The notes beneath the pieces are model-generated. The model was not told where the DNA came from. It did not search any database and worked only from the letters and a program-made list of their open reading frames with translations. Below are positions 1-64,000 of a stretch of DNA of 64,000 nt, piece after piece. Position numbers and translations under genes: made by a program. The DNA is from Janthinobacterium sp. J1-1 (GTDB lineage Bacteria > Pseudomonadota > Gammaproteobacteria > Burkholderiales > Burkholderiaceae_D), in contig NZ_CP132339.1 in the NCBI RefSeq assembly GCF_030944405.1, positions 5,890,001 to 5,954,000 on the forward strand, given 5' to 3'. Each line of letters starts with the position of its first letter. Within the stretch, counting starts at the first letter, position 1.

Positions 1-372
1 CGCAAGCAGCTCGAAGCGATGGCCGCCAGCCGCGGCATGGCCGTGCCGACCGTCGGTGCCGATGGCGCCGTGCGCGTGACGGCCTGCGTCACGCCGGAAA
101 TGGCGGCGCGCCAGCAGATTCCCACCGGCCAGCCTGGTGACTGCAAGTCGAACAATGTGGCCGTTCCCGGCGGCATGAACGTGTCGTTTACCTGCGCCAA
201 TCCGAAGTCCAGTGGCACCGGCAAGGTGAGCTTCCAGGGCGACCAGGCGTTTACCATGCAGTTGAATGCGAGCACCAGCGCGCGCGGCACGGCGGAACAG
301 GTGAATGTGGCCAGCACCGGCAAGTGGCTGGGGGCGACTTGCCCCGTGCCGCCCACAGCTCAGAAGCCGTGA
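1..372 (+). CDS. DUF3617-like protein, C-terminal part
   Basis: The reading frame is open from the first base, so only the last 123 codons of a gene that begins outside the window are present. The visible part has a conserved-looking cysteine pair, a VTACVTPEMA segment and a C-terminal beta-rich stretch ending near TCPVPP. This is typical of the small secreted DUF3617 family of betaproteobacteria, whose function is unknown. Its stop codon lies inside the 3' end of the convergent porin gene, with a 13-nt overlap. The family call rests on the overall pattern only and could be wrong. Confidence 0.6.
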   Translation, partial: RKQLEAMAASRGMAVPTVGADGAVRVTACVTPEMAARQQIPTGQPGDCKSNNVAVPGGMNVSFTCANPKSSGTGKVSFQGDQAFTMQLNASTSARGTAEQVNVASTGKWLGATCPVPPTAQKP

Positions 373-1472
373 CGGAAGCCCAGGTTGAAGGCGGCGTCGC
401 CGCGGCCGCCGTCGCTGGCGTTGCCCACCGTATAGCGCGCGCCGTTCTTGTTGTGGATCTTGGCGTACGAGGCATAGAAGTCGCTGCGTTTTGACAAGGC
501 ATAGGTGACGCCGACGGCCACCTGGTTGGCGTCGCGGTTGGACAGATCGCGGTCGTCCTTGCGCACATAGGACGCCAGCAGATTGAAGCCGCGCACCGGC
601 ACCGACACGCCCAGCAAGGTGTCGCGGCTGTCCGACGACGACATCGACAGCGCCAGCGAGCTGTAGGCATTGCTCGGATCCCACGGCGAGCTGCCATAGC
701 CCTTGTTGATGCCGACGGCGGCAAACGCGGTGGCCAGGCCCAGGTCCAGGTTGGCGGCGATCAGCGTATTGCGGGCCGACATGTCAATGGCCGGCACGGT
801 GCCTTCGGCCTCGATGAAATTGTTCTTGCGCTGGTGCGACACGCTGACATTGACGGCGCCGGCCGAATAACCGAGCGTGGCGCCATAGGCGCGGTTCCGC
901 GCGCGGCTGTAGGGCGATTCGCCAAAGCTGTAGATGGCCGCGGCGCTGACGCCACGCAAGGCGGGCGAGGCGTATTTGACGGTGTTGTCGTAGCGCTTCA
1001 CGCCATAGCCGGCCAGGTTGCCGGCGCTGCCGGCCATGCCGCCCTTGAACGGATCGGCGACGTCGCTCAAGGCCTGATATTGCAGATTGTATTGGCGGCC
1101 CAGGGTCAGCGCGCCCAGACGGCTGTCGAGGCCGACATAGGCCTGGCGGCCGAACAGGCGGCCTTCCTCCGATTGCCCCGTGTCATTCTCGATGCCCGCT
1201 TCGAGCGCATACACGGCGGCCACCTCGTTGCCCAGCGCTTCGCGGCCCTGCACGCCCAGGCGCGAGCCGGAGGCGACGCCGGCCGATAGCCTGGTGCTGC
1301 CGCAGTTGCTCACGCAGCCACGCTCGGCCACCACGCCCGCATCGAGCACGCCATACACGGTGGTGCCGCCGCCAGGCGCGGCCGTGGTTTCGGCCTGCGC
1401 GCAGGGCGCAAACGGCCCGAGCGCGGTCACGCACGATCCCATCACTACTAGCGCAAGGTACGAGGTCTTCAT
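360..1472 (-). CDS. Gram-negative trimeric porin (OmpC/Burkholderia type)
   Basis: This is an outer-membrane diffusion channel. The 370-aa product starts with a signal peptide (MKTSYLALVV... ending at CAQA). It continues with the usual porin opening TTVYGVLDAGV, has many alternating beta-strand segments, and ends in a C-terminal phenylalanine (GFRHGF), the BAM recognition signal of porins. The frame stays open upstream to 1811, but the start at 1472 is chosen because it is the one that gives a signal peptide. A weak GAG Shine-Dalgarno lies just upstream. The gene stands alone, convergent with the DUF3617-like gene and divergent from the Gcr-type gene. Confidence 0.9.
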   Translation of the reverse strand: MKTSYLALVVMGSCVTALGPFAPCAQAETTAAPGGGTTVYGVLDAGVVAERGCVSNCGSTRLSAGVASGSRLGVQGREALGNEVAAVYALEAGIENDTGQSEEGRLFGRQAYVGLDSRLGALTLGRQYNLQYQALSDVADPFKGGMAGSAGNLAGYGVKRYDNTVKYASPALRGVSAAAIYSFGESPYSRARNRAYGATLGYSAGAVNVSVSHQRKNNFIEAEGTVPAIDMSARNTLIAANLDLGLATAFAAVGINKGYGSSPWDPSNAYSSLALSMSSSDSRDTLLGVSVPVRGFNLLASYVRKDDRDLSNRDANQVAVGVTYALSKRSDFYASYAKIHNKNGARYTVGNASDGGRGDAAFNLGFRHGF

Positions 1473-1788
1473 GATAGCTATCTCGGTAATGTCAGTAAAA
1501 ATTTGCCGGTACCGATCAGGACACGCGCTGTGTGTCTGACCTACTATCACCTTATCCCCGTTTTTAAGCAAGCGATCTGTGCGATGTACAACAGAAAGCA
1601 AGTGCTCGGCATTTGCAGGTGTCCACAAACAACAGCCTGAATTGCTTTCTATTAACGCTGATTGCAAAACAACAAACGTCGCCATTTGCAGGATAGCCCC
1701 ATGCCTGTGTTCGATGCCGCACGTTGCATGATCTTGCGCAGAAGGTACACTACTGGTTTTACCGACAGCGGCCCGCCCGTTTTTCTGC
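1473..1788. other. divergent intergenic region, porin / Gcr-type gene
   Basis: These 316 bases separate the two start codons. They are more AT-rich than the neighbours and should contain both promoters. A motif with the core CATTTGCAGG appears twice, near 1611 and 1683, about one wavelength of seven helical turns apart. It could be a regulator site. No ORF, RNA gene or clear terminator was found. Confidence 0.4.
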
Positions 1789-3897
1789 ATGCTAGCTATC
1801 CTCGAACGCATTGATCCCTACACCAGCAATATCGACTTGCTGGTCGAACTATTTAATTCATTGCGTCCCAAGCGCCCCCATGACAGCGCCACCGCGATCG
1901 CCAACGTGCGCACCTTGCGCCAACTGCTCAAGGGCAATCCGGCCCAGGCCCGCGCCCTGCACGAGTACGTGCTGCGCGTGCTGGCCGCGCGCCGCCACGC
2001 CAGCCTGTACACCGATATCGGCGTGCTGTCGAACAGCGGCTTTTTTACCGAACTGAAACGCCGTATTGCCTACCGCATGTTGCCGCCCGCGCTGGGCGAC
2101 GAATACCTGAACGACGCGCTCGACCAGGTGCTGTACCTGGAAACCGATCATCTGTGGATCAGCAATGTGCCGGCCACCGACTGGCTGGAACTGCTCGACG
2201 TGCTGACGGCCGACGATATCGAACTGGCCGTGGGCGACGGCAATATCATGCTGCCCGGCATGCTCGACGCCATCCGCACCCTGTCCTACCGCGTCTGCGC
2301 CATGGGCCTGGAGCCGGAACTGACGCGCTTTCACAATGAGATCGAAGTGTTCCAGTCGCCGTTCATGGTGCAGAACACCGAAGTGAACGCCTACCTCGAC
2401 GCCTACACCCAGTTGCTGCAAGGTAGCCTGGATCATATCGAGGACGCCCGCCATCTGCTGGTGATGCTGGACCAGTGCGACGCCGTGATCGCCAAGATCC
2501 GCAAGAAGGCGCTGTACCAGGGCACCAGCATTGCGCTGACGTATTTATTGGTGGCGCTGGCGCAAAGCATCGACCGCCTGCGCAAGCTGCTGTTCCTGGT
2601 CGACACCAGCGGCGAGCTGCCCGGCTCGATCAATGTCGACATCGCCGCCATCACTTCTGATGCCACGCCGGACCTGATCGACGCGCGCCCGGTCAGCCGC
2701 CGCCGCGCGGGCGCCGTGGCGCTGGCGCTGGAACTGATCCGCGCGCACAACCACAAGTACAAGGTCAGCGATTTGTTTACTGACAATATCAACTTGCTCG
2801 CCCGTAACGTGACGGAAAACGCCAGCCGCACCGGCGAACACTATATCGCCGAGAACCGGCGCGAAATGGCCGCCATGTTCCTGTCGTCGGCCGGCGCCGG
2901 CGTCATCATCGGCTTCATGGCGCTGTTCAAGATCCTGATGTCGTATCTGCGCTCGGCGCCGCTGGTCGAAGCCTTCATGTTCAGCATGAATTATTCGATC
3001 GGCTTCATGTTCATCCATTTGCTGCACTTCACGGTGGCCACCAAGCAGCCGGCCATGACCGCCTCGCGCATCGCCGCCGGCCTGCACAGCAAGGACGGCC
3101 GCAATATCGACCTCGACAGCATGGCCGAGCTGATCAATAAAGTGTTCCGCACGCAGAACATGGCGGTGCTGGGCAATATCGCCACGGCGATTCCCACCGC
3201 CTGGCTGATCGCGCTGGGCTACCACGCCATCACGGGCCATCATCTGGTGTCACCCGAGAAAGCCATGCATTTGCTGCATGACATCGATCCCATCGGCAGC
3301 CCGGCCATTTTCTACGCCATGATCGCCGGCGTCTGCCTGTTCGTGGCCGGCTTGATTTCAGGCTACTATGACAACCAGGCGCTGTACACGCGCTGGGCCC
3401 AGCGCATCGCGCAACTGCGCGGCCTGGGCCGGGTGATCGGCCAGGAACGGCTGGCCCGGCTGGGCCTGTATCTGGAAAATAACCTGGGCGGGCTGATGGG
3501 TAACTTCTACTTCGGCATCCTGCTGGGCACCATCGGCACCCTGGGTTTTTTGATCGGCCTGCCGATCGATATCCGCCACATTACCTTCTCGGCCGCCAAC
3601 TTTGCGACAGCGCTTGTCGGACTCGACCACAATATGAGCTGGCAACTGGCCGTCAAGTCGCTGGCCGGCATCTTCGCCATCGGCACGGCCAACCTGCTGG
3701 TCAGCTTTGGCCTGGCGCTGTGGGTGGCGCTGCGGTCGCGCCAGGTGCGCTTCAAGCATGGCTTGCAGCTGTTGAAGATCCTGGGCAAGCGTTTCCTGAA
3801 GTCGCCGATTTTGTTTTTCTTTGGTTCCAAAAACCCGCCGCCGCTGGCGCTGGCCGATGAAGTGCTAGACCCCTTACCGATAAAAGGCCAAAAATGA
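1789..3897 (+). CDS. Gcr-type 'site-specific recombinase' membrane protein
   Basis: The 702-aa protein matches the long family annotated as site-specific recombinase (Gcr, gonococcal crossover), which is widespread in betaproteobacteria. The N-terminal half (about 1-340) is helical and soluble, with the typical opening ILERIDPYTSNIDLLVELF. The second half (about 360-660) has several hydrophobic segments. These make it a predicted inner-membrane protein and the recombinase label doubtful. The stop codon overlaps the start of the next gene (ATGA), indicating translational coupling with the cardiolipin-synthase-like lipoprotein. The true activity is not established by the sequence. Confidence 0.85.
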   Translation: MLAILERIDPYTSNIDLLVELFNSLRPKRPHDSATAIANVRTLRQLLKGNPAQARALHEYVLRVLAARRHASLYTDIGVLSNSGFFTELKRRIAYRMLPPALGDEYLNDALDQVLYLETDHLWISNVPATDWLELLDVLTADDIELAVGDGNIMLPGMLDAIRTLSYRVCAMGLEPELTRFHNEIEVFQSPFMVQNTEVNAYLDAYTQLLQGSLDHIEDARHLLVMLDQCDAVIAKIRKKALYQGTSIALTYLLVALAQSIDRLRKLLFLVDTSGELPGSINVDIAAITSDATPDLIDARPVSRRRAGAVALALELIRAHNHKYKVSDLFTDNINLLARNVTENASRTGEHYIAENRREMAAMFLSSAGAGVIIGFMALFKILMSYLRSAPLVEAFMFSMNYSIGFMFIHLLHFTVATKQPAMTASRIAAGLHSKDGRNIDLDSMAELINKVFRTQNMAVLGNIATAIPTAWLIALGYHAITGHHLVSPEKAMHLLHDIDPIGSPAIFYAMIAGVCLFVAGLISGYYDNQALYTRWAQRIAQLRGLGRVIGQERLARLGLYLENNLGGLMGNFYFGILLGTIGTLGFLIGLPIDIRHITFSAANFATALVGLDHNMSWQLAVKSLAGIFAIGTANLLVSFGLALWVALRSRQVRFKHGLQLLKILGKRFLKSPILFFFGSKNPPPLALADEVLDPLPIKGQK

Positions 3898-5285
3898 CTG
3901 CGAAGCGCCTGCAGCCCTGTCTTACCGCATTCTTGCTGTGCTGGACCCTGGTTGCATGCGCTGGGTTACCAGACGTCAAGAATCTGAATAACGAACTGGC
4001 ACCGGTGGCCACGCCCAAAGTGATCACCGGCAAGGGCGCCGTGCTGAACGTCAACAGCCGCGCCGCCCTGCTCAACAAGCGCTGGGCCAAGTCCGGCATG
4101 GACCTGAAGACCCAGGCCGCGCTGGAAGAGGCGGCCACCGGCGTGCCGCTGATCAAGGGCAACAAGGTGACCCTGCTGTTCGACGGCCCGCAGACGATGA
4201 AGGAAATGCTCAAAGCCATCGCCGAAGCGAAGTCCACCATCAACCTGGAAACCTATATCTTCGACCAGGACCCGATGGGCCTGAAATTTGCCGATGCGCT
4301 GATCGAAAAACAGCAGGCGGGCGTGACGGTCAATATCATCTACGACAGCGTGGGGACGCTCGGCGTGCCACAGGCGTTTTTCGAGCGCATGCGCGCGGCC
4401 GGCATCCACCTGGTGGCCTTCAACCCCGTCAATCCGGCCAAGCTCAAGGGCGAGGAGTGGAAGATCAACAACCGCGACCACCGCAAGTTGCTGATCGTCG
4501 ACGGCAAGATGGCGTTTACGGGTGGCATCAATATCAGCAATACCTATTCGAAAAGCTCGCTGTTCCGCTCCAAGGCCAAGCCGTCCGACAAGGATGACGT
4601 GGGCTGGCGCGATACCCACGTGAAAATCGAAGGCCCGGCTGCGGCCGCCTTCCAGTGGCTGTTCATCCGCACCTGGGCCCAGCAGGACCAGGCCGACCTG
4701 CCCGACGCACCCTACTTCCCGGTGATCGCCGAAGTGGGCGACAAGCTGGTGCGCGTGGTGGCCAGCGAGCCGGGCGGCGGCTTCGAGATCTACAAGGCGT
4801 ATATCCTGGCGATCCAGGAAGCGAAAAAAAGCATCCATATCACCTCGGCCTATTTCGTGCCCGACAAGCAGACGGTCGACGCCCTGACCGCCGCCGCGAA
4901 ACGGGGCGTGGAAGTCAAGGTGGTGTTGCCGGGCGTGTCCGACAGCGGCCTGGTGTTCCATGCGGGACACGCCCTGTACGACGAACTGCTGGCCGGCGGC
5001 GTGCGCATCTACCACTTGAAACTGGCGGTGCTGCACGCCAAGACGGCGGTCATCGACGGCGCCTGGTCGACCGTCGGCTCGACCAATATCGACATGCGCA
5101 GCTTCCTGCATAACAGCGAGCTGAACGTGGTCGTGCTGGGCGACAGCTTTGGCCGCGAAATGGAAAACGCCTTCCAGGAAGACTTGCGCGACTCGGAAGA
5201 AATCACCAAGGCCAAGTGGGAATCACGGCCGTGGGCCGACCGCATGAAGGAGTGGGCGGCGCAGTTCATGCATTACTGGCTGTGA
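3894..5285 (+). CDS. cardiolipin synthase-like phospholipase D lipoprotein
   Basis: This is a phospholipase D superfamily enzyme that probably condenses phosphatidylglycerol, or transfers phosphatidyl groups, in the envelope. Two HKD motifs are visible. The first is around HRKLLIVDGKMAFTGG (about residue 198), with downstream GINISN. The second is HAKTAVIDGAWSTVGSTN (about residue 378). The N-terminus ends in a lipobox (LVAC, Cys22), so the 463-aa product should be a lipoprotein, unlike ClsA, which has two membrane helices. It overlaps the upstream Gcr-type gene by four bases, so the two are probably co-translated. Confidence 0.88.
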   Translation: MTAKRLQPCLTAFLLCWTLVACAGLPDVKNLNNELAPVATPKVITGKGAVLNVNSRAALLNKRWAKSGMDLKTQAALEEAATGVPLIKGNKVTLLFDGPQTMKEMLKAIAEAKSTINLETYIFDQDPMGLKFADALIEKQQAGVTVNIIYDSVGTLGVPQAFFERMRAAGIHLVAFNPVNPAKLKGEEWKINNRDHRKLLIVDGKMAFTGGINISNTYSKSSLFRSKAKPSDKDDVGWRDTHVKIEGPAAAAFQWLFIRTWAQQDQADLPDAPYFPVIAEVGDKLVRVVASEPGGGFEIYKAYILAIQEAKKSIHITSAYFVPDKQTVDALTAAAKRGVEVKVVLPGVSDSGLVFHAGHALYDELLAGGVRIYHLKLAVLHAKTAVIDGAWSTVGSTNIDMRSFLHNSELNVVVLGDSFGREMENAFQEDLRDSEEITKAKWESRPWADRMKEWAAQFMHYWL

Positions 5286-5352
5286 ACGCCGGCTTGGCCA
5301 ACCCTGCCACTGGAACTCACCCCGCTTTTGCGCTATATTGCACCAATAGTGT

Positions 5353-5358
5353 GATAAT
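5353..5358 (+). promoter_or_regulatory. candidate extended -10 of parDE
   Basis: GATAAT is preceded by TGT, giving an extended -10 (TGTGATAAT), 36 bases before the parD start. A loose dyad TTGCAC/GTGTGA overlaps it and could be the ParD autorepression site. No good -35 was seen. Confidence 0.4.
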
Positions 5359-5393
5359 CGTCGCAAGATGACCATTTACCCGGAGTTGACAAC

Positions 5394-5639
5394 ATGAGCA
5401 CAGTGCGCAAAACCATCACCTTGACGGATAAACAGGACGACTGGATCAAGGCGCAGATAGCGGCTGGCCGTTACACCAACGACAGTGAATATATTCGCGA
5501 CCTGATCCGGCGTGAACAGGAACGCAGCGCCGAACTCGACGTCATCCGTGCCGCACTGATGGAAGGCGAAGCCAGCGGCGAACCGCGACCTTTCGATGCC
5601 AGCGCGTTCAAGCAAAGGATGCTGGCAGCGCATGGCTGA
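5394..5639 (+). CDS. parD: ParD-family antitoxin
   Basis: This is an 81-aa type II antitoxin. The first half is a ribbon-helix-helix DNA-binding domain (VRKTITLTDKQDDWIKAQ, then GRYTNDSEYIRDLIRREQ, the standard ParD pattern). The acidic and flexible C-terminus (EGEASGEPRPFDASAF) should wrap the toxin. A clear Shine-Dalgarno GGAG sits eight bases before the ATG. Its end overlaps the toxin start by eight bases, so the two are translated together. The pair is expected to repress its own promoter. Confidence 0.93.
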   Translation: MSTVRKTITLTDKQDDWIKAQIAAGRYTNDSEYIRDLIRREQERSAELDVIRAALMEGEASGEPRPFDASAFKQRMLAAHG

Positions 5640-5922
5640 GTATCGGCTCACGCCGGCCGCCGAGCAGGATCTGGAAGCGATCTGGATCCATACCGCGCAG
5701 CGCTGGAGTGTGGAGCAGGCAAGCCGCTATATGGATATCATGACGGCTGCCTTTGCCACCCTGGCGCGCTCCCCCAGAGCCGCACCGGCATGCGACGATA
5801 TTCGGCCAGGCTATCGCCGCCGCAGCGTTGAGCAACACATGATTTATTTCCGTATCACGCCCTATGGCATTGCCATCGTTCGCATCCTGCACCAGCGCAT
5901 GGATGCACCGCGCCATCTGTAA
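5632..5922 (+). CDS. parE: ParE-family toxin (RelE/ParE fold)
   Basis: This 96-aa toxin has the ParE hallmarks: MAEYRLTPAAEQDLEAIW at the N-terminus and the C-terminal strand segment HMIYFRITPYGIAIVRILHQRMD. Characterised ParE toxins poison DNA gyrase. That target is family knowledge, not visible here. The ATG at 5632 lies inside the last codons of parD, and an open frame 36 bases longer upstream has no ribosome site. The gene looks intact, so the module is probably active. Confidence 0.93.
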   Translation: MAEYRLTPAAEQDLEAIWIHTAQRWSVEQASRYMDIMTAAFATLARSPRAAPACDDIRPGYRRRSVEQHMIYFRITPYGIAIVRILHQRMDAPRHL

Positions 5923-5937
5923 GCAAACAGAGCTGCA

Positions 5938-6756
5938 TCAAAGCGGCCGCATGCTGGCCCACACCCCGCCCGTGCGCTCGAACGCCTCGGTGCTGACTTT
6001 CTCGAAGTTGGCGCTGTCTTCATTCCAGCTGTAGCGCTCGACACGGATATCGCTGTCTTCGATCAGGATCACATTGAAGGAATTCGACTCGCCCCTGCCG
6101 CGCGTGGAGGTGGCCGTTCCAGCCTGCACCATCAGCGCCGCGTAGCCGTCGATCTTGTAGCGCTCGGCCGTGTTGCCCGACACGCTGGCGTGCAGGTGGC
6201 CGGCCAGCAGCAGGTCGACGCCGCACTCGGAAAACATCTGCAGCGCCTGCGGCGCGCGGTCGACCAGGTCGTCCTTGTCGAAGTGCTCGGGCAGGTCGAA
6301 CGGGTGATGCGTGACGATGACTCTCGTCAGGCCTTGCGGCAAGGCCGCCATGCGCGTGCGCAAGGCATCAATCTGCTCGTGGCTGATACGGCCGTCCTTG
6401 AAGGTCAGGGAGCGCGCCGTGTTGATGCCCAGCACGGCGATTTCATCGTCCACATATTCGGGCGACAGATCGTCCGTCACATAGCGCTGGTATTTCACCA
6501 GCGGCGTCAGGAAGCGGCTGAAAATGTTATACAGCGGCACGTCGTGGTTGCCCGGCACCACGATCTGCGGCCCCGGCAAACTGTCCAGGTAACCGCGCGC
6601 GGCCTGGAATTCGGCGCTGCGGGCGCGCTGGCTCAGGTCGCCAGAAACCACCACCACGTGCGGTTCGAGCTGGTCGATCAAGGTGCGCAGCGGCGCCAGC
6701 AGGGCCTGGTCGACCTTGCCGAAATGCAGGTCGGATAAATGGACGATGGTGCGCAT
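5938..6756 (-). CDS. calcineurin-like metallophosphoesterase
   Basis: This 272-aa cytoplasmic phosphoesterase carries the full set of metal ligands: DLHFG at the start, GDLSQ, GNHD, THHPFD and GHLHAS near residue 200. The start MRTIVHLSDLHFG is chosen over an ATG 12 codons upstream because it begins directly at the first domain strand. It is the last gene of a three-gene operon (PAP2 protein, diacylglycerol kinase-like protein, this enzyme). The gap to the preceding stop codon is one base. The lipid-phosphate context suggests a phosphate-ester substrate from lipid turnover. This is inferred from the neighbours only. Confidence 0.88.
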   Translation of the reverse strand: MRTIVHLSDLHFGKVDQALLAPLRTLIDQLEPHVVVVSGDLSQRARSAEFQAARGYLDSLPGPQIVVPGNHDVPLYNIFSRFLTPLVKYQRYVTDDLSPEYVDDEIAVLGINTARSLTFKDGRISHEQIDALRTRMAALPQGLTRVIVTHHPFDLPEHFDKDDLVDRAPQALQMFSECGVDLLLAGHLHASVSGNTAERYKIDGYAALMVQAGTATSTRGRGESNSFNVILIEDSDIRVERYSWNEDSANFEKVSTEAFERTGGVWASMRPL

Positions 6757-6757
6757 G

Positions 6758-7705
6758 TCAATTCTCCTCGACAAATACTGGCGCCGGCACAAGCACCTCG
6801 AGCGCGGCCGGGCGGATGCGGTATTGCAGCGGCGTATTCATGACCGTCACTTCGCCATCGGTGGCCACGCGCAGGCGGCGGTGGCGGGTGGCGATCTCCA
6901 CCTCGGTGGTGGTGACGATATCGAAATCCTTGGCCTGGCTCAGCTTGCCGAACAGCGCATGCAGCGCCAGCTTGAGCAGGCCCATGCGGCCAGGACGCTG
7001 CGCCACGTACAGACTCAGCTTGCCACCGTCGAGGCGCTCGCGCTCGCCGATATTCAGGCCTTCCATCAGGTATTCGTTATTGCCGATAAACACAAACGGC
7101 GTGCGCCGCGCATGCACCTTGTCGTTCAGGCTCAGCTGCACGCTGAGGAAGGGGTAGCGGCGCAGCGCGGCGATCAAGGCCCAGCTGAAGGCCAGCCACT
7201 TGCCGCGCCCCAGCCGGCGCTGCTGCTTTTCGCGGTCACGCACGATGTCCGGGTACAGGCCCAGGCTGGAGTTATTCAAAAAGATGCGGCCATTGACTTC
7301 GCCCACGTCGACCTGGTGCTTGACGCCCCGCGCCACGTTGGCGATGGCCGCGTCGAGGTCGAGCGGAATGTTCAGATCCTTGGCGAAATGGTTGAGCGTG
7401 CCCAGCGGCAGCACGCCAAACGGCGTGCCGCTGCCGACCACCACCGAGGCCACCGCATTGATGGTGCCGTCGCCGCCGCCGGCCACCACGATGGGGGCGC
7501 CATCATTGATGGCCTGCTGCGCCGTGGCGATCATTTCCTCGCCGCTCCCGGCCAGGGTGATGGCGGCGTCGAGGCCGACGCCGGCGAAAGTCGCTTCCAG
7601 TTGCTGCGCCCAGTCCGATGCGTAACCGCAACCGGCGCCGGCGTTGATGATGACTGCGACTTTGGTAGCCAGGATATTCCCCTTGTTATTTTGTTTGACG
7701 AACAT
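6758..7705 (-). CDS. diacylglycerol/lipid kinase (DAGK catalytic domain)
   Basis: This 315-aa ATP-dependent lipid kinase belongs to the YegS/DgkB superfamily. The nucleotide-binding signature GGGDGTINAVAS and the following GTPFGVLPLGTLNHFAKDL segment are intact, and the C-terminal beta-sandwich is present (ATDGEVTVMNTPLQYRIRP). The start at 7705 overlaps the end of the upstream PAP2 gene by 20 bases. The longer frame to 7786 would run deep into that gene. It probably phosphorylates diacylglycerol or a related lipid, opposite in direction to the PAP2 phosphatase it is coupled to. Confidence 0.88.
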   Translation of the reverse strand: MFVKQNNKGNILATKVAVIINAGAGCGYASDWAQQLEATFAGVGLDAAITLAGSGEEMIATAQQAINDGAPIVVAGGGDGTINAVASVVVGSGTPFGVLPLGTLNHFAKDLNIPLDLDAAIANVARGVKHQVDVGEVNGRIFLNNSSLGLYPDIVRDREKQQRRLGRGKWLAFSWALIAALRRYPFLSVQLSLNDKVHARRTPFVFIGNNEYLMEGLNIGERERLDGGKLSLYVAQRPGRMGLLKLALHALFGKLSQAKDFDIVTTTEVEIATRHRRLRVATDGEVTVMNTPLQYRIRPAALEVLVPAPVFVEEN

Positions 7706-8435
7706 GACGGCGGCGGCGCAGCGTCGATACGCCAGCGATGCAGATCGCCAGCCAGCCATAGCTTTCCGCCATCGCCGCCAGCACATCGCTCAGGTAGTGC
7801 GCCCCCAGGTAGATGCGGCTGAAACCGACCAGCGCCGCCATGAAAAACGCCGCCAGCGCGATGACGACACGCCGGCGCCATTGCCGATGATCAAGCTGGC
7901 ACACCAGGTAGGCGCCCAGCAAGCCATACAGCGCCGTGGCGGTGGCCGTATGCCCGCTGGGAAAGCTGTACGTGCTCAGCGCATCGAGCAAGGGCGTCTC
8001 GAAACTGGGCCGCGCGCGTCCGAAAATGTACTTTAACAAAACGTTCAGAAACATGACGCCCGGCATGGTAATCACCAGCGTGAACAGCCAATAGGTGGCG
8101 CCCTTGCGGTGCAGATACCAGGCCAGCAGGCAGGCGATGGTAATGGCGCCGATCACGCCATGCAGGTGGGTAATCACCAGCAGACACCAGGTGATCCACG
8201 GTACCGCATTCTGGTTGAACCAGTGCGCCACCTGCTGGTCAAGCACGGTGATCTGCTCCATGCCCATCACGGCTTCGGCGATTTCATGGAATACCACGAT
8301 GGCGATCAGCATCAGCACCACGCCCACCGTCATGTGCAGGCCCAGCTCGCCTTCGGGCGACAGCCTGGCTTCGACAAAGCGGCGCAGCCGGGTACCCCAG
8401 CGGGTGGTCATGCTCGTGTCATTGTTGTGCGGCAA
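7686..8435 (-). CDS. PAP2-superfamily lipid phosphatase
   Basis: This 249-aa integral membrane phosphatase shows the three PAP2 motifs in order: KYIFGRARP, SFPSGHTAT and SRIYLGAHYLSD. There are five to six hydrophobic segments. The reaction is dephosphorylation of a lipid phosphate or pyrophosphate at the membrane. The start is a TTG at 8435, because a strong AAGGAG lies seven bases before it. The ATG at 8411 has no ribosome site. It is the first gene of the operon with the lipid kinase and the phosphoesterase. Two LexA boxes lie 57 bases upstream but face the divergent gene equally well. Confidence 0.88.
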   Translation of the reverse strand: MPHNNDTSMTTRWGTRLRRFVEARLSPEGELGLHMTVGVVLMLIAIVVFHEIAEAVMGMEQITVLDQQVAHWFNQNAVPWITWCLLVITHLHGVIGAITIACLLAWYLHRKGATYWLFTLVITMPGVMFLNVLLKYIFGRARPSFETPLLDALSTYSFPSGHTATATALYGLLGAYLVCQLDHRQWRRRVVIALAAFFMAALVGFSRIYLGAHYLSDVLAAMAESYGWLAICIAGVSTLRRRRHVRQTK

Positions 8436-8491
8436 ACTGAGTTCTCCTTGTGTTGTGCGGCATGATCGAAAAAACCACAGCCAAAAAAATA

Positions 8492-8511
8492 TACTGTTTA
8501 TCCATACAGTA
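8492..8511. promoter_or_regulatory. LexA (SOS) box 1
   Basis: The sequence is TACTGTTTATCCATACAGTA. It has the CTGT-N8-ACAG core with perfectly symmetric flanks, as in the enterobacterial and betaproteobacterial LexA consensus. Confidence 0.85.
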
Positions 8512-8530
8512 GCTGTGTTTTCATACAGTA
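8511..8530. promoter_or_regulatory. LexA (SOS) box 2
   Basis: This second CTGT-N8-ACAG box (AGCTGTGTTTTCATACAGTA) follows the first with a 19-bp centre spacing, nearly two helical turns. Downstream, TATTCT at 8538-8543 may serve as the -10 of the 74-aa gene, which would place both boxes over the promoter. Confidence 0.8.
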
Positions 8531-8581
8531 GTTGTGCTATTCTGATGACTCGTTCAACACATCTCCCTCAAAGGAATTGTC

Positions 8582-8806
8582 ATGGCAACATTGAATAGCG
8601 GTTTTGGCTCACGGTTCGGCCTGGAATACGCCCCAAGCTCCTTCCTGGTCCGCATGGGCAAGCGCGAAATCCTCGTTTGCCGCGACTTTCGCAAGCGTTT
8701 TTATACCGTCAATCCCTTGATCGAGTGCGGCACCGGTATCGAGCCGGGCTATGTTGAAGTGCTGCTGATGCGCCGCTGGTTGTTGATTTTATCCAAGGCG
8801 CACTGA
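8582..8806 (+). CDS. 74-aa protein of unknown function behind tandem LexA boxes
   Basis: I do not recognise the product. It is basic (start MATLNSGFGSRFGLEYAP, end LMRRWLLILSKAH), has no signal peptide and contains one short hydrophobic C-terminal stretch. An AAAGGA ribosome site lies seven bases before the ATG. Two tandem LexA boxes 52-90 bases upstream imply tight SOS repression. A 6-bp hairpin (GAGACT/AGTCTC, 8807-8824) follows directly after the stop. Small SOS genes in other bacteria are often division inhibitors or toxins. That is analogy, not evidence. It could also be a lineage-specific gene with another role. Confidence 0.7.
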   Translation: MATLNSGFGSRFGLEYAPSSFLVRMGKREILVCRDFRKRFYTVNPLIECGTGIEPGYVEVLLMRRWLLILSKAH

Positions 8807-9156
8807 GAGACTGGCGACAGTCTCCACCCGGCCCCGCCCGCCAGCATACGGTACTGGTCAGCAACATGCTGACCACCCCCTCATTACTGTGCGCTGGACT
8901 GCGCGGCCGGGCTGGCAGGTGTTTTCTGCGCCACAAGCACACCAGCAAAATATATTAAGCCCTCGGTCACCCGCACAGGCACAGGCACAGGCACACCGGG
9001 CCAAGCGGGCCTGAAAAATGTCGAGGGCAAGGCGCAGCGACGAAGACAGTACGCCAGTACGGCGAGGAGCTGCAACGCCGCCATCGGCATTTTCTCAGAC
9101 TCGCGTCTCCGGCCCGCCGTTTTTATGCCTTGCGCTGTCAACTGCATGGCGCATGC
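8807..9156. other. 350-bp intergenic region with hairpins
   Basis: No gene is supported here. Two hairpins follow the SOS gene: 8807-8824 (6-bp stem) and a perfect 7-bp stem at 8856-8874 (GGTCAGC, loop AACAT, GCTGACC), neither with a T-run. A short GGCACA tandem repeat lies at about 8970-8996. The rest is the dispersed-repeat-like element at 9015-9093. A minus-strand frame through the area is judged spurious. Confidence 0.5.
9015..9093. repeat. candidate dispersed intergenic repeat with imperfect inverted ends
   Basis: This 79-bp unit is bounded by AAAATGTCGAGGGC and the inverse of AAAATGCCGATGGC, 12 of 14 positions matching. It contains an internal near-palindrome around TACGCCAGTACGGCGAGG. 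The arrangement looks like a REP/short mobile repeat of beta-proteobacterial intergenic regions. The window has only this copy, so the family is from memory and uncertain. Confidence 0.4.
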
Positions 9157-10224
9157 TTAACTTGACGGCATGACAGAATCGCCTGATACATAGGCCTCAT
9201 GCCACAAGGTCACAAACAGCACCATCACCACCGGGCCGATAAACAGGCCCACCAGGCCCAGCGTTTCCACACCACCCAGGATACCGAACAGTACCGCAAG
9301 AAACGGCAGGCGGGTGGCGTTGCCGATCATGCCGGGACGCACGAAATGATCTGCCACGAACAACACCATCGTGCCCCAGACGGCAACACCAATGGCGCCC
9401 GGCACACTGCCCTGGAGCACCAGCACGGCGGCCGCGCAGACATAGGCGAGCGGCGCGCCGAACGGAATAATCGCCAGCACGCCGGTGGCAAACGCCCATA
9501 GCGCCGGCGAGGGCAGGCCGGCGATCGCATAGGCGATGCCGATCAGCACGCCTTCGGCCAAACCAACCAGCACCAGGCCGTTGACGGTGGCACGGATGGC
9601 GGTCGGCACTTTTTGTGCGTAGCGCAGCCAGCGTTCGGGCTGCAGATAGTGGCTGCCCACTTGCGTGATCTGGCGCGTCAGCGCTTCGCCGTCCTTGTAG
9701 AAGAAAAACAGGCACAGAAAGGCCAGGCCGAAGTCGATCAGCCGGTGCAGCAGGTCGGCGCCGAGGATTTTCACAATATCGCGCGCCGAATGAAAACCGC
9801 CCACGGCGCTGCCGGACAGCACATGGGCAAGGCCATGCGGCTGGTTCAGCGTGACTTGCCACCAGTCGTCGATCGCATTGCCCGCCAGCGGGATCGATGC
9901 GACCCAGGCCGGCACCGGCAAGCCGTCAGCATTGGCGCGCATCAGAAAATCGGCCAGCACCGGCACTTCGCGCGCCGCCTGCGCCACGCCCAGCAGAACG
10001 GGAATAATGAAGATGCAGGCCGACGCCAGGGTCAGCAGCGCGGCTGCAATGATGGGGCGCTGTCCCAGCGCCGCGCGCATGCGCAGATACAAAGGCCAGG
10101 TGGCCACGCACAGGATGGCGGCCCATACCAGCGGCAAAAAGAAGCGCTGCATCACAAATGCCGCCAGCGCGATCAGCGCCAGGGAAAAGCCTGCACCGAC
10201 CAGGTCGCGCCGGGTATCGCTCAT
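9157..10224 (-). CDS. AI-2E family transporter / PerM-like permease
   Basis: This 355-aa inner-membrane protein has about eight hydrophobic segments arranged as in the AI-2E (TqsA/YdiK/PerM) family. There is an N-terminal helix pair, a long polar stretch at about 100-150 (IDDWWQVTLNQPHG), and the conserved C-terminal end with PGMIGNATRLPFLAVLFGILGG and GLFIGPVV. The substrate cannot be told from sequence. Autoinducer export is proven only for some relatives. The gene is monocistronic. A 110-bp gap separates its start from the DUF1501 gene stop. Confidence 0.88.
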   Translation of the reverse strand: MSDTRRDLVGAGFSLALIALAAFVMQRFFLPLVWAAILCVATWPLYLRMRAALGQRPIIAAALLTLASACIFIIPVLLGVAQAAREVPVLADFLMRANADGLPVPAWVASIPLAGNAIDDWWQVTLNQPHGLAHVLSGSAVGGFHSARDIVKILGADLLHRLIDFGLAFLCLFFFYKDGEALTRQITQVGSHYLQPERWLRYAQKVPTAIRATVNGLVLVGLAEGVLIGIAYAIAGLPSPALWAFATGVLAIIPFGAPLAYVCAAAVLVLQGSVPGAIGVAVWGTMVLFVADHFVRPGMIGNATRLPFLAVLFGILGGVETLGLVGLFIGPVVMVLFVTLWHEAYVSGDSVMPSS

Positions 10225-10336
10225 ACCACTCCGTTCTGCCCGGCACGCGCACGTGCCGGATCTGTAGCCATGCGCCAGTTGCGCAGCCGTAGCGTACCAC
10301 GGGCATTATGCTTCCTGCATGGACGACACGAACGCG

Positions 10337-11518
10337 CTACACCAGTCCCAGGTCCACCGGTTTCACGCCCGCAAACACCTGGTTCAGCTGGGCCGCATTC
10401 AGGCCGAAGGTGCGCTGCAGCAAGCCACCGAGCACGGCGCGGTATTCGTTGAGCACCGGCATGTCACGGTTCTGGAACAGGTTCGCCTGCGTGATCGCCA
10501 TTTGTTCACCCACCACCTGCTTGCCCTGGATGCTGCCGCCCAGCACCCAGAACACGCTGCCGTGGCCATGGTCGGTGCCGCGGTTGCCGTTTTCGCGGAA
10601 GGTGCGGCCAAATTCGCTGACCACCACCACCACGGTATGGCGCCAGCTATCGCCCATTTCCTGGGCATAGGCGGCCAGGCCCCGTCCCAGTTCCTCAAAG
10701 CGCCCCGCCAGGTAGCCGCTGACCGCGCCCTGCCCCACATGGGTGTCCCAGCCGCCCACGTCGACAAAGCCGATATTGTATTTATCTTTCATCAGCCGCG
10801 CGATGCGCTGCGCTTCCAGTTCGAAACCCTTGGCGCTGATGGCGTTGCGGTTGGCGCCCGGCATCTCGCCGATCAGGCCCTTGGCCACGTCGTCGCGCAC
10901 CACGAAGCCTTCGCTGACCGGTGCTTGCAAGGCAGTACCCTGGTACATGCTGGCAATAATCTGGCTCTGACGCGCATCGATGCCGGACTTGCCGACCGAG
11001 CGCAGCGCCATGTTCGGCACTTGCAGGCCGCCCTGGAAGATCAGCGGCAACTGGTCGGTAAAGGCGATGGCGCCGCTCGCGTTCAAGGTCTGCGCCAGGC
11101 GGTTCAGAAAGCCGGAACGGAAATCGCGACGTCCTGTCACCTCCTGGCCCAGTTCGATGCTGTCCTGGGTTTCGAAATGGCTGCGCGACAAGTCGGTGGT
11201 GCCGGCAAACGGAATGAAGGCCGCGTCGCCGCTGTTGAACATCGGGTAAATGCTGTCGCGCAAGGCTGGATGCAGGGCCCAGTCGCCATTGAGCGCCAGC
11301 GCGCCGTTGTCCGCACCCGGCTTCGGAATGGCGATATTCGGCCGCGCCGCATAGTAAAAATCGCTGCCGGTCGGCACCAGCAGGTTGTTGGCGTCATAGC
11401 CACCGCGCAGGAACACGAACAGCAGCCTGGCGTCCGTGGCGGGCGCCGCCAGCAGGCTGCCGGCGCTGCCAAACAAAGAGACGGCGGCCAGCGCTTTCAA
11501 CAGATCACGACGGTACAT
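10337..11518 (-). CDS. DUF1501 family protein, Tat-exported
   Basis: This 393-aa protein of the DUF1501 family is related to the alkaline-phosphatase/sulfatase fold. The N-terminus MYRRDLLKALAAVSLFG carries a twin-arginine-like RRDLLK motif followed by a hydrophobic core and LLAAP, so export in folded form is likely. Family hallmarks include LFVFLRGGYDANNLLVP, GWDTHVGQG, VVVVSEFGRTFRENGNRGTDHGHG and FWVLGG. A GGAG ribosome site precedes the ATG. It is 13 bases downstream of its DUF1800 partner. The two families are almost always adjacent, so they probably act on the same periplasmic substrate, which is unknown. Confidence 0.9.
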   Translation of the reverse strand: MYRRDLLKALAAVSLFGSAGSLLAAPATDARLLFVFLRGGYDANNLLVPTGSDFYYAARPNIAIPKPGADNGALALNGDWALHPALRDSIYPMFNSGDAAFIPFAGTTDLSRSHFETQDSIELGQEVTGRRDFRSGFLNRLAQTLNASGAIAFTDQLPLIFQGGLQVPNMALRSVGKSGIDARQSQIIASMYQGTALQAPVSEGFVVRDDVAKGLIGEMPGANRNAISAKGFELEAQRIARLMKDKYNIGFVDVGGWDTHVGQGAVSGYLAGRFEELGRGLAAYAQEMGDSWRHTVVVVVSEFGRTFRENGNRGTDHGHGSVFWVLGGSIQGKQVVGEQMAITQANLFQNRDMPVLNEYRAVLGGLLQRTFGLNAAQLNQVFAGVKPVDLGLV

Positions 11519-11531
11519 GGTGGCTCTCCGG

Positions 11532-13049
11532 TTAGCGGTGCATCATTTCTGGCGATGAGAGCAGGAACGTGTTCCACTCCTGCGGCGTGCCGGCCTGCTG
11601 CAAGGCCAGTCTCGTGGCCGGCCCCAGGGCCGGCTCGATGCTCTGGAAATACACGGCGCTGGCCAGTTGCGGAAAGGCCGGCTTTTCCTGCGGTTGCGGG
11701 TCGTCCGTCCTGAACAGGCCGGCGCTGCCCGAGGCGATCGTGCGGGCAATGTCAAAACGCGTCGTCATTTGCCCCGGGCTGGCCCAGGCACTGTCGATCA
11801 GCGGATAGCCGTCAGGCGTCTGGCGGCCATACAAAGGCTGGCCCATGCGTGACAGCCAGCCCAGCATCGGTCCGGCGTTCAGGATCGGCTTGTCGTCATA
11901 CGACAGGCGCACGGCCGACACCACATAGTGCATCGGGTCCTTGAACTTGCGGCCCAGGGATAGCTTGAACGCCTCGCTGGCAAACAGGGTCTGCAGCACG
12001 CCGGCGATATCGCCATCGGTTTGCCGGAAGGTTTGCGCCATGCCGGCCACCAGTGCTTCGGGCGGCGTGTCGCCGACAAAATACTGGGCCAGCTTGCCAC
12101 TGATAAAGCGCGCCGTGGCCGGGCTGCGGGAGAGTCTGTCCAGCGCTTCATCGAGCTCGGCCAATCCCCTGCCCTTGACGGTCTGCCCGAGAAATTGCTT
12201 GTCGCCATAGTCGTGGCGGTTCGGATTGAACTCGAACAGGCCGCGCCGCACATACTGGGCTTGCAGCGCCGGTTTGACTTTCGGCGTGTCGGTGCCCAGA
12301 TTCACCCCGACGCCGGTCAGGATGCGCGCCAGCTCCTGCACGTCCTTCTGGCTGTAGCCGCCGTTCACGCCCAGGGTATGCAGCTCCATCAGCTCGCGCG
12401 CATAATTTTCATTGATGCGGTTGGCCGCGTTCGCTTCATTGTCCAGGTAGCGCAGCATGGCCGGGTGGTGCACGGTGGCGGCCAGCAGATCGCGGAACTT
12501 GCCCAGCGCATGCGGCGCGATGGCGTTCATTTCATAATCGCCGACCATGGCGCGCAGGTTGTGCTTGCCCTGGTGCACGCTGAAATGATTGAGCCAGAAC
12601 CAGCTCAGTTGCTGCTGCAATTGATTCGGCGAATACACGTCCAGCAACAGCGAACGGGTGGCCGCTTCGCGCGCCAGGCGATTGAGTTCCTGCTGGTAGT
12701 CTTTTTGCGCCTGCTGCTTGGCGGAATCGTCCATCACGGCATAGCCCTCCTTGCGGCGCTGTTCGATCCCCATCACCAGTTGATCCATCGGCGTCTGGCT
12801 GATGGTCATGGCGGCTATCTGCGCTTGTATCACTGGCGGCAACACGGCCTTGCCGGGATGCAGCTGTCCTTGCAGATAACCGTCCCAGCCTTGCTGCCGC
12901 AACTGGCGCACGCTGCCGGCATTGATGCCGCAGCTGACGCGCTGCTGCATGGCCAGCGCCTGTGCCGGGTTGTCCGGCTGGACGGTGGTGCTGGCGCAGC
13001 CGCCCAATAGCACAAAGGCAAGCAAGGTGGTCGGTAGCAGTGGTCGCAT
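11532..13049 (-). CDS. DUF1800 family lipoprotein
   Basis: This 505-aa protein belongs to DUF1800. It has the segments AREAATRSLLLD, WFWLNHFSVHQGK, NANRINENYARELMELHTLGV and FEFNPNRHDYGDKQFLGQ. The N-terminus has a lipobox (LLGGC), so it is anchored in the envelope. The start is set at 13049 rather than 13055 because GAGGA abuts the upstream ATG and is spaced six bases from the second one. It forms an operon with the DUF1501 gene. The function is unknown. Such pairs are often found near extracellular-matrix or cellulose-related loci, but nothing of that kind is nearby. Confidence 0.9.
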   Translation of the reverse strand: MRPLLPTTLLAFVLLGGCASTTVQPDNPAQALAMQQRVSCGINAGSVRQLRQQGWDGYLQGQLHPGKAVLPPVIQAQIAAMTISQTPMDQLVMGIEQRRKEGYAVMDDSAKQQAQKDYQQELNRLAREAATRSLLLDVYSPNQLQQQLSWFWLNHFSVHQGKHNLRAMVGDYEMNAIAPHALGKFRDLLAATVHHPAMLRYLDNEANAANRINENYARELMELHTLGVNGGYSQKDVQELARILTGVGVNLGTDTPKVKPALQAQYVRRGLFEFNPNRHDYGDKQFLGQTVKGRGLAELDEALDRLSRSPATARFISGKLAQYFVGDTPPEALVAGMAQTFRQTDGDIAGVLQTLFASEAFKLSLGRKFKDPMHYVVSAVRLSYDDKPILNAGPMLGWLSRMGQPLYGRQTPDGYPLIDSAWASPGQMTTRFDIARTIASGSAGLFRTDDPQPQEKPAFPQLASAVYFQSIEPALGPATRLALQQAGTPQEWNTFLLSSPEMMHR

Positions 13050-13148
13050 GGCCATTCCTCAAGCGGTGTCATCCGAAGTGGGCAAGCTTACGCCTGTCCC
13101 GTAACCCGCGACATTGCCATTTGCAACGAGTTGTAATGCCGCTTGGGT

Positions 13149-14051
13149 TTACCCCAGCAAGGCGCATTGCTCGCGCAGAAAATCGCGCAGCTGCAGCACC
13201 ACGGGCGTCACTTGCGCGCGGTGCATGCAGACCAGATGCAAGGGTGCGGCCTCGCCGGCCACCTGGGGCAGCAAACGCTGCAAGCGCCCGGCCGCCAGGT
13301 CGCCTGCGACATCTAGACGCGATTTATAGGCGATACCCAGCCCCGCCACCGCCCAGCGGCGCACCAGGTCGGCATCGTCGGCGCTGCGGTTGCCGCTGAC
13401 CTGCACGCTGATTTGTTCGCGCTGCGGCAGGCGGTAAAAGGTCCAGCGGTCGTGCAAGCCGTCTTCCAGCGCAAAGCGCAAGCAATTATGGTGCCGCAAG
13501 TCGTCCAGCGAAGACAGCGGGTCGTGCGCGCGCAGGTACGCGGGCGACGCCACCAGCACGCGGTCATTGGCCGGCGCGACCGGCATGGCGATCAGCGAGG
13601 AATCATCCTGCTCGCCATAGCGGATAGCCACGTCAACCTGCTGGCGCACCATGTCGGCCAGGCGGTCGCTGACGCTGAGTTGATAGTGCAGCTTGGGGTG
13701 GCGCAGCTGGAAGCTGTCGAGCCAGCCCAGCAGCAGATTGCGGCCCAGGTCCGACGGCATGGCAATTTTCAAGGTTCCGCCGAAACTGTCCTTGCCCGCC
13801 GCCAGCGCGTCGCTGCCCGCGCGCAGCAGCCGCAGCGCTTCGCGCGCGTGTTCCAGGTATTGCGTGCCTTCGGCCGTCAGGCTCAGCGAACGCGTGGTGC
13901 GCACGAACAGGCGCAAGCCCAGTTCCCCTTCCAGGCGCTTGACGGCGGCGCTGGCCAGGGCCGGCGAAATGCCGATCTCGCGCGCGGCCGCCGACAAGCT
14001 GCCGCGGTCGGCCGTGCGCACAAATACCTGCAGATCATCGAGGCGCAGCAA
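13149..14051 (-). CDS. LysR-family transcriptional regulator
   Basis: This 300-aa regulator has an N-terminal winged helix-turn-helix (LDDLQVFVRTADRGSLSAAAREIGISPALASAAVKRLE) and a periplasmic-binding-like effector domain from about residue 90. The frame opens with a TTG preceded by AAAGGA at ten bases. No in-frame ATG is close. It is divergent from the quinone oxidoreductase gene across about 100 bases, so that gene is its probable target. The effector is unknown. Confidence 0.88.
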   Translation of the reverse strand: MLRLDDLQVFVRTADRGSLSAAAREIGISPALASAAVKRLEGELGLRLFVRTTRSLSLTAEGTQYLEHAREALRLLRAGSDALAAGKDSFGGTLKIAMPSDLGRNLLLGWLDSFQLRHPKLHYQLSVSDRLADMVRQQVDVAIRYGEQDDSSLIAMPVAPANDRVLVASPAYLRAHDPLSSLDDLRHHNCLRFALEDGLHDRWTFYRLPQREQISVQVSGNRSADDADLVRRWAVAGLGIAYKSRLDVAGDLAAGRLQRLLPQVAGEAAPLHLVCMHRAQVTPVVLQLRDFLREQCALLG

Positions 14052-14150
14052 TTTTCAGCATTCCTTTGAAAGTGTTTCGGTATGCGCCCTCTTTTTCCGG
14101 GGCAGAATAGCCACCATCATACGGTATCCCTCCACTCCTCAAGGACCGCC

Positions 14151-15164
14151 ATGAAAGCCATCGCCTACCACCACAGCCTGCCCATCACCGACGCCAAGGC
14201 CCTGCTCGATATCGAACTGCCGACGCCTGTCGCCACCGGGCGCGACCTGCTGGTGGCCGTGCACGCCGTGTCCGTCAATCCGGTCGACACCAAGATCCGC
14301 AAGAACCGCCAGCCGAAAGACGGCCAGCCGGAAGTGCTGGGCTGGGACGCCACCGGCGTGGTCACCGCCACCGGCCCCGAGGTGAGCCTGTTCCAGGTCG
14401 GCGACAAGGTCTGGTACGCGGGCGCCATCAACCGCCCCGGCAGCAACAGCGAGTTCCATCTGGTCGACGAGCGCATCGTCGGCCATATGCCGGCCAGCCT
14501 CGACTTCGCCCCGGCCGCCGCCCTGCCGCTGACCGCCATCACCGCCTGGGAATTGCTGTTCGAACGCCTGCAGCTCAGCCGTGACACCAGCAGCACCGGC
14601 AAATCGCTGCTGGTGATCGGCGCGGCCGGCGGCGTCGGCTCCATCCTGGTGCAACTGGCGCGCCAGCTGACGGGCGTGACCATTATCGGCACGGCCTCGC
14701 GCCAGGAAACAGCCGACTGGGTAAAGGAACTGGGCGCCCACCATGTGATCGATCACAGCCAGCCACTGGCTCTTGAAATCACCCGCCTGGGCTTGCCGCC
14801 GGTTGACTATGTGATCAGCCTGAACCAGACCGACAAGCATTTCGAGCAGATCGTCGAACTGATCGCGCCGCAGGGCAAGTTCGCCCTGATCGACGACCCC
14901 GAGCAGATCGACGTGCGCAAACTCAAGGCGAAAAGCGTGTCGCTGCACTGGGAACTGATGTTTACCCGTTCGCTGTTCCAGACCGAGGACATGGTCAAGC
15001 AGCATGAACTGCTGGAAGAGCTGGCGCAGCTGGTGGACGCCGGCACCATCCGGACCACGGTGGCGGAACGCTTCGGCAAGATCGACGCGGCCAACCTGAA
15101 GCGCGCGCATGCTGTGCTGGAAAGCAATACCGCGCGCGGCAAGATCGTGCTGGAAGGTTTTTAA
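14151..15164 (+). CDS. zinc-type alcohol dehydrogenase-like / NADPH:quinone oxidoreductase
   Basis: This 337-aa medium-chain dehydrogenase/reductase has a GroES-like N-terminal half and a Rossmann domain with GAAGGVG at about 157-163, the NADPH-type variant. The segments NPVDTKIRKN and EVLGWDATGVV match the ZADH/quinone oxidoreductase branch. The cysteines of the structural zinc lobe of true alcohol dehydrogenases are absent, so a zinc-independent quinone or enone reductase is more likely. AAGGA precedes the ATG by six bases. It is divergent from a LysR regulator, which suggests induction by an electrophile or quinone. Confidence 0.87.
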   Translation: MKAIAYHHSLPITDAKALLDIELPTPVATGRDLLVAVHAVSVNPVDTKIRKNRQPKDGQPEVLGWDATGVVTATGPEVSLFQVGDKVWYAGAINRPGSNSEFHLVDERIVGHMPASLDFAPAAALPLTAITAWELLFERLQLSRDTSSTGKSLLVIGAAGGVGSILVQLARQLTGVTIIGTASRQETADWVKELGAHHVIDHSQPLALEITRLGLPPVDYVISLNQTDKHFEQIVELIAPQGKFALIDDPEQIDVRKLKAKSVSLHWELMFTRSLFQTEDMVKQHELLEELAQLVDAGTIRTTVAERFGKIDAANLKRAHAVLESNTARGKIVLEGF

Positions 15165-15172
15165 GCGGCCAG

Positions 15173-15200
15173 GCAGCCGGCCGCCTATTTGGCCGGCTGC
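15173..15200. terminator. bidirectional hairpin between convergent genes
   Basis: A perfect 10-bp stem (GCAGCCGGCC / GGCCGGCTGC) with an 8-base loop lies between the stop of the oxidoreductase and the stop of the convergent secreted protein, covering the latter's last codons. There is no strong T-run, so termination efficiency is uncertain. Confidence 0.55.
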
Positions 15201-15889
15201 TTCGCGTAAATACCCCTGCCCAGGCCATTGTCGGTGTCGCTCACCTGCAGTCCGCCGTCGACCACGCGCAAGGTCAGTTTCTGGAACGGCTGCTTCAGCA
15301 GCCACTGGCGGTCGGTGACGGCAAACGCGGCGATGCGTTCGCTCGCACGCCCGGGGGGCACCACCAGCCACTGGTAGTCGGCCTTGGAACCTTCCAGGCG
15401 CAGTCCGGCCCGCACCCATTGCTCCGACGCCGGCATCTTGACGATGGCGTCGCCATTCTGCAAGCTGACGGCGGTGGCCGTCTTGCCGCTCTTTGCTTCG
15501 AATTTCACTTCCACGCCGGCCATCGGCCCCAGCTGTGGAAAGCCGACGATGGCGACCCACTGCCCTGCCGCAGCCGGTTTGCGGATCCGCATTTCGTCTT
15601 CGTCAAACACGCGAAACTGCGGCGCCTTGCCGGGACTGGCCGCGTGCAGGGTCACGTCCTTGCCGGACACGCTCCAGTCGCCGCTGGCCTGCTGGTCGAC
15701 ATTGCCGTAGGCCAGCATCCATTCGAACTTGCCATCTTTTTTCAGCAGCAATTCAGAGCCGACTTCCGTCACGCCCTGCAGATAATAATGCCCGGGCAGC
15801 GAGGATGCCGCCTGGTCGGCGGCGATGACAGAAACGGACCAGCTCAACAGGCCGGCGCAAGCCAGCACGGAAAACAGCGATTTTTTCAT
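15185..15889 (-). CDS. secreted protein of unknown function
   Basis: This 234-aa product has a signal peptide (MKKSLFSVLACAGLLSWSVSVIAA). It then has beta-rich segments: GHYYLQGVTEVGSELLLKKDGKFEWMLAYGNVDQQASGDWSV, typical of a lipocalin-like or copper-resistance NlpE-like first strand pair, and a middle domain with FEAKSGKTATAVSLQNGD. I cannot name a family with confidence. AAGGACA lies five bases before the ATG, which supports this start over an 18-codon longer frame. The gene is convergent with the oxidoreductase and has its own promoter region. Confidence 0.75.
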   Translation of the reverse strand: MKKSLFSVLACAGLLSWSVSVIAADQAASSLPGHYYLQGVTEVGSELLLKKDGKFEWMLAYGNVDQQASGDWSVSGKDVTLHAASPGKAPQFRVFDEDEMRIRKPAAAGQWVAIVGFPQLGPMAGVEVKFEAKSGKTATAVSLQNGDAIVKMPASEQWVRAGLRLEGSKADYQWLVVPPGRASERIAAFAVTDRQWLLKQPFQKLTLRVVDGGLQVSDTDNGLGRGIYAKQPAK

Positions 15890-15961
15890 GGGATGTCCTT
15901 TTTGATATGCCATCATAGCAACTTGATTTAGTTGCAAGCACACAATAGAACTACGCCACGA

Positions 15962-17239
15962 TCACTCTCCTGCAGCCGTGATCAGGATGGCGCGGAAATC
16001 GTTCACATTGGTCAGGGTGGGGCCGGTGACCACGCTGTCGCCCAGCGCCTGGAAAAAGCCGTGGCCGTCATTATTGTCGAGGCTGTCGCGCGGGCGCATG
16101 CCCTGCGCCCAGGCGCGCCGCAAGGTATCGGGCGCCAGGTACGCACCGGCGATGTCTTCCTGGCCATCGACGCCGTCGGTGTCGCCGGCCAGCGCATGCA
16201 CCTTGGCTTCGCCGTCAAGCGCGATGCCCAGCGACAGCAGGAATTCCACATTGCGCCCACCGCGTCCATTGCCGCGCACGGTGACGGTGGTCTCGCCGCC
16301 CGACAGCAACACGCACGGCGTGGCGAACGGCTGGCCGCGCCGCGCCGCCTGCTGGGCGATGCCGGCCATCACCTTGCCGACATCGCGCGCCTCGCCTTCC
16401 AGGCTGTCGCCGAGAATATACGGCGTGACGCCGGCCGCGCGCGCCACCGCGGCCGCCGCCTCCAGGGCCATTTGCGGCGTGGCGATCAGTTCGATGCTTG
16501 AGTTTGCCAGGCGCGGATCGCCGGGTTTGACAGATTCGCCGCGCCCGCTTTCCAGGGCCTCGCGTATGCTGGCCGGCAAGGCGATGCCATAGCGGCGCAC
16601 GATATCGAGCGCGTCCTGGCAGCTGGTGGCGTCGGCCACCGTCGGGCCGGAGGCGATATCACCGGGCTTGTCGCCCGGCACGTCGGAAATCGCCAGGGTC
16701 AGCACCCGCGCCGGATGGCAGGCGGCGGCCAGCCTGCCGCCCTTGATGGCGGACAAGTGGCGCCGCACGCAATTCATCTCGCCGATGGTGGCGCCGGAAG
16801 CGAGCAAGGCGCGGTTCAGGTCCTGTTTGTCGGCCAGGGTGATACCGGCCAATGGCAAGGCCAGCAGCGACGAACCACCGCCGGAAATCAGGCACAGCAC
16901 GGTGTCATCTACGGTCAGATTGCCGGCCAGCGCCAGCATGCGCTGCGCGGCCTGCATGCCGGCCGCGTCCGGCACCGGATGCGAGGCTTCGACGATCTCG
17001 ATCCGTGCGCAGGGCACGCCATAGCCATAGCGCGTGACCACCAGGCCGGACAATTCACCGGGCCAGTGTTGCTCCACGGCTTGCGCCATGGCGGCCGAGG
17101 CCTTGCCGGCGCCGATCACGATCAGGCGGCCTGTCGGTGCGGCCGGCAAATGCGGCGCCACGCAGTGCGACGGCTGGGCGGCGGCGACGGCGGCGTCGAA
17201 CATGGCGCGCAGCAGGTCGCGCGGGGATGGTTGGGGCAT
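15962..17239 (-). CDS. ttuD: glycerate 2-kinase (GckA/TtuD, MOFRL family)
   Basis: This enzyme phosphorylates D-glycerate to 2-phosphoglycerate in the tartronate/glyoxylate route and was historically called hydroxypyruvate reductase. The 425-aa product shows VIGAGKASAAMAQAVE, the SGGGSSLLALP loop, EMNCVRRHLSAIKGGRLA and the C-terminal MOFRL domain with LSGGETTVTVRGNGRGGRN and DTDGVDG. GAGGAG lies seven bases before the ATG. It is divergent from a CdaR-type activator, in line with sugar-acid or glycerate induction. Confidence 0.92.
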   Translation of the reverse strand: MPQPSPRDLLRAMFDAAVAAAQPSHCVAPHLPAAPTGRLIVIGAGKASAAMAQAVEQHWPGELSGLVVTRYGYGVPCARIEIVEASHPVPDAAGMQAAQRMLALAGNLTVDDTVLCLISGGGSSLLALPLAGITLADKQDLNRALLASGATIGEMNCVRRHLSAIKGGRLAAACHPARVLTLAISDVPGDKPGDIASGPTVADATSCQDALDIVRRYGIALPASIREALESGRGESVKPGDPRLANSSIELIATPQMALEAAAAVARAAGVTPYILGDSLEGEARDVGKVMAGIAQQAARRGQPFATPCVLLSGGETTVTVRGNGRGGRNVEFLLSLGIALDGEAKVHALAGDTDGVDGQEDIAGAYLAPDTLRRAWAQGMRPRDSLDNNDGHGFFQALGDSVVTGPTLTNVNDFRAILITAAGE

Positions 17240-17367
17240 GGCGCTGTCTCCTCGATATTGTTATGGGTAGTTGGCAGGAACATCGTACAATCGGCCAGGC
17301 CAGCGGTCACCGTGCGGATGCATGAATATTCCTGGCACTTACTTTATTTTTTCATGCAAATGCACCA

Positions 17368-18555
17368 ATGAAAACCCATCCCGTGGCCACCATCACCACC
17401 GCCCTGGCGCAGCAGATCGTCCAGCGTACCACGCAGATCATTCCCTTCAAGGTCAATCTGATCGATGCGCAGGGCGTGATACTGGCCAGTACCGATCCCG
17501 GCCGCGTCGGCAGCGTGCATCCGGGCGCGCAGCTGGCGCTGGCCAGGGGAGCCAGCGTGGAGCTCGATGCGGCAGCGGCGCGTTTGCTGCCCGGCGCCAG
17601 GCCCGGCATCAACCTGCCGCTGCTGGTGCGCGGTGTCGTCTGCGGCGTGGTGGGCCTGACGGGCGAACCGGAGGCGGTGCGCCAGTTCGGCGAACTGGTG
17701 CGCGCAATGGCGGAAATGATGCTGGAGCAGGCCCAGCTGGTCAGCGAACTGCAGCATGAAAAACGCTACCGCGAGGAATTCGTCTCGCAGCTGATTGCGC
17801 GCAGCGGCGTGTCCGACGCCGCCATGCAAGCGTGGGCGGCGCGCCTGACGCTCGATCTGCGCGTGCCGCGCGCCATGTTCGTGCTGGAAGTGCCGGAGGC
17901 AGGCAAGCGGCTCGACCAGGTGCTGACGCAGCTGCAGCAGGTGCAGGCGGACCTGGCGCTGCGCTGGCCGGCATTGCTGACGGCCGTGGTGTCGCCGGGC
18001 GAACTGGCCATGCTCGATGCCTTTCCCGCTGCCGGGCCGCAACAGGCGCGCGCCCAGCAAGGCCGCCAGCGCCTGCAGGAATTGCAGCAGGTGGCGCAAC
18101 AGGCGCTCGCTTCGCCGTTTACCCTGGCGATGGGCGTGGCCCTGCCAGGACTCGATGGCGCCAGCGCTTCGTATGAATCGGCGCGCCAGACGGCGCGCGT
18201 GGGCCGCGCCCGCGACCAGGCGCAGCCCTTGCATTCCTACCTGGAACTGAGCCTGCCGGTGCTGCTGTCCGGCCTGCAGGACGGCTGGCAGGCCGGGCAG
18301 TTGCGGCAGACCCTGGCGCCACTGCGGGCGCGCGACCGCTCGGGCGTGCTGCTGCGCACCTTGAGTGCCTGGTTCCGCCACCATAGCCACCCGACGGCCA
18401 CCGCCAGGGCGCTGCATATCCACCGCAACACGCTCGATTACCGCCTGCAAAAAGTTGCCGAACTGACGGGCTTGAATCTCGATGAAACGGATGACCGTTT
18501 GCTGCTGTACGTGGCCTTGCAGCTTACAATGGCCGCTGATTTCACACAGGAATAG
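17368..18555 (+). CDS. cdaR: CdaR-family sugar diacid/glycerate regulator
   Basis: This 395-aa transcriptional activator starts with the diacid recognition domain (ALAQQIVQRTTQIIPFKVNLIDAQGVILASTDPGRVG, about 8-140). It ends with the PucR-type helix-turn-helix (TARALHIHRNTLDYRLQKVAELTGLNLD, about 345-375). In E. coli the family responds to glycerate and activates glycerate-kinase-containing operons. Here it is divergent from the glycerate 2-kinase gene across 128 bases, the same logic. YnfA follows after three bases, perhaps only by read-through. Confidence 0.9.
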   Translation: MKTHPVATITTALAQQIVQRTTQIIPFKVNLIDAQGVILASTDPGRVGSVHPGAQLALARGASVELDAAAARLLPGARPGINLPLLVRGVVCGVVGLTGEPEAVRQFGELVRAMAEMMLEQAQLVSELQHEKRYREEFVSQLIARSGVSDAAMQAWAARLTLDLRVPRAMFVLEVPEAGKRLDQVLTQLQQVQADLALRWPALLTAVVSPGELAMLDAFPAAGPQQARAQQGRQRLQELQQVAQQALASPFTLAMGVALPGLDGASASYESARQTARVGRARDQAQPLHSYLELSLPVLLSGLQDGWQAGQLRQTLAPLRARDRSGVLLRTLSAWFRHHSHPTATARALHIHRNTLDYRLQKVAELTGLNLDETDDRLLLYVALQLTMAADFTQE

Positions 18556-18558
18556 AAT

Positions 18559-18912
18559 ATGCAGGCAAGCATGGAATGGGCCGGAATCGCCCGTACTTTC
18601 GGATTGTTTACCGTCACGGCCGTGGCCGAACTGCTGGGCTGCTACCTGCCCATGCTATGGCTGAGCAACAAGGGCGGCGCCTGGCTGTTGCTGCCGGCCG
18701 GCATCAGCCTGCTGGTATTCGTGTGGCTGCTGACCCTGCATCCGGCCGCCAGCGGCCGGGTCTACGCCACCTATGGCGCCATCTATATCGCCACCGCGCT
18801 GGCATGGCTGTGGCTGGTGGACGGCGTCACGCCGGCCTGGACCGATATTGCCGGCGTAGGCCTGGCGCTGGCGGGCGCCGCCGTGATCGCCATGGGGCAC
18901 AAACCGGCTTAA
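18559..18912 (+). CDS. ynfA: YnfA/UPF0060 family small membrane protein
   Basis: This 117-aa inner-membrane protein has four transmembrane helices and the family signature ([55 protein letters not shown]). It resembles small multidrug resistance transporters in fold. The role is unproven. AGGAAT lies before the ATG. It starts three bases after the cdaR stop. Its stop overlaps the stop of the convergent TerB-like gene by four bases. Confidence 0.93.
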
Positions 18913-19325
18913 GCCGTTGCGTGTTCACGGAAATTGGTTTCCGACGACCATGCCGTACCGGCACGCGCCAGCAATACCGCTTCGCCATCGGCCAGCCAGT
19001 CGTCGGCGTCGGCGATCTTCCACATGGTTTGCAGCAGCTTGCGGCGCAGGTCCGGATCGGTAATTTCTTCCAGCAGGCTGTCGATCACCGTATTGCTCAG
19101 TTGTACCGAGCCGTGCAGGGTCGAGGTCAGCATGTCGTCGCACAGGTCTTGCAGCAGGCGCTGGAAGTCGGCGGGGTCCAGGTCGATATGGTCGAGGATC
19201 TTGCTGCGGTCCAGCGCTTGCAGTTCGGAACTGGCCAGGTTGCCGTCGACGATCATCATCAGGGCCAGAATACGGCCGGCCGCCTGGGGACTGTTTTTTG
19301 AGTAGCTACGCATTCTTGATTCCAT
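18909..19325 (-). CDS. TerB-like protein (TerB/DjlA fold)
   Basis: This 138-aa helical soluble protein begins [23 protein letters not shown] and ends [20 protein letters not shown]. The two acidic loops (DGNLASSE and ADDWLADGE) are the metal-binding-like turns of the TerB fold. It lies directly downstream of the TerC gene on the same strand, with 51 bases between them when read in its own direction. The association with TerC is usual. Two ATGs, at 19325 and 19313, are possible. The second has a better-spaced GGAA. Confidence 0.75.
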
Positions 19326-19376
19326 TCATGAATTATTGGGTGAATGCGCCCGCCGTGGCGGGCGCTCTACTACGGA

Positions 19377-20339
19377 TTACTTGTCTTCTTTCTTGGCGAT
19401 AAACACGCTGGCCAGGCAACTCGAGGCGATCAGCACGGCCACCACCACCAAGGACGCTTCGACCGGCACGTGGTACCACGGCATGATCAGCATTTTCGCG
19501 CCGATAAACACCAGCACCATCGCCAGGCCAAACTTGAGCAGGTGGAAACGGTCAGCCACGTCCACCAGCAGGAAGTACAAGGCCCGCAGTCCCAGGATCG
19601 CAAACAGGTTCGAGGTGAACACGATGAACGGGTCGGTCGTGATGGCGAAAATCGCCGGGATCGAATCGACCGCGAAAATCAGGTCCGTCACCTCGATCAG
19701 GATCAGCACCAGGAACAGCGGCGTGACATAACGCAAACCACCCTTGACCACCATGAACTTCTCGCCATGGTCACCGTCAGCCACCCGCAAGTGGCGGCGG
19801 GCAAAACGCAGCACCGGGTTGTTCGCCACGTCCGGCTCGGAATCGGCCGCCACCAGCATGCGCACACCGGTAATCAACAGGAAGGCGCCGAACAGGTACA
19901 GTACCCAGCTGAATTCGCTGACCACCCAAGCACCCGCCAAAATCATTACCGCCCGCATCACGATCGCGCCCAGCACGCCGTAGATCAACACCCGGCGCTG
20001 GTACTGGATCGGCACCTGGAAGGCGCTGAAGATCAGCAGGAACACGAACACGTTATCGACCGACAGGGCCTTTTCAATCAGGTAGCCGGAGAAAAACTCC
20101 AGCGCCTTCTGGTTGGCGACCTCGGCGCCGACAGTACCGTTCAGGTACCACCACAAGCCGCCGTTGAAGATCATCGCCATGCTGACCCAGACCAGCGACC
20201 AGATCGCCGCTTCCTTGACGCTCACCTTGTGTGCCTTGTTGCCGCCGAAGACAAACAGATCGAGCGCCAGCATCAACAGCACGAAGGCGATAAAACCGGC
20301 CCACATGGGCACGGACGCAATGCTTTCCAAACCGTTCAT
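19377..20339 (-). CDS. TerC/Alx family integral membrane protein
   Basis: This 320-aa protein has eight or so membrane helices and the TerC acidic signatures: LDLFVFGGNKAHKVSVKEA, LSVDNVFVFLLIFSAF with its conserved Asp, and VTDLIFAVDSIPAIFAIT. Family members Alx and relatives are linked to manganese efflux and alkaline pH. GGGAGG lies before the ATG. A 14-codon leader ORF ends on its start codon (ATGA overlap), so translation is probably coupled. The upstream gene nhaR is divergent and may control it. Confidence 0.92.
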   Translation of the reverse strand: MNGLESIASVPMWAGFIAFVLLMLALDLFVFGGNKAHKVSVKEAAIWSLVWVSMAMIFNGGLWWYLNGTVGAEVANQKALEFFSGYLIEKALSVDNVFVFLLIFSAFQVPIQYQRRVLIYGVLGAIVMRAVMILAGAWVVSEFSWVLYLFGAFLLITGVRMLVAADSEPDVANNPVLRFARRHLRVADGDHGEKFMVVKGGLRYVTPLFLVLILIEVTDLIFAVDSIPAIFAITTDPFIVFTSNLFAILGLRALYFLLVDVADRFHLLKFGLAMVLVFIGAKMLIMPWYHVPVEASLVVVAVLIASSCLASVFIAKKEDK

Positions 20340-20380
20340 CGGTAGCCTCCCTGGTCAAATTGATGAATACTGAAACACAT
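20336..20380 (-). CDS. 14-aa leader peptide coupled to the TerC gene
   Basis: The ORF reads MCFSIHQFDQGGYR and has an excellent ribosome site: GAGGAG seven bases before its ATG at 20380. Its TGA overlaps the TerC ATG (ATGA). The TerC ribosome site GGGAGG lies within its last codons. It therefore looks like a translated leader that controls access to the TerC start. No experimental analogue is known to me. The ORF was read directly from the complementary strand. Confidence 0.6.
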   Translation of the reverse strand: MCFSIHQFDQGGYR

Positions 20381-20526
20381 GATGTTTCTCCTCAGATAAA
20401 TATATGAAACGCATGAGCATCCATGCATGAGCAGCCATCATAGGGCGAATAACAACATCGAACAAATCGAATATAATTGAACGATACATCGAAAAAACCG
20501 ATCTATAGAGATTCGGCAAGCCAACC

Positions 20527-21426
20527 ATGTCTACATTGAACTTCAAACACCTGCGGTATTTCTGGATGGTCGCGAAAACCGGCAGCATCGCGCGCGCGGC
20601 CGAGCAGCTGCACCTGACGCCGCAATCGATCTCGGGCCAGCTCAGCGAGTTTGCCGATACCCTGGGCGTGGAACTGTTCCGCCGCGCCGGGCGCAGCCTG
20701 GAGCTGACCGACACGGGCCGGCGCATATTGAGTCATGCCGAAGAGATCTTCAGCACCGGCGACGAATTGCTGGAAATCGTGCGCGACCAGTCGCGCACCA
20801 CGACCACCACCTTTCGCGTCGGCTGCGCCGATTCGGTGTCGAAACTGATCGCCTGCCGGCTGGTGGAGCCGGCGCTGGGCCTGGCCGAACCGCTGCGCAT
20901 CATCTGCCGCGAAGGCAGGCTGGCCAGCCTGCTGGCGGACCTGGCCGTGCACCGGCTCGACCTGATCATCGCCGACCGCCCGATGCCGGCCCACTTGAGC
21001 GTGCGCGGCTTTAACCACCTGCTCGGCGAAAGCGGCATGACCCTGCTCGGCACCAAGGCCCTGGCCGCCACCCTCTCCGGCGATTTTCCGCGCTGCCTGC
21101 ACCGCGCGCCGCTGCTGCTGCCGGGCGAGGACTTCGCCATCTATGCGCGCCTGCTGCAGTGGCTCAGCGAAAACAATCTGCATCCGCGCATCGTCGGCGA
21201 ATTCGACGACAGCGCCATGATGAACGCCTTCGGTCAGTCCGGCGCCGGCCTGTTCTTCGCCCCCACCGTGATCGCCCACCAGGTCTGCGAGCAATACAAT
21301 GTGGTGGCGCTGGGCCGGGTCGACAGCCTGGTCGAGCAGGTGTATGCGATCACCACCGAGCGCCGCCTGAGCCACCCGGCCACGCTGGCAATCAGCCAGA
21401 GCGCGCGGCGCGACCTGTTCGTCTGA
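20527..21426 (+). CDS. nhaR: NhaR-like LysR-family regulator
   Basis: The 299-aa protein opens MSTLNFKHLRYFWMVAKTGSIARAAEQLHLTPQSISGQL, the characteristic NhaR version of the LysR helix-turn-helix. It has an effector domain from about residue 90 (VGCADSVSKLIACRLVEPAL). NhaR proteins sense sodium or pH stress. It is divergent from the TerC gene with a 187-bp AT-rich gap, so TerC is a plausible target, along with its own gene. A ClC antiporter gene follows on the same strand. Confidence 0.87.
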   Translation: MSTLNFKHLRYFWMVAKTGSIARAAEQLHLTPQSISGQLSEFADTLGVELFRRAGRSLELTDTGRRILSHAEEIFSTGDELLEIVRDQSRTTTTTFRVGCADSVSKLIACRLVEPALGLAEPLRIICREGRLASLLADLAVHRLDLIIADRPMPAHLSVRGFNHLLGESGMTLLGTKALAATLSGDFPRCLHRAPLLLPGEDFAIYARLLQWLSENNLHPRIVGEFDDSAMMNAFGQSGAGLFFAPTVIAHQVCEQYNVVALGRVDSLVEQVYAITTERRLSHPATLAISQSARRDLFV

Positions 21427-21536
21427 GTTGTTTCAAGTACGCCACGAAATACGCCAGGCAAATACATTCGACCAAATATATCGGTACAATGGCAAGTCTC
21501 CCGACGCCACGCGCCACCCCTCCCGGATTTGCCACC

Positions 21537-22886
21537 ATGAAGCACTTGCACGATATTCCTTCTGCCTTCAAGCATGAATTTGCCGACCCGCGCCTGTGGT
21601 GGTCGCGCGCGGTGGTGGTCGGCATGGCGGCGATTGCCGGCCTGGTGGTGGTCGGTTTTACCTGGCTGGCGGAAGAAGCGCTCGAGCTGTTTCGCTTTTT
21701 TAATGCCAAGGCCTGGTGGTTCACCCTGCTGTGGACGCCGCTGTGCGCCGCCGTGCTGGTGTGGCTGACGCGGCGCTACGCCATCGGCGCGGCCGGCTCC
21801 GGCATTCCGCAGGTGATGGCGGCGCTGGACCCGTCGGTGGGTGCCGGACAGCGTTCGCTGTATGTTTCCTTGAAACTGTCGGCCGCCAAGATCGCGCTGA
21901 CGGCGGGTGGCCTGCTCGGCGGACTCTCGCTGGGCCGCGAGGGGCCATCGGTGCAGATCGCCGCAGGCGTGATGCTGGCCGCGCGCCGCTGGCTGCCGCA
22001 GCAGTCGCTGGTGTCGCCGCACTCCCTGCTGGTGGCCGGCGGCGCGGCCGGCATCGCCGCCGCCTTCAATACGCCGCTGGCCGGCGTGATGTTCGCCATC
22101 GAAGAATTGTCGCGCTCGCCGGAACAGCGCAACAGCGGCCTGATCGTCGCCGGCATCGTGCTGGCCGGCATGATGGCCGTCTCCATCCACGGCAACGCCA
22201 CCCACTTCGGCGTGATCCACCCGGGTCCGATCGGCCTGGCGCTGGCCTTGCCCGGCTTGCTGGTGACGTTGGTGGCCGGCGTGGCCGGCGGCCTGTTCGC
22301 CCGGCTGCTGCTCGCTTCCACGCGCGGCAATCCATTGGGCAGATTATCGGCCTGGCGCAAGGACCGGCCGGTGCTGTTCGCCGCCGCCTGCGGCTTGCTG
22401 GTGGCGGTGATCGGCGTCGCCAGCCATGGCGCCACCTTCGGCAGCGGCACCGTGGCCACGCGCGCCATGCTTGACGGCGCCGCCGACGTGCCGGCCGCCT
22501 TTGTCGCCTTCAAATACGTGGCGACCTGGCTGACGGTGTGGTCGGGCGTACCGGCCGGCATTTTTGCCCCGTCGCTGGCGATCGGCGCCGGCATCGGCCA
22601 CGATATCGCGCTGCTGCTGCACTACCCGCACGCGCCGGCCCTGATCGCGCTGGGCATGGTGGGCTTCCTGGCGGCCGCCACCCAAGCGCCGCTGACGGCA
22701 TTCATTATTGTGATGGAAATGGTCGACGGCCACGGCATGGTGCTCAGCCTGATGGCCTGCGCGGTGGTCGCCAGCACCGTCTCGCGCGTGCTCAGCGAAC
22801 CGCTGTACGGGGCGCTGGCGCAATTGCAGCTGCAGCGCCTGCCCAGGACCGCCCAGCCTGCTGCAGCCGCGCCAGCTACATCGTAA
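21537..22886 (+). CDS. ClC-type chloride/proton antiporter
   Basis: This 449-aa membrane protein has all ClC selectivity motifs: GSGIPQ, GREGPSVQ with the gating glutamate, and GIFAPSLAIGAG. The presence of that glutamate favours an H+/Cl- exchanger over a channel, and there are ten or more hydrophobic segments. No cytosolic CBS domains are present. The start MKHLHDIPSAFKHEF at 21537 is preferred. An in-frame ATG at 21489 would add 16 residues without a ribosome site. It follows nhaR, which fits an ion or pH homeostasis cluster. Its 3' end overlaps the MarR gene by 11 bases. Confidence 0.9.
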   Translation: MKHLHDIPSAFKHEFADPRLWWSRAVVVGMAAIAGLVVVGFTWLAEEALELFRFFNAKAWWFTLLWTPLCAAVLVWLTRRYAIGAAGSGIPQVMAALDPSVGAGQRSLYVSLKLSAAKIALTAGGLLGGLSLGREGPSVQIAAGVMLAARRWLPQQSLVSPHSLLVAGGAAGIAAAFNTPLAGVMFAIEELSRSPEQRNSGLIVAGIVLAGMMAVSIHGNATHFGVIHPGPIGLALALPGLLVTLVAGVAGGLFARLLLASTRGNPLGRLSAWRKDRPVLFAAACGLLVAVIGVASHGATFGSGTVATRAMLDGAADVPAAFVAFKYVATWLTVWSGVPAGIFAPSLAIGAGIGHDIALLLHYPHAPALIALGMVGFLAAATQAPLTAFIIVMEMVDGHGMVLSLMACAVVASTVSRVLSEPLYGALAQLQLQRLPRTAQPAAAAPATS

Positions 22887-23397
22887 ACGCCAGCGGCTGC
22901 AGTCCCGCCTGGCGGTCGTCGGGCGCCACCACCGCCAGCAAGGCCGCCAGCCCGCTGTTCAGCTGCGCCAGGCTAGCCGCATCGAGCCGGCCCAGCGCAC
23001 TGGGCAGCAAGCCGCGCGCCGGCTGTGGCGCAGCGGCGATCACGGCCTGGCCGGTGTCGGTCAGGTGCAGGGTGACCACCCGTTGATCGGGCTGGTCGCG
23101 CGCCTTGCGCAGATGCGTTTTTTTCACCAGCGCATCGACCAGGTTGCTGGCCGTGGTCTGGTGGATCGACATTTTCACCGCCAGTTCGCCGATGCGCAGG
23201 CCTGGCTGGTCGTACACTTCCTGCATTACCCACAATTGCGCGCCCGACACGCCACATTGCTTTTCGATCTGCATCGAATGGCGCTGCGCCGCGCGCATCA
23301 CCACGCGCAGGCTTTGCAGCGCCAGGCTGCGCGCCTTGTCCGCGTCATCCACTCCAGCCACCGCTTGCGCGGATGTATTGTCTTGCGTCACAGCCAT
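22876..23397 (-). CDS. MarR-family transcriptional regulator
   Basis: This regulator of about 173 aa has a winged helix-turn-helix core (LWVMQEVYDQPGLRIGELAVKMSIHQTTASNLVDALVKKTHL) and the wing RKARDQPDQRVVTLHLTDTG. AGGAG abuts the ATG at 23397 but sits six bases before an in-frame GTG at 23391, so the true start may be two codons later. The gene stands alone, and the target and ligand are unknown. It overlaps the end of the convergent ClC gene. Confidence 0.88.
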   Translation of the reverse strand: MAVTQDNTSAQAVAGVDDADKARSLALQSLRVVMRAAQRHSMQIEKQCGVSGAQLWVMQEVYDQPGLRIGELAVKMSIHQTTASNLVDALVKKTHLRKARDQPDQRVVTLHLTDTGQAVIAAAPQPARGLLPSALGRLDAASLAQLNSGLAALLAVVAPDDRQAGLQPLAFTM

Positions 23398-23498
23398 CTC
23401 CTGATAGTGTGCCGGCCCTGATCGCCGCACGCCGACATGATACCTGTATCGGCATGGCGGCAGCCAACGCATTGGCAGACACATCAGGAATCAGACGA

Positions 23499-24227
23499 TC
23501 AGGATTTTTGCACCGGATAGCGGCTCAACAGCTCTTGGAAGCGCTTGTCCTTGCGCAGCGTATCCAGATCGCGGTCTTGCGCCATTTGGTCAAAATAGCT
23601 GAAGCCATCGTTGAAGCTGCGTTCGAACTCAGCCAGCGCGTCCTCCGTGCGGTTCTGCTTCAGGCGCAGTATCGCCATGTTGTAGGACACCAGTACATTT
23701 TTCTGATCGCGCAAGCGCGCCTCACCGAGCTCTTTTTCGGCCTCATCCAGCTTGCCTTGCGCCATTTTCGAAATCGCCGCTTTCAGCATTTCATTGGCTG
23801 CGGCCTTGCTGCTGGCCGCCTCGGCACCCGCCGCATCACCACTGGCCAGCTTCTGGTCGCCTTCGATACGCAAAGCCTTGGTTTTCTGGTCATCGGGCGC
23901 CAGCACAGCGCTCTTGCCCTGTTCGACCACCGTTTGCGCAGCCTCGATGAGCGCGGGGGCCGCTTCGGCAATCACTGTTGCCGCAGCGATGGGACGCGTC
24001 AGGTACCAGTAACCACCGGCACCGGCTCCCAGCACCAGCACGCCGGCGATGGCCGCTACCAGCACTTTTTTATTGCCGCCACCAGAGCCACCCGAAGTGC
24101 CAGCCTGCAATTCCAGCAGCGTTGCGCATTGCGGGCATTTCAAATCATCACCGGGCGAGCGCTCGAACACCTCTCCAGAATTGGCCTTGTCGCAATCACC
24201 GAGCGTCGGGCATTTGTATTTTGCCAT
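23499..24227 (-). CDS. zinc-ribbon / single-span / TPR-like protein of the tubulin cluster
   Basis: This 242-aa protein has three parts. An N-terminal zinc ribbon has cysteines 6, 12, 31 and 34 (CPTLGDC and CPQC). A glycine-rich linker leads to a membrane helix at about 54-74. The C-terminal helical region (about 110-235) looks like TPR units (NVLVSYNMAILRLKQNRTEDALAEFERSF). Zinc ribbon inside and TPR outside is the natural topology. It is the last gene of the five-gene cluster, 78 bases after the tubulin-like gene. A scaffold or adaptor role is inferred. I know no characterised homologue. Confidence 0.75.
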   Translation of the reverse strand: MAKYKCPTLGDCDKANSGEVFERSPGDDLKCPQCATLLELQAGTSGGSGGGNKKVLVAAIAGVLVLGAGAGGYWYLTRPIAAATVIAEAAPALIEAAQTVVEQGKSAVLAPDDQKTKALRIEGDQKLASGDAAGAEAASSKAAANEMLKAAISKMAQGKLDEAEKELGEARLRDQKNVLVSYNMAILRLKQNRTEDALAEFERSFNDGFSYFDQMAQDRDLDTLRKDKRFQELLSRYPVQKS

Positions 24228-24258
24228 TTTCTTACCTTTTATTGTTGTGGGACCGGTA

Positions 24259-24277
24259 CGCCAGCATCACGCTGGCG
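24259..24277. other. hairpin between tubulin-like and zinc-ribbon genes
   Basis: A perfect 7-bp stem (CGCCAGC / GCTGGCG) with a 5-base loop sits in the 78-bp spacer. It has no T-run on the transcribed strand, so it may modulate stability or translation rather than terminate. Confidence 0.5.
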
Positions 24278-24305
24278 CACCATGATTGATCGTTACCCGG
24301 TTCGC

Positions 24306-27290
24306 TTACGGCATGCGTATCAGCGTGCGCAGTGGATCGCGCAGCGAACGCAGTGCCAGGAACTGCGGATCCTGGTCATCCTGGCCGGCCGCCTCGAAAC
24401 ACTGGTTTGCCAGCTCGGTGTATTGCCTGAACAGCGACGTCTTCTGGTCGATATGCTGGTATTCCGCGTCGATCTTGCGCGCCACTTCCTTTTCGATGGC
24501 TTTCTGCAGGTCGATCGGATGCTCGGTTTCCAGCACATCCTGCAAGCTCTTGCCGGACAGGACCTTGGACGATGGCATGCCATCCTCCATTGCAATGAAC
24601 ACCCACTCGGGCAAGCCGGACTGGCGATTCGTGCGCTGTTTGATCATCTGCAGCAAGTTCGCCAGCAGCAAGGTCGGCTTGCGCATGCCGCGCGCCTGGG
24701 TTTCCGTTGCCGTACGTGCAAACAGCGGTGGCAGCTTCTTGCCATCGCCTTCGCCATGCAACAGATACGATTCGTTATGATCAGCCATCAGACCATCGTA
24801 ATGACGCTTGAGATAAGTCAGCGATTCCGTGTAGCGGAGCGGCATCAGTGCGGTGACCTTCATGATCACGATCTGGTTCGGCATCTGGCCTACGCTGATG
24901 GTAGTCGCCGAGGCGGAGTCGCGCTGCGACCTGAACTCGCTTTCCAGGTCCGCCCGGAATGCTTTCTGGTGTTCGCACGCAGGCAGGAAGACCCCCACGG
25001 TTTCATACACGCCGGGACTGGCACCGCCAACCGTGCGGTCGACTTCGGTCTTGTTGAAGACCAGCGTACTGCCAGCTTCATCGTACAGACTTTGGACGAA
25101 TTGCTTGAGGCCACTCTTATTGGCGTCATACTGCTTCTGCAGGCGCTCGACGATATTGACATGCAACACAGGTGGCAGGTTCTTGGCGATCTCGCCGTGC
25201 GCCAGTTCCACGATGCGCGCCGACTCCTGCGACAGCGTGGAAATGATGCTGCCCAGCGAAATATGGCGATTGAGTTTCTCGAAAGAATCGACCTCGACAC
25301 CGGCCAGGTTGATCAGGGACTGGCGTACGCGCTGCGTGCGCGCGGCCTGGCTGATTTCATCGCTGATCATCGCCTTCAGAATGGCGCTGATCGCGCCCAT
25401 GTCAAAGATGCGTTTCTGATACGCGGCATCGGCCGCGCCCAGGCGCGCCGCCTGTTCCTGGTTGAACTGATCGGTGGCCACCGCCAGGTTCTGGTGCAGT
25501 TCGTCAATCTTGCCGCGCAAGGTCAGCAACTGCTCTTTCACGAAAGGCAGCAAGCTCGTGGCAAAACGCATGCCTTCGAGCGCGGTGCGGGCAATGTACA
25601 GGTCCTGATGCTGGGTAGCGATATCGGCAAACAGCCCTCCTCGCTTGTCCGTCAGGTGCTTGCCCAAAAAGCCGACTTTGTTAAACTGCACCGACAGCTC
25701 CGTATTGCGCTGCTGAATGCCCTGCATGACGCTTGGCATCTTGGCAATGCGTTCCAGGAAGAGGTCCTGCTTTTCGTCCAGCGCCAGCACCAGTGCATCC
25801 GTGTAATGGCGCAACTGCAACAGGGAAGCAGTACCGGATTTCCACCGCCCGAACAATTCTTTTTCGATATGCCGGCCGATATGGCGTGCCATGTCCAGAC
25901 GTGCATTGCCTTTCACTTCATAAAACTTGCGTACCCCGCCCATGGTTCGATAGGTATCATCGAATACCTTGGCCAGGCGCGTGTTGAGCGCATCGATCCA
26001 GCCGGTCTCTTCGATCACTTTGTCGGCCTTGATTTCAGGCGCCAGGCGACTGACGATCTGCTTCCAGTATTCCTGCGGCGGTTTCCAGTTGCTGTTCTTG
26101 ATATCGTCGTCCAGTATGCCGGTGTCGAGCGTCAGATGCGCATCGGTCAACAGCAGGCTTTGCAGCACTTCGGGCTTGCGTACCTCGGAACCCCAGTCCT
26201 TTTCCACCGCTTCATCGGCATAGCCCTCGCCCTGGCGGAAATTGTTGAACATCAGTTGGCGGCTGGCCTGCTCGGCAAAACCGTAGGCGAGAAATTCCTT
26301 GATTTCCTGCTCCGGCACGACCACCCGCTTGATGCCGAACGACAGGAACAGCTTGGCGCGCGCCTTGCCGACGTCCTCCTCGGTCTCGAAATTGATGATG
26401 TCGTTTTCGCCCTTCTCGGCACGGTTCAGGCCTTCCCAGGCCTTGTTCAGGGTCTTCTGGTAAATGAATTCGGCCACGATGGTCGGCAGCTCGGACTCCA
26501 CCTCGAACTGGATACCATGTTCGTTGACATTGTTGATCAGGTAGCAGCCATTGAAATACACATCGTGCGCCATCGGCACGCCATCGAGCAGATTGATCGG
26601 ATGATACTTGCCGACCGCCATGGCGTTGAGTTCGGCCAGCGCGGCATAGCCGTTGGCATAATAGTTGGAGAACCCAGCCACATCCTTGACGCGCTTCGAA
26701 TTTTTCTCGGGCAGGAAAGCGTAAATCAGGATGCGATATTTATCGTGCTCCGGCAACTGGTGTCTGATCTGTGCTACCGCATCGACGACGGAGCCACTGC
26801 CGGTGCCGCCAGCCAGGCCGCAGACGACGTGGATGGTGACGCCGGTCTTGCCCTGCGCTTGCAGGTCATGCACACGCTCCTCGATCGCCTTGACGAACTT
26901 CGGTGCATTTTGCGCGAAGACCATGCGTCCCAGCTTGCGCCGCTGCGCCGCACCGGCGATACCGGGCTTGACGAAATCGAAGATCGCACGCGGCTCGATC
27001 CAGCCTTTCATGCCGGGGAACGAACCGGGATCGTCGAGCACCGGGCGGATATTGCTGGCGGTATTGATGGCCACCTGGCCGCGATCGAGTTCGATATCCT
27101 TGCCCAGCACCTTCCACTCATCGCGCTTGTCTAGCTCGTCGCTGGAGGTGTCGATATAAAGAAAATCGAAACGCGCATCGGACACGCTGACGCCATCGGC
27201 GTCCTTGTTGCGTTCGATGGTTTTCTTGATCTGGCGAATGATCTTGCCGCCCGTACCGCCGAGACCGACGATCAGATGATTATTTGACAT
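24306..27290 (-). CDS. tubulin/FtsZ-like GTPase (Tubulin_2 family)
   Basis: The 994-aa protein has a tubulin-superfamily N-terminus. VGLGGTGGK at 8-16 is the first nucleotide loop. A T4-like signature GLAGGTGSGSVVDAVAQI lies at 158-175, equal to the FtsZ/tubulin GGGTG[TS]G motif and followed by the usual helix. YAFLPEKNSKRVKDVAGFSNYYANGYAAL matches the region after it. The remaining two thirds is a long, mostly helical extension unique to the large Tubulin_2/FtsZ-like-1 proteins. It should bind GTP and may polymerise or dock at membranes. It is neither FtsZ nor TubZ. It lies between a DUF4384-like exported protein and a zinc-ribbon membrane protein in a single-strand cluster. Confidence 0.82.
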   Translation of the reverse strand: MSNNHLIVGLGGTGGKIIRQIKKTIERNKDADGVSVSDARFDFLYIDTSSDELDKRDEWKVLGKDIELDRGQVAINTASNIRPVLDDPGSFPGMKGWIEPRAIFDFVKPGIAGAAQRRKLGRMVFAQNAPKFVKAIEERVHDLQAQGKTGVTIHVVCGLAGGTGSGSVVDAVAQIRHQLPEHDKYRILIYAFLPEKNSKRVKDVAGFSNYYANGYAALAELNAMAVGKYHPINLLDGVPMAHDVYFNGCYLINNVNEHGIQFEVESELPTIVAEFIYQKTLNKAWEGLNRAEKGENDIINFETEEDVGKARAKLFLSFGIKRVVVPEQEIKEFLAYGFAEQASRQLMFNNFRQGEGYADEAVEKDWGSEVRKPEVLQSLLLTDAHLTLDTGILDDDIKNSNWKPPQEYWKQIVSRLAPEIKADKVIEETGWIDALNTRLAKVFDDTYRTMGGVRKFYEVKGNARLDMARHIGRHIEKELFGRWKSGTASLLQLRHYTDALVLALDEKQDLFLERIAKMPSVMQGIQQRNTELSVQFNKVGFLGKHLTDKRGGLFADIATQHQDLYIARTALEGMRFATSLLPFVKEQLLTLRGKIDELHQNLAVATDQFNQEQAARLGAADAAYQKRIFDMGAISAILKAMISDEISQAARTQRVRQSLINLAGVEVDSFEKLNRHISLGSIISTLSQESARIVELAHGEIAKNLPPVLHVNIVERLQKQYDANKSGLKQFVQSLYDEAGSTLVFNKTEVDRTVGGASPGVYETVGVFLPACEHQKAFRADLESEFRSQRDSASATTISVGQMPNQIVIMKVTALMPLRYTESLTYLKRHYDGLMADHNESYLLHGEGDGKKLPPLFARTATETQARGMRKPTLLLANLLQMIKQRTNRQSGLPEWVFIAMEDGMPSSKVLSGKSLQDVLETEHPIDLQKAIEKEVARKIDAEYQHIDQKTSLFRQYTELANQCFEAAGQDDQDPQFLALRSLRDPLRTLIRMP

Positions 27291-27317
27291 GGGATTCTAT
27301 GGAATAGGTAATCGAAG

Positions 27318-28241
27318 TTATTGATGCGACAGCTGAAGCTTCAAGTACAGCCCGTCTTCCTTGCTGGTCAGGTTCTTCACGATATAGGCCGCCACATGGC
27401 CACCGGTATCGGGTTGGACATCTTCGCTGAAGACGATCGCTTTCGAAGCATAGCCCTGGCCGCTTGCCGGCACTGCGGCGCACTCGCTGTCCTGGGCAAA
27501 CACGATGCTCTTGGCGCTGTAGCCGGCATCGGCCAGACGCGGCTGCGACTCATCGACGGTTTTCCATTCGGTGGCGGTAACGGCAGGCTGCGGGCAGGCA
27601 GGGCCGGAAGGATTGCTCACGCCGCCGCTGCTGGCCACCAGGTCGGGCTGCATGCCGTCGATCTTCGCCGTGGCAGCAACCTCGAGCGGCTTGGCCGACA
27701 GATACACCAGCAATTGCTCGGTGCCCGGCGGCCCTTCGAATTCAAAGGCGCCGCGCGCTGGCAAGAACACCGTGCCCATGGCGTCGATGAAATTATCCTT
27801 GCCTGGCTGCGGATAAATCTGCGTCACCTTGCCATCCGGCGCCTGGTTCAACACATAGACGTAGGACGGACGATTGACCTTGACGCCCAACTGGAATTTA
27901 TCTCCGGTCGAAAATTTGCGGCTGGCCAGCACATCGCGCGTCGTACCGTCGATATTCTTGATACGGATAAAGTAACTGGTGCCGATCTGCGCCGCAGGTT
28001 TGGCTTTCGCTGCCGAGGCAACCACAGTCTTCTTGACGGCGGCTTTCTTCTTTGCCGTCTGCACCGGTTCGGCCGGTGCCGGGACCGCAGCCGGCGCCGG
28101 GACCGGGGCCGGCGTGCCCGTATTGGCCGTCGAGACGGCGCCGTCTTCGGCGAAAAACAGCGACTTGGCGCTATAGCCCTCCTGGGCCGAAACACCGCTC
28201 ATCAACAGCGCGAGGGAGAGTGCAATGATGGTTCTTTGCAT
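27318..28241 (-). CDS. exported DUF4384-like protein with repeated K-centred motif
   Basis: This 307-aa protein has a signal peptide (MQRTIIALSLALLMSGVSAQ). A Pro/Ala/Lys-rich linker (about 42-80) follows. Next is a DUF4384-type beta domain (about 87-200) with FQLGVKVNRPSYVYVLNQAPDGKVTQIYPQPG and PGTEQLLVYLSAKPL. A motif occurs three times: GYSAKSLFFAED (22-33, right after the signal peptide), GYSAKSIVFAQD (240-251) and GYASKAIVFSED (263-274). The caspase-like neighbour has one copy. Caspase and DUF4384 domains are often linked. Here they are separate genes 49 bases apart. The motif could be a cleavage or docking site. Confidence 0.78.
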   Translation of the reverse strand: MQRTIIALSLALLMSGVSAQEGYSAKSLFFAEDGAVSTANTGTPAPVPAPAAVPAPAEPVQTAKKKAAVKKTVVASAAKAKPAAQIGTSYFIRIKNIDGTTRDVLASRKFSTGDKFQLGVKVNRPSYVYVLNQAPDGKVTQIYPQPGKDNFIDAMGTVFLPARGAFEFEGPPGTEQLLVYLSAKPLEVAATAKIDGMQPDLVASSGGVSNPSGPACPQPAVTATEWKTVDESQPRLADAGYSAKSIVFAQDSECAAVPASGQGYASKAIVFSEDVQPDTGGHVAAYIVKNLTSKEDGLYLKLQLSHQ

Positions 28242-28290
28242 GATTTGCTTTCCAGGGATGGGCGGGCCGCTCCAGGCGGACCGCTGGGGT

Positions 28291-29637
28291 TCACAGATAC
28301 AAATTGTCCTGCTTGACGGGGAAGGTGCTGTACTTGCGTGGCACCTGCTGTTTTTCGCCATCAGTAAGCACAGTGGCCTTGGCGGAGGTAAACTCGCGGG
28401 CCCGCTCGAAAGCCGGCTCGATCTCGCCTTGGCTTTGTTCCAGATAAGCAAAGAAAGCCTGCGTGAAGAACGATCCCCTGAGTTTTTGAGAAGGCGCGAC
28501 CGGGCTGTCGAACACGCCGACATCATGTTTCGGCCCCAGTGCCTCCTGCCCTTCGCTGGTAGCGGTGATCACGGTATAGCCGCTGCGGCTGCGGTCGAGT
28601 TTCTGCGGCACGCCCTGGCGTTTCGCCTTGTCGCTGGCGGCCACTTCCTCGGGGCTGAAGACAATTGCCTTGGAGGTAAATTTTTCACCACTCCAGGCTG
28701 CCATCGAAATGCCTTCGCTTTCGGGTCGGCCATTGTTGGCTTTCAGAATGAAGGCGGTCGATTCATCCTTGATGTCGTTCAGCATCTCGCCGCTGTAACA
28801 GGTGTCGATGAAGACGCGCGTTTCGCGGCTGGACTTTTGTGCCAGTTGCTGTACCAGGGTGTCGGACACCGAGGTTTCCTGCAGATGCAGCAAGTAATCC
28901 GTCTTTCCACGCTTGCGGCCATCGACACTGCCTGAATCGACGGCAATAATGGACATGCGTCGCTGATCGATACCGGCCGGCGACGGAACGGGCGGCGTGC
29001 CGTGGCTCGATACATAGATGAACAGGCTGTCATTGGCGCGCAGGCTATCGCCCACTTCGGCGATCTTCGATTCGATATTGGCCTTGGTGGCTTGCTCGCC
29101 GAACAACGACGTTACCTGGTACCCGGCGCGGCGCAGGCGCTCGGCAACGACTTTCGCATCATCTTCGCCCTGAATCGGCTTCAGGCTGGCGCTGTCGCGG
29201 AAAGTATTGATGCCGACCACCAGTGCACGCTTCTGCGGCACCGTCAGCACCGCCAGCTTGCGTGCACTACGTTGCTTGAAGAAATCGTCGCTGGCCTGCC
29301 GCGCGTCGATTTCCCAGCGCTTGACCTTGATATTTTCCGGATAGATCGGCGAGGTCGATTTCAAGCCGACGATGGATTGGGCAATGATGAACGCCCGCTC
29401 GACTTGCTGTTCATCGTCGTAATTGCCAGCCAAGCGTACCCGGCCAACGCCATCGCGCACCACCGACGCTTGCGTCAATCCATGCTGCTTGAATTTGACC
29501 GCAATTTTCTGCAGCAATTCGGGCGGAATATCGTATGAATAATAAACATGCTGATAGCCCGGCAATTGATTGGCGGCACAACCGCTGAGCAACAACACCG
29601 CGAGGACCATCAGGCCGCGCCAGATCGATTTCATCAT
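28291..29637 (-). CDS. caspase-like (peptidase C14) lipoprotein
   Basis: The 448-aa protein has a lipobox (LLLSGC, Cys20). A BON-like domain follows at about 40-110 (SVVRDGVGRVRLAGNYDDEQ). The caspase-fold domain runs from about 130, with RALVVGINTFRDSASLKPIQG. The catalytic pair is His212 (YVSSHGTP) and Cys280 (FIDTCYSGEM). C-terminal to it, EKFTSKAIVFSPEEV (Lys323) repeats the motif found three times in the next gene's product. As a lipoprotein it would act in the periplasm or at the cell surface. Bacterial orthocaspases usually cut after Lys or Arg, so Lys in the motif is notable. ATG codons at 29637 and 29634 are both possible. Confidence 0.85.
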   Translation of the reverse strand: MMKSIWRGLMVLAVLLLSGCAANQLPGYQHVYYSYDIPPELLQKIAVKFKQHGLTQASVVRDGVGRVRLAGNYDDEQQVERAFIIAQSIVGLKSTSPIYPENIKVKRWEIDARQASDDFFKQRSARKLAVLTVPQKRALVVGINTFRDSASLKPIQGEDDAKVVAERLRRAGYQVTSLFGEQATKANIESKIAEVGDSLRANDSLFIYVSSHGTPPVPSPAGIDQRRMSIIAVDSGSVDGRKRGKTDYLLHLQETSVSDTLVQQLAQKSSRETRVFIDTCYSGEMLNDIKDESTAFILKANNGRPESEGISMAAWSGEKFTSKAIVFSPEEVAASDKAKRQGVPQKLDRSRSGYTVITATSEGQEALGPKHDVGVFDSPVAPSQKLRGSFFTQAFFAYLEQSQGEIEPAFERAREFTSAKATVLTDGEKQQVPRKYSTFPVKQDNLYL

Positions 29638-29726
29638 GAAAGTGACTTGAAGAGAGAAATGAACATGGCACACCGGCCACCGCGTCATTTACGGTTCCGG
29701 GCGCCACCGATAACATCGAGTTTTTT

Positions 29727-30470
29727 TCAGATAATTGAGACGGTTTTGGTTGCAGCCACCACCGCAGTGGTTGCGGTTTTGATCTGAATTTCGTAGCGCA
29801 GCTGCATGCCAGGCTTGAAATTCGAGCTCAATTCATAATTCACCGTGTCGGTATGCTGCGCCGGTTCAAACGTCTTGGTTTCCGACGGACTGCCGGCAGT
29901 AAATGGCATGAGTTCTTCCTTACCATCTTCGATAACGTAGACTTTCCGTACGATTTCTACCTGCATTTCAGCATCATCCGGCGTCAACACATTAAACACC
30001 GTATTCATGGGAATACTCGCGGTGCCGCTTTTGACCGACTCGGGCATGTCGATCTTGACGATGCCGGTCACGATGCCCTGGCTCGGCTTGTATTTGGCGT
30101 CTTTCTTTGCCTGCGCCAGCGTGGCGGAGCGGGTGATATTGGAAGCAGGAACCCAGCTCGGATTCTTCTTGTAGCAGATATTGGTAGCCTCGTAATAAGC
30201 TTTGACGAAACCGATGCCGCCGCCGGCGACCGCACCGAGTGCCGTGGCCTTGATTGCGTCTTTTTTCTTCATGCCGCCAAGGAAGGAGGCCCCCAAACCT
30301 GCCAGCGCACCGACTGCGGCGCCCTTGGCCGTTGCCGTCAATTGCTCCGACTGTACGCATGAATTCAGGTCGGCATATGCCGATTCCTGCGCGGACGCAT
30401 TCGCCGACAGGAGTGCGAGGGCGCATACCATCGCAGCGTTGAGTTTTGACGATGAGAAAATCAGATTCAT
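29727..30470 (-). CDS. exported glycine-zipper protein
   Basis: The 247-aa product has a signal peptide (start MNLIFSSSKLNAAM, cleavage after NASA). A glycine-zipper hairpin lies at about 48-90 (AKGAAVGALAGLGASFLGG and ALGAVAGGGIGF), a pattern of outer-membrane inserting or oligomerising proteins. A C-terminal beta domain follows, at about 140-245 (TASIPMNTVFNVLTPDDAEMQVEIVRKVYVIEDG). An alternative ATG at 30485 gives five extra residues. It is the first gene of the five-gene cluster, 89 bases before the caspase gene. A cell-surface or pore-like role is inferred. I found no named family. Confidence 0.72.
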   Translation of the reverse strand: MNLIFSSSKLNAAMVCALALLSANASAQESAYADLNSCVQSEQLTATAKGAAVGALAGLGASFLGGMKKKDAIKATALGAVAGGGIGFVKAYYEATNICYKKNPSWVPASNITRSATLAQAKKDAKYKPSQGIVTGIVKIDMPESVKSGTASIPMNTVFNVLTPDDAEMQVEIVRKVYVIEDGKEELMPFTAGSPSETKTFEPAQHTDTVNYELSSNFKPGMQLRYEIQIKTATTAVVAATKTVSII

Positions 30471-31074
30471 GATTGTAGATTTCATTTCAAGTAAAAAGAC
30501 GGGATGGATTTTTCTTGGCCCCGGCAATACAACCGCGGCCCCGCATGAATACTGGCTTGACAGGTAACTCATCAGCGATAGCACGACATTTTTTGAAAAA
30601 CAATCAAGTGACCAACCCTCGATTGCGGCGATAAATCATCACCGACAATCGGCAGAAAAAATCCCACCATTGAAGATAATCAGAACTCGTGTTTCCATGC
30701 GGAATCATTGTAGCTCAATTTCAAATCAATGGAAATATACTTAAACGCCAATTAATAATTATTGACAATAAATTATTTTTTATGAATGAAATAAATTTTA
30801 TTACCTTGATAATTCAATCGAACTTGTTACTATTGAATAGAATTCAATGAGTGAATTTAATGTAGGAAGATGATGCGGATCGCGGCGGACGGAAAACCAG
30901 GAAGTTTCCCTGTCATGGCAGAAGGCATGCGGGACGATGAAGCGCGGGAGCAAAAGAATATCCGACGACGCGGATGGCAGAACAGGCCGACACGATGATG
31001 CCCGCGCCGCAGGGCTGCGGCACGAGGAGATGGCAGGTGGCGCCGACGGTGAATGCCGACGCCAGAAAGAAAAC
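30471..31074. other. AT-rich intergenic region upstream of the tubulin/caspase cluster
   Basis: This is the largest gene-free stretch in the core part. About 30600-30860 is markedly AT-rich. On the minus strand TACAAT (30707-30712), with TTTCCA 17 bases upstream, could start transcription of the cluster. An inverted repeat ATTGAA/TTCAAT lies at 30832-30848. From 30860 to 31074 the base composition is normal but no supported ORF exists. Confidence 0.45.
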
Positions 31075-32913
<1,839 letters not shown>

Positions 32914-33018
32914 GTGGATGGGGAAATAAAAGGGAAAGCGTGATTCTAACGCGTGCGGGAGCTTGCCACGGAGAATGCAGCGCCTATCTGCGGCGGTAAT
33001 TGCTGTTGCAGACAAGAA

Positions 33019-33040
33019 CCCGGGCCTGTGGCGGCCCGGG
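33019..33040 (-). terminator. hairpin after the 28-aa gene, before msbA
   Basis: A perfect 8-bp stem CCCGGGCC / GGCCCGGG with loop TGTGGC is followed on the minus strand by TTCTTGT. It probably terminates the small peptide transcript and isolates it from msbA. Confidence 0.65.
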
Positions 33041-33064
33041 TCCGGATGAAACGATGGTGCCTGC

Positions 33065-33151
33065 TTACAGGCTGCCGAACCCTGCGGCCGTGGCCACCAC
33101 CAGCGCGGTCAGCGCCAGCACGGTCAGGATTTTCTTGGTTGGTGTGTGCAT
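33065..33151 (-). CDS. 28-aa single-span membrane peptide
   Basis: The ORF encodes MHTPTKKILTVLALTALVVA followed by TAAGFGSL and a TAA. A perfect AAGGAG lies seven bases before the ATG. The product has a positively charged N-terminus (KK at 6-7) and a 16-17-residue hydrophobic helix, so it should insert in the inner membrane. A strong hairpin follows 25 bases after its stop. Its length is below normal gene-calling limits. The function is unknown. Analogous peptides are membrane-stress or toxin-like, but nothing here decides that. Confidence 0.68.
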   Translation of the reverse strand: MHTPTKKILTVLALTALVVATAAGFGSL

Positions 33152-33321
33152 GTTGTACTCCTTGGGGGGGTGAATGAAGACAAACACAGGTAAATCAAAC
33201 GCGGTGCTCGGGCGCCGTCTGTTGTATTCATTCATTGTACATTTCGTATTGCAAATTGCACGTCCGGTTACGTTTCGTTGTAATCACGCACAAATCACTT
33301 TCCGTGAAGCATAATTGCGCC

Positions 33322-34293
33322 ATGTTCAAACTGACTTTTCTCGGCACCTCGTCCGGCGTGCCCACCCGCTACCGCAACGTCACTTCGCTGGCCGTGCAAA
33401 CCACCCTGGGACGCGACTGGTGGATGGTCGATTGCGGCGAAGCCACCCAGCACCGTTTGCAACGCCTTCCTTTGTCGGTGCATGACCTGGCCGGCATCTG
33501 CATCACCCATGTGCATGGCGACCACAGCTATGGCTTGCCGGGCCTGCTGGCCAGCGCCTCGATGACGGGGCGCAAGCGGCCCCTGCTCATTATCGCGCCA
33601 CCGGCCATCCGCGCCTGGCTGGACGCCACCTTGCTGCATACGGAACTGTTTCTCACCTATCCGCTGATCCATATCGACGTCAACAGCGCGCACGTCGTCC
33701 ACCAGGAAGCGGGGCTGACGATCACCCGGCACCCGCTGTCGCACCGCGCGGCCAGCGTGGGTTTTCGTTTTGCGCTGGAAACGCATAAATGGAAACTCGA
33801 CAAGGCGGCGCTGCTGGCCCAGGGCGTGCCGTCCGGCCCCGTCTGGGGGCAGTTGCAAACAGGCCAGGATGTGCTGCTCGACGACGGCCGGCAGCTGCGC
33901 AGCGCCGACTTCCGTATCACGAAAACAGACCAGGCCGCCATCGTGGTGGGCGGCGACAACGACACGCCAGCCCTGCTGCAGGAGGCTTGCCAGGGTGCGC
34001 AACTGCTGGTGCATGAGGCCACCTACACGGAAGCGATGCTGCAAAAGGCGGGGCCGGGGCCGACCCATAGTTCGGTGCAGCGGGTGGCCCGATTTGCCGC
34101 CAGCTGCGGCATGCCGAATTTGATCTTGACGCACTTCAGCGCGCGCTACCACCATCGCGACGGCATGGCCGAGCTGGAAGCGGAAGCGCGCCTGGACTAT
34201 GCGGGCACCTTGTTTTTGGCGAATGATTTCGACAGCTATGCGCTCGATGCTACTGGCGTGCTGAGCAAGGTCGACGCGCGCAAGCCAGACTGA
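33322..34293 (+). CDS. rnz: ribonuclease Z (tRNase Z, ElaC type)
   Basis: The 323-aa metallo-beta-lactamase-fold nuclease matures tRNA 3' ends. The start MFKLTFLGTSSGVPTRYRNVTS is canonical for RNase Z. The metal-binding motif ITHVHGDHSYGLPGLL, the exosite-type segment, HEATYTEAM with GPTHSSVQRVARFA, and the final LTHFSARYHH are all present. A 29-codon longer frame upstream has no ribosome site. It is convergent with the Sel1 gene, seven bases apart. Confidence 0.92.
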   Translation: MFKLTFLGTSSGVPTRYRNVTSLAVQTTLGRDWWMVDCGEATQHRLQRLPLSVHDLAGICITHVHGDHSYGLPGLLASASMTGRKRPLLIIAPPAIRAWLDATLLHTELFLTYPLIHIDVNSAHVVHQEAGLTITRHPLSHRAASVGFRFALETHKWKLDKAALLAQGVPSGPVWGQLQTGQDVLLDDGRQLRSADFRITKTDQAAIVVGGDNDTPALLQEACQGAQLLVHEATYTEAMLQKAGPGPTHSSVQRVARFAASCGMPNLILTHFSARYHHRDGMAELEAEARLDYAGTLFLANDFDSYALDATGVLSKVDARKPD

Positions 34294-34300
34294 TCAATGA

Positions 34301-34957
34301 TCAGTAGGGATCGCTGCCGTACAGGCCGGCATATTCGGCCGCCAGCGCCCTGGCTTCCTCCAGCTGGGCCGGGGTGAGGATTTCCAGCAACTGGTCGCGG
34401 TTCTTGATCGCCTGCTCGTCGCCCGCTGCGGCCGGCATGGCGATCCAGGCATACGCCTCCACATAATCGAGTTCCACACCCTGGCCTTGCGCATACAGCA
34501 AGCCGTACTCATTCTGCGCAGACAAGGAACCGGACTGTGCCGCCGTCTTGTACCAGTAGGCGGCCTGCTCGAAATCCTGGGCGATATCGACGCCGCGCCG
34601 ATACGCCTGGGCCAGGTTGAATTGCGACTGCCCATCGCCGGCCTCGGCCGCCTGGCGTCCAAACACCAGCGCCTGCTGCACGTCTTGCTGCACGCCATCG
34701 CCGCTGGCATACATCAGCGCCAGGTTGGCCAGCGATGGCGGATAGCCGGCCTCGCCCGCTTCCGTAAACAGCGCCACCGCCTTCGCCAGGTCTTGCGTCA
34801 CGCCCTGGCCTTGGTAGTACAGGCTGGCCAGGAAATGCTTGCCGGCCGCGTGGCCGGTGCTGGCCGACGCATGAAACTGCTTGTAGGCCTCGGCGTAGTT
34901 GTCATCATTATAGGCGTCGATACCGGCTTCGTTGAGGGATTCTGCGGATAAGGTCAT
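34301..34957 (-). CDS. Sel1-repeat (SLR) protein
   Basis: This 218-aa soluble protein is built of about four Sel1-like repeats: AGKHFLASLYYQGQGVTQDLAKAVALFTEAGEAG, LANLALMYASGDGVQQDVQQALVFGRQAAEAG, FNLAQAYRRGVDIAQDFEQAAYWYKTAAQSG and QNEYGLLYAQGQGVELDYVEAYAWI. These form an alpha-solenoid for protein-protein contacts. No signal peptide is present. AAGGAG lies seven bases before the ATG. The partner is unknown, and no operon is evident. Confidence 0.88.
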   Translation of the reverse strand: MTLSAESLNEAGIDAYNDDNYAEAYKQFHASASTGHAAGKHFLASLYYQGQGVTQDLAKAVALFTEAGEAGYPPSLANLALMYASGDGVQQDVQQALVFGRQAAEAGDGQSQFNLAQAYRRGVDIAQDFEQAAYWYKTAAQSGSLSAQNEYGLLYAQGQGVELDYVEAYAWIAMPAAAGDEQAIKNRDQLLEILTPAQLEEARALAAEYAGLYGSDPY

Positions 34958-35074
34958 GCAAGCTCCTTGTCTGGTGGCGTTTGGTGGATGGCGACCATTC
35001 TAAGACGCAGGCGCGAGGGTTGAGTGTTCTGTTGAAGACGGGTACAGTTGCGCGCATAACAAGCAAGAGACCTC

Positions 35075-35551
35075 ATGACGACACCGACACCATTCCCCAT
35101 CCTGGTCTCTCAAGCGGCCCTGGCGCAAGACGCCGCCGCCTTTATCACCGTGCGCGGCCAGACCCGGCAAAACGCCGTGTCAGCCGAACGCCTGGCCGAG
35201 TTCGGCATTACGGCAGAGTCCTGGGCCGAGCTGATGCGTTCCGGCAAGCTGCCTGGCCATGCCTGCCACGCGAATGGCGTGCTGGCCGGCTATTGTTTTG
35301 GCGACCTGGACACGGGCGAAATCATCGTGCTGGCCCTGCTGCCGGAAGTGGAAGGCATGGGTGCCGGCAAGACCTTGCTGGAACTGGTCATGACCGACTT
35401 GCGCGCGCATGGACATCAGCGGCTGTTTCTCGGCTGCTCCAGCGATCCCGCCTCGCGCTCGTACGGCTTTTACCGCCACCTGGGCTGGACATCGACCGGC
35501 CAGACGGATGCGCATGGCGATGAAGTACTGGAATTTTTCTTCAAGCCGTAA
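35075..35551 (+). CDS. GNAT-family N-acetyltransferase
   Basis: This 158-aa protein has the GNAT fold. Acetyl-CoA-binding motif A is LLPEVEGMGAGKTLLELVMTDLRAHGH, with the Q/RxxGxG/A element degenerate but recognisable as VEGMGAGK. Motif B is LGCSSDPASRSYGFYRHLGW. The substrate is unknown. Its stop codon directly abuts the stop of the convergent TetR gene, with no space for a terminator. Confidence 0.87.
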   Translation: MTTPTPFPILVSQAALAQDAAAFITVRGQTRQNAVSAERLAEFGITAESWAELMRSGKLPGHACHANGVLAGYCFGDLDTGEIIVLALLPEVEGMGAGKTLLELVMTDLRAHGHQRLFLGCSSDPASRSYGFYRHLGWTSTGQTDAHGDEVLEFFFKP

Positions 35552-36166
35552 TCAGCCGGATCGCTGCGCATCCCACAGCCGCATCAGCTCGCTGATGGCC
35601 CCGTCAAACACCCCATGGCCGACGCCATCGCGCGCCATGATGGAGACGCCCGACAAAAAACCGTCGAAGACGGCGCCCAGTGCGCTGGCGTCGGTATCGG
35701 CAGGCAACTGCCCTTGCGCCACGCCACGCTCGACGCAGCGCACGAAGCCGGCGCGGGTGCGCGCGCGCGAGGCGGTCAATGGCGCGGCCACGGACGCATG
35801 TTCCGCCGTCGGCGCGCTCATGCAGCCCAGCGCCACCATGCAGCCGGGCGGATGCCCCGCGTCGGACTGCATCCGCGCCGACTGGCGCAGGGCCAACTCG
35901 ACCGCGTCGCGCGGCGCCAGGGCATCATCCCACAGGCAGTGCGTCACCCGCGCATACGTGTCCAGGTAGCATTGCGCCGCTTCGCGGAACAGCGCTTCCT
36001 TGGAGCCGAAAGCCGCATAAAAGCTGGGCGCTGAAATGCCGCCGCCGAGGGCCGCCTTGAGCTGGCTCAAGGAAGTCGATTCATACCCCTGCTGCCAGAA
36101 TAAAAACATGGCTTGCTCGACCGCTGCCTGCCGGTCAAACGTGCGCGGCCTTCCCATTTGTGCCAT
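35552..36166 (-). CDS. TetR-family repressor
   Basis: This 204-aa regulator has an N-terminal helix-turn-helix (RPRTFDRQAAVEQAMFLFWQQGYESTSLSQLKAALGGGISAPSFYAAFGSKEALFREA) and a helical ligand domain. A perfect AGGAGG precedes its ATG. It is divergent from the MFS exporter gene with 151 bases between, so it very probably represses that exporter and itself. Confidence 0.92.
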   Translation of the reverse strand: MAQMGRPRTFDRQAAVEQAMFLFWQQGYESTSLSQLKAALGGGISAPSFYAAFGSKEALFREAAQCYLDTYARVTHCLWDDALAPRDAVELALRQSARMQSDAGHPPGCMVALGCMSAPTAEHASVAAPLTASRARTRAGFVRCVERGVAQGQLPADTDASALGAVFDGFLSGVSIMARDGVGHGVFDGAISELMRLWDAQRSG

Positions 36167-36215
36167 CTGATCCTCCTGATTTCAACTACATAAATACTAC
36201 TCGATACAGAAGTCG

Positions 36216-36245
36216 TTGACAACGCAAGCTGCATTCGCCTATATT
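36216..36245 (+). promoter_or_regulatory. sigma-70-like promoter of the MFS exporter
   Basis: TTGACA (36216-36221), then 18 bases, then TATATT (36240-36245), 73 bases before the MFS start. An imperfect dyad TATACCGATCGATATA just downstream is a candidate TetR operator. Confidence 0.7.
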
Positions 36246-36317
36246 TATACCGATCGATATATATGTATCGCCCTTGGCGTGCTTGCACCGCTGCGCCCAA
36301 CCTGATCAAGGATCCAC

Positions 36318-37544
36318 ATGAACTCCCCTGCCGTAACTGCCGCCGCCAGCCCCGTGCTGGACGACCGCCTGCCCGTCTCCGGCCTGCTGGCCCTGGCCAT
36401 GACGGGCTTTATCTGCATCGTCACCGAAACCTTGCCCGCCGGCTTGTTGCCGCAGATCAGCGCCGGCCTCGCCATCAGCCAGGCCATGGCCGGGCAAATG
36501 GTCACCGCCTATGCCCTGGGTTCCCTGCTGGCGGCGATTCCACTGACCATCGCCACGCGCGGCTGGCGGCGCCGCAAGGTACTGCTGCTGACCATAATCG
36601 GCTTTCTTGTCTTCAATTCGGTCACGGCCCTGTCTTCCCATTATGGGCTGACCCTGGTGGCGCGTTTCCTGGCCGGCGTCGCGGCAGGCCTGGCGTGGAG
36701 CTTGCTGGCCGGCTATGCGCGGCGCATGGTGGCGGAACGGCAGCAGGGCCGCGCGCTGGCATTGGCCATGGTCGGCACGCCGGTCGCCCTGTCGCTGGGG
36801 GTACCGCTGGGCACCCTGCTCGGCTCGACGGTCGGCTGGCGCATGGCGTTCTGGATTATTTCCGCACTGACCTTGGTGCTGATCGCCTGGGTGCTGGCGA
36901 AAGTGCCCGACTATCCGGGCCAGTCGGCGCATGAACGCATGCCGCTGCGCCGGGTCTTCACCACGCCGGGCGTGCGCCCCGTGCTGGCCGTGGTGATCAC
37001 CTGGATGCTGGCGCACAATATTCTGTATACCTATATCGCCCCGTTTGTTGCCCCGGCCGGTCTGGCTGCCAGGGTCGACCTGGTGCTGCTGGTGTTTGGC
37101 GCGGCGGCGATTGCCGGCATCTGGATCACGGGCAAGCTGGTCGAGCGCCATTTGCGTATCACCGTGCTGGCCAGCCTGGCCGCGTTCGCTGCCACGGCCG
37201 TCCTGCTGGGCCTGGGGTCGCAGTTGCCCGCCGTTATCTACCTCGGCATGGCCGTCTGGGGCCTGAGCTTCGGCGGCGCGGCCACCCTGCTGCAAACGGC
37301 CCTGGCCGACACGGCCGGCAGCGGCGCCGACGTGGCGCTATCGATGAATGTGGTGGCCTGGAATGGCGCGATTGCGGCGGCAGGCGTGCTTGGGGGAAGC
37401 TTGCTGGAAACCTGGGGAACGGGCGCCTTCCCCTGGGCCATGGTCGTTTTGCTGATACTGGCCATGGCGATCGCCTGGTCGGCGCGCACGCACGGCTTCA
37501 GGCCGGGCCGCCGCAACGGCAGCACCCCGGTGGCGGGGCATTGA
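36318..37544 (+). CDS. MFS exporter of the DHA1 type
   Basis: This 408-aa, twelve-helix transporter has the DHA1 motif A (GQMVTAYALGSLLAAIPLTIATRGWRRRKVL), motif C-like GTPVALSLGVPLGTLLG, and a C-terminal half. The overall pattern resembles sugar-efflux/arabinose and chloramphenicol exporters. The divergent TetR regulator suggests induction by the transported drug or metabolite. AAGGA lies before the ATG. Confidence 0.9.
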   Translation: MNSPAVTAAASPVLDDRLPVSGLLALAMTGFICIVTETLPAGLLPQISAGLAISQAMAGQMVTAYALGSLLAAIPLTIATRGWRRRKVLLLTIIGFLVFNSVTALSSHYGLTLVARFLAGVAAGLAWSLLAGYARRMVAERQQGRALALAMVGTPVALSLGVPLGTLLGSTVGWRMAFWIISALTLVLIAWVLAKVPDYPGQSAHERMPLRRVFTTPGVRPVLAVVITWMLAHNILYTYIAPFVAPAGLAARVDLVLLVFGAAAIAGIWITGKLVERHLRITVLASLAAFAATAVLLGLGSQLPAVIYLGMAVWGLSFGGAATLLQTALADTAGSGADVALSMNVVAWNGAIAAAGVLGGSLLETWGTGAFPWAMVVLLILAMAIAWSARTHGFRPGRRNGSTPVAGH

Positions 37545-37555
37545 CCAACGTCCAA

Positions 37556-38050
37556 TCAGGATAGTGCGGGCACCTCGACCACACGCGGCACATGGCCCGT
37601 ATGCGCAAGAAAAGCCACCAAAGTGGCATGCGATATCGCCACCGTGGCCGTATTACGCAAGGGATGAGCCTGCACTTGCGGCGCATCCCATACGGCCTGG
37701 TCCAGCACCAGTTCCACCGCATGCCCGGTGTCTTGCATCAGGGCCAGCACGCTGACGGAACCCGGCGTCACGCCCAAGTGCCGCAGCAATCGATCGGGTG
37801 AAGCAAAACCGAGCCTGCTTGTCTGCAGCAACAGTCCCAGCGCCAGCAGGTCGATGCGTTTATCGCAGGGCACGATCACCAGCACATGCCGCTTGCCTTT
37901 GGCGTCACGCACAAAGATGTTCTTGCACATCAGGCCTGGCAAAGCCGGCGCGCACGACAGGGCTTCATCGATAGTGTGCACGGCAGGGTGTTCGGCAAAG
38001 TGATAATCGTGGCCGGCTGAGTCCAGCCAGTGCAATAGCGTGGTTTGCAT
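37556..38050 (-). CDS. prolyl-tRNA editing protein (YbaK/PrdX type)
   Basis: This 164-aa trans-editing deacylase probably hydrolyses mischarged Ala-tRNA(Pro) in the cytoplasm. Motifs are CKNIFVRDAKGKRHVLVIVPCDKRIDL with the catalytic-region lysine, and LGVTPGSVSVLALMQDTGHAVELVLDQ. The start MQTTLLHWLDSAGHDYHF is chosen because it begins with the domain. The longer frame has no ribosome site. It is convergent with the MFS gene. Confidence 0.87.
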   Translation of the reverse strand: MQTTLLHWLDSAGHDYHFAEHPAVHTIDEALSCAPALPGLMCKNIFVRDAKGKRHVLVIVPCDKRIDLLALGLLLQTSRLGFASPDRLLRHLGVTPGSVSVLALMQDTGHAVELVLDQAVWDAPQVQAHPLRNTATVAISHATLVAFLAHTGHVPRVVEVPALS

Positions 38051-38117
38051 GGGTAGCGAAAGAAAGTTCAGGCGATGTATTGTAACGGCCGCCCGGAACT
38101 TCCTGAACTGCCTGTGC

Positions 38118-38318
38118 CTACGGCGTTTTCTTGGCGTTGTCCTGCTGCTCCGGCGCACTCAGGCCCCATTCATTCCAGCCCTCGCCGAAAAGTTCAATCG
38201 GATGCTGGGTACGCTCCGAGCCATTGCCGCAGGCCATGGCGTCCGGTGAGCAATATTTATCGCAACCCCAGCAGATGCGTTCGGGGTTCTTCGGATTGAC
38301 GGGAAAGGGCTTGGCCAT
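38118..38318 (-). CDS. DUF3079 protein
   Basis: The 66-aa product is a full-length DUF3079 protein. It opens MAKPFPVNPKNPERICWGCDKYC and continues with MACGNGSERTQHPIELFGEGWNEWG. Three of its cysteines (CWGC and YC) could bind a metal. The function is unknown. The frame is open ten codons further upstream, but family members start at MAK. It lies between the tRNA-editing gene and argP. Confidence 0.9.
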   Translation of the reverse strand: MAKPFPVNPKNPERICWGCDKYCSPDAMACGNGSERTQHPIELFGEGWNEWGLSAPEQQDNAKKTP

Positions 38319-38417
38319 GATGGGGCACCGGGCTGGAGGCGACAGCAATCACTGTAGGCCTGCCGTGGCGCAGGGTCAAACGACGTCTCTTGCTCGCCTT
38401 GAGTCAGGTAAAGGATA

Positions 38418-39320
38418 TCAAACTATGCCGGCCTGATGCGGCTCCAGCCACCTGGCGGCCGTCGTCACGATGGCGTCATTGAGCGTCCTGGTCAGCGGCG
38501 TCTGGATATTCCAGCGGTGCCAGTACAGGGCCACGTCCACCTGCGTGCCTGGCGCCAGATCGACCAGCCGGCCGTCAGCGAGTTCCTCGCGCACCTGGAT
38601 CAGGGGCGCCATGCCGTAGCCGAGGCCGGCCTGGATAAAGGCCACGAAGCCTTCCGAGCTGGGAAAGTAGTTGTGCGGCACATTCTCGTCCAGCCCCATC
38701 TGCGCCAGGTAGCGCGCGTGCAGGGTGTCGCTGCGGTTGTAGATCACGGCCGGCGCCCTGGCGGCCGACTGCGGGTTCAGTCCTTCCGGAAACCAGCGCC
38801 GCGCAAACGCCGGCGTGGCCACGCAGCGGTACGACATGATGCCCAGCGCCACCACCGAGGTGCCGGCCACGGCGTCCGGCGCGCTGGCGATGCAGCCGAC
38901 CACCCTGCCTTCACGCAGCAGGCGCAAGGTCTGGTCCTGGTCGTCGAGCAGCAATTCCACGCGGCAAGCGGGTTCTTCCAGCACGGACGCCAGCGCTTCC
39001 AGCAGCCAGGTGGCGGCGCTGTCGGCATTCGAGGCGATGGCCAGCTGCGGCAGGGCGGCCGGCTCGGGCGCCTCCGCGTCCAAGCCCGCTTCCAGCAGCA
39101 GCACCTGCCGGTAATGGGCGATCAGGCGGTGGCCGCGCGCGGTCGCTTGCGGCGGCTGGCTGCGGATCACCAGCAACTCGCCGGTCGCCTCTTCCAGCGC
39201 GCGCAAGCGGTGCGACACGGCCGACTGCGTAATCGACAAGGCGACCGCGGCGCGCTCGAAACTGCCTTGCTCCACCACCGCATCGAGGGCCGCCAGGCCC
39301 CGGTAATCCAGCACGCTCAT
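38418..39320 (-). CDS. argP: ArgP (IciA) LysR-family regulator
   Basis: The 300-aa protein starts MSVLDYRGLAALDAVVEQGSFERAAVALSITQSAVSHRLRALEE, which is the diagnostic ArgP helix-turn-helix. The effector domain binds arginine and lysine in the family. It is divergent from the LysE/ArgO-type exporter gene over 101 bases, the standard arrangement, in which ArgP activates the exporter in response to basic amino acids. Confidence 0.92.
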   Translation of the reverse strand: MSVLDYRGLAALDAVVEQGSFERAAVALSITQSAVSHRLRALEEATGELLVIRSQPPQATARGHRLIAHYRQVLLLEAGLDAEAPEPAALPQLAIASNADSAATWLLEALASVLEEPACRVELLLDDQDQTLRLLREGRVVGCIASAPDAVAGTSVVALGIMSYRCVATPAFARRWFPEGLNPQSAARAPAVIYNRSDTLHARYLAQMGLDENVPHNYFPSSEGFVAFIQAGLGYGMAPLIQVREELADGRLVDLAPGTQVDVALYWHRWNIQTPLTRTLNDAIVTTAARWLEPHQAGIV

Positions 39321-39421
39321 CAACACCACCACATGAATTTTTCGAATCAATCACGAATAACATTCATTATACTAATCTACCGTCATCTTCTATGCTGGCA
39401 TCCTTTTGCAGGGGAACAGCA

Positions 39422-40033
39422 ATGTTGAGCAGCAGTTTTTTCAAGGGCATGGCCATGGGTGGCGGACTCATCATCGCCATCGGCGCGCAGAACGCGTTTT
39501 TATTGCGGCAGGGAATACAACGCCGGCACGTGCTGCTGTGCGCCGCCGCCTGCATCGTGGGCGACATCCTGCTGATCGGCCTGGGCGCCGGCAGCGTCGG
39601 CCGCCTGGTTGCCTCCACGCCATGGCTGCTGGGCGCGATCCGCATCGGCGGCGCGCTGTTCCTGCTCGAATACGGGCGCCGCGCCGCCTGGTCCGCCTGG
39701 CGCGGCCAGGATCAGGTACTGCAGGCGGCCAGCAGCGCCGTCAACGAAGCTGGCCCGGCCCTGCGCGCGGCGATTGCGCTCAGCCTGCTCAATCCCCATG
39801 CCTGGCTCGATACCGTGGTGCTGCTGGGAACCATCGGCGCGCAACAGCCCGAACACGGCCGCGCCTGGTTCTCGGCCGGCGCCATGACCGCCTCCCTGCT
39901 GTGGTTCAGCGCACTGGCGATGGGCGCGCGCCTGCTGGCGCCCGTGTTTGCCAATCCGCGGGCCTGGCGCGTGCTCGACGGCCTGATCGCCGTCACCATG
40001 TGGGCAATCGCCGCCTCGCTTTTCATCCATTAA
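39422..40033 (+). CDS. argO: LysE/ArgO amino-acid exporter
   Basis: This 203-aa inner-membrane exporter of basic amino acids has five to six helices. Family landmarks are GGGLIIAIGAQNAFLLRQGI at the N-terminus and SLLNPHAWLDTVVLLGTIG. AGGGGA lies before the ATG, favouring 39422 over the ATG ten codons upstream. ArgP, divergent, is its probable activator. The ACT-domain gene follows after eight bases. Confidence 0.92.
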   Translation: MLSSSFFKGMAMGGGLIIAIGAQNAFLLRQGIQRRHVLLCAAACIVGDILLIGLGAGSVGRLVASTPWLLGAIRIGGALFLLEYGRRAAWSAWRGQDQVLQAASSAVNEAGPALRAAIALSLLNPHAWLDTVVLLGTIGAQQPEHGRAWFSAGAMTASLLWFSALAMGARLLAPVFANPRAWRVLDGLIAVTMWAIAASLFIH

Positions 40034-40041
40034 GGAAAACA

Positions 40042-40437
40042 ATGAACACCGAACTGCACAGCATCACCCTGGAACAGGCGGCGGGCGAATACGCCGTCAG
40101 CCGCCTCGACGCCAGCTCCCCCTTCCCTGCCTGGGCCGATGGCGACGGTTTTGTCAGCATCAGCCGGTCACAGCATGAATTGTCGATCGTCTGCGCAGCG
40201 GCGCGCGTGCCGCCGGGAACGGTATCGGAAGCGGGATGGAGCTGCTGGCGCTTCGTGGGGCCGTTTGCCTTCGGCGCCACCGGCATCGTGCTGTCGGTGG
40301 TGCGGCCCTTGTCGCTGGGCGGCCTGGGCGTGTTCGTGGTCTCCACTTACGATGGCGACCACCTGCTGCTCAAGACGCGGGACCTGCCGGCCGCCGTCCA
40401 GCTGCTGAACGACGCCGGCCACGTTTTACTTAACTGA
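40042..40437 (+). CDS. ACT-domain protein
   Basis: The 131-aa protein has the tandem ACT-like fold of the CASTOR/ACT-7 group (LSIVCAAARVPPGTVSEAGWSCWRFVGPFAFGATGIVLSVVRPLSLGGLGVFVVSTYDGDHLLLK). Such proteins bind amino acids. Being eight bases downstream of the argO exporter, it may sense the same substrates. AAGGAAAAC precedes its ATG. It is convergent with the glycosyltransferase-like gene and abuts it. Confidence 0.85.
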   Translation: MNTELHSITLEQAAGEYAVSRLDASSPFPAWADGDGFVSISRSQHELSIVCAAARVPPGTVSEAGWSCWRFVGPFAFGATGIVLSVVRPLSLGGLGVFVVSTYDGDHLLLKTRDLPAAVQLLNDAGHVLLN

Positions 40438-41178
40438 TCAGCCGTTCCTGCGAAATTCAACATGCTGGGAGATCACGGCCTGGGTGACAAAATCGGCGTC
40501 AAACGGAATCGGCTCGCGAAAGAATGGCTGCTGAAACAGTGGGACGCAGTCGAATTTCTTCGGGCGCGAAAAGCCGCCGTGCTTGCGCATTTCGCTATAG
40601 CGCTCACCCTTGAACTGGCGGCCGACCGAGGTAAATGGCAGCAGATTTTCCGCCAGGTCGCCATCATTCAAATCAGGCTGGCGCGCCTTGAATTGCTCGA
40701 ACACGTCGAACTGATCGCTGCAAATGACCTGGATCGCCGTTTCCGGAAACTGGTAGCGCTCGCTCCACATCACATGCCAGCCGGACTCGATACCGTTGAT
40801 GAAATCGGCCAGGCGCGGGCTCAAGATATACGCGTCCGATTCGAGATGAATGATCTTGTCGGCGCCCAGCTCCCTGGCCAGGGTTAGCGAATGCAGAAAG
40901 CTGCGCCACCAGCCCGGGTAAGCCGACAGGCTTTGCCGCCCCAGGTTATTGTCAAAGCGAACGATCACCTTGTCGTCATTGAACAGCGACAGCGGCGCCA
41001 TATTGGTCACCGTCTTGATGATGTCCGGCGGCGGCAAATACGGCGAGCCGTCGTCGATCATGATCTTCTTGGCCGCCGCTATCGGGCCATCCTGGTAGTA
41101 ATCCAGCCAGCGCTGATAGCGCTCCTGCCACGCCTGTTCATTCTTGATATAACTGGTACAAAATAAAATCGATTTCAT
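40438..41178 (-). CDS. protein with GT-A-like features, function unknown
   Basis: This 246-aa soluble protein begins MKSILFCTSYIKNEQAWQERYQRW and has a DDGSP element at 42-46 and HLESDAYI at about 111-118. These resemble the nucleotide-sugar and DxD-like regions of GT-A glycosyltransferases. The middle and C-terminus are not recognisable. The fold is inferred, and I know no characterised relative. It stands alone. Confidence 0.6.
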   Translation of the reverse strand: MKSILFCTSYIKNEQAWQERYQRWLDYYQDGPIAAAKKIMIDDGSPYLPPPDIIKTVTNMAPLSLFNDDKVIVRFDNNLGRQSLSAYPGWWRSFLHSLTLARELGADKIIHLESDAYILSPRLADFINGIESGWHVMWSERYQFPETAIQVICSDQFDVFEQFKARQPDLNDGDLAENLLPFTSVGRQFKGERYSEMRKHGGFSRPKKFDCVPLFQQPFFREPIPFDADFVTQAVISQHVEFRRNG

Positions 41179-41320
41179 GGGCTGGGATATGAGGATGTTT
41201 TAGTCAGGCAAGCTGACGATTTTATTATATGAGGCAACGGGCAGCCGCCAGGGCCAGTGCGCCACTTGATGGCGGCAATCGTGGTTAAATGGCCCTTCGT
41301 CAACACGAAGATCCACTTCC

Positions 41321-42445
41321 ATGATCCGATTTCACCTGATGTTCGCCCTGCCCTGTTTGTTCGTCATCGCGCGTTTCCTGTGGCCGCTGCCATGGTCCCT
41401 GCGTACCAGATTGGCCGCTGCCCTTGTCCTGCTGCTCGCCTCGCAATATCACCTGTACAGCCGCCTGTCGTCCGGCAGCGTGTTTTCGCCCGAATTCCCA
41501 AGAGAAATAGTTATCGCCTTCAACTGGGCCTTCAGCGCCATTCTGCTGCTGGCCCTGCTGCAACTGGCGCTCGACGTGGTGATGCTCGTCGCCAGCCTGG
41601 TACGCTGGCGCCGCCTGTCGATCCCACCCAAGCTGCGCTACGGCCTGGCGGCTGCCGCCATGGCGCTGGCCGCCATCGGCGTGCACCAGGCCATCCGCGT
41701 GCCACCGCTGAAGGATGTCGAGATCCATATCGCCAAGCTGCCACCGCAGTTCGACGGCTACCGCATCGTGCAACTGACCGACATTCATATCAGCCGCCTG
41801 TTCGACGCGCCCTGGACGCGAGCCGTGGTCGCAAACACCAACGCGCTGGACGCCGACCTGATCGTCGTCACGGGCGACATGATCGATGGCGCCATCAAGG
41901 ACCGCGCGGCGGACGTGGCGCCGCTGCGCGGCCTGCATGCCAAAGATGGCGTGTATGTGATTCCCGGCAACCACGAATATTTCTTTGGCCACGATGCCTG
42001 GATGCAGTATTTTTCCGGCTTGGGCATGACCGCCCTCGACAACAGCCACGCCGTCATCGAACGCGGCGGCGCGCAACTGGTGCTGGCCGGCGTGACCGAC
42101 GTCACCGCCCCCAACACCGGCTTGCCCGCGCCCGACGTGGCGCAAGCGCTCAAGGGCGCACCAACGAACACGGCGGTAGTATTGCTGGATCATCAACCGA
42201 GAAACGCACGCCACGCCGCCACGCTGGGCGCCAGCCTGCAACTGTCCGGCCATACCCACGGCGGCCTGATCGCCGGCCTGGACCGCTTGTTCGCGCTGGC
42301 CAACGGCGGCTTCGTGTCCGGGCTGTATGAGGTGGACAGCATGCAGCTCTACGTCAATAACGGCACGGCCTTGTGGCCCGGACTGGCGTTGCGCCTGGGG
42401 CGCCCGTCCGAGCTGACGCGCATTACGCTGCGCAAATCCAACTAG
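41321..42445 (+). CDS. membrane-anchored metallophosphoesterase (YkuE/YaeI-like)
   Basis: The 374-aa protein has four hydrophobic segments in the first 130 residues and then a calcineurin-like domain. That domain shows LTDIHIS, VTGDMIDG, GNHEYFFG, LDHQP and GHTHGG. The group includes phosphoesterases acting on lipid A or UDP-sugar phosphates. The substrate is not visible here. Its last four bases overlap the end of the convergent ADP-ribosylglycohydrolase gene. Confidence 0.88.
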   Translation: MIRFHLMFALPCLFVIARFLWPLPWSLRTRLAAALVLLLASQYHLYSRLSSGSVFSPEFPREIVIAFNWAFSAILLLALLQLALDVVMLVASLVRWRRLSIPPKLRYGLAAAAMALAAIGVHQAIRVPPLKDVEIHIAKLPPQFDGYRIVQLTDIHISRLFDAPWTRAVVANTNALDADLIVVTGDMIDGAIKDRAADVAPLRGLHAKDGVYVIPGNHEYFFGHDAWMQYFSGLGMTALDNSHAVIERGGAQLVLAGVTDVTAPNTGLPAPDVAQALKGAPTNTAVVLLDHQPRNARHAATLGASLQLSGHTHGGLIAGLDRLFALANGGFVSGLYEVDSMQLYVNNGTALWPGLALRLGRPSELTRITLRKSN

Positions 42446-43356
42446 CGCGGCCGTGGCCGTTCCAGCAGCTTGATCGCCATCTCTTCGATCTCGTCGCGCA
42501 TGGCCAGCGGCGCCAGCCAGGCTGGCGGGATCGCTGCCACGCCGTAATATGCGCCGGCGATCTGGCCGGTGATGGCGGCGGTGGTATCGGCATCGTCCCC
42601 AAGGTTGGCGGCGCGCAGCACGGCTACTTCAAAACTGTCCGTATTAAAGAAGCACCATAGCGATGCTTCCAGCGAGTCGACGCAGTAGCCGGTGCCGCGG
42701 ATCTGTGCTTCCTCCTTGGCGATAAAATTGCCGGTGGCCAGCTCTGTCAATTTTGGCTCGCTTGGCTGGTAGCTGATGCTGGCCAGCAGCTCTTGCTTGC
42801 TGGTTCCCGCCAGCGCGCTGCACAGCAGGGCCGCAAACAGCTGGCAGCTTTCCACCGCTTCCGGTGCGCCATGGGTGGTGCGGGAGCTGTCGGCGGCCAG
42901 ACGGATCGCGTCTTCCACATCGGGATAGGCAAACAGCACCACTGGCGCCAGGCGCATCAGCGAGCCGTTGCCGGCCGTGTTCGGCGAGGTGTCGCCGCTA
43001 TACGGGTTGCCCGTGTCGGCGAATTTGTCGAGCGCGGTGCGCACCGTCATGCCGATGTCGAAGCAGGTGCCGGTCGAGCTCAGGTAACCCCATTGCCACC
43101 AGTTCAGGTAGCGCGCCATCTGGTCGGCCGGGTTGAAGGCGTTTTTGGTGATCAGGCTTTCGGCCAGGCACAGGGCCATGGAAGTGTCGTCGGTCCACTG
43201 GCCGGGCTTCAAATTGAAAGGGCCGGCGCCGGTCATGGTGGTGACTGGTGGAAAGCTGCCGCGGGGGGAGAATTCGACCGTGGTGCCGAGGGCGTCACCG
43301 GTGGCGAGGCCCAGGAGGGTGCCGAGGTAGCGGGATGTCAAGGTCATTTCAGGCAT
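42442..43356 (-). CDS. ADP-ribosylglycohydrolase family protein
   Basis: This 304-aa Mg-dependent hydrolase has the DraG/ARH signature GDALGTTVEF, the metal-binding WTDDTSMALCLAESL and GDDADTTAAITGQIAGAYYG. It should remove ADP-ribose from proteins or related adducts. No ADP-ribosyltransferase gene is near. An ATG at 43347 is an alternative start. Confidence 0.9.
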   Translation of the reverse strand: MPEMTLTSRYLGTLLGLATGDALGTTVEFSPRGSFPPVTTMTGAGPFNLKPGQWTDDTSMALCLAESLITKNAFNPADQMARYLNWWQWGYLSSTGTCFDIGMTVRTALDKFADTGNPYSGDTSPNTAGNGSLMRLAPVVLFAYPDVEDAIRLAADSSRTTHGAPEAVESCQLFAALLCSALAGTSKQELLASISYQPSEPKLTELATGNFIAKEEAQIRGTGYCVDSLEASLWCFFNTDSFEVAVLRAANLGDDADTTAAITGQIAGAYYGVAAIPPAWLAPLAMRDEIEEMAIKLLERPRPR

Positions 43357-43510
43357 GGCGGGACGTTTCTCAGCGGGAGGAAGCGCCGATTATAAGAGGC
43401 CAGAGCAATTGGCAGAGCACGCTTGCTGGCCGATGCTGTGCGCAAGGCAACAGCATCGTCAACCCCATGCGGGAGATAATTTGTGCAACAAAGTTGCCGC
43501 AAATTACTTT

Positions 43511-44287
43511 ATGATCATGGCCACCGCCACCGCCGCTGCCAGCGGCGGGCACACGGAGCGCAACGGTTTGGAACAACACGACAAGGAACGCCCGGCACAC
43601 ATCGCGGCGATCGATTACCAGGACTTGCTGATGGACGCCATCTGCTTCGTCGACGTCAATGCCAATTGCATCAAAGTCAGCGGCGCCTGCGAACGGATCT
43701 TTGGCTACACGCCGGCAGAAATGGTCGGCAAGAACATGATGGACCTGGTCCATCCGGACGACCTGCAACGCACGCTGGAATCGATCCAGCGTGTCATGGG
43801 CGGCTACCAGCAAAGCTATTTCGAGAACCGCTACGTGCGCAAGGATGGCAGCGTGGTGTCGATCAGCTGGTCGGCTGCCTGGTCGGAGCAATACCAGATG
43901 CGGGTCGGCGTGGCGCGCGACATCACCCGGCGCGAGCTGGACGACAACGCCCTGGTGGCGCCGCAATTGCTGCCCGAGCCGACGCCCAGCTGGCGCCTGT
44001 CGGCTTCGCCGCGCACCCTGCTGGCGCCCGATGGCGTCAGCATCGCGCTGTCGGTGCAGGATCACGCCGTGCTGCAGGCGATGATGCGCGACAGCGGCGT
44101 GGTCACGCGCCGCGCCATCATTGAAACCCTGGGCGAAGAATATTTTACCTACGACCAGCGCCGCCTCGACACGCAGATCCGCCGGCTGCGCCGCAAGGTG
44201 GCGCAGGCCTGCACGCATCCGCTGCCGGTCAACACCTTGCGCGCGGTCGGCTTCCAGTTTTACCAGAAAGCAACAGTTCAGCGCTGA
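43511..44287 (+). CDS. PAS-domain regulator with C-terminal OmpR-type winged helix
   Basis: The 258-aa protein carries a PAS domain at about 36-150 (ICFVDVNANCIKVSGACERIFGYTPAEMVGKNMMDLVHPDD and VRKDGSVVSISWSAAW). A winged-helix DNA-binding domain lies at about 175-255 (DHAVLQAMMRDSGVVTRRAIIETLGEEYFTYDQRRLDTQIRRLRRKV), of OmpR/PhoB type. No receiver domain is present, which is unusual. Its stop is followed within three bases by a direct-repeat promoter that drives the secretin gene. The same promoter occurs before the lectin gene, so it is the natural candidate regulator for both. The start MIMATATA or MATATA is uncertain. Confidence 0.82.
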   Translation: MIMATATAAASGGHTERNGLEQHDKERPAHIAAIDYQDLLMDAICFVDVNANCIKVSGACERIFGYTPAEMVGKNMMDLVHPDDLQRTLESIQRVMGGYQQSYFENRYVRKDGSVVSISWSAAWSEQYQMRVGVARDITRRELDDNALVAPQLLPEPTPSWRLSASPRTLLAPDGVSIALSVQDHAVLQAMMRDSGVVTRRAIIETLGEEYFTYDQRRLDTQIRRLRRKVAQACTHPLPVNTLRAVGFQFYQKATVQR

Positions 44288-44289
44288 TT

Positions 44290-44332
44290 CTCAGAATCGC
44301 TCAGGAACGGCATGGCGGCGACTTCCTATACT
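44290..44332 (+). promoter_or_regulatory. direct-repeat promoter of the secretin gene
   Basis: CTCAG at 44290-44294 and again at 44300-44304, one helical turn apart, end 22 bases before a TATACT -10 (44327-44332). The layout is that of an OmpR-type activator site abutting the -35. The lectin-gene promoter has the same elements at the same distances. Confidence 0.7.
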
Positions 44333-44360
44333 GCTTGCTTTACAGCCACTTCCTTTCGCC

Positions 44361-46304
44361 ATGACACTCGCCAGGCTTGCCGCCCCCCGCTTACACCGCT
44401 CCGCGCTCGCGCTGGCAGCCGCCCTGTGCCTGTCGCCAGCGGCATGGGCCGCGCCGGCCGAACCATCGTTCACGGCGATGGTCGGCAAGTTCATGCTGCT
44501 GCCGAGCGGCCAGCCGGAAACCGAAACCCTGGCCAAGGCCACTGCCGCCGTGAAATTCATCCAGCGCGGCGAGCTGCCGCAGGCCAGTCGCGCCATCAAT
44601 GAAGCGCTGCAAATGGCGCCCGGCAATTCGCAACTGCACTTTCTGAACGCCTTTGTCTATCACCTGCAGGCCAAACAGGGTGATACACAAAAGAACGAGA
44701 TGGCCATAGAGGGCTACCAGCAAGCGCTGCGCATCGATCCGGCCAACTGGATCGCCCGCGAGTTTCTCGGACTCGCCTTTCTCGATCACGGCCGCTACGC
44801 CGACGCCAAGGCGCAATTGACGGAAGTGCTGATGATGACGCCGGACAGCCAGGTGGCGATCAATGGCCTGATGACGGCGTCCTACCTGACCGGCGACGCC
44901 GTCACGGCCTGCCTGATGGCCGATCAGCTGAGCGCCGGCGCCGCGCCGCCGAACCCCGCCATGCTGCGCTCGGCGGTGGCGGTGTACGCCTCGTGTGGCG
45001 CCTTCGACAAGGCGCAGAACGTGCGCGGCAAACTGGCCGCCGCGCCGGCCGAGGCCGACCGGCTCGACCGCCGCGTCGCCCAATGGAAATCGTTTTACGA
45101 CAAGCAGCCGGCGCTGTCCGGCGGCGCCGTGGTGCAGCACGCCAATCTGGGCGCGGCCAGCGCCAGGGCCGCCATCGTGCCGACCCAGGCGTTCACGATG
45201 CCGAAAGTGCCGCCACCGCGGCCGGTCGCGTCGGCGCCGGTGGCGGCTGCCGCGCCAGCCGCAGCGACCGCTCCAGACGACGCGCCGGCCTTCCCGCTTG
45301 CCCCGCCGCCCGCCATCGCCGCCGACGCCACCGGTCCGCGCATGGTGTTGGTCGACGTCGTGCTGGTATCCATGCAGGACCAGGTCAGCACCTCGAAAGG
45401 GGTGAATCTGCTCAGCGCCCTGACCTTGCAGCTGGGTTCGAGCGCCGGCAACCTGGCGGCGTTTTCGCGCGCCATTTCGTCGGTGGCGACGGGCGGCGCG
45501 CCCGGCAGCACCACCACCACGATCACGCGCGCGGTGACGGTGCCGGCGCTGTCGTATTCGCTCAATATCGCCAACGCCAGCAACGCCATCAACGAAGTGC
45601 TGGCGCGGCCGACCCTGGCGGCCATCGAAGGGATGCCGTCGGAGTTTTTTTCCGGCACAAATTTGAGCGCAGGCATTGTGTCGGCCAGCACCCAGGGCGG
45701 CACCACCATCGTGCCGCTGGAAAAACGCTTCGGCATCAAGCTGGCCGTCACGCCCGTGTTTCTGGCCAACGACAAGGTGCAACTGAAAGTCGAGGCGCAG
45801 CGCACCTCGCTGACCGCCTCGATCGACAACCCGAAAGTGGCGTACCAGATCGAGTCCGGCGAAATTACCGCGAACGCCAACGTCGTCATGACGCTGGGCG
45901 ACACCCTGGTGCTGTCGGGCCTGACCGAAAAATCCTCCACGCAAACGCGCGACGGCGTGCCGGTGCTGCAGGACCTGCCTGGCGTGCAATACCTGTTTTC
46001 CAAAAAGCAGAGCAACGACTTGCAGCGCTCGGTATTGATGCTGATTACGCCGCGCACGCCAGCCTACACGGCGAGAAACGGCGTCGAGCAGGCTGCCGGG
46101 CTCGACCCTGCCGTCAAGGCCCTGCGCGAAAAATTCGGTTTCAAGGGCGACACGCCGGCCAACACCGACAGCGTGCTCAGCCAATTGAACGGCAACCTCA
46201 TGTTCCGCGAATTTCGCCAGGGCGATGTCGTCATCGAACGCTGGGAACGCATGGACAGCACCGGCGAGCGCCTGCGCCAGGCGCTGGAATTTTTGTACTA
46301 CTGA
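44361..46304 (+). CDS. stand-alone secretin with TPR N-terminus
   Basis: The 647-aa product has a signal peptide (ending PAAWAAP). TPR repeats cover about 55-210 (LHFLNAFVYHLQAKQGD, DPANWIAREFLGLAFLDHGRYADAKAQL). An Ala/Pro-rich linker follows at about 270-320. The C-terminus is a secretin domain (LVDVVLVSMQDQVSTSKGVNLLSALTLQL, VLARPTLAAIEGMPSEFFSG, GIKLAVTPVFLANDKVQLKVEA, NVVMTLGDTLVLSGLTEKSSTQTRDGVPVLQDLPGVQYLF). The secretin should form an outer-membrane channel of type II/Tad kind, but no other secretion gene is nearby. The next gene encodes a large exported lectin that could be its cargo. Confidence 0.84.
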   Translation: MTLARLAAPRLHRSALALAAALCLSPAAWAAPAEPSFTAMVGKFMLLPSGQPETETLAKATAAVKFIQRGELPQASRAINEALQMAPGNSQLHFLNAFVYHLQAKQGDTQKNEMAIEGYQQALRIDPANWIAREFLGLAFLDHGRYADAKAQLTEVLMMTPDSQVAINGLMTASYLTGDAVTACLMADQLSAGAAPPNPAMLRSAVAVYASCGAFDKAQNVRGKLAAAPAEADRLDRRVAQWKSFYDKQPALSGGAVVQHANLGAASARAAIVPTQAFTMPKVPPPRPVASAPVAAAAPAAATAPDDAPAFPLAPPPAIAADATGPRMVLVDVVLVSMQDQVSTSKGVNLLSALTLQLGSSAGNLAAFSRAISSVATGGAPGSTTTTITRAVTVPALSYSLNIANASNAINEVLARPTLAAIEGMPSEFFSGTNLSAGIVSASTQGGTTIVPLEKRFGIKLAVTPVFLANDKVQLKVEAQRTSLTASIDNPKVAYQIESGEITANANVVMTLGDTLVLSGLTEKSSTQTRDGVPVLQDLPGVQYLFSKKQSNDLQRSVLMLITPRTPAYTARNGVEQAAGLDPAVKALREKFGFKGDTPANTDSVLSQLNGNLMFREFRQGDVVIERWERMDSTGERLRQALEFLYY

Positions 46305-46326
46305 GACAGCAGTCCGATGGCCCGAT

Positions 46327-46352
46327 ACGCCAGCCGGAGCGCTGGCGTTTTT
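46327..46352 (+). terminator. Rho-independent terminator after the secretin gene
   Basis: An 8-bp stem ACGCCAGC / GCTGGCGT with a 6-base loop is followed by five T residues. It separates the secretin and lectin transcripts. Confidence 0.85.
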
Positions 46353-46386
46353 CATTGCTGTGCTGTGTTGCAACAGTCGTAGCAAG

Positions 46387-46429
46387 CTCAGATTTGCTCA
46401 GCAACAACATCGTGACGGCTACCTATACT
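46387..46429 (+). promoter_or_regulatory. direct-repeat promoter of the lectin gene
   Basis: CTCAG at 46387-46391 and 46397-46401, then 22 bases, then TATACT (46424-46429). Spacing and most intervening bases match the secretin-gene promoter at 44290-44332. Confidence 0.7.
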
Positions 46430-46463
46430 AGTTGCTCACAGTCACTTTCTGCCAAGAACCCGA

Positions 46464-49187
46464 ATGTTATCCATGAAAAAACTGTTATCGATGGCGGCCT
46501 TTGCCGTTCTGAATGTCGTGATCCTTGTTCCGCTTGCCAGCGCCGACAACGGGCCGCAAATTTCTCCCACCCTGAAAAAAATGCTGGGCGGCCTGCCGAT
46601 CGCCGGCATGAAGGATGAAGTCAACCAACTGGTCGGCACCCTGAAAAAAACCGCGTGCGGCAGCGGCCTGAGCGGCTGTTATGCCACCAAGTCCGGCCCC
46701 TTGCAGCTGTACTTTTTCACCAGCGGCACCCAGCAACAGACTTTCCTGCTGGTGTTGAATAAAACCATGGCGCTGCCGACCCTGCTCAAACCGAATGTCC
46801 AGAAAGTATTTGGCCAGACGGCGGTGAAAGACCCCATCATTTCGATCTCCACCACCGACTACGATCTGGACATCGCCAAGATGCCGGCCGACTTGCAGCA
46901 GATCGTGCGCGACAGCTATTTCAATGTGCAAAGCCTGAGCTTTACGGCCGGCGTGCAACTGGCCGCGCGGGCCAACATCGGCGGCGCGCTGATGACCAGC
47001 CTGGCCGCGCTCGGTGTGCCGGCCAACCAGCTGACCCTGCGCGCCGGCGTGGTGATGCCGATTCCGACCGACCTGGCCGGCGGCGCCGGCACCGGCGCCG
47101 GTCTTGCCAGCGCCCTGCACGATGGCGACACCATGAAAAAGGCCGGCGCCGACGCCCTGCACCCGGGTGCCTTTGTCGAATTGCAGACCGCGCCGGGGAT
47201 GAAAATCCAGATGCTGGCGCCGGCACTGGTGTTGACCGACGCCACCTACTTCATCGATAACGAACTGGTGTTCGGCTACAAGGGCAACGCCCGCTTCGAA
47301 AACACGTCCAAGGACCTCCTGCTGCAATTCCAGACGCCGTTGACGCCCGAAGGCGCCATGGACCTTGTTGACTTTTCTTTCCGCATGGCCACGCCGCAGA
47401 CACTGAGCCTGCTCGACAACGCCTGGATCGCCATCGACATGATCCTGCCGCAGGCGGCCATCGCCAAATCGGCCACCACCACCGCGCTCGACAGATTCGG
47501 CGGCGGCTACGTCAGCAACATCAAGGCCTATGCGCAGCCACTCAAATCGATGTCGAAAGCCTTGTCCGTGTTCCAGCTGAAAAACCCCAACCCGCCCGGT
47601 CCGTACCGGTTCGGCGACCCTACCCGCCCCTTCCCGCAAGACGACAAGCCGTTCAATCTGCTGGTGCTGGGCCCACTCGCCGATGGCGGACCGCGCATGT
47701 ACAGCGCCGGCGAGGTGCGTGTCCTCGGCCAGACCATGGGCCGCATGGAAGTGTCGGTGGGCAAGGCAGGCTTCCAGGGCACGGCGCAGGCGGATCTGTC
47801 TCTCAAACTGGGGCCGCTAGGCAACACCAAAATCAAGATGAAGGCCATCGCCGACGTCAGCGACAAGCGCCAGGAAGTGAGCGTCATCGGCAACCTGGCC
47901 GGCCAAAAACTGGCGCTGGGCTTGTCCGGCGACACCATGTCGGTGGAGTTTTCAGCCAGTTGCGTCAATCCCTTCGAGATCAAGACCAAGGTATCGATCA
48001 CGCCGAGCCTGGACATCGCCGACATCCTGAACGGCCAGGGCGGCGTCAGCGTCGATCCGTCGAAACTGGAGAACTGCATCGGCAAGGAACTGGAAAAGGC
48101 GCTCAACAAGGTGGCCAACGAATACAAGTCGCTGGAAGGGTTTGGCGCCAAGAACGCGATGGCGGCCCTGAAACAGATCGACGATACCGCCAAGCAAGCC
48201 GAAAAAGTCGCCAAGCAGGCGTACGACCAGACCAAGAACACCGCCCGCAAAACCGCCAGCACCGTGTCGAACGGCGCCACGCATGCGTTCAATGATGCCG
48301 GCAACGCCTTCAAGGGCATCGGCAAGAAAAAGAAACACAAGAAGGGCCCGGATCCGCACTTCGCTGCCTCCGTGTTCGACTGGGACTTCTATTACGACAA
48401 CAATCCTGATGTCGTCAAAGCCGGCGTGGACCTGCCCACGCACTGGAAAGACCATGGTTACAAGGAAGGCCGCCAGGGCTCGCCGGAATTTTCCGCCACC
48501 TTTTATCGGGCCCGCTATCTCGACGTGCAGCAGCGCTGCGGCGCCGCCGACCTGGACTGCGTGCTGCAACACTGGCTCGACGAGGGCATCGAAGAAGGCC
48601 GCCAAGGCAGCGCGCAGGTTGCCGTGTCCAGTTACCTGCAGCGTTACCCCGACCTGCAAAGCGCCTTCGGCAAGGACAACTATCCGGACGCGCTCGACCA
48701 CTGGCTCAACTCGGGCGAAGGCGAAGGCCGCGATCCAGGCCCGTCTTCCAGCGTGGCAGGGCCCATCTACGGTTCGCAACTTGTGGGCGGCGACGGCGGC
48801 GGCGCCTGGAGTGATGGCAATACCTGCAACGGTCAGCACGTCACCGGCTTCCGCCTGAAATGGGGCGACCAGGTCGGCGCCGTGCAGTTCCAGTACGGTG
48901 CGAATGGCTGGGCCACCATGCAGGGCAACCATGACAAAGGCTGGCGCAGCGAGGTCATCCTGCCGGGCGACGAATACATCACCCGTGTGGAATATCGTGG
49001 CGGCAACGTGGTCGACTCCCTGACCTTCATCAGCAACAAGGGCCGCCGCTTTGGCCCGTACGGTACTGGCGGCGGCGGTGGCGCCGGCAGCTACCAGGCG
49101 TCGCCGGGGCAAATGCTCGGTTGCGTGTCGGGACGGGCGGGCAAGCAGATCGACAAGCTGATTTTTTCGTCGACCGGGCCGCGCTGA
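46464..49187 (+). CDS. large exported protein with NPDV repeats and C-terminal jacalin-like lectin domain
   Basis: The 907-aa protein has a signal peptide (MKKLLSMAAFAVLNVVILVPLASA, whose MKK start at 46473 may be the real one). A long beta-rich region of unknown fold follows at about 30-530. Next are a Lys/Ala coiled segment at about 560-620 and a KKKKHKK stretch. Three repeats of the type FDWDFYYDNNPDVVKAGVDLPTHW...HGYKEGR follow (about 630-760). The C-terminus is a jacalin-like beta-prism (GSQLVGGDGGGAW...VTGFRLKWGDQVGAVQFQYG...IDKLIFSSTGP, about 770-905). Jacalin domains bind carbohydrate. The secretin gene upstream and the shared promoter suggest secretion through it. Confidence 0.78.
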   Translation: MLSMKKLLSMAAFAVLNVVILVPLASADNGPQISPTLKKMLGGLPIAGMKDEVNQLVGTLKKTACGSGLSGCYATKSGPLQLYFFTSGTQQQTFLLVLNKTMALPTLLKPNVQKVFGQTAVKDPIISISTTDYDLDIAKMPADLQQIVRDSYFNVQSLSFTAGVQLAARANIGGALMTSLAALGVPANQLTLRAGVVMPIPTDLAGGAGTGAGLASALHDGDTMKKAGADALHPGAFVELQTAPGMKIQMLAPALVLTDATYFIDNELVFGYKGNARFENTSKDLLLQFQTPLTPEGAMDLVDFSFRMATPQTLSLLDNAWIAIDMILPQAAIAKSATTTALDRFGGGYVSNIKAYAQPLKSMSKALSVFQLKNPNPPGPYRFGDPTRPFPQDDKPFNLLVLGPLADGGPRMYSAGEVRVLGQTMGRMEVSVGKAGFQGTAQADLSLKLGPLGNTKIKMKAIADVSDKRQEVSVIGNLAGQKLALGLSGDTMSVEFSASCVNPFEIKTKVSITPSLDIADILNGQGGVSVDPSKLENCIGKELEKALNKVANEYKSLEGFGAKNAMAALKQIDDTAKQAEKVAKQAYDQTKNTARKTASTVSNGATHAFNDAGNAFKGIGKKKKHKKGPDPHFAASVFDWDFYYDNNPDVVKAGVDLPTHWKDHGYKEGRQGSPEFSATFYRARYLDVQQRCGAADLDCVLQHWLDEGIEEGRQGSAQVAVSSYLQRYPDLQSAFGKDNYPDALDHWLNSGEGEGRDPGPSSSVAGPIYGSQLVGGDGGGAWSDGNTCNGQHVTGFRLKWGDQVGAVQFQYGANGWATMQGNHDKGWRSEVILPGDEYITRVEYRGGNVVDSLTFISNKGRRFGPYGTGGGGGAGSYQASPGQMLGCVSGRAGKQIDKLIFSSTGPR

Positions 49188-49301
49188 AGCGGTGTGACGA
49201 AAGCGGCGGGCGCGGCAAGCCGGCGCCCGCCATCGATTCTGGCGCGGTGCAATTGAGCGCGCTTATCCGCCAACCCACCTCATCCAATCATCGTGAAGCG
49301 A

Positions 49302-49440
49302 GGGACGGGGCCGCCATTCCGACACGCCTTGGCTGCGCAGTGACCGGCAAAGGCTGAGATCACATATAAATGCTGGATCGGACACCGGCCTTGGAGACGG
49401 CCAAGGCTGAGATCGTGTACGAACGACGGTATCTGATCCC
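49302..49440. repeat. diverged copy of the 137-bp MITE-like element
   Basis: Compared with 55985-56121 it keeps CCGCCATTCCGACA near the left end, the central AAGGCTGAGATCACAT, the stem GCCTTGG/CCAAGGC with a changed loop, and AAGGCTGAGATCGTGTACGA at the right. Its terminal repeats are degraded. Confidence 0.7.
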
Positions 49441-49506
49441 GACTTTCCGCACCGTCATGCCGGTATCGAAACAGGTGCTGGTGAAACTCAGGTCACGACT
49501 GGGCTT

Positions 49507-49764
49507 CTAAGTCGGGATGAAGCGCTCATCATAAAAGGCCTGCGCAATCGACTGAGCACGCCAGGCTGCGCGCTTCACGCTCATCGGCTGACACCCCCGA
49601 TTGCTTTGCGGTAAAAATCCTGGCGGTAACCGAGCAGCGACTGCCGCGATGGTGCCAAGCGCGCGCGCCGGCACGCTGTCGATCACGTCTCGCAGACACG
49701 ATGGCATCGGCGATATCCTCGGCTTGGCCGCAACGCTACCAAGGTGATCCCCCCAAGCGCCCAA
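49507..49764 (-). pseudogene. unrecognised ORF fragment, possible gene remnant
   Basis: The 85-codon frame (MGAWGDHLGSVAAKPRISPM ... AFYDERFIPT) has no ribosome site and no clear family. The composition (IDSVPARALGTIAAVAARLPPGF) weakly recalls the C-terminus of HipA-like proteins, which often end with a run of that kind. It sits in a repeat-bearing gap, so it is most likely a decayed fragment. Confidence in any function is low. Confidence 0.25.
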
Positions 49765-49861
49765 GCGGATAAAGCCAAATGTTTCCCGAAGTCATGATCT
49801 TGTCATGCTGAAGAGCAATACTTTCGCTTTGCAACGTCTGCGCTGAACCCGTTCCTCGTAT

Positions 49862-52312
49862 ATGACCAGCGTATCCCCGAAAATGATTCGCTTTGGAAAA
49901 CACATGACCATCCGTCTACGCATCACCTTATTTGTCATCCTCACCTTTTTCTCCATCTCATTGATTGGCGGTTACGCCGTCTATCAATCGCGCAAAGGCG
50001 CCGTCGAGGTGCGCCTGGTTACCGAGGGCGTGATGCCGACGGTGCTGGCGTCGTCCGATTTGATGGCCCAGCTCAAACAATTGCAATTGTCGGCCTTGAC
50101 CATGGTGTACGAGCAGGACCTCGCCATTGCCCAGCAGGACAACGACAAGTTGAAAGTGGCCCAGACCGCGCTGCAGCAGGCACTCGCCTTCCAGATGAAG
50201 CGTGTCGATTCTGCCGCCCAGCGCGGCCTGGTCACCCAGGCCACCGAGAGCCTGGATAATTACGTTTCCGCCATCGACGAGACAGTGAAATACAAGCTCG
50301 CTGGCAAGAACGACATCGCCCAGGCGACTTTTTTCGGCAACGCCCTGCAGTACCAGGAGGAACTGTCACAAATCGTCGAGACGCTGCGCATCGAAAAAAA
50401 CCGCAGCAAGGACACGGCAATCACGGTGCTCAACGCCAATCTGGCGACCACCACCCGCATCATCTTGATCGTCACGCTGCTGGCCAGCGCCTTCCTGACA
50501 GGCATCGGCTATTTGCTGTATCGCCAGATCGTGGTGCCCATCAGCCGCATGCAGACCACCATGAGCGAGATCGCTTCCAGCCAGGATTTCAGCCGCAACG
50601 TCCCGATCGGACGTAACGACGAAATCGGCCAGTCGATCGTTGCCTTCAACGGCATGATCGCCACCATCCAGCGGGCCTCCGGCCAGTTGCAGCAAAAGAC
50701 CGCCGACATGCAGACCATGCTGCAAAATATCCCGCAGGGCATCCTCACCATCACCGAAGGCAACCGGGTGCACCACGAGTATTCGGCTTTCCTGGAAACC
50801 GTGTTCGAGACCCGCGACATCGCCGGGCGCGACGTGATGGAGCTGGTGTTTTCGGGGACCGACCTGGGCGCCGACGCCTTGTCGCAGACGGTCGCCGTGG
50901 GTAGCGCCTGCATCGGCGAGGACGTGATGAATTTCACCTTCAACGAGCATCTGATGGTTGGTGAAATCAACAAGACCATGGCCGACGGCAGCACCAAAAT
51001 CCTCGACCTGAGCTGGTCCCCCATTACCGACGGCGCCGACACCATTTTGCGCCTGATGCTGTGCGTGCGCGACGTGACCGAATTGCGCGCGCTGGCGGCC
51101 GAAGCCAACGAGCAAAAGCGCGAGCTGGAGATCATTGGCGAGATCCTGGCCGTGGCCAGCGACAAGTTCCGTGCCTTCCTGGTCGATGCCACCATGCTGC
51201 TCAAGGAAAACGAGACGGTGATCCGCCACAACCCGACCATGACGACCTTCGCCATCGGCAAGCTGTTCCGTAACATGCATACCATCAAAGGCAATGCGCG
51301 CACCTATGGCTTGCTGCACCTGGCCAACAGCGTGCACGGCGTCGAAGAGCATTACGACGACCTGCGCCATTCCGAGCGCGGCGTCGAATGGGACCAGGCC
51401 GCGCTGCTGGCCCAGTTGCTGGCGGCGGAGAGCGTGCTGGAACGCTACCGCCGTATCAACGACGTGACGCTGGGGCGCCAGGCCGGGCCACAGCTTGAGC
51501 AAGCCGAACACCAGTTGACCATCGACCGCAAGCACATCCAGGATAGCCTGTCCCGCCTGGAGTCGGTGAACACCGCCAACATCCACGAGCTGGTGGCGGC
51601 GCGCAACAGCGTGCGCAAGACGCTACGCTTGCTCGGTACTGAAACAATCGCCACCACGCTCGACAGCATCACGGCTTCCCTGCCTGCGTTGGCGAAGGAT
51701 TTGGGCAAGCCGATGCCGCACGTCGCGCTGCATGACAACGGTTACGTGGTGCATAGCCAGGCCGCGCCCATGCTCAAGAATGTGTTCATGCATCTGATCC
51801 GCAACGCCATGGACCATGGCCTGGAAACGCCGGACGTGCGCCTGGCCAAAGGCAAGGCGGAAGCCGGCACCATACGCCTGGAGATGAGCGTGCTCAACGG
51901 CATGCTGCAGTTTGCCCTGTCCGACGACGGCGCCGGCCTGGCGCTGGCGCGCATTCGCGACGTCGCCATCGCGCGCGGCCTGATCGACCCGGCATCGGCC
52001 ATCAGCGACGAGGCTGCCGCGCAACTGATCTTGCGGCCCGGCTTCTCGACCCGCCAGCAGGTATCGGACGTGTCCGGCCGCGGCGTCGGCATGGATGCGG
52101 TGCGCGACTACGTCACGGCCGCCGCCGGCAGCGTCGCCGTGGTCTTCACCGATGCCGCCGAGGGCGCCGATTTCCGCGCCTTCCAGGTGCTTGTCAGCTT
52201 TCCGGACACTATGGCGGTGGAAGTCGACGGTATCGACACGCCCTGGACCGCACCGCAGGACAGCGTGGCCGACGACCTGCCGGCGCTGGACAGCCAACCG
52301 CAGGTCGCCTGA
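49862..52312 (+). CDS. CheA-like hybrid-sensor histidine kinase (HAMP-PAS-Hpt-HATPase)
   Basis: This 816-aa membrane kinase has a transmembrane helix (about 17-38), a periplasmic four-helix-bundle sensor (about 40-195) and a second helix (about 199-220). HAMP (about 220-275) and a PAS-like region (about 285-405) follow. An Hpt domain has the phospho-histidine motif MHTIKGNARTYGL (about 472-484). The CheA-type ATPase has HLIRNAMDHGLE, DDGAGL and SGRGVGMDAV. No CheW-like P5 domain or P2 domain is visible. It heads an operon with a short MCP, a CheX-like protein and a CheY-like regulator. The downstream CheY is the expected phosphoacceptor. Confidence 0.87.
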   Translation: MTSVSPKMIRFGKHMTIRLRITLFVILTFFSISLIGGYAVYQSRKGAVEVRLVTEGVMPTVLASSDLMAQLKQLQLSALTMVYEQDLAIAQQDNDKLKVAQTALQQALAFQMKRVDSAAQRGLVTQATESLDNYVSAIDETVKYKLAGKNDIAQATFFGNALQYQEELSQIVETLRIEKNRSKDTAITVLNANLATTTRIILIVTLLASAFLTGIGYLLYRQIVVPISRMQTTMSEIASSQDFSRNVPIGRNDEIGQSIVAFNGMIATIQRASGQLQQKTADMQTMLQNIPQGILTITEGNRVHHEYSAFLETVFETRDIAGRDVMELVFSGTDLGADALSQTVAVGSACIGEDVMNFTFNEHLMVGEINKTMADGSTKILDLSWSPITDGADTILRLMLCVRDVTELRALAAEANEQKRELEIIGEILAVASDKFRAFLVDATMLLKENETVIRHNPTMTTFAIGKLFRNMHTIKGNARTYGLLHLANSVHGVEEHYDDLRHSERGVEWDQAALLAQLLAAESVLERYRRINDVTLGRQAGPQLEQAEHQLTIDRKHIQDSLSRLESVNTANIHELVAARNSVRKTLRLLGTETIATTLDSITASLPALAKDLGKPMPHVALHDNGYVVHSQAAPMLKNVFMHLIRNAMDHGLETPDVRLAKGKAEAGTIRLEMSVLNGMLQFALSDDGAGLALARIRDVAIARGLIDPASAISDEAAAQLILRPGFSTRQQVSDVSGRGVGMDAVRDYVTAAAGSVAVVFTDAAEGADFRAFQVLVSFPDTMAVEVDGIDTPWTAPQDSVADDLPALDSQPQVA

Positions 52313-52379
52313 TTGCACCACCCTGGTTGGCCGGCGCCACGCGCCGGCCGTTGATTCCATCTCGATTGAAACGGATGTT

Positions 52380-53093
52380 ATGCCTATCGTTTTTTTTATT
52401 TTCGGTGCTGTTTTCTGCGCGCTGCCGTGCGCCTGGATGATACGGCGCTTGCGGCGCCAGCTGGCCGGCATGGTCGACCGGGAGGAGCTGAACGCACTGC
52501 AGACCGAATTGCAAGCGCTCGTCGCGGCGCAGCAACGGCAAGAGGACCTGCAAGCCGACCTGCTCCAGCAGGCCAGCCGCACTGGCGATGAGCAATTGCA
52601 GGAGTTGCGACACATCACCGAACAACAGATCGCCGAATTGCAGCAACGCATGGCGCAGGACAAGGCCGAGGCGCTCGGCAGTTGCAGCCGTTCCGAGGAC
52701 ACCATCACCAGGCTGATGGGCCTGGTACGCACCTTCGAGCGCTGGCACCATGACATGGCCGTCCTGATCAGGCACAACCGCGACATGCATAGCAAGAACG
52801 ACGAATTCGCCGTGATCGTCAACCAGATCGTCATCGTCGCCATCAACGCGTCCATCGAAGCGGCGCGCGCCGGCCCGCACGGGCGTGGTTTCGCCGTGGT
52901 CGCCGCGGAAGTGCGCGAACTGGCGCAGCGCTCCGACAAACTGTCGAAGAGCTATCGCAGCAGCCTGTACCAGAACGACCTGATCACCACCGCCACCTTC
53001 CAGGACTTGCAAGCTGGCGGCAAGATGATCGTCGGCGCGGTGGTCGGCCTTGACCAGATCAATAAACAGTCGCGTCTCGCGCTGGCCGCCTGA
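52380..53093 (+). CDS. short methyl-accepting chemotaxis-like signalling protein
   Basis: The 237-aa protein has one N-terminal membrane helix (MPIVFFIFGAVFCALPCAW), a coiled coil (about 30-110) and a truncated MCP signalling hairpin with NASIEAARAGPHGRGFAVVAAEVRELAQRSDKL (about 160-195). The hairpin tip is the standard motif with Pro replacing Glu in AGEHGRG. It lacks a periplasmic sensor and is shorter than normal receptors. It starts 67 bases after the kinase gene and 37 bases before the CheX-like gene. Confidence 0.82.
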   Translation: MPIVFFIFGAVFCALPCAWMIRRLRRQLAGMVDREELNALQTELQALVAAQQRQEDLQADLLQQASRTGDEQLQELRHITEQQIAELQQRMAQDKAEALGSCSRSEDTITRLMGLVRTFERWHHDMAVLIRHNRDMHSKNDEFAVIVNQIVIVAINASIEAARAGPHGRGFAVVAAEVRELAQRSDKLSKSYRSSLYQNDLITTATFQDLQAGGKMIVGAVVGLDQINKQSRLALAA

Positions 53094-53130
53094 TGCGGCC
53101 CGCCTGCGCCATTCACTGTGTGGACTACCC

Positions 53131-53625
53131 ATGATTAGCGAACCAGCACAAGCTGCGCTCGACCATCTGCTGTCGCGCGCCCTGTTGAGCGGTATCGGCA
53201 CGGCCGACAATGCCGCAATCGAGGTCGGCGTGGTCGATACCGCGCTGCACTTCCCGGAAACCCACGTGGTGGCGCTGACCATCTCGTCCTATCTGGTCAA
53301 GATGATGGTGATGATTTATTTCACGCCGGAACATGCCTCCGAGGATGCGATCGGCGAATCAGCCAACCTGTGTTGCGGCATTCTGAACCGCGATCTGGGG
53401 AAGTTCTTTCCGCACCTCGGAATGTCCACGCCGAACATTTTATTCAAGCAAAGCGCCTTGCACCTGCAGTCGCTGCCCTACAACTATTTGCAGCATTTTC
53501 GGGTCAGCATGGCGGCCGGCGGAGCGGTTCACGCCAGCCTGTGTGTATTCGCCTATGAAGCAATGGATTTCACTGTCGACCCCGACCAGCAGCCCGAAGA
53601 AACGGGCGAGCTGGAGCTGTTTTAA
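53131..53625 (+). CDS. CheX/CheC-like phosphatase
   Basis: The 164-aa product resembles CheX. IGESANLCCGILNRDLGKFFPHLGMSTP (about 77-104) contains the ExxN phosphatase motif (ESAN). The rest fits the alpha/beta CheX fold, ending with a C-terminal acidic tail. It should dephosphorylate the CheY-like protein encoded 20 bases downstream. The pairing of CheX with a single-domain response regulator is standard. Confidence 0.8.
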   Translation: MISEPAQAALDHLLSRALLSGIGTADNAAIEVGVVDTALHFPETHVVALTISSYLVKMMVMIYFTPEHASEDAIGESANLCCGILNRDLGKFFPHLGMSTPNILFKQSALHLQSLPYNYLQHFRVSMAAGGAVHASLCVFAYEAMDFTVDPDQQPEETGELELF

Positions 53626-53645
53626 CTTATCAATCAGGAACTCAC

Positions 53646-54011
53646 ATGGCACAAATTCTGGTAGTGGACGATTCAAGCACCGTACGCAACGAAGTCGGCG
53701 ATTTTCTGAAAAAGAACGGCCTGGAAGTACTGCTGGCCGTGGACGGCGCCGACGGCCTGGCCAAGCTGAAAAGCGACCGCGGCATCAAGCTGGTGGTGTC
53801 GGACGTGAACATGCCAGTCATGGACGGCCTCACCATGGTGGAAAAGATCCGCGGCGAACTGGGCAACACCAGCGTCAGCATCATCATGCTGACCACGGAA
53901 AACTCGCCGATCATGAAGGAACGCGGCAAGGCGGCCGGCATCAAGGGCTGGATCGTCAAGCCGTTCAAGGGCGAAGCGGTGCTGGCGACCTTCAAGAAAC
54001 TGGTGGCCTGA
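53646..54011 (+). CDS. single-domain CheY-like response regulator
   Basis: This 121-aa receiver domain has the acidic pair Asp8-Asp9, the phosphoacceptor Asp53 (VVSDVNMPVMDG), the switch Thr (MLTTEN) and the conserved Lys (IVKPFKGE). No output domain is present. A perfect AGGAA precedes the ATG. It is the last gene of the chemosensory operon. The target (flagellar motor or other) is not told by the window. Confidence 0.93.
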   Translation: MAQILVVDDSSTVRNEVGDFLKKNGLEVLLAVDGADGLAKLKSDRGIKLVVSDVNMPVMDGLTMVEKIRGELGNTSVSIIMLTTENSPIMKERGKAAGIKGWIVKPFKGEAVLATFKKLVA

Positions 54012-54409
54012 CAAGGCAGGCGCTGTCCTGTATCCGGTCAGAATGGTGTTGCAGTGACGGGAACGGCTTGCTGCGAAATAAAGAAATATAAATTGTGTGC
54101 CGCGTGAATTTTTTGCCAAGAGTCGGCGAGGTCGCACTGGCTTATTTCTTGCCATTCCGCATTCCGGTCGCCACATCTGGCCATTCGACAGTGACAGGCG
54201 GCATTACAATGACCGTGTCGAGGCCGGCGCACCGTAGACCGATGCTGGCGTTAGCGAATAGATCGCTTTTCGAATTTCATGCTGTCGGACCATACACCAA
54301 AGTCTGAGATTTCACACATATGGGTGGAAAAATTAGGGACGCCCCTGTTGTTGTACGATTTATTCAACACTATATCCCTTGTCTCACTCGACAAATTTGT
54401 GTCCATTTA
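54012..54409. other. intergenic boundary between core and accessory DNA
   Basis: After the CheY stop the sequence loses its normal GC level. A 70-codon frame at 54095-54307 is probably not a gene. The last 100 bases before the HEPN gene end are AT-rich. No terminator of confidence was seen. Confidence 0.35.
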
Positions 54410-55588
54410 CTAAAAAGGAATGTCATCATCGAACTCATCCTTAGCTGGAGCGGATAAAAATGGACTACCGTCAGCCAAATGAACAGCTGGATTTTCCTCG
54501 TCCGTCAGTTGCTTTAACTCTTCAGCCAACTCCATTTGCCAGTCGACCGGATATGAGAGCACTGCACCGATTAAATTCGAACGGACATTCGCGTCGTCGT
54601 CGTCCACTGCGGAAACAATTGCCCGAATACACCTTGTTTTCTGAGAAGCTGTACTCATTACTTCCGGCAAATTTCGCATAAAGTATTTTGCCACGTAATG
54701 CCTAGCATCAGGATCTTGATCATCTAATCTGCTGATCAGGGCATTCGCTGTTTCTGACCTTGTAGTAAATGCCTTCAAAAAAGTATTCGACCAAGTTGCC
54801 AAGGGCTGAGTCGTTTTCCCTGATGCTAATACTTCTCCTTGCCTTATGCCTTGAACAAGTTTGTTTTCGATTCTAAGACGAGGCAACTCTGAAATACTAG
54901 GCCAAACCTCAGCCGTGAGCATCTGCAGGGACGTACGGATAGTTGGATCATCTGTAGCTGTGCGCAATTCTTCGGATACTACGTTCAGGTAAGCCGCGAG
55001 CTGCGGCGGAGTCAACGCGCTCAATAGAGCTGGGATAAGGTGACGTAGCTTTCTCAGCTCGATCTTCTTGCGCTCGCGGTAAACTTTGATCAAGCAATCT
55101 GAAAGGCGAAGCTTCGGCACTTCAGCCACGAGTAATTCGGCGTAGCGAACGGACTCAACAAACTCACTGTCTAGGACGCGAGCTAGGAAGCCGTCGATTG
55201 TAAACTCCGCTTTTGACGAATTTAGGCGCTTAATGATATAGCCCAAAAAGTGAATGATCGCGTCTGCGGTCTCTTTGTCATCAGTAGTTTGCTCGTGACT
55301 ACGAGGATTTCTTATCCCTAAGTAAATCCCTCGCAACATTTGCTCAAATCCCTTCTGCTCGTTTCTTTCGGATTCAGACTGAAAGGCATTTAGTTTTAGC
55401 TTCGGATCATCTCCAGCTAGCGCCTGCCCTACTAGAGAAGCCCCATCGCCATCAACGCCAGCGCGCTCGCGGAGAACGCCGCTTATGAGGTATGTGGCCT
55501 CCAATATTGCATGAGAGTAATTTTCTGCTTCATAAGCGCTTTGGACTGCGTTCCATAGTGCTGAAGGGATTGTTGGCTGTAGATTCAT
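54410..55588 (-). CDS. TIGR02391 HEPN-type protein with HEAT-like C-terminus
   Basis: The 392-aa protein begins with the TIGR02391/Ymh domain (about 1-120): ILEATYLISGVLRERAGVDGDGASLVGQAL, then QKGFEQMLRGIYLGIRNPRSHE. The RNPRSH segment is an Rx4H motif, the HEPN ribonuclease signature. The second half (about 140-370) has helical repeats of HEAT type (ISRLDDQDPDARHYVAKYFMRNL, VSAVDDDDANVRSNLIGAVLSY). The GC content is lower than in core genes. Proteins of this type occur in defence islands. An RNA-targeting abortive-infection role is inferred. It is outside, but next to, the reverse transcriptase island. Confidence 0.75.
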   Translation of the reverse strand: MNLQPTIPSALWNAVQSAYEAENYSHAILEATYLISGVLRERAGVDGDGASLVGQALAGDDPKLKLNAFQSESERNEQKGFEQMLRGIYLGIRNPRSHEQTTDDKETADAIIHFLGYIIKRLNSSKAEFTIDGFLARVLDSEFVESVRYAELLVAEVPKLRLSDCLIKVYRERKKIELRKLRHLIPALLSALTPPQLAAYLNVVSEELRTATDDPTIRTSLQMLTAEVWPSISELPRLRIENKLVQGIRQGEVLASGKTTQPLATWSNTFLKAFTTRSETANALISRLDDQDPDARHYVAKYFMRNLPEVMSTASQKTRCIRAIVSAVDDDDANVRSNLIGAVLSYPVDWQMELAEELKQLTDEENPAVHLADGSPFLSAPAKDEFDDDIPF

Positions 55589-55650
55589 TGTGAACGTTAA
55601 CTAGCACCAATGGGATATTGGGATAATGGTGGAGGCTCATAAGCCAAATG

Positions 55651-55679
55651 GCCGCCCCTGTGGAAGCGGCTCCTTTTTT
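55651..55679 (+). terminator. terminator-like hairpin
   Basis: A stem GCCGC / GCGGC with a 10-base loop is followed by TCC and six T residues. The gene it serves is not obvious on the plus strand. It could be a leftover. Confidence 0.45.
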
Positions 55680-55984
55680 GCATTAACGTCGCACGGAGGG
55701 ACGACGCGTTAAATTATGTCTAAGCGTGTCGTATCCTTGCCCGATCCATACCATTTTAATTATCGAGTTGCGTACGCCAAAAAATTTCTTAAATAATACT
55801 GAAAAATTCTATTTATTGATAGCAAAAATATCCATGACTAAAATGATTTTACCACCTTATTCGCCGACAGGAACACTTGGTCACCAACCAAATGGTGACG
55901 TTTGGCCCACGCCGTTATACACAAGTCCGGGGGGACGAGGGGAACGAGGGAACGAGGGCAGGTCCGCCATTCCCGAGGGAACGA

Positions 55985-56121
55985 GGGTCAGGTCCGCCAT
56001 TCCGACATAGCCTCAGCTGTGCAGAAACCGAAAAGGCTGAGATCACATGTAAATGGCGGATCTGACAACGGCCTTGGAAATGGCCAAGGCTGAGATCGTG
56101 TACGAATGACGGACCTGACCC
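55985..56121. mobile_element. 137-bp MITE-like element with 18-bp terminal inverted repeats
   Basis: The ends are GGGTCAGGTCCGCCATTC and the inverse of GGGTCAGGTCCGTCATTC, differing at one base. The interior has AAGGCTGAGATC twice and a stem GCCTTGG/CCAAGGC. No transposase is encoded. A second, diverged copy lies at 49302-49440. Solo ends occur at about 55955 and 59204. No clear target-site duplication was found. Confidence 0.75.
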
Positions 56122-56164
56122 CCGATTTCTGGCCCACGACTTCAAATGGTGTAATAGAAGTGAA

Positions 56165-56375
56165 CTCAGTCGAAACCTGATTGGAACCACAAACGCGCGC
56201 CCGCGGCGCGCGAAGCTGCCGCGCAGCGGCAGCAGGTGGAGGATTCGGCCGGCGTGCGCCTGCAGGCGTAAGGCCTTCGAATCTCACACGCAGGGCGCGC
56301 AGGTTCCCTGCTCGCTTCCGCCAGGCAATAAAGAAACCGCCTCGAAGGCGGTTTCTTTATTGCCTGGCGGAAGCG
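56165..56375. repeat. hairpin-rich repeat, left copy
   Basis: The 211-bp unit starts CTCAGTCGAAACCTGATT and contains in order the hairpins CGCGCGCC/GGCGCGCG, GCTGCCGC/GCGGCAGC, CGCC/GGCG and GCAGGG/CCCTGC. It ends in a perfect 30-bp inverted repeat with a 3-base loop (56313-56375). The inverted repeat includes the tRNA-Ser acceptor end CGCTTCCGCCA and a terminator-like AT stretch. It matches 59260-59472. Left edge of the reverse-transcriptase island. Confidence 0.8.
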
Positions 56376-56686
56376 GTGTAATGCAAATAACTCCGTTACA
56401 TAGAGCTTTCAAGCAGTATATGAAAAATGTACCTACTAATCTTATATTCGTACAAGTTATAGGCCTGACTAACGACCTTTAGTTTACCCCTGTGCGGCAC
56501 CGTTTAGAACACGGCAAGGCAATTTCGAGTTCACCGCGCGCCTCATAAAAAGATCACAAACTGGATGCTTCATAGCCTTGCCATATTTTTTCTCAAATTG
56601 ACACGCAAATCCAAAAAGCATATTTGCCACTCCCATTGTAGCCTGACTAATTTATAGAAATCCACGCCGAAGAAAAATATATAAAT
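56376..56686. other. 311-bp region between the left repeat and the RT stop
   Basis: It is AT-rich non-coding DNA that follows the reverse transcriptase gene on its transcribed strand. No terminator, RNA gene or ORF was identified. Islands with reverse transcriptases often carry a non-coding RNA in the flanking gaps, but no conserved structure could be recognised. Confidence 0.35.
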
Positions 56687-58300
56687 TTACTTGTTTTTTT
56701 TCATCACAAGCCAATCTTTATATGATAAAAGATCTTCTTGGTCGAGAAAAGGATTGGATACATATCCACAGTATTTTTCAGCCAAACTAAATTTACCTTC
56801 TTCCGGCATAAAGTTCACTCCATTCTTCAACAGTATGCTAAATGTATCATCTTGATAAGGGGATTTTATTAAGTTTCTTCTAAACAATTGATATAACAAA
56901 ATCCAATATTTATCTTTTTCAAAATTACCTTTTTTAAGAATCATCTTTGCAAAATCAACAACAGCATCATTAGCACTGCCGATAAAATGCAGCACACATA
57001 AAGCAATGCAATCTTCAGATTCAACAACTTTAGAAACAGCCTCGTCGGTAATTTTTAATTTATGTTTCCATATCAAATACAAAGGCCATGCCATACCATC
57101 TGAGCGCTTATTTTTTGCATTTTCAATAATTAAATCATTTATTCTATCTTGATATAACAAAGGATCGATGTCACTTTTCTCCATCATAAAATACAAATAT
57201 GGAAAAATGGTAGGGAAATGCCAGCACAAATTTATAATATACTCAAGCATTGATGGAAGGGTTTGATCATTAATGCAGGGAAAAATAAGTCCAATAGCAT
57301 ATCTTAATACAGCACCATCCGAAGTGTGCTTATTTAAAACTATAGCAAAATCGAGAAATTGCATTAATTCATGCAAATACATGTCTTTCATTCCACCTTC
57401 ATCTTTAAAACGATTTGGTAGGGCACTGACAAGTTTTGAAACCCAACCATCATTTGCAGGAGCTGGCAATGCAACAATAGATGTTTTTGCCAAACTTAAA
57501 TTAAGTTTGTATTTTCTTAGCTCGCCTCCTAAAACTTGAATAAAATTCTTTGAATCATCTTCATTTTTACAAAAACAAACATAATCATCAATATACCTAT
57601 GAAATTTATAGCCATCATCTAGTAGTTTTTTATCAATCTCCCCAAGGATCAGTTCAACAACAATGCTAGAAGTCGCGGGGCCAATAGCTATACCTAATGT
57701 CTCATTCCGTTTAGAACGTCTTATATAGAAATCTAACTTTTCACTCCAATGATTTCCGAAGTCTGGCTTTCCAACACGTTCCTTTGCTGCATCAATTCCT
57801 AATATTGCCCAAGATATAGAATGACTATAAATACTGCCAAAACAACCGGATATATCAGTATTTACCCTATAATTACAACCAAAACTTTCTCTAAGTGTTT
57901 TAATCACCCTATCTTCTGGAGCGTCATAATTCATAACAAACATTCGTCCATCCAAATAGATACTTGGCTTAATCATGCTTTTTTCATTACGTTCAATTTC
58001 TGATATCCTTCCCCAATTTTCAAAAATAATTTTTGCCAATGGTGCGTAAGCCGCAGGATGAATAATTCCTAGTGTTCTAGGTACGTTATTATGCCTAGTA
58101 GCATGATATTCAACATGATCATATCCACCACTCCTATCCTTAGGTATAGATCGGGCTGAAAGTATTTCCGCGATCTCAGGAGTAAAACCTCTAGTTGAAA
58201 AGCACGGTGGCAATTCTTGGATAATTTTCTGATTTGGAAAATAATTATGTCTTGTCAAGGCTTCATAAGTATGTCGTAAATCTCTATTAATCAATCTCAT
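56687..58300 (-). CDS. reverse transcriptase, defence/Abi type
   Basis: The 537-aa protein is a reverse transcriptase. NVPRTLGIIHPAAYAPLAKIIFENWGRI (about 72-99) is the RT1 motif, NTDISGCFGSIYSHSI with Asp149 is motif A, GIAIGPATSSIVVELIL is the RT4 motif, and YIDDY (236-240) is the catalytic motif. A long helical C-terminus (about 300-537) follows, as in AbiA/AbiK/DRT-like enzymes. No maturase or integrase domain is present. The gene is strongly AT-rich compared with its neighbours, a sign of horizontal transfer. The RT subgroup cannot be named from sequence alone. ATG 58300 has AAGGGG too close, so a TTG eight codons upstream (58324) or one two codons downstream (58294) is possible. Confidence 0.85.
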   Translation of the reverse strand: MRLINRDLRHTYEALTRHNYFPNQKIIQELPPCFSTRGFTPEIAEILSARSIPKDRSGGYDHVEYHATRHNNVPRTLGIIHPAAYAPLAKIIFENWGRISEIERNEKSMIKPSIYLDGRMFVMNYDAPEDRVIKTLRESFGCNYRVNTDISGCFGSIYSHSISWAILGIDAAKERVGKPDFGNHWSEKLDFYIRRSKRNETLGIAIGPATSSIVVELILGEIDKKLLDDGYKFHRYIDDYVCFCKNEDDSKNFIQVLGGELRKYKLNLSLAKTSIVALPAPANDGWVSKLVSALPNRFKDEGGMKDMYLHELMQFLDFAIVLNKHTSDGAVLRYAIGLIFPCINDQTLPSMLEYIINLCWHFPTIFPYLYFMMEKSDIDPLLYQDRINDLIIENAKNKRSDGMAWPLYLIWKHKLKITDEAVSKVVESEDCIALCVLHFIGSANDAVVDFAKMILKKGNFEKDKYWILLYQLFRRNLIKSPYQDDTFSILLKNGVNFMPEEGKFSLAEKYCGYVSNPFLDQEDLLSYKDWLVMKKNK

Positions 58301-58582
58301 CCCCTTAGAATATATGCACTTCAATTTCCCAACACTCTATATGGAAAATTAAAAAAAATACAGCATAGATTGATAACATCAGAACAGCACATAGCTACAC
58401 AACCATGCTGATTGCCAAATTATTCGAATAGCATCACTTCATCACAGAACTAAATCGTGGCGCGGATTCGCGGCAACTTGCCGCACTACTGGCCACGTTG
58501 AGTAAGCATGATCTGCTGGGCTGCAATCCGTCTCCGACACACCTTTAAAACAATACGGCCCCTCCCCCGTCACACCATAAGC

Positions 58583-58623
58583 ATCAAAAACCGCTCAAAG
58601 TGCGTCAAAATGCGTCAAATCGC
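58583..58623. repeat. four tandem iteron-like 10-mers (GCGTCAAAAT type)
   Basis: GCATCAAAAA, CGCTCAAAGT, GCGTCAAAAT and GCGTCAAATC start at 58583, 58594, 58604 and 58614, one helical turn apart. This is a repeated-site layout, seen at plasmid or phage origins and at cooperative repressor operators. Confidence 0.5.
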
Positions 58624-58793
58624 ATACCCCTCTTTGCCCCGCCCCGCCAGTCCTCATGCGCATTCGGCCTTGGCGCAAATTGAGTCAAAAGCCCCCTATG
58701 TAGCGGGCAGGTGTGGAGGGAGGACAACTGCGCGCGCCGGGTCGAAAAGGGGATTTTTCTAGCTTTTGATGCAATCCGCGATGATGGGACGTG

Positions 58794-58815
58794 AAAAAGC
58801 CGCCTCGTGGGCGGC
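58794..58815 (-). terminator. terminator of the zinc-finger gene
   Basis: On the minus strand a GCCGCC/GGCGGC stem with a 5-base loop is followed by five T residues. It lies 75 bases after the stop of the zinc-finger ORF. Confidence 0.7.
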
Positions 58816-58889
58816 CTGTGGGGTGGCTGGGGCGGCGCGGCTCTGTCGAACTATGCCCGACGGCCCCATCAACTACCGCAGTGTGGTGA

Positions 58890-59105
58890 TCATCCTGAGC
58901 GGTCGGCGCGGGTTTTTACCGCCAGCTCTTTTTCGTAATCGTCGCGACACTCGATGTTGCAGAAGCGCAGGCCCGGTGCCAACGGCTCGTCGCAGAAATG
59001 GCAGGGCCCATGCTCTTCCAGACCTGTGCCGCGCTGCACGGCTGCCAGGCCTCGCGCCACATTGGCGTAGATGATGCTGTCGGTCTTGTCGATGTGATCG
59101 CTCAT
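58890..59105 (-). CDS. small phage-type zinc-finger protein
   Basis: The 71-aa product (MSDHIDKTDSIIYANVARGL) ends with a Cys4 zinc finger: CHFCDEP, then 8 residues, RFCNIECRDD. Proteins of this size and pattern occur in phages. Its ATG overlaps the stop of a truncated upstream ORF (ATGA), the coupling of an old phage operon. A terminator follows. It lies in the island and is probably prophage debris. Confidence 0.68.
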   Translation of the reverse strand: MSDHIDKTDSIIYANVARGLAAVQRGTGLEEHGPCHFCDEPLAPGLRFCNIECRDDYEKELAVKTRADRSG

Positions 59106-59205
59106 GCTGCGCCCTCCCCGCTTGTGGCCAGGTCATACGGGGCGAAGCGCACCACTTGCACGCCGGCCCACTCGTTGATGGCCTCGGGACGCGGAAAGAC
59201 GCGAG
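59102..59205 (-). pseudogene. 3' fragment of a phage gene cut at the repeat end
   Basis: The frame reads RVFPRPEAINEWAGVQVVRF, then APYDLATSGEGAA and a TGA. It has no start, and the reading frame begins at about the solo MITE-type end (59204-59222). It overlaps the zinc-finger gene by four bases. The gene identity is not recognisable. Confidence 0.55.
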
Positions 59206-59222
59206 GGTCAGGTCCGCCATTC
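59204..59222. repeat. solo MITE-type terminal repeat
   Basis: GGGTCAGGTCCGCCATTC equals the left end of the 137-bp element, with no partner end nearby. It adjoins the truncated phage gene and the hairpin-rich repeat. Confidence 0.6.
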
Positions 59223-59259
59223 AGACAAGAACTGATGCGAAGGACGCCTTAGAAGCGAG

Positions 59260-59472
59260 CTCAGTCGAAACCTGATTAGAACCACGAACGCGCGCCCACG
59301 GCGCGCGAAGCTGCCGCGCAGCGGCAGCAGGTGGCGGATTCGGGGCGGGCTGGGCAGGTACGCCCAGCCCTTCGAATCTCACACGCAGGGCGCGCAGGCG
59401 CCCTGCTCGCTTCCGCCAGGAAATAAAAAAAGCCACCCGAGGGTGGCTAGTTTTTATTTCCTGGCGGAAGCG
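59260..59472. repeat. hairpin-rich repeat, right copy, ending in tRNA-Ser
   Basis: This is the counterpart of 56165-56375. The first about 95 bases are almost identical (CTCAGTCGAAACCTGATT onward). The hairpins CGCGCGCC/GGCGCGCG and GCTGCCGC/GCGGCAGC are kept. The third is a perfect 9-bp stem GGGCTGGGC/GCCCAGCCC, and the fourth is GCAGGGCGC/GCGCCCTGC. It ends in an inverted repeat of the tRNA-Ser acceptor end with the tRNA terminator between the arms. Changes between the copies fall in loops or are re-paired. Confidence 0.8.
59424..59448 (-). terminator. terminator of tRNA-Ser
   Basis: AGCCACCC/GGGTGGCT forms an 8-bp stem followed on the minus strand by seven T residues, 13 bases after the CCA end. 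Confidence 0.85.
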
Positions 59473-59551
59473 GTGAGATTCGAACTCACGAACAGTTTAA
59501 CCCGTCGCTAGTTTTCAAGACTAGTGCCTTCAACCACTCGGCCACGCTTCC
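59462..59551 (-). tRNA. tRNA-Ser (anticodon TGA)
   Basis: This 90-base class II tRNA has the acceptor stem GGAAGCG/CGCTTCC, the anticodon stem CTAGT/ACTAG with loop CTTGAAA (anticodon TGA), a long variable arm CGACGGGTTAAACTGTTCG, the T-arm TGAGTTCGAATCTCA and an encoded CCA. Its 3' end is repeated in inverted orientation in the adjacent repeat and directly at the far edge of the island, so it is the probable integration target. Confidence 0.97.
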
Positions 59552-59627
59552 AGAGCCTGCATTATACATAAAGCTTGCGGGCTTACCAATGGCTGCGCTG
59601 AAGTTGGCGCGATTGTTGCCGTGTTCT

Positions 59628-61658
59628 TTACAAGTCCCAGTTCAGCCGCAACACGCGCTCGAACTCTTCCGCTGCCAGCGGGCGCGAGAACAGGTAGCCT
59701 TGCACTTCGTCGCAGCCCGAACTCTTCAGGAAGGCCATCTGCTCGGCCGTTTCCACGCCTTCCGCGATCACCTTGTGGTGCAGTTGCTGGGCGATGCTGA
59801 TGATGGTGGTGGCAATCGCGCAGTCGCTGGCGTCCGACGGAATGCCGGTGGTGAAGGATCGGTCGATCTTTAATGTGTCGATCGGGAAGCGTTTCAGGTA
59901 CGACAGGCTGGAATAGCCGGTGCCGAAGTCGTCCAGCGATAGCGCCACGCCCAGCGCGGTGATGCGGTCCATGATGCCGATCACGCGCTCGATGTTGTGC
60001 ATCAGGGTGCTTTCGGTGATTTCCAGTTCCAGCCAGGCCGCTTCCAGGCCGTAGCGCTCCAGCATGGCGGCGACTCTGGTCGGCAGGGCCGAGGTGAATT
60101 CGCGGGCGGAGACGTTCACCGCAATGCGGATCGGCGGCAGGCCGGCCTGTTTCCATGCTTGCGCCTGGGCGCAGGCCGCTTCCAGTACCCATTCGCCCAC
60201 TTGCACCACCAGGCCGGTCGATTCGGCCAGCGGGATGAAGTCGGCGGGCGGGATCATGCCGTGCACGGGGTGGCGCCAGCGGACCAGGGCTTCGGCGCCG
60301 ATCATGCGGCCGCTGCCGAGCTCGTATTTCGGCTGGTAGTGCAGCAGCAATTGATGTTCCGCCAGGGCGTGGCGCAGGCCGGTTTCCAGGCGCATGCGCG
60401 CTTGCATGCCCAGGTTCATGTCCTGGCTGTAGAAGGCCACGCTTTCGGCGTCGCCGCCGCCGTCCTGCTTGGCCCGGTACATGGCGATGTCGGCCAGGCG
60501 CAGCAGGGTTTCGGCGTCGTGGCCGTCTTGCGGATAGACGCTGATGCCGATGCTGGCGCCCACGCGCAGGTCGTGGCCTTCGATCAGGAACGGCTCCACC
60601 AGCGAGGCCAGCAACTTTTGCGCCACCGTGCTCGCTTCGAAATGCTGGCTGATGTCGAACAGGCCGACGGCGAATTCATCGCCGCTCAGGCGGGCCACCA
60701 GGTCCTGGTCGCGCAGCACCTGGCGGAAACGCACGGAAACCTGGCGCAGCAGTTCGTCGCCGACGCGCCGGCCCAGGGTGTCGTTGATCAGCTTGAAACG
60801 GTTCAGGTCGATGAACAGCATGCAGCCGAGCATTTTGCTGCGCTGGGCTACGGAGAGGGCCTGGTCCACCAGCTTGGTCAGCAGGGTGCGGTTCGGCAGG
60901 CTGGTCAGCGCGTCGTAATAGGCCAGGTGGTGCAGCCGCTCTTCGGCCAGCTTGCGTTCGGTGATGTCGGTCAGGTAGGCGATCAGGCCGACCGGGCGCT
61001 CGTCCAAATCGCGCAGCGGCGACAGCGACAGGCTGGCCCAGAAGATCTCGCCGGATTTTTTGCGGCGCCGCACTTCCATCAGGCGCCCGCCCTGCTCCAG
61101 GAAGGCGTCGTGGAAACCGGTGTCTTCGTCGTCATATAAAAACAGGATGTTGCGCCCCACCGCTTCCACCGACGAGTAGCCGAACAGGCGTTCGGCGCCC
61201 TTGTTCCAGCTGGTGATGTAGCCGGTCAGGTCCATCGTCAGCACCGATTCGTGCAGCTGGTCGAGGATCTGCGTCTGCTGTGCCAGCAGGGCTTCCACCT
61301 GCGCAAACGCGTGCGTCGAGCGTTGTGCCAGCGAATGCACCTGCAGCACGCCGGCCGTCAATGACGCCAGGCTGGACAGCTGGCGGCGGTCGGTGTCGTC
61401 ATAGCGATGCTTGCCGGCCACCCGGTAGTGGCCGAAGCAATGGCCGTCGAAACTGATTTCCTGCAGCAGTCCTGAGTCCGCATGGGCGATCAGCGTGTCG
61501 CCGCTGGCCGACGGCAGGAACTCGCCGTGCGCGCTGGCCATCACGCTGCCGGCGATGCGGCCCAGTTCCGTCACCAGGGCCGCGCCGCGCAGGCGTACCA
61601 CGGCGTCGCACAGGGCGGCGCTGTCACTGAGAGAGTCCGACACCGGCAGCATGGTCAT
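59628..61658 (-). CDS. PAS-GGDEF-EAL cyclic-di-GMP protein
   Basis: The 676-aa protein has an N-terminal GAF-like region (about 20-125), a PAS domain (about 140-260, LTMDLTGYITSWNKGAERLFGYSSVEAVG), GGDEF with RLSGDEFAV and an upstream RDQD inhibitory site, and EAL with AEALVRW and DDFGTGYSSLSYLKRFP. Both active-site motifs look intact, so it could make and degrade c-di-GMP. No membrane helix was found, so it is cytoplasmic. The start MTMLPVSDS is taken because it lies one base after the stop of the HDOD gene, with which it forms an operon. Confidence 0.9.
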   Translation of the reverse strand: MTMLPVSDSLSDSAALCDAVVRLRGAALVTELGRIAGSVMASAHGEFLPSASGDTLIAHADSGLLQEISFDGHCFGHYRVAGKHRYDDTDRRQLSSLASLTAGVLQVHSLAQRSTHAFAQVEALLAQQTQILDQLHESVLTMDLTGYITSWNKGAERLFGYSSVEAVGRNILFLYDDEDTGFHDAFLEQGGRLMEVRRRKKSGEIFWASLSLSPLRDLDERPVGLIAYLTDITERKLAEERLHHLAYYDALTSLPNRTLLTKLVDQALSVAQRSKMLGCMLFIDLNRFKLINDTLGRRVGDELLRQVSVRFRQVLRDQDLVARLSGDEFAVGLFDISQHFEASTVAQKLLASLVEPFLIEGHDLRVGASIGISVYPQDGHDAETLLRLADIAMYRAKQDGGGDAESVAFYSQDMNLGMQARMRLETGLRHALAEHQLLLHYQPKYELGSGRMIGAEALVRWRHPVHGMIPPADFIPLAESTGLVVQVGEWVLEAACAQAQAWKQAGLPPIRIAVNVSAREFTSALPTRVAAMLERYGLEAAWLELEITESTLMHNIERVIGIMDRITALGVALSLDDFGTGYSSLSYLKRFPIDTLKIDRSFTTGIPSDASDCAIATTIISIAQQLHHKVIAEGVETAEQMAFLKSSGCDEVQGYLFSRPLAAEEFERVLRLNWDL

Positions 61659-61659
61659 G

Positions 61660-62844
61660 CTAGATGTTCCGGCTGACCGTGATGGCCCACTGGTAGGCTT
61701 GCAGCAGGCTGCGCCAATATGTTTCACCGTCGATGCCGGCGCGCGCCAGGCTGGCGGCTGGCGGCGTGGTACCGCTTTCGGCCAGCGCCAGCATGGCGCC
61801 CAGTTCGCCGCTGCGGTCCAGCAAGGCGCCGCTGACGGCCGGGTCCAGGTTGAGGGTGGCGATAATGTCGGGCATATCCATGCCCAGCAAGGTGTCGAGC
61901 AGGGAAAACACGCCGGTCATGAAGGCCAGGTCCTGCGCCGCGCGGTCGCCGCCGCGCAACTGGCACAGCGACTCCATCTGCGCCGCGCGCACGGCCGCCA
62001 GCGGCAGCAGCGGATTGATCTTGCCATCGTCCTGCTGGCGCGCATACAGCAGCAATTGCAGCCAGCGCTGCAGCTGGCGCCGGCCCAGCAGGGTGATGGC
62101 CTGGTTAAAACTGGTGATGGTCGCCGTGAAACCGAAGGCGGCCGAGTTGACCAGTTTGAGCAGATGATAGGCCAGCGCCGGATCCTGCTTGAGCGGCACT
62201 TCGAGTTCCTGCACGTCGGCGTCGCGCGCCAGCAGGCCCAGCAGCGCCAGCAGGCGGCGGCGCGAGGTGCCCTCTTCCGCTTCGCTGTGGCGGCGCGCGC
62301 TGCGCAGCGCGTAGTCGCCGGCAAACCAGCTGGCGCCCAGCGCCGCCACGGCGGCCAGGCTGTCGGTATCGGCAATATTGTAGGCCAGGTGGGGACCGGG
62401 CAAGGTCATCAGCTGATGCAGGCCCGGCAGTTCGCCGGCCGCATCGATGCCCAGCGCGCGCGCGTCGACATATGCTGCCGTGACGGGACCGGCGCCCGGG
62501 CCGTCGAGCACGATGCGGTAGCCGGCCTCGCGCCAATGCAAGCAGGTTTTCTGGACTTGTTTATTCGCGGCCGCGGCGGCGGGCAGGCGGAAGATGGTGC
62601 GCTGTGGCACGAGGTGCGGCAGGAGCTGGGACAGCAACGCTTCGTCCGCGCCATGCGGGTCGCTGACGGGAATGATGCAATCGAGCGGCGCCAGGTGGGC
62701 GTAGACATCGGCCACCGCCAGCGCGGCCAGCAGTGCGCCCGTTTGCTGCGGAACATGAAAGCTGACCGCCACCCACTCGTTATGCGCGTTGGCAACTGCT
62801 TGTAATCCCACCAAAGGAAACAGGTTTGATTCAGACGTTGACAT
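61660..62844 (-). CDS. HDOD-domain protein with degenerate EAL-like N-terminus (YuxH type)
   Basis: The 394-aa protein has an N-terminal half (about 1-190) resembling an EAL domain without its catalytic motif. The C-terminal HDOD domain (about 200-390) has LLALLGLLARDADVQELEVPLKQDPALAYHLLKLVNSAAFG and RRQLQRWLQLLLYA. HDOD proteins are signalling or regulatory. The pairing with the GGDEF-EAL gene, one base downstream, suggests it acts in the same c-di-GMP circuit. Confidence 0.87.
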   Translation of the reverse strand: MSTSESNLFPLVGLQAVANAHNEWVAVSFHVPQQTGALLAALAVADVYAHLAPLDCIIPVSDPHGADEALLSQLLPHLVPQRTIFRLPAAAAANKQVQKTCLHWREAGYRIVLDGPGAGPVTAAYVDARALGIDAAGELPGLHQLMTLPGPHLAYNIADTDSLAAVAALGASWFAGDYALRSARRHSEAEEGTSRRRLLALLGLLARDADVQELEVPLKQDPALAYHLLKLVNSAAFGFTATITSFNQAITLLGRRQLQRWLQLLLYARQQDDGKINPLLPLAAVRAAQMESLCQLRGGDRAAQDLAFMTGVFSLLDTLLGMDMPDIIATLNLDPAVSGALLDRSGELGAMLALAESGTTPPAASLARAGIDGETYWRSLLQAYQWAITVSRNI

Positions 62845-63041
62845 CGATCATCTCGTAGGGGGTAAGGCAAAAATAGTCAATAAACCTGGTATCGCCGGCA
62901 AGCTGGCCAAAGCGGGCATGACAGTTCGACAGCAAGAATCATTCTATCCGAATCTCACGCGCACAACAGTTTAATATTGGCAATAAATGTTCAAAAAAAA
63001 CATTCTATCAAGAAACTAACCTCGCACGCGCACTGCTCCTG

Positions 63042-63677
63042 TCACGCCGCACCGGCATCGAATTGCGCGTGCTCGACCGCGTATTTGATCAGTTCGGCCT
63101 GTCCTTCGATGCCCAGCTTGCGCTTGATGTTCAGGCGGTGGGTCTCGACCGTGCGCACGCTCAGGTCCAGGTCGCGCGCGATCTGCTTGTTCGACTGGCC
63201 GCCCGCGATATGCTGCAGCACCTGCTGTTCGCGCAGGGTCAGGAAAGTGTCTTGCACTTGCGGGCGTGACAGCTGCCTGGCCAGCGCCGCGCTGTAATAA
63301 ATACCGCCGGACATCACCGTCTCGATGGCGAAGACGATATCCTTGCCGGGCGCATCTTTCAGCACGTAGCCGCGCGCGCCGGCGGCAATCGCCTGCGACA
63401 CGTATTCGAGCTTGTCGTGCATGGACAGGATCAGCACGGCGATCTGCGGAAACGCCTGCTTGAACAGGCCGGTCGCTTCGATGCCATTGGTGCCGCGCAT
63501 ATTGATGTCCATCAGCACCAGGTCCACCTGGTGCGCGCGCGCCTGCTGCAGCGCTTCGTCCGCGCCGCCGGCCTCGGCCACCACGTCGAAATGCGGCACC
63601 GCCTCCAGGCGCGCGCGCAAGCCGTCGCGCACCAGCGGGTGATCGTCGACCAGCAAAATGCGTATGGTTTCAGTCAT
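63042..63677 (-). CDS. NarL/LuxR-type response regulator
   Basis: This 211-aa regulator has a receiver domain with the acidic pair VDDHP, the phosphoacceptor Asp (LVLMDINMRG, about residue 57) and Lys (GYVLKDAPG). A C-terminal LuxR helix-turn-helix follows (LREQQVLQHIAGGQSNKQIARDLDLSVRTVETHRLNIKRKLG). It is 12 bases downstream of the histidine-kinase gene, so the two form a two-component pair. The signal is unknown. Confidence 0.93.
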   Translation of the reverse strand: MTETIRILLVDDHPLVRDGLRARLEAVPHFDVVAEAGGADEALQQARAHQVDLVLMDINMRGTNGIEATGLFKQAFPQIAVLILSMHDKLEYVSQAIAAGARGYVLKDAPGKDIVFAIETVMSGGIYYSAALARQLSRPQVQDTFLTLREQQVLQHIAGGQSNKQIARDLDLSVRTVETHRLNIKRKLGIEGQAELIKYAVEHAQFDAGAA

Positions 63678-63689
63678 GAGTCTGTTCAG

Positions 63690-64000
63690 TCATCGTTGTG
63701 GATTGAAGGGCAGGCGCGCCAGCACCACCGTGCCGCCGGGCGCCGAGGCGATATGCAGGCTGCCGCCGATGGCTTCCATGCGTTCCGTCATGTTGCGCAG
63801 GCCGATGCCGCGCTGCGGGTGCAGGGCGATGCCGTCGGCGTCGAAGCCGCCGCCATTGTCCTCGATGCGCAGCTCGACCACGCCGTGTGCTTCGCGCAGG
63901 CCGACCAGCACTTCGCTGGCATTGGCATGACGCTCGCTGTTGGTCAGCGCTTCCTGGGCGATACGGAACAGCACCGTATTGACCATGTCGGGCAAGCCTT
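63690..64000 (-). CDS. NarX/DegS-type histidine kinase, C-terminal part
   Basis: The frame runs off the end of the window. The visible end has the HATPase_c region with LFRIAQEALTNSERHANASEVLVGL, EDNGGGFD and QRGIGLRNMTERMEAIGG, the pattern of HisKA_3-type kinases that pair with NarL-type regulators. The rest lies beyond position 64000. Confidence 0.85.
   Translation of the reverse strand, partial: GLPDMVNTVLFRIAQEALTNSERHANASEVLVGLREAHGVVELRIEDNGGGFDADGIALHPQRGIGLRNMTERMEAIGGSLHIASAPGGTVVLARLPFNPQR

Follow-up and report, generated by a model that had tools for sequence, protein, structure and literature searches.

What a large tubulin-like GTPase does beside an exported caspase homologue, and what such a caspase would cut, are the questions raised by a five-gene cassette of Janthinobacterium sp. 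J1-1. We know of no established role for large FtsZ-like (Tubulin_2) proteins and of no natural substrates for most bacterial caspase homologues, and searches of chiefly open-access literature returned no description of this gene set. Our analysis covered a window of 64,000 nt (GCF_030944405.1, contig NZ_CP132339.1, positions 5,890,001-5,954,000), in which the ORF list and sequence place the cassette on five minus-strand ORFs running from 30470 to 23499. The single-strand arrangement with gaps of 27-89 bp, as originally predicted, was confirmed, the distances from stop to next ATG being 89, 49, 27 and 78 bp in gene order when the caspase start is taken as the ATG at 29637, ahead of the lipobox, and not the ORF start at 29688. 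Signal peptides, lipobox and transmembrane stretch were read by eye. The features are as follows.

29727..30470, minus strand: GZ, exported protein of 247 aa with signal peptide and glycine-rich hydrophobic segment (ORF and alignment; 9/9 close loci)
28291..29637, minus strand (ORF reaches 29688): CASP, lipoprotein with a caspase fold, 448 aa counted from the probable start codon
29002..29004, minus strand: catalytic His of CASP, H212 of 448 (H229 of 465), invariant in the best 120 listed
28798..28800, minus strand: catalytic Cys of CASP in IDTCYSG, C280 of 448 (C297 of 465), invariant in the best 120 listed
28657..28680, minus strand: Lys motif FTSKAIVF in the caspase p20-p10 linker, Lys codon 28671-28669, K323 of 448 (K340 of 465)
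27318..28241, minus strand: DUF4384 protein, 307 aa, with signal peptide, disordered N-tail, DUF4384 domain and C-tail with two motifs
28152..28175, minus strand: DUF4384 Lys site 1, YSAKSLFF, K26, immediately behind the signal peptide
27498..27521, minus strand: DUF4384 Lys site 2, YSAKSIVF, K244, between invariant Cys216 and Cys254
27429..27452, minus strand: DUF4384 Lys site 3, YASKAIVF, K267, in a low-confidence predicted strand
24306..27290, minus strand: TUB2, Tubulin_2 (FtsZl1-type) GTPase, 994 aa, with GGTGSG loop
23499..24227, minus strand: ZnRTPR, 242 aa, with N-terminal Cys-rich ribbon, one TM segment and C-terminal TPR
23337..31098, no strand: stretch to which BLAST finds nothing homologous in G1351 (locus L060), a close relative lacking the operon

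Profile searches bear out several identities assigned in the original prediction. The caspase-like lipoprotein with an intact His/Cys pair matches Pfam Peptidase_C14 (E=2.7e-17), with both catalytic residues invariant in 120/120 aligned caspases (best 120 listed); the exported DUF4384-like protein scores above the cut-off of PF14326 (62 bits vs 27, E=5.2e-17; signal peptide by eye); and the 994-aa Tubulin_2 protein, in which the GGTGSG loop was found, scores above that of PF13809 (192 bits vs 27, E=2.1e-56). Among the best 120 listed Tubulin_2 homologues the predicted conservation of the GTP-binding loop is seen throughout (GGTG[SGT]G in 120/120), and GLGG[TS]G occurs near the N-terminus in 109/120; a sequence search of solved structures gave matches for TUB2 at E 0.3 or worse. 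For the putative zinc-ribbon/TPR membrane protein the TPR part stands (TPR_19, E=2.3e-5), and the ribbon is visible as conserved Cys pairs in the alignment, without a family match. GZ is likewise exported and glycine-rich as read by eye, but its assignment to a glycine-zipper family is weak, since no curated cut-off was passed (TrbC 26 bits vs 27.9; YiaD glycine-zipper 19.1 vs 175; a homologue against Gly-zipper_YMGG, 25 vs 28.9), and its proposed role as a pore or coat protein is left without support. The three homologue lists used throughout hold the best 120 of 240, 283 and 1072 matches, each list being drawn from some 8000 candidates that were scored.

The cassette is inherited as a unit with a sporadic presence. 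All nine loci with a close Tubulin_2 (the window, L039 and seven others), which span three GTDB families and differing genomic settings, keep the five genes in the same order, and the gene set is therefore more than a group of chance neighbours. Co-inheritance, which the original prediction had proposed as its check, is thus found in these loci and also in the loss of the genes as a block, which is absent from the syntenic site in 9/10 operon-less congeners examined. In G1351 (L060), BLAST pieces stop at window position 31099 and restart at 23336, with 65 bp between them in L060, and the missing block takes in the last codons of an ABC transporter ORF and the 5' end of a MarR ORF. A caspase query against 399 genomes of the order found the genome of origin alone, and a genome contig scan with one protein as query found two loci, where an alignment query would reach further; these genome searches scored the top few candidates per genome, and their samples overlap. 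No phage or viral home emerged, one weak phage record being 35% covered at 22.5% identity and none of the 34 stretches that matched a pattern in viral_contigs being a relative. Scans for promoters (7 candidate sites, 4.2 expected) and for terminators (15 candidate sites, 9.0 expected) showed no clear signal, and Rfam at gathering threshold returned one tRNA.

The cassette resembles known FtsZl1/Tubulin_2 systems in its large FtsZ-like GTPase with a GGTGSG loop and its membrane or exported partners, and differs from them in the nature of those partners, which here are a caspase lipoprotein and DUF4384, glycine-rich and ribbon-TPR proteins. FtsZl1 operons are described as mostly carrying vWA genes and often kinase and P-loop GTPase genes, with no mention of a caspase in the parts of the account consulted (Makarova and Koonin 2010, PMC2875224). 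By Pfam, none of these typical but non-defining partners occurs among the five genes or the extra TM2 gene, and the LIPOTPR gene is without a Pfam match. A divergent locus, G550, carries an OmpA-like gene (by eye), as do some operons in the portion of PMC2875224 consulted, and its caspase and DUF4384 protein are fused, again like orthocaspases. Cyanobacterial orthocaspases with a fused DUF4384 (PMC7475262, PMC8283722, as far as these sources were consulted) tie a caspase to DUF4384 in one polypeptide, whereas in the cassette the two are separate proteins whose operon also includes a tubulin-like gene. The original prediction had missed that cassettes of other genera contain a sixth gene, encoding a lipoprotein; it had also missed the shared Lys motif described below and the possibility that the caspase family has a BON domain (hits in 11/67, best E 0.0017; those shown do not include the window's caspase).

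The fold and pocket of the caspase point to a particular specificity. Structure and family work on 66 of the 120 listed caspases plus the window protein gave the caspase fold that defines C14B caspase-like proteases, and the best VIA matches of the model were MALT1, which cuts after Arg, and plant metacaspase 4. Two S1-pocket residues, D160 and D278, are each present in 120/120 of the best listed caspases and are inferred to correspond to the acidic pair Asp95/Asp211 of TbMC2 (PMC6426788, consulted in part), D160 by way of a Metacaspase-1 alignment and D278, which also corresponds to AtMC4 Asp137, by its position ahead of the Cys. S210, two residues ahead of the His, is invariant in 67/67 and corresponds to AtMC4 Ser84; a counterpart of the AtMC4 p10 residue Asp352 was not located in the caspase. 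This acidic S1 pocket is of the basic-P1 type, and cleavage after Arg or Lys is predicted. The p20-p10 linker (289-347) has pLDDT <50 and is predicted to be disordered. In Arabidopsis metacaspase 4, which supplies the precedent, the self-cleaved linker Lys225 sits in the S1 pocket (PMC7206013, in the part consulted). The cassette caspase is thus like the C14B metacaspases, paracaspases and orthocaspases, notably AtMC4, in fold, HC dyad, acidic S1 Asp pair and linker Lys, and unlike them in being a predicted envelope lipoprotein with a possible N-terminal BON-like part and in having a DUF4384 partner that carries the same motif in trans.

That motif, [YF]-[TSA]-[SA]-K-[GAS]-[IL]-x-F, has three copies in the DUF4384 protein and a single copy in the caspase linker, for which disorder is predicted. 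Among the best 120 listed homologues of each protein, its Lys is present in 120/120 at each of the three DUF4384 sites and in 119/120 caspases (118/119 when P0121, the window's own caspase, is excluded from the homologue count), and P1' is G, A or S in 118/119 caspases and in 120/120 at each DUF4384 site. A chance origin was rejected by pattern counts and by PSSM and shuffle scores. A degenerate pattern, built from the four sites themselves and narrow at P3', has five matches in the organism's own genome, the four sites and one elsewhere, against three for a reversed control. With a PSSM trained on DUF4384 sites from 109 other homologues, the window's caspase linker scores 21.2, a value reached by 0/3000 shuffles of that caspase (maximum 17.0), and over 191 window ORFs the best score apart from the caspase and the DUF4384 protein is 4.6. 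In 28/28 caspase/DUF4384 pairs from contigs of identical length, an indirect sign of linkage, the caspase has a loose motif and its DUF4384 partner two or more copies. Recent DNA duplication was rejected, as codons differ between the four sites. The motif was also rejected as a general DUF4384 feature: in a 100-genome sample of the phylum, where DUF4384 was found at E 0.001 in 17 genomes (own included; 14 above cut-off), a mechanical check of 30 loci did not find it, a result that holds for correctly read loci only, given that four lacked a central ORF and many others were read on the wrong strand, including the locus of the own genome (L076), where the motif is present. Separately, three stand-alone DUF4384 proteins (L101, L102, L103) have an [ST]RG[IL] string near the C-terminus, and the caspase adjoining that of L102 has RGI strings; these hint at an Arg version of the motif and could be chance.

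A metacaspase/paracaspase-like fold, an invariant acidic S1 pocket and the shared Lys motif together predict a protease specific for Lys that activates itself and acts on the neighbouring protein. We consider it somewhat probable that the cassette encodes an accessory module for proteolysis, spanning the envelope, in which the caspase cuts itself after K323 and then cuts the DUF4384 protein. Exported as a lipoprotein, the caspase would be kept a zymogen by its p20-p10 linker until a trigger led to self-cleavage after K323 (after the Lys of YTSK-G/A-I), and the active enzyme would then cleave the DUF4384 protein after K26, K244 and K267, within the same motif. These cuts would alter the DUF4384 protein: its N-terminal tail would be trimmed and two fragments would be released, one a peptide of 23 residues that a C216-C254 disulfide might keep attached, the other a C-terminal piece of 40 residues. 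By-eye readings of topology agree with a GTPase in the cytoplasm and a single-TM adaptor connecting it to the exported caspase lipoprotein; from topology and gene order we would guess that Tubulin_2 gates proteolysis through the ribbon-TM-TPR protein and that GZ may be a membrane or envelope effector. The broader proposal, that a tubulin-family GTPase controls an envelope metacaspase-like zymogen across the inner membrane and that the zymogen's maturation site recurs three times in a dedicated substrate, is rather doubtful; on this reading the caspase-fold enzyme might even be a transpeptidase that links DUF4384 proteins through the Lys motif into a polymer of the envelope.

The motif might instead be a docking or donor strand, a reading we regard as rather doubtful, by which a putatively Ig-like DUF4384 domain would bind one YxxKx[IL]xF strand of its own C-terminus, and the copy at the mature N-terminus of a following subunit or the one in the caspase linker could take its place, giving a polymer or a clamped linker. 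Several observations speak for it. A model built from the window protein and 60 of the 120 listed DUF4384 homologues matches Ig-like folds weakly (RhoGDI and filamin, with 7.7e-3 as the best E and none <0.001), a sequence search of solved structures having found nothing. Site 3 is predicted with low confidence as a strand beside two C-terminal strands, K, I and F alternate as along one strand face, site 1 lies at the mature N-terminus, and in G550 the motif comes after the DUF4384 domain in both proteins. However, disorder is predicted around sites 1 and 2 and around the caspase copy, the caspase has its acidic S1 pocket, and an invariant Lys with a small residue behind it would be unusual in a donor strand, though common at a protease site. 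That the genes adjoin one another through descent, and that the motif reflects some other demand shared by the two proteins, for example a signal for export or anchoring, agrees with the predicted export of both proteins but is highly improbable, as gene order is kept across different settings and three families, 4/5 genome pattern matches fall in these two proteins, they alone score high among window ORFs, and GZ, which is also exported, is without the motif.

An abortive-infection or lysis device against phages, with the GTPase as infection sensor and the caspase as the agent of envelope damage, concerns the output of the cassette and is compatible with either reading of the motif; we judge it unlikely. 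Caspases are part of several known defence systems, and sporadic block-wise presence and a caspase effector accompanied by a membrane-prone glycine-rich protein are in keeping with such a role. The five genes, however, gave in PADLOC a generic caspase model (PDLC02987, E 5.4e-8) and two matches at E 0.03-0.07 taken as noise (PglX 0.071, Cas3d 0.029), and a set of 10 flanking proteins chosen from six loci, encoded by metabolic, IS, VgrG and other genes, showed no defence system, their weak PADLOC matches being ComEC-type and PLP-decarboxylase proteins by Pfam; the defence device of the original prediction found no support in these results. Moreover, the cassette caspase is predicted to be exported, whereas the known defence caspases are, to our knowledge, cytoplasmic.

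In summary, the proteolytic reading of the cassette names a candidate substrate, exact candidate bonds and a candidate regulator. As a protease linker and a neighbouring protein carry the same invariant motif, the role of Tubulin_2 and the substrate of the caspase become directly testable questions and, if the broader proposal is true, the cassette would constitute a cytoskeleton-gated proteolytic switch in the periplasm.

The five genes run on the minus strand between an ABC transporter gene and a MarR-type gene; their signal peptides, lipobox and TM stretch were judged by eye.

Genes of the cassette and its flanks (window coordinates)
33015-31075: ABC transporter gene, presumably MsbA; flank on the GZ side
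30470-29727, minus: GZ; signal peptide, glycine-rich stretch; first transcribed
29637-28291, minus: CASP; lipobox, caspase domain
28241-27318, minus: DUF4384 protein; signal peptide
27290-24306, minus: TUB2; Tubulin_2
24227-23499, minus: ZnRTPR; Cys pairs, one TM stretch, TPR; last transcribed
23484-22876: MarR-type gene; flank on the ZnRTPR side

The one-strand arrangement noted with gaps of 27-89 bp is confirmed by intergenic distances of 89, 49, 27 and 78 bp in transcription order. Upstream of GZ, within the block absent from relatives, an AT-rich stretch (30590-30860) may be a promoter site.

Beyond the window, we examined eleven loci with a TUB2 relative (L038-L043, L051-L053, L057, L058) together with L044, which holds a distant paralogue. 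The original prediction that the Tubulin_2 gene is inherited with its four neighbours held, as all five genes occur in identical order in the window and in each of the eight loci with a close TUB2 (L038, L039, L040, L041, L051, L053, L057 and L058; 55-92% BLASTP identity). The genomes carrying the cassette are spread over three families (f1, f49, f31), and one of the loci, L038, is a megaplasmid of Paraburkholderia sp. PREW-6R; the TUB2 of L058 is split into two ORFs. Six of the nine close loci, window counted, have an extra gene 3' of ZnRTPR that resembles a lipoprotein with a TPR-like end, present in L057 as a 136-aa ORF only; none turned up in the loci assigned to Janthinobacterium (the window, L039 and L040). 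Contigs of exactly identical size, compared between the best 120 records listed for each of TUB2, caspase and DUF4384, numbered 26 for TUB2-caspase, 25 for TUB2-DUF4384, 28 for caspase-DUF4384 and 8 for all three, against a mean of 0.4-0.5 per list pair in a jittered control. Transposase genes adjoin the cassette at two loci (L057 14513-15862, L058 744-1715). Both loci from the genus of G274 have a similar gene 3' of the cassette, an M64 peptidase by Pfam in L041 (14066-15481) with a counterpart assigned by eye in L053 (13922-15334).

Other loci are organized differently. The divergent locus L042 (TUB2 33%; 2543-13763 and 14284-16284) combines an OmpA-like gene, DUF4384, TUB2 and ZnRTPR with another Cys-rich protein, a caspase-DUF4384 fusion and a CHAT protein, the last a lipoprotein; also there, on the opposite strand, is a lipoprotein whose C-terminus is weakly caspase-like. 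L052 (TUB2 34%) has a short ZnRTPR-resembling protein and an upstream GGDEF/EAL gene, with no match to caspase or DUF4384 at the locus, and L043 is a TUB2 fragment without other cassette genes. The window's own genome encodes a second, longer Tubulin_2-like protein of 1230 aa (C1 ~1204510-1208202; L044 9011-12703). Weak matches to 1233-1252-aa frames in 23 genus genomes in the family TUB2 search suggest that this is the usual form there. Two further DUF4384 loci were read by eye: in L101 (5101-8839) the DUF4384 gene lies 3' of one for a TPR lipoprotein whose C-terminus is CHAT-like, another caspase-clan neighbour, and in L102 (7828-10867) a stand-alone DUF4384 protein adjoins a caspase whose C-terminal region is of the formylglycine type. 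The SRGI in the L102 DUF4384 protein and the RGI strings in its adjoining caspase are possibly an Arg version of the Lys motif described below.

The cassette is rare and patchy, as genome counts in mutually overlapping samples indicate. TUB2 at 71% identity or above occurs in 4 of 294 family genomes (G000, G230, G262, G274), the remaining 20 matching genomes giving hits to a distant paralogue only. TUB2 matches of any kind occur in 3/399 genomes of the order sample (own, one divergent, one fragment), 4/250 of family f49 (a close match, two divergent ones and a fragment), 2/299 of the phylum sample (own and G550, which has a divergent system), 2/62 of the genus of G274, and 1/60 and 1/58 of two further genera; the caspase query matched the own genome alone among the 399. 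We searched 36 congeneric genomes for the ABC transporter gene and took the stretch past it from ten that lack the cassette. Nine of these have the MarR and CLC genes in place and none of the five cassette genes, seven of the nine with a MORN-repeat gene in between; in the tenth, L063, no probe matched. At L060, from a close cassette-less relative whose transporter gene is 92% identical to that of the window, homology ends at window position 31099 and restarts at 23336, with 65 bp in between. In all three carriers assigned to Janthinobacterium the cassette occupies one common site, which fits old presence followed by losses as well as a single gain within one sublineage.

Makarova and Koonin (PMC2875224) describe FtsZl1 operons that include genes for vWA, kinase, GTPase and OmpA proteins, and a caspase-DUF4384 association is on record in published work. 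Our literature search found no published account of the five-gene set.

Inspection of the translations revealed a related short string in two of the proteins: YSAKSLFF (K26), YSAKSIVF (K244) and YASKAIVF (K267) in the DUF4384 protein and FTSKAIVF in the caspase. A degenerate DNA pattern built from these four sites has five matches in the 6.95-Mb genome, four being the sites themselves; its reversed control has three. The Lys is present in 120/120 aligned homologues at each DUF4384 site and in 118 of 119 caspase homologues, or 119/120 with the window, the two lists comprising the best 120 of 240 and of 283 matches. The consensus is [YF]-[TSA]-[SA]-K-[GAS]-[IL]-x-F-x-x-D, but the caspases carry mostly R or H at P3', so that a strict regex matches only 16 of the 120 listed. 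A PSSM trained solely on DUF4384 sites (327 sites, 109 proteins; window and 11 nearest relatives left out) placed its top match on a Lys-bearing site in 119 of these 120, starting within residues 290-345 in 117, and none of 3000 shuffles of the window caspase reached its score. Some caspases score low, the worst with Lys at -4.5 and P0196, the homologue without Lys, at -13.

In the caspase model (mean pLDDT 76.9) the motif Lys, residue 323, lies 43 residues past Cys280 in a p20-p10 linker (289-347) with pLDDT below 50. The DUF4384 model (mean 65.6) falls below 50 at residues 16-76 and 217-259, spanning sites 1 and 2, and site 3 is a low-confidence predicted strand. Cys216 and Cys254, invariant across 61 sequences, flank site 2 and may form a disulfide.

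The main rival to a cleavage function is that the Lys motif serves in strand docking. The G550 system favours this rival: there the motif follows DUF4384 in both proteins and lies outside the linker, as FAGKDLVF in the DUF4384 protein and FASKDLVA in the caspase tail; their common Lys-Asp is a single case of co-variation, which argues for a common partner, not for cleavage. From the conservation of the motif in both proteins and its placement, we favour an envelope caspase that would be Lys-specific and activate itself, with the DUF4384 protein as the substrate that it would cut. TUB2, the GTPase, and ZnRTPR, the ribbon-TM-TPR protein, are the sole parts predicted to have a cytoplasmic side and would be the natural place for a signal.
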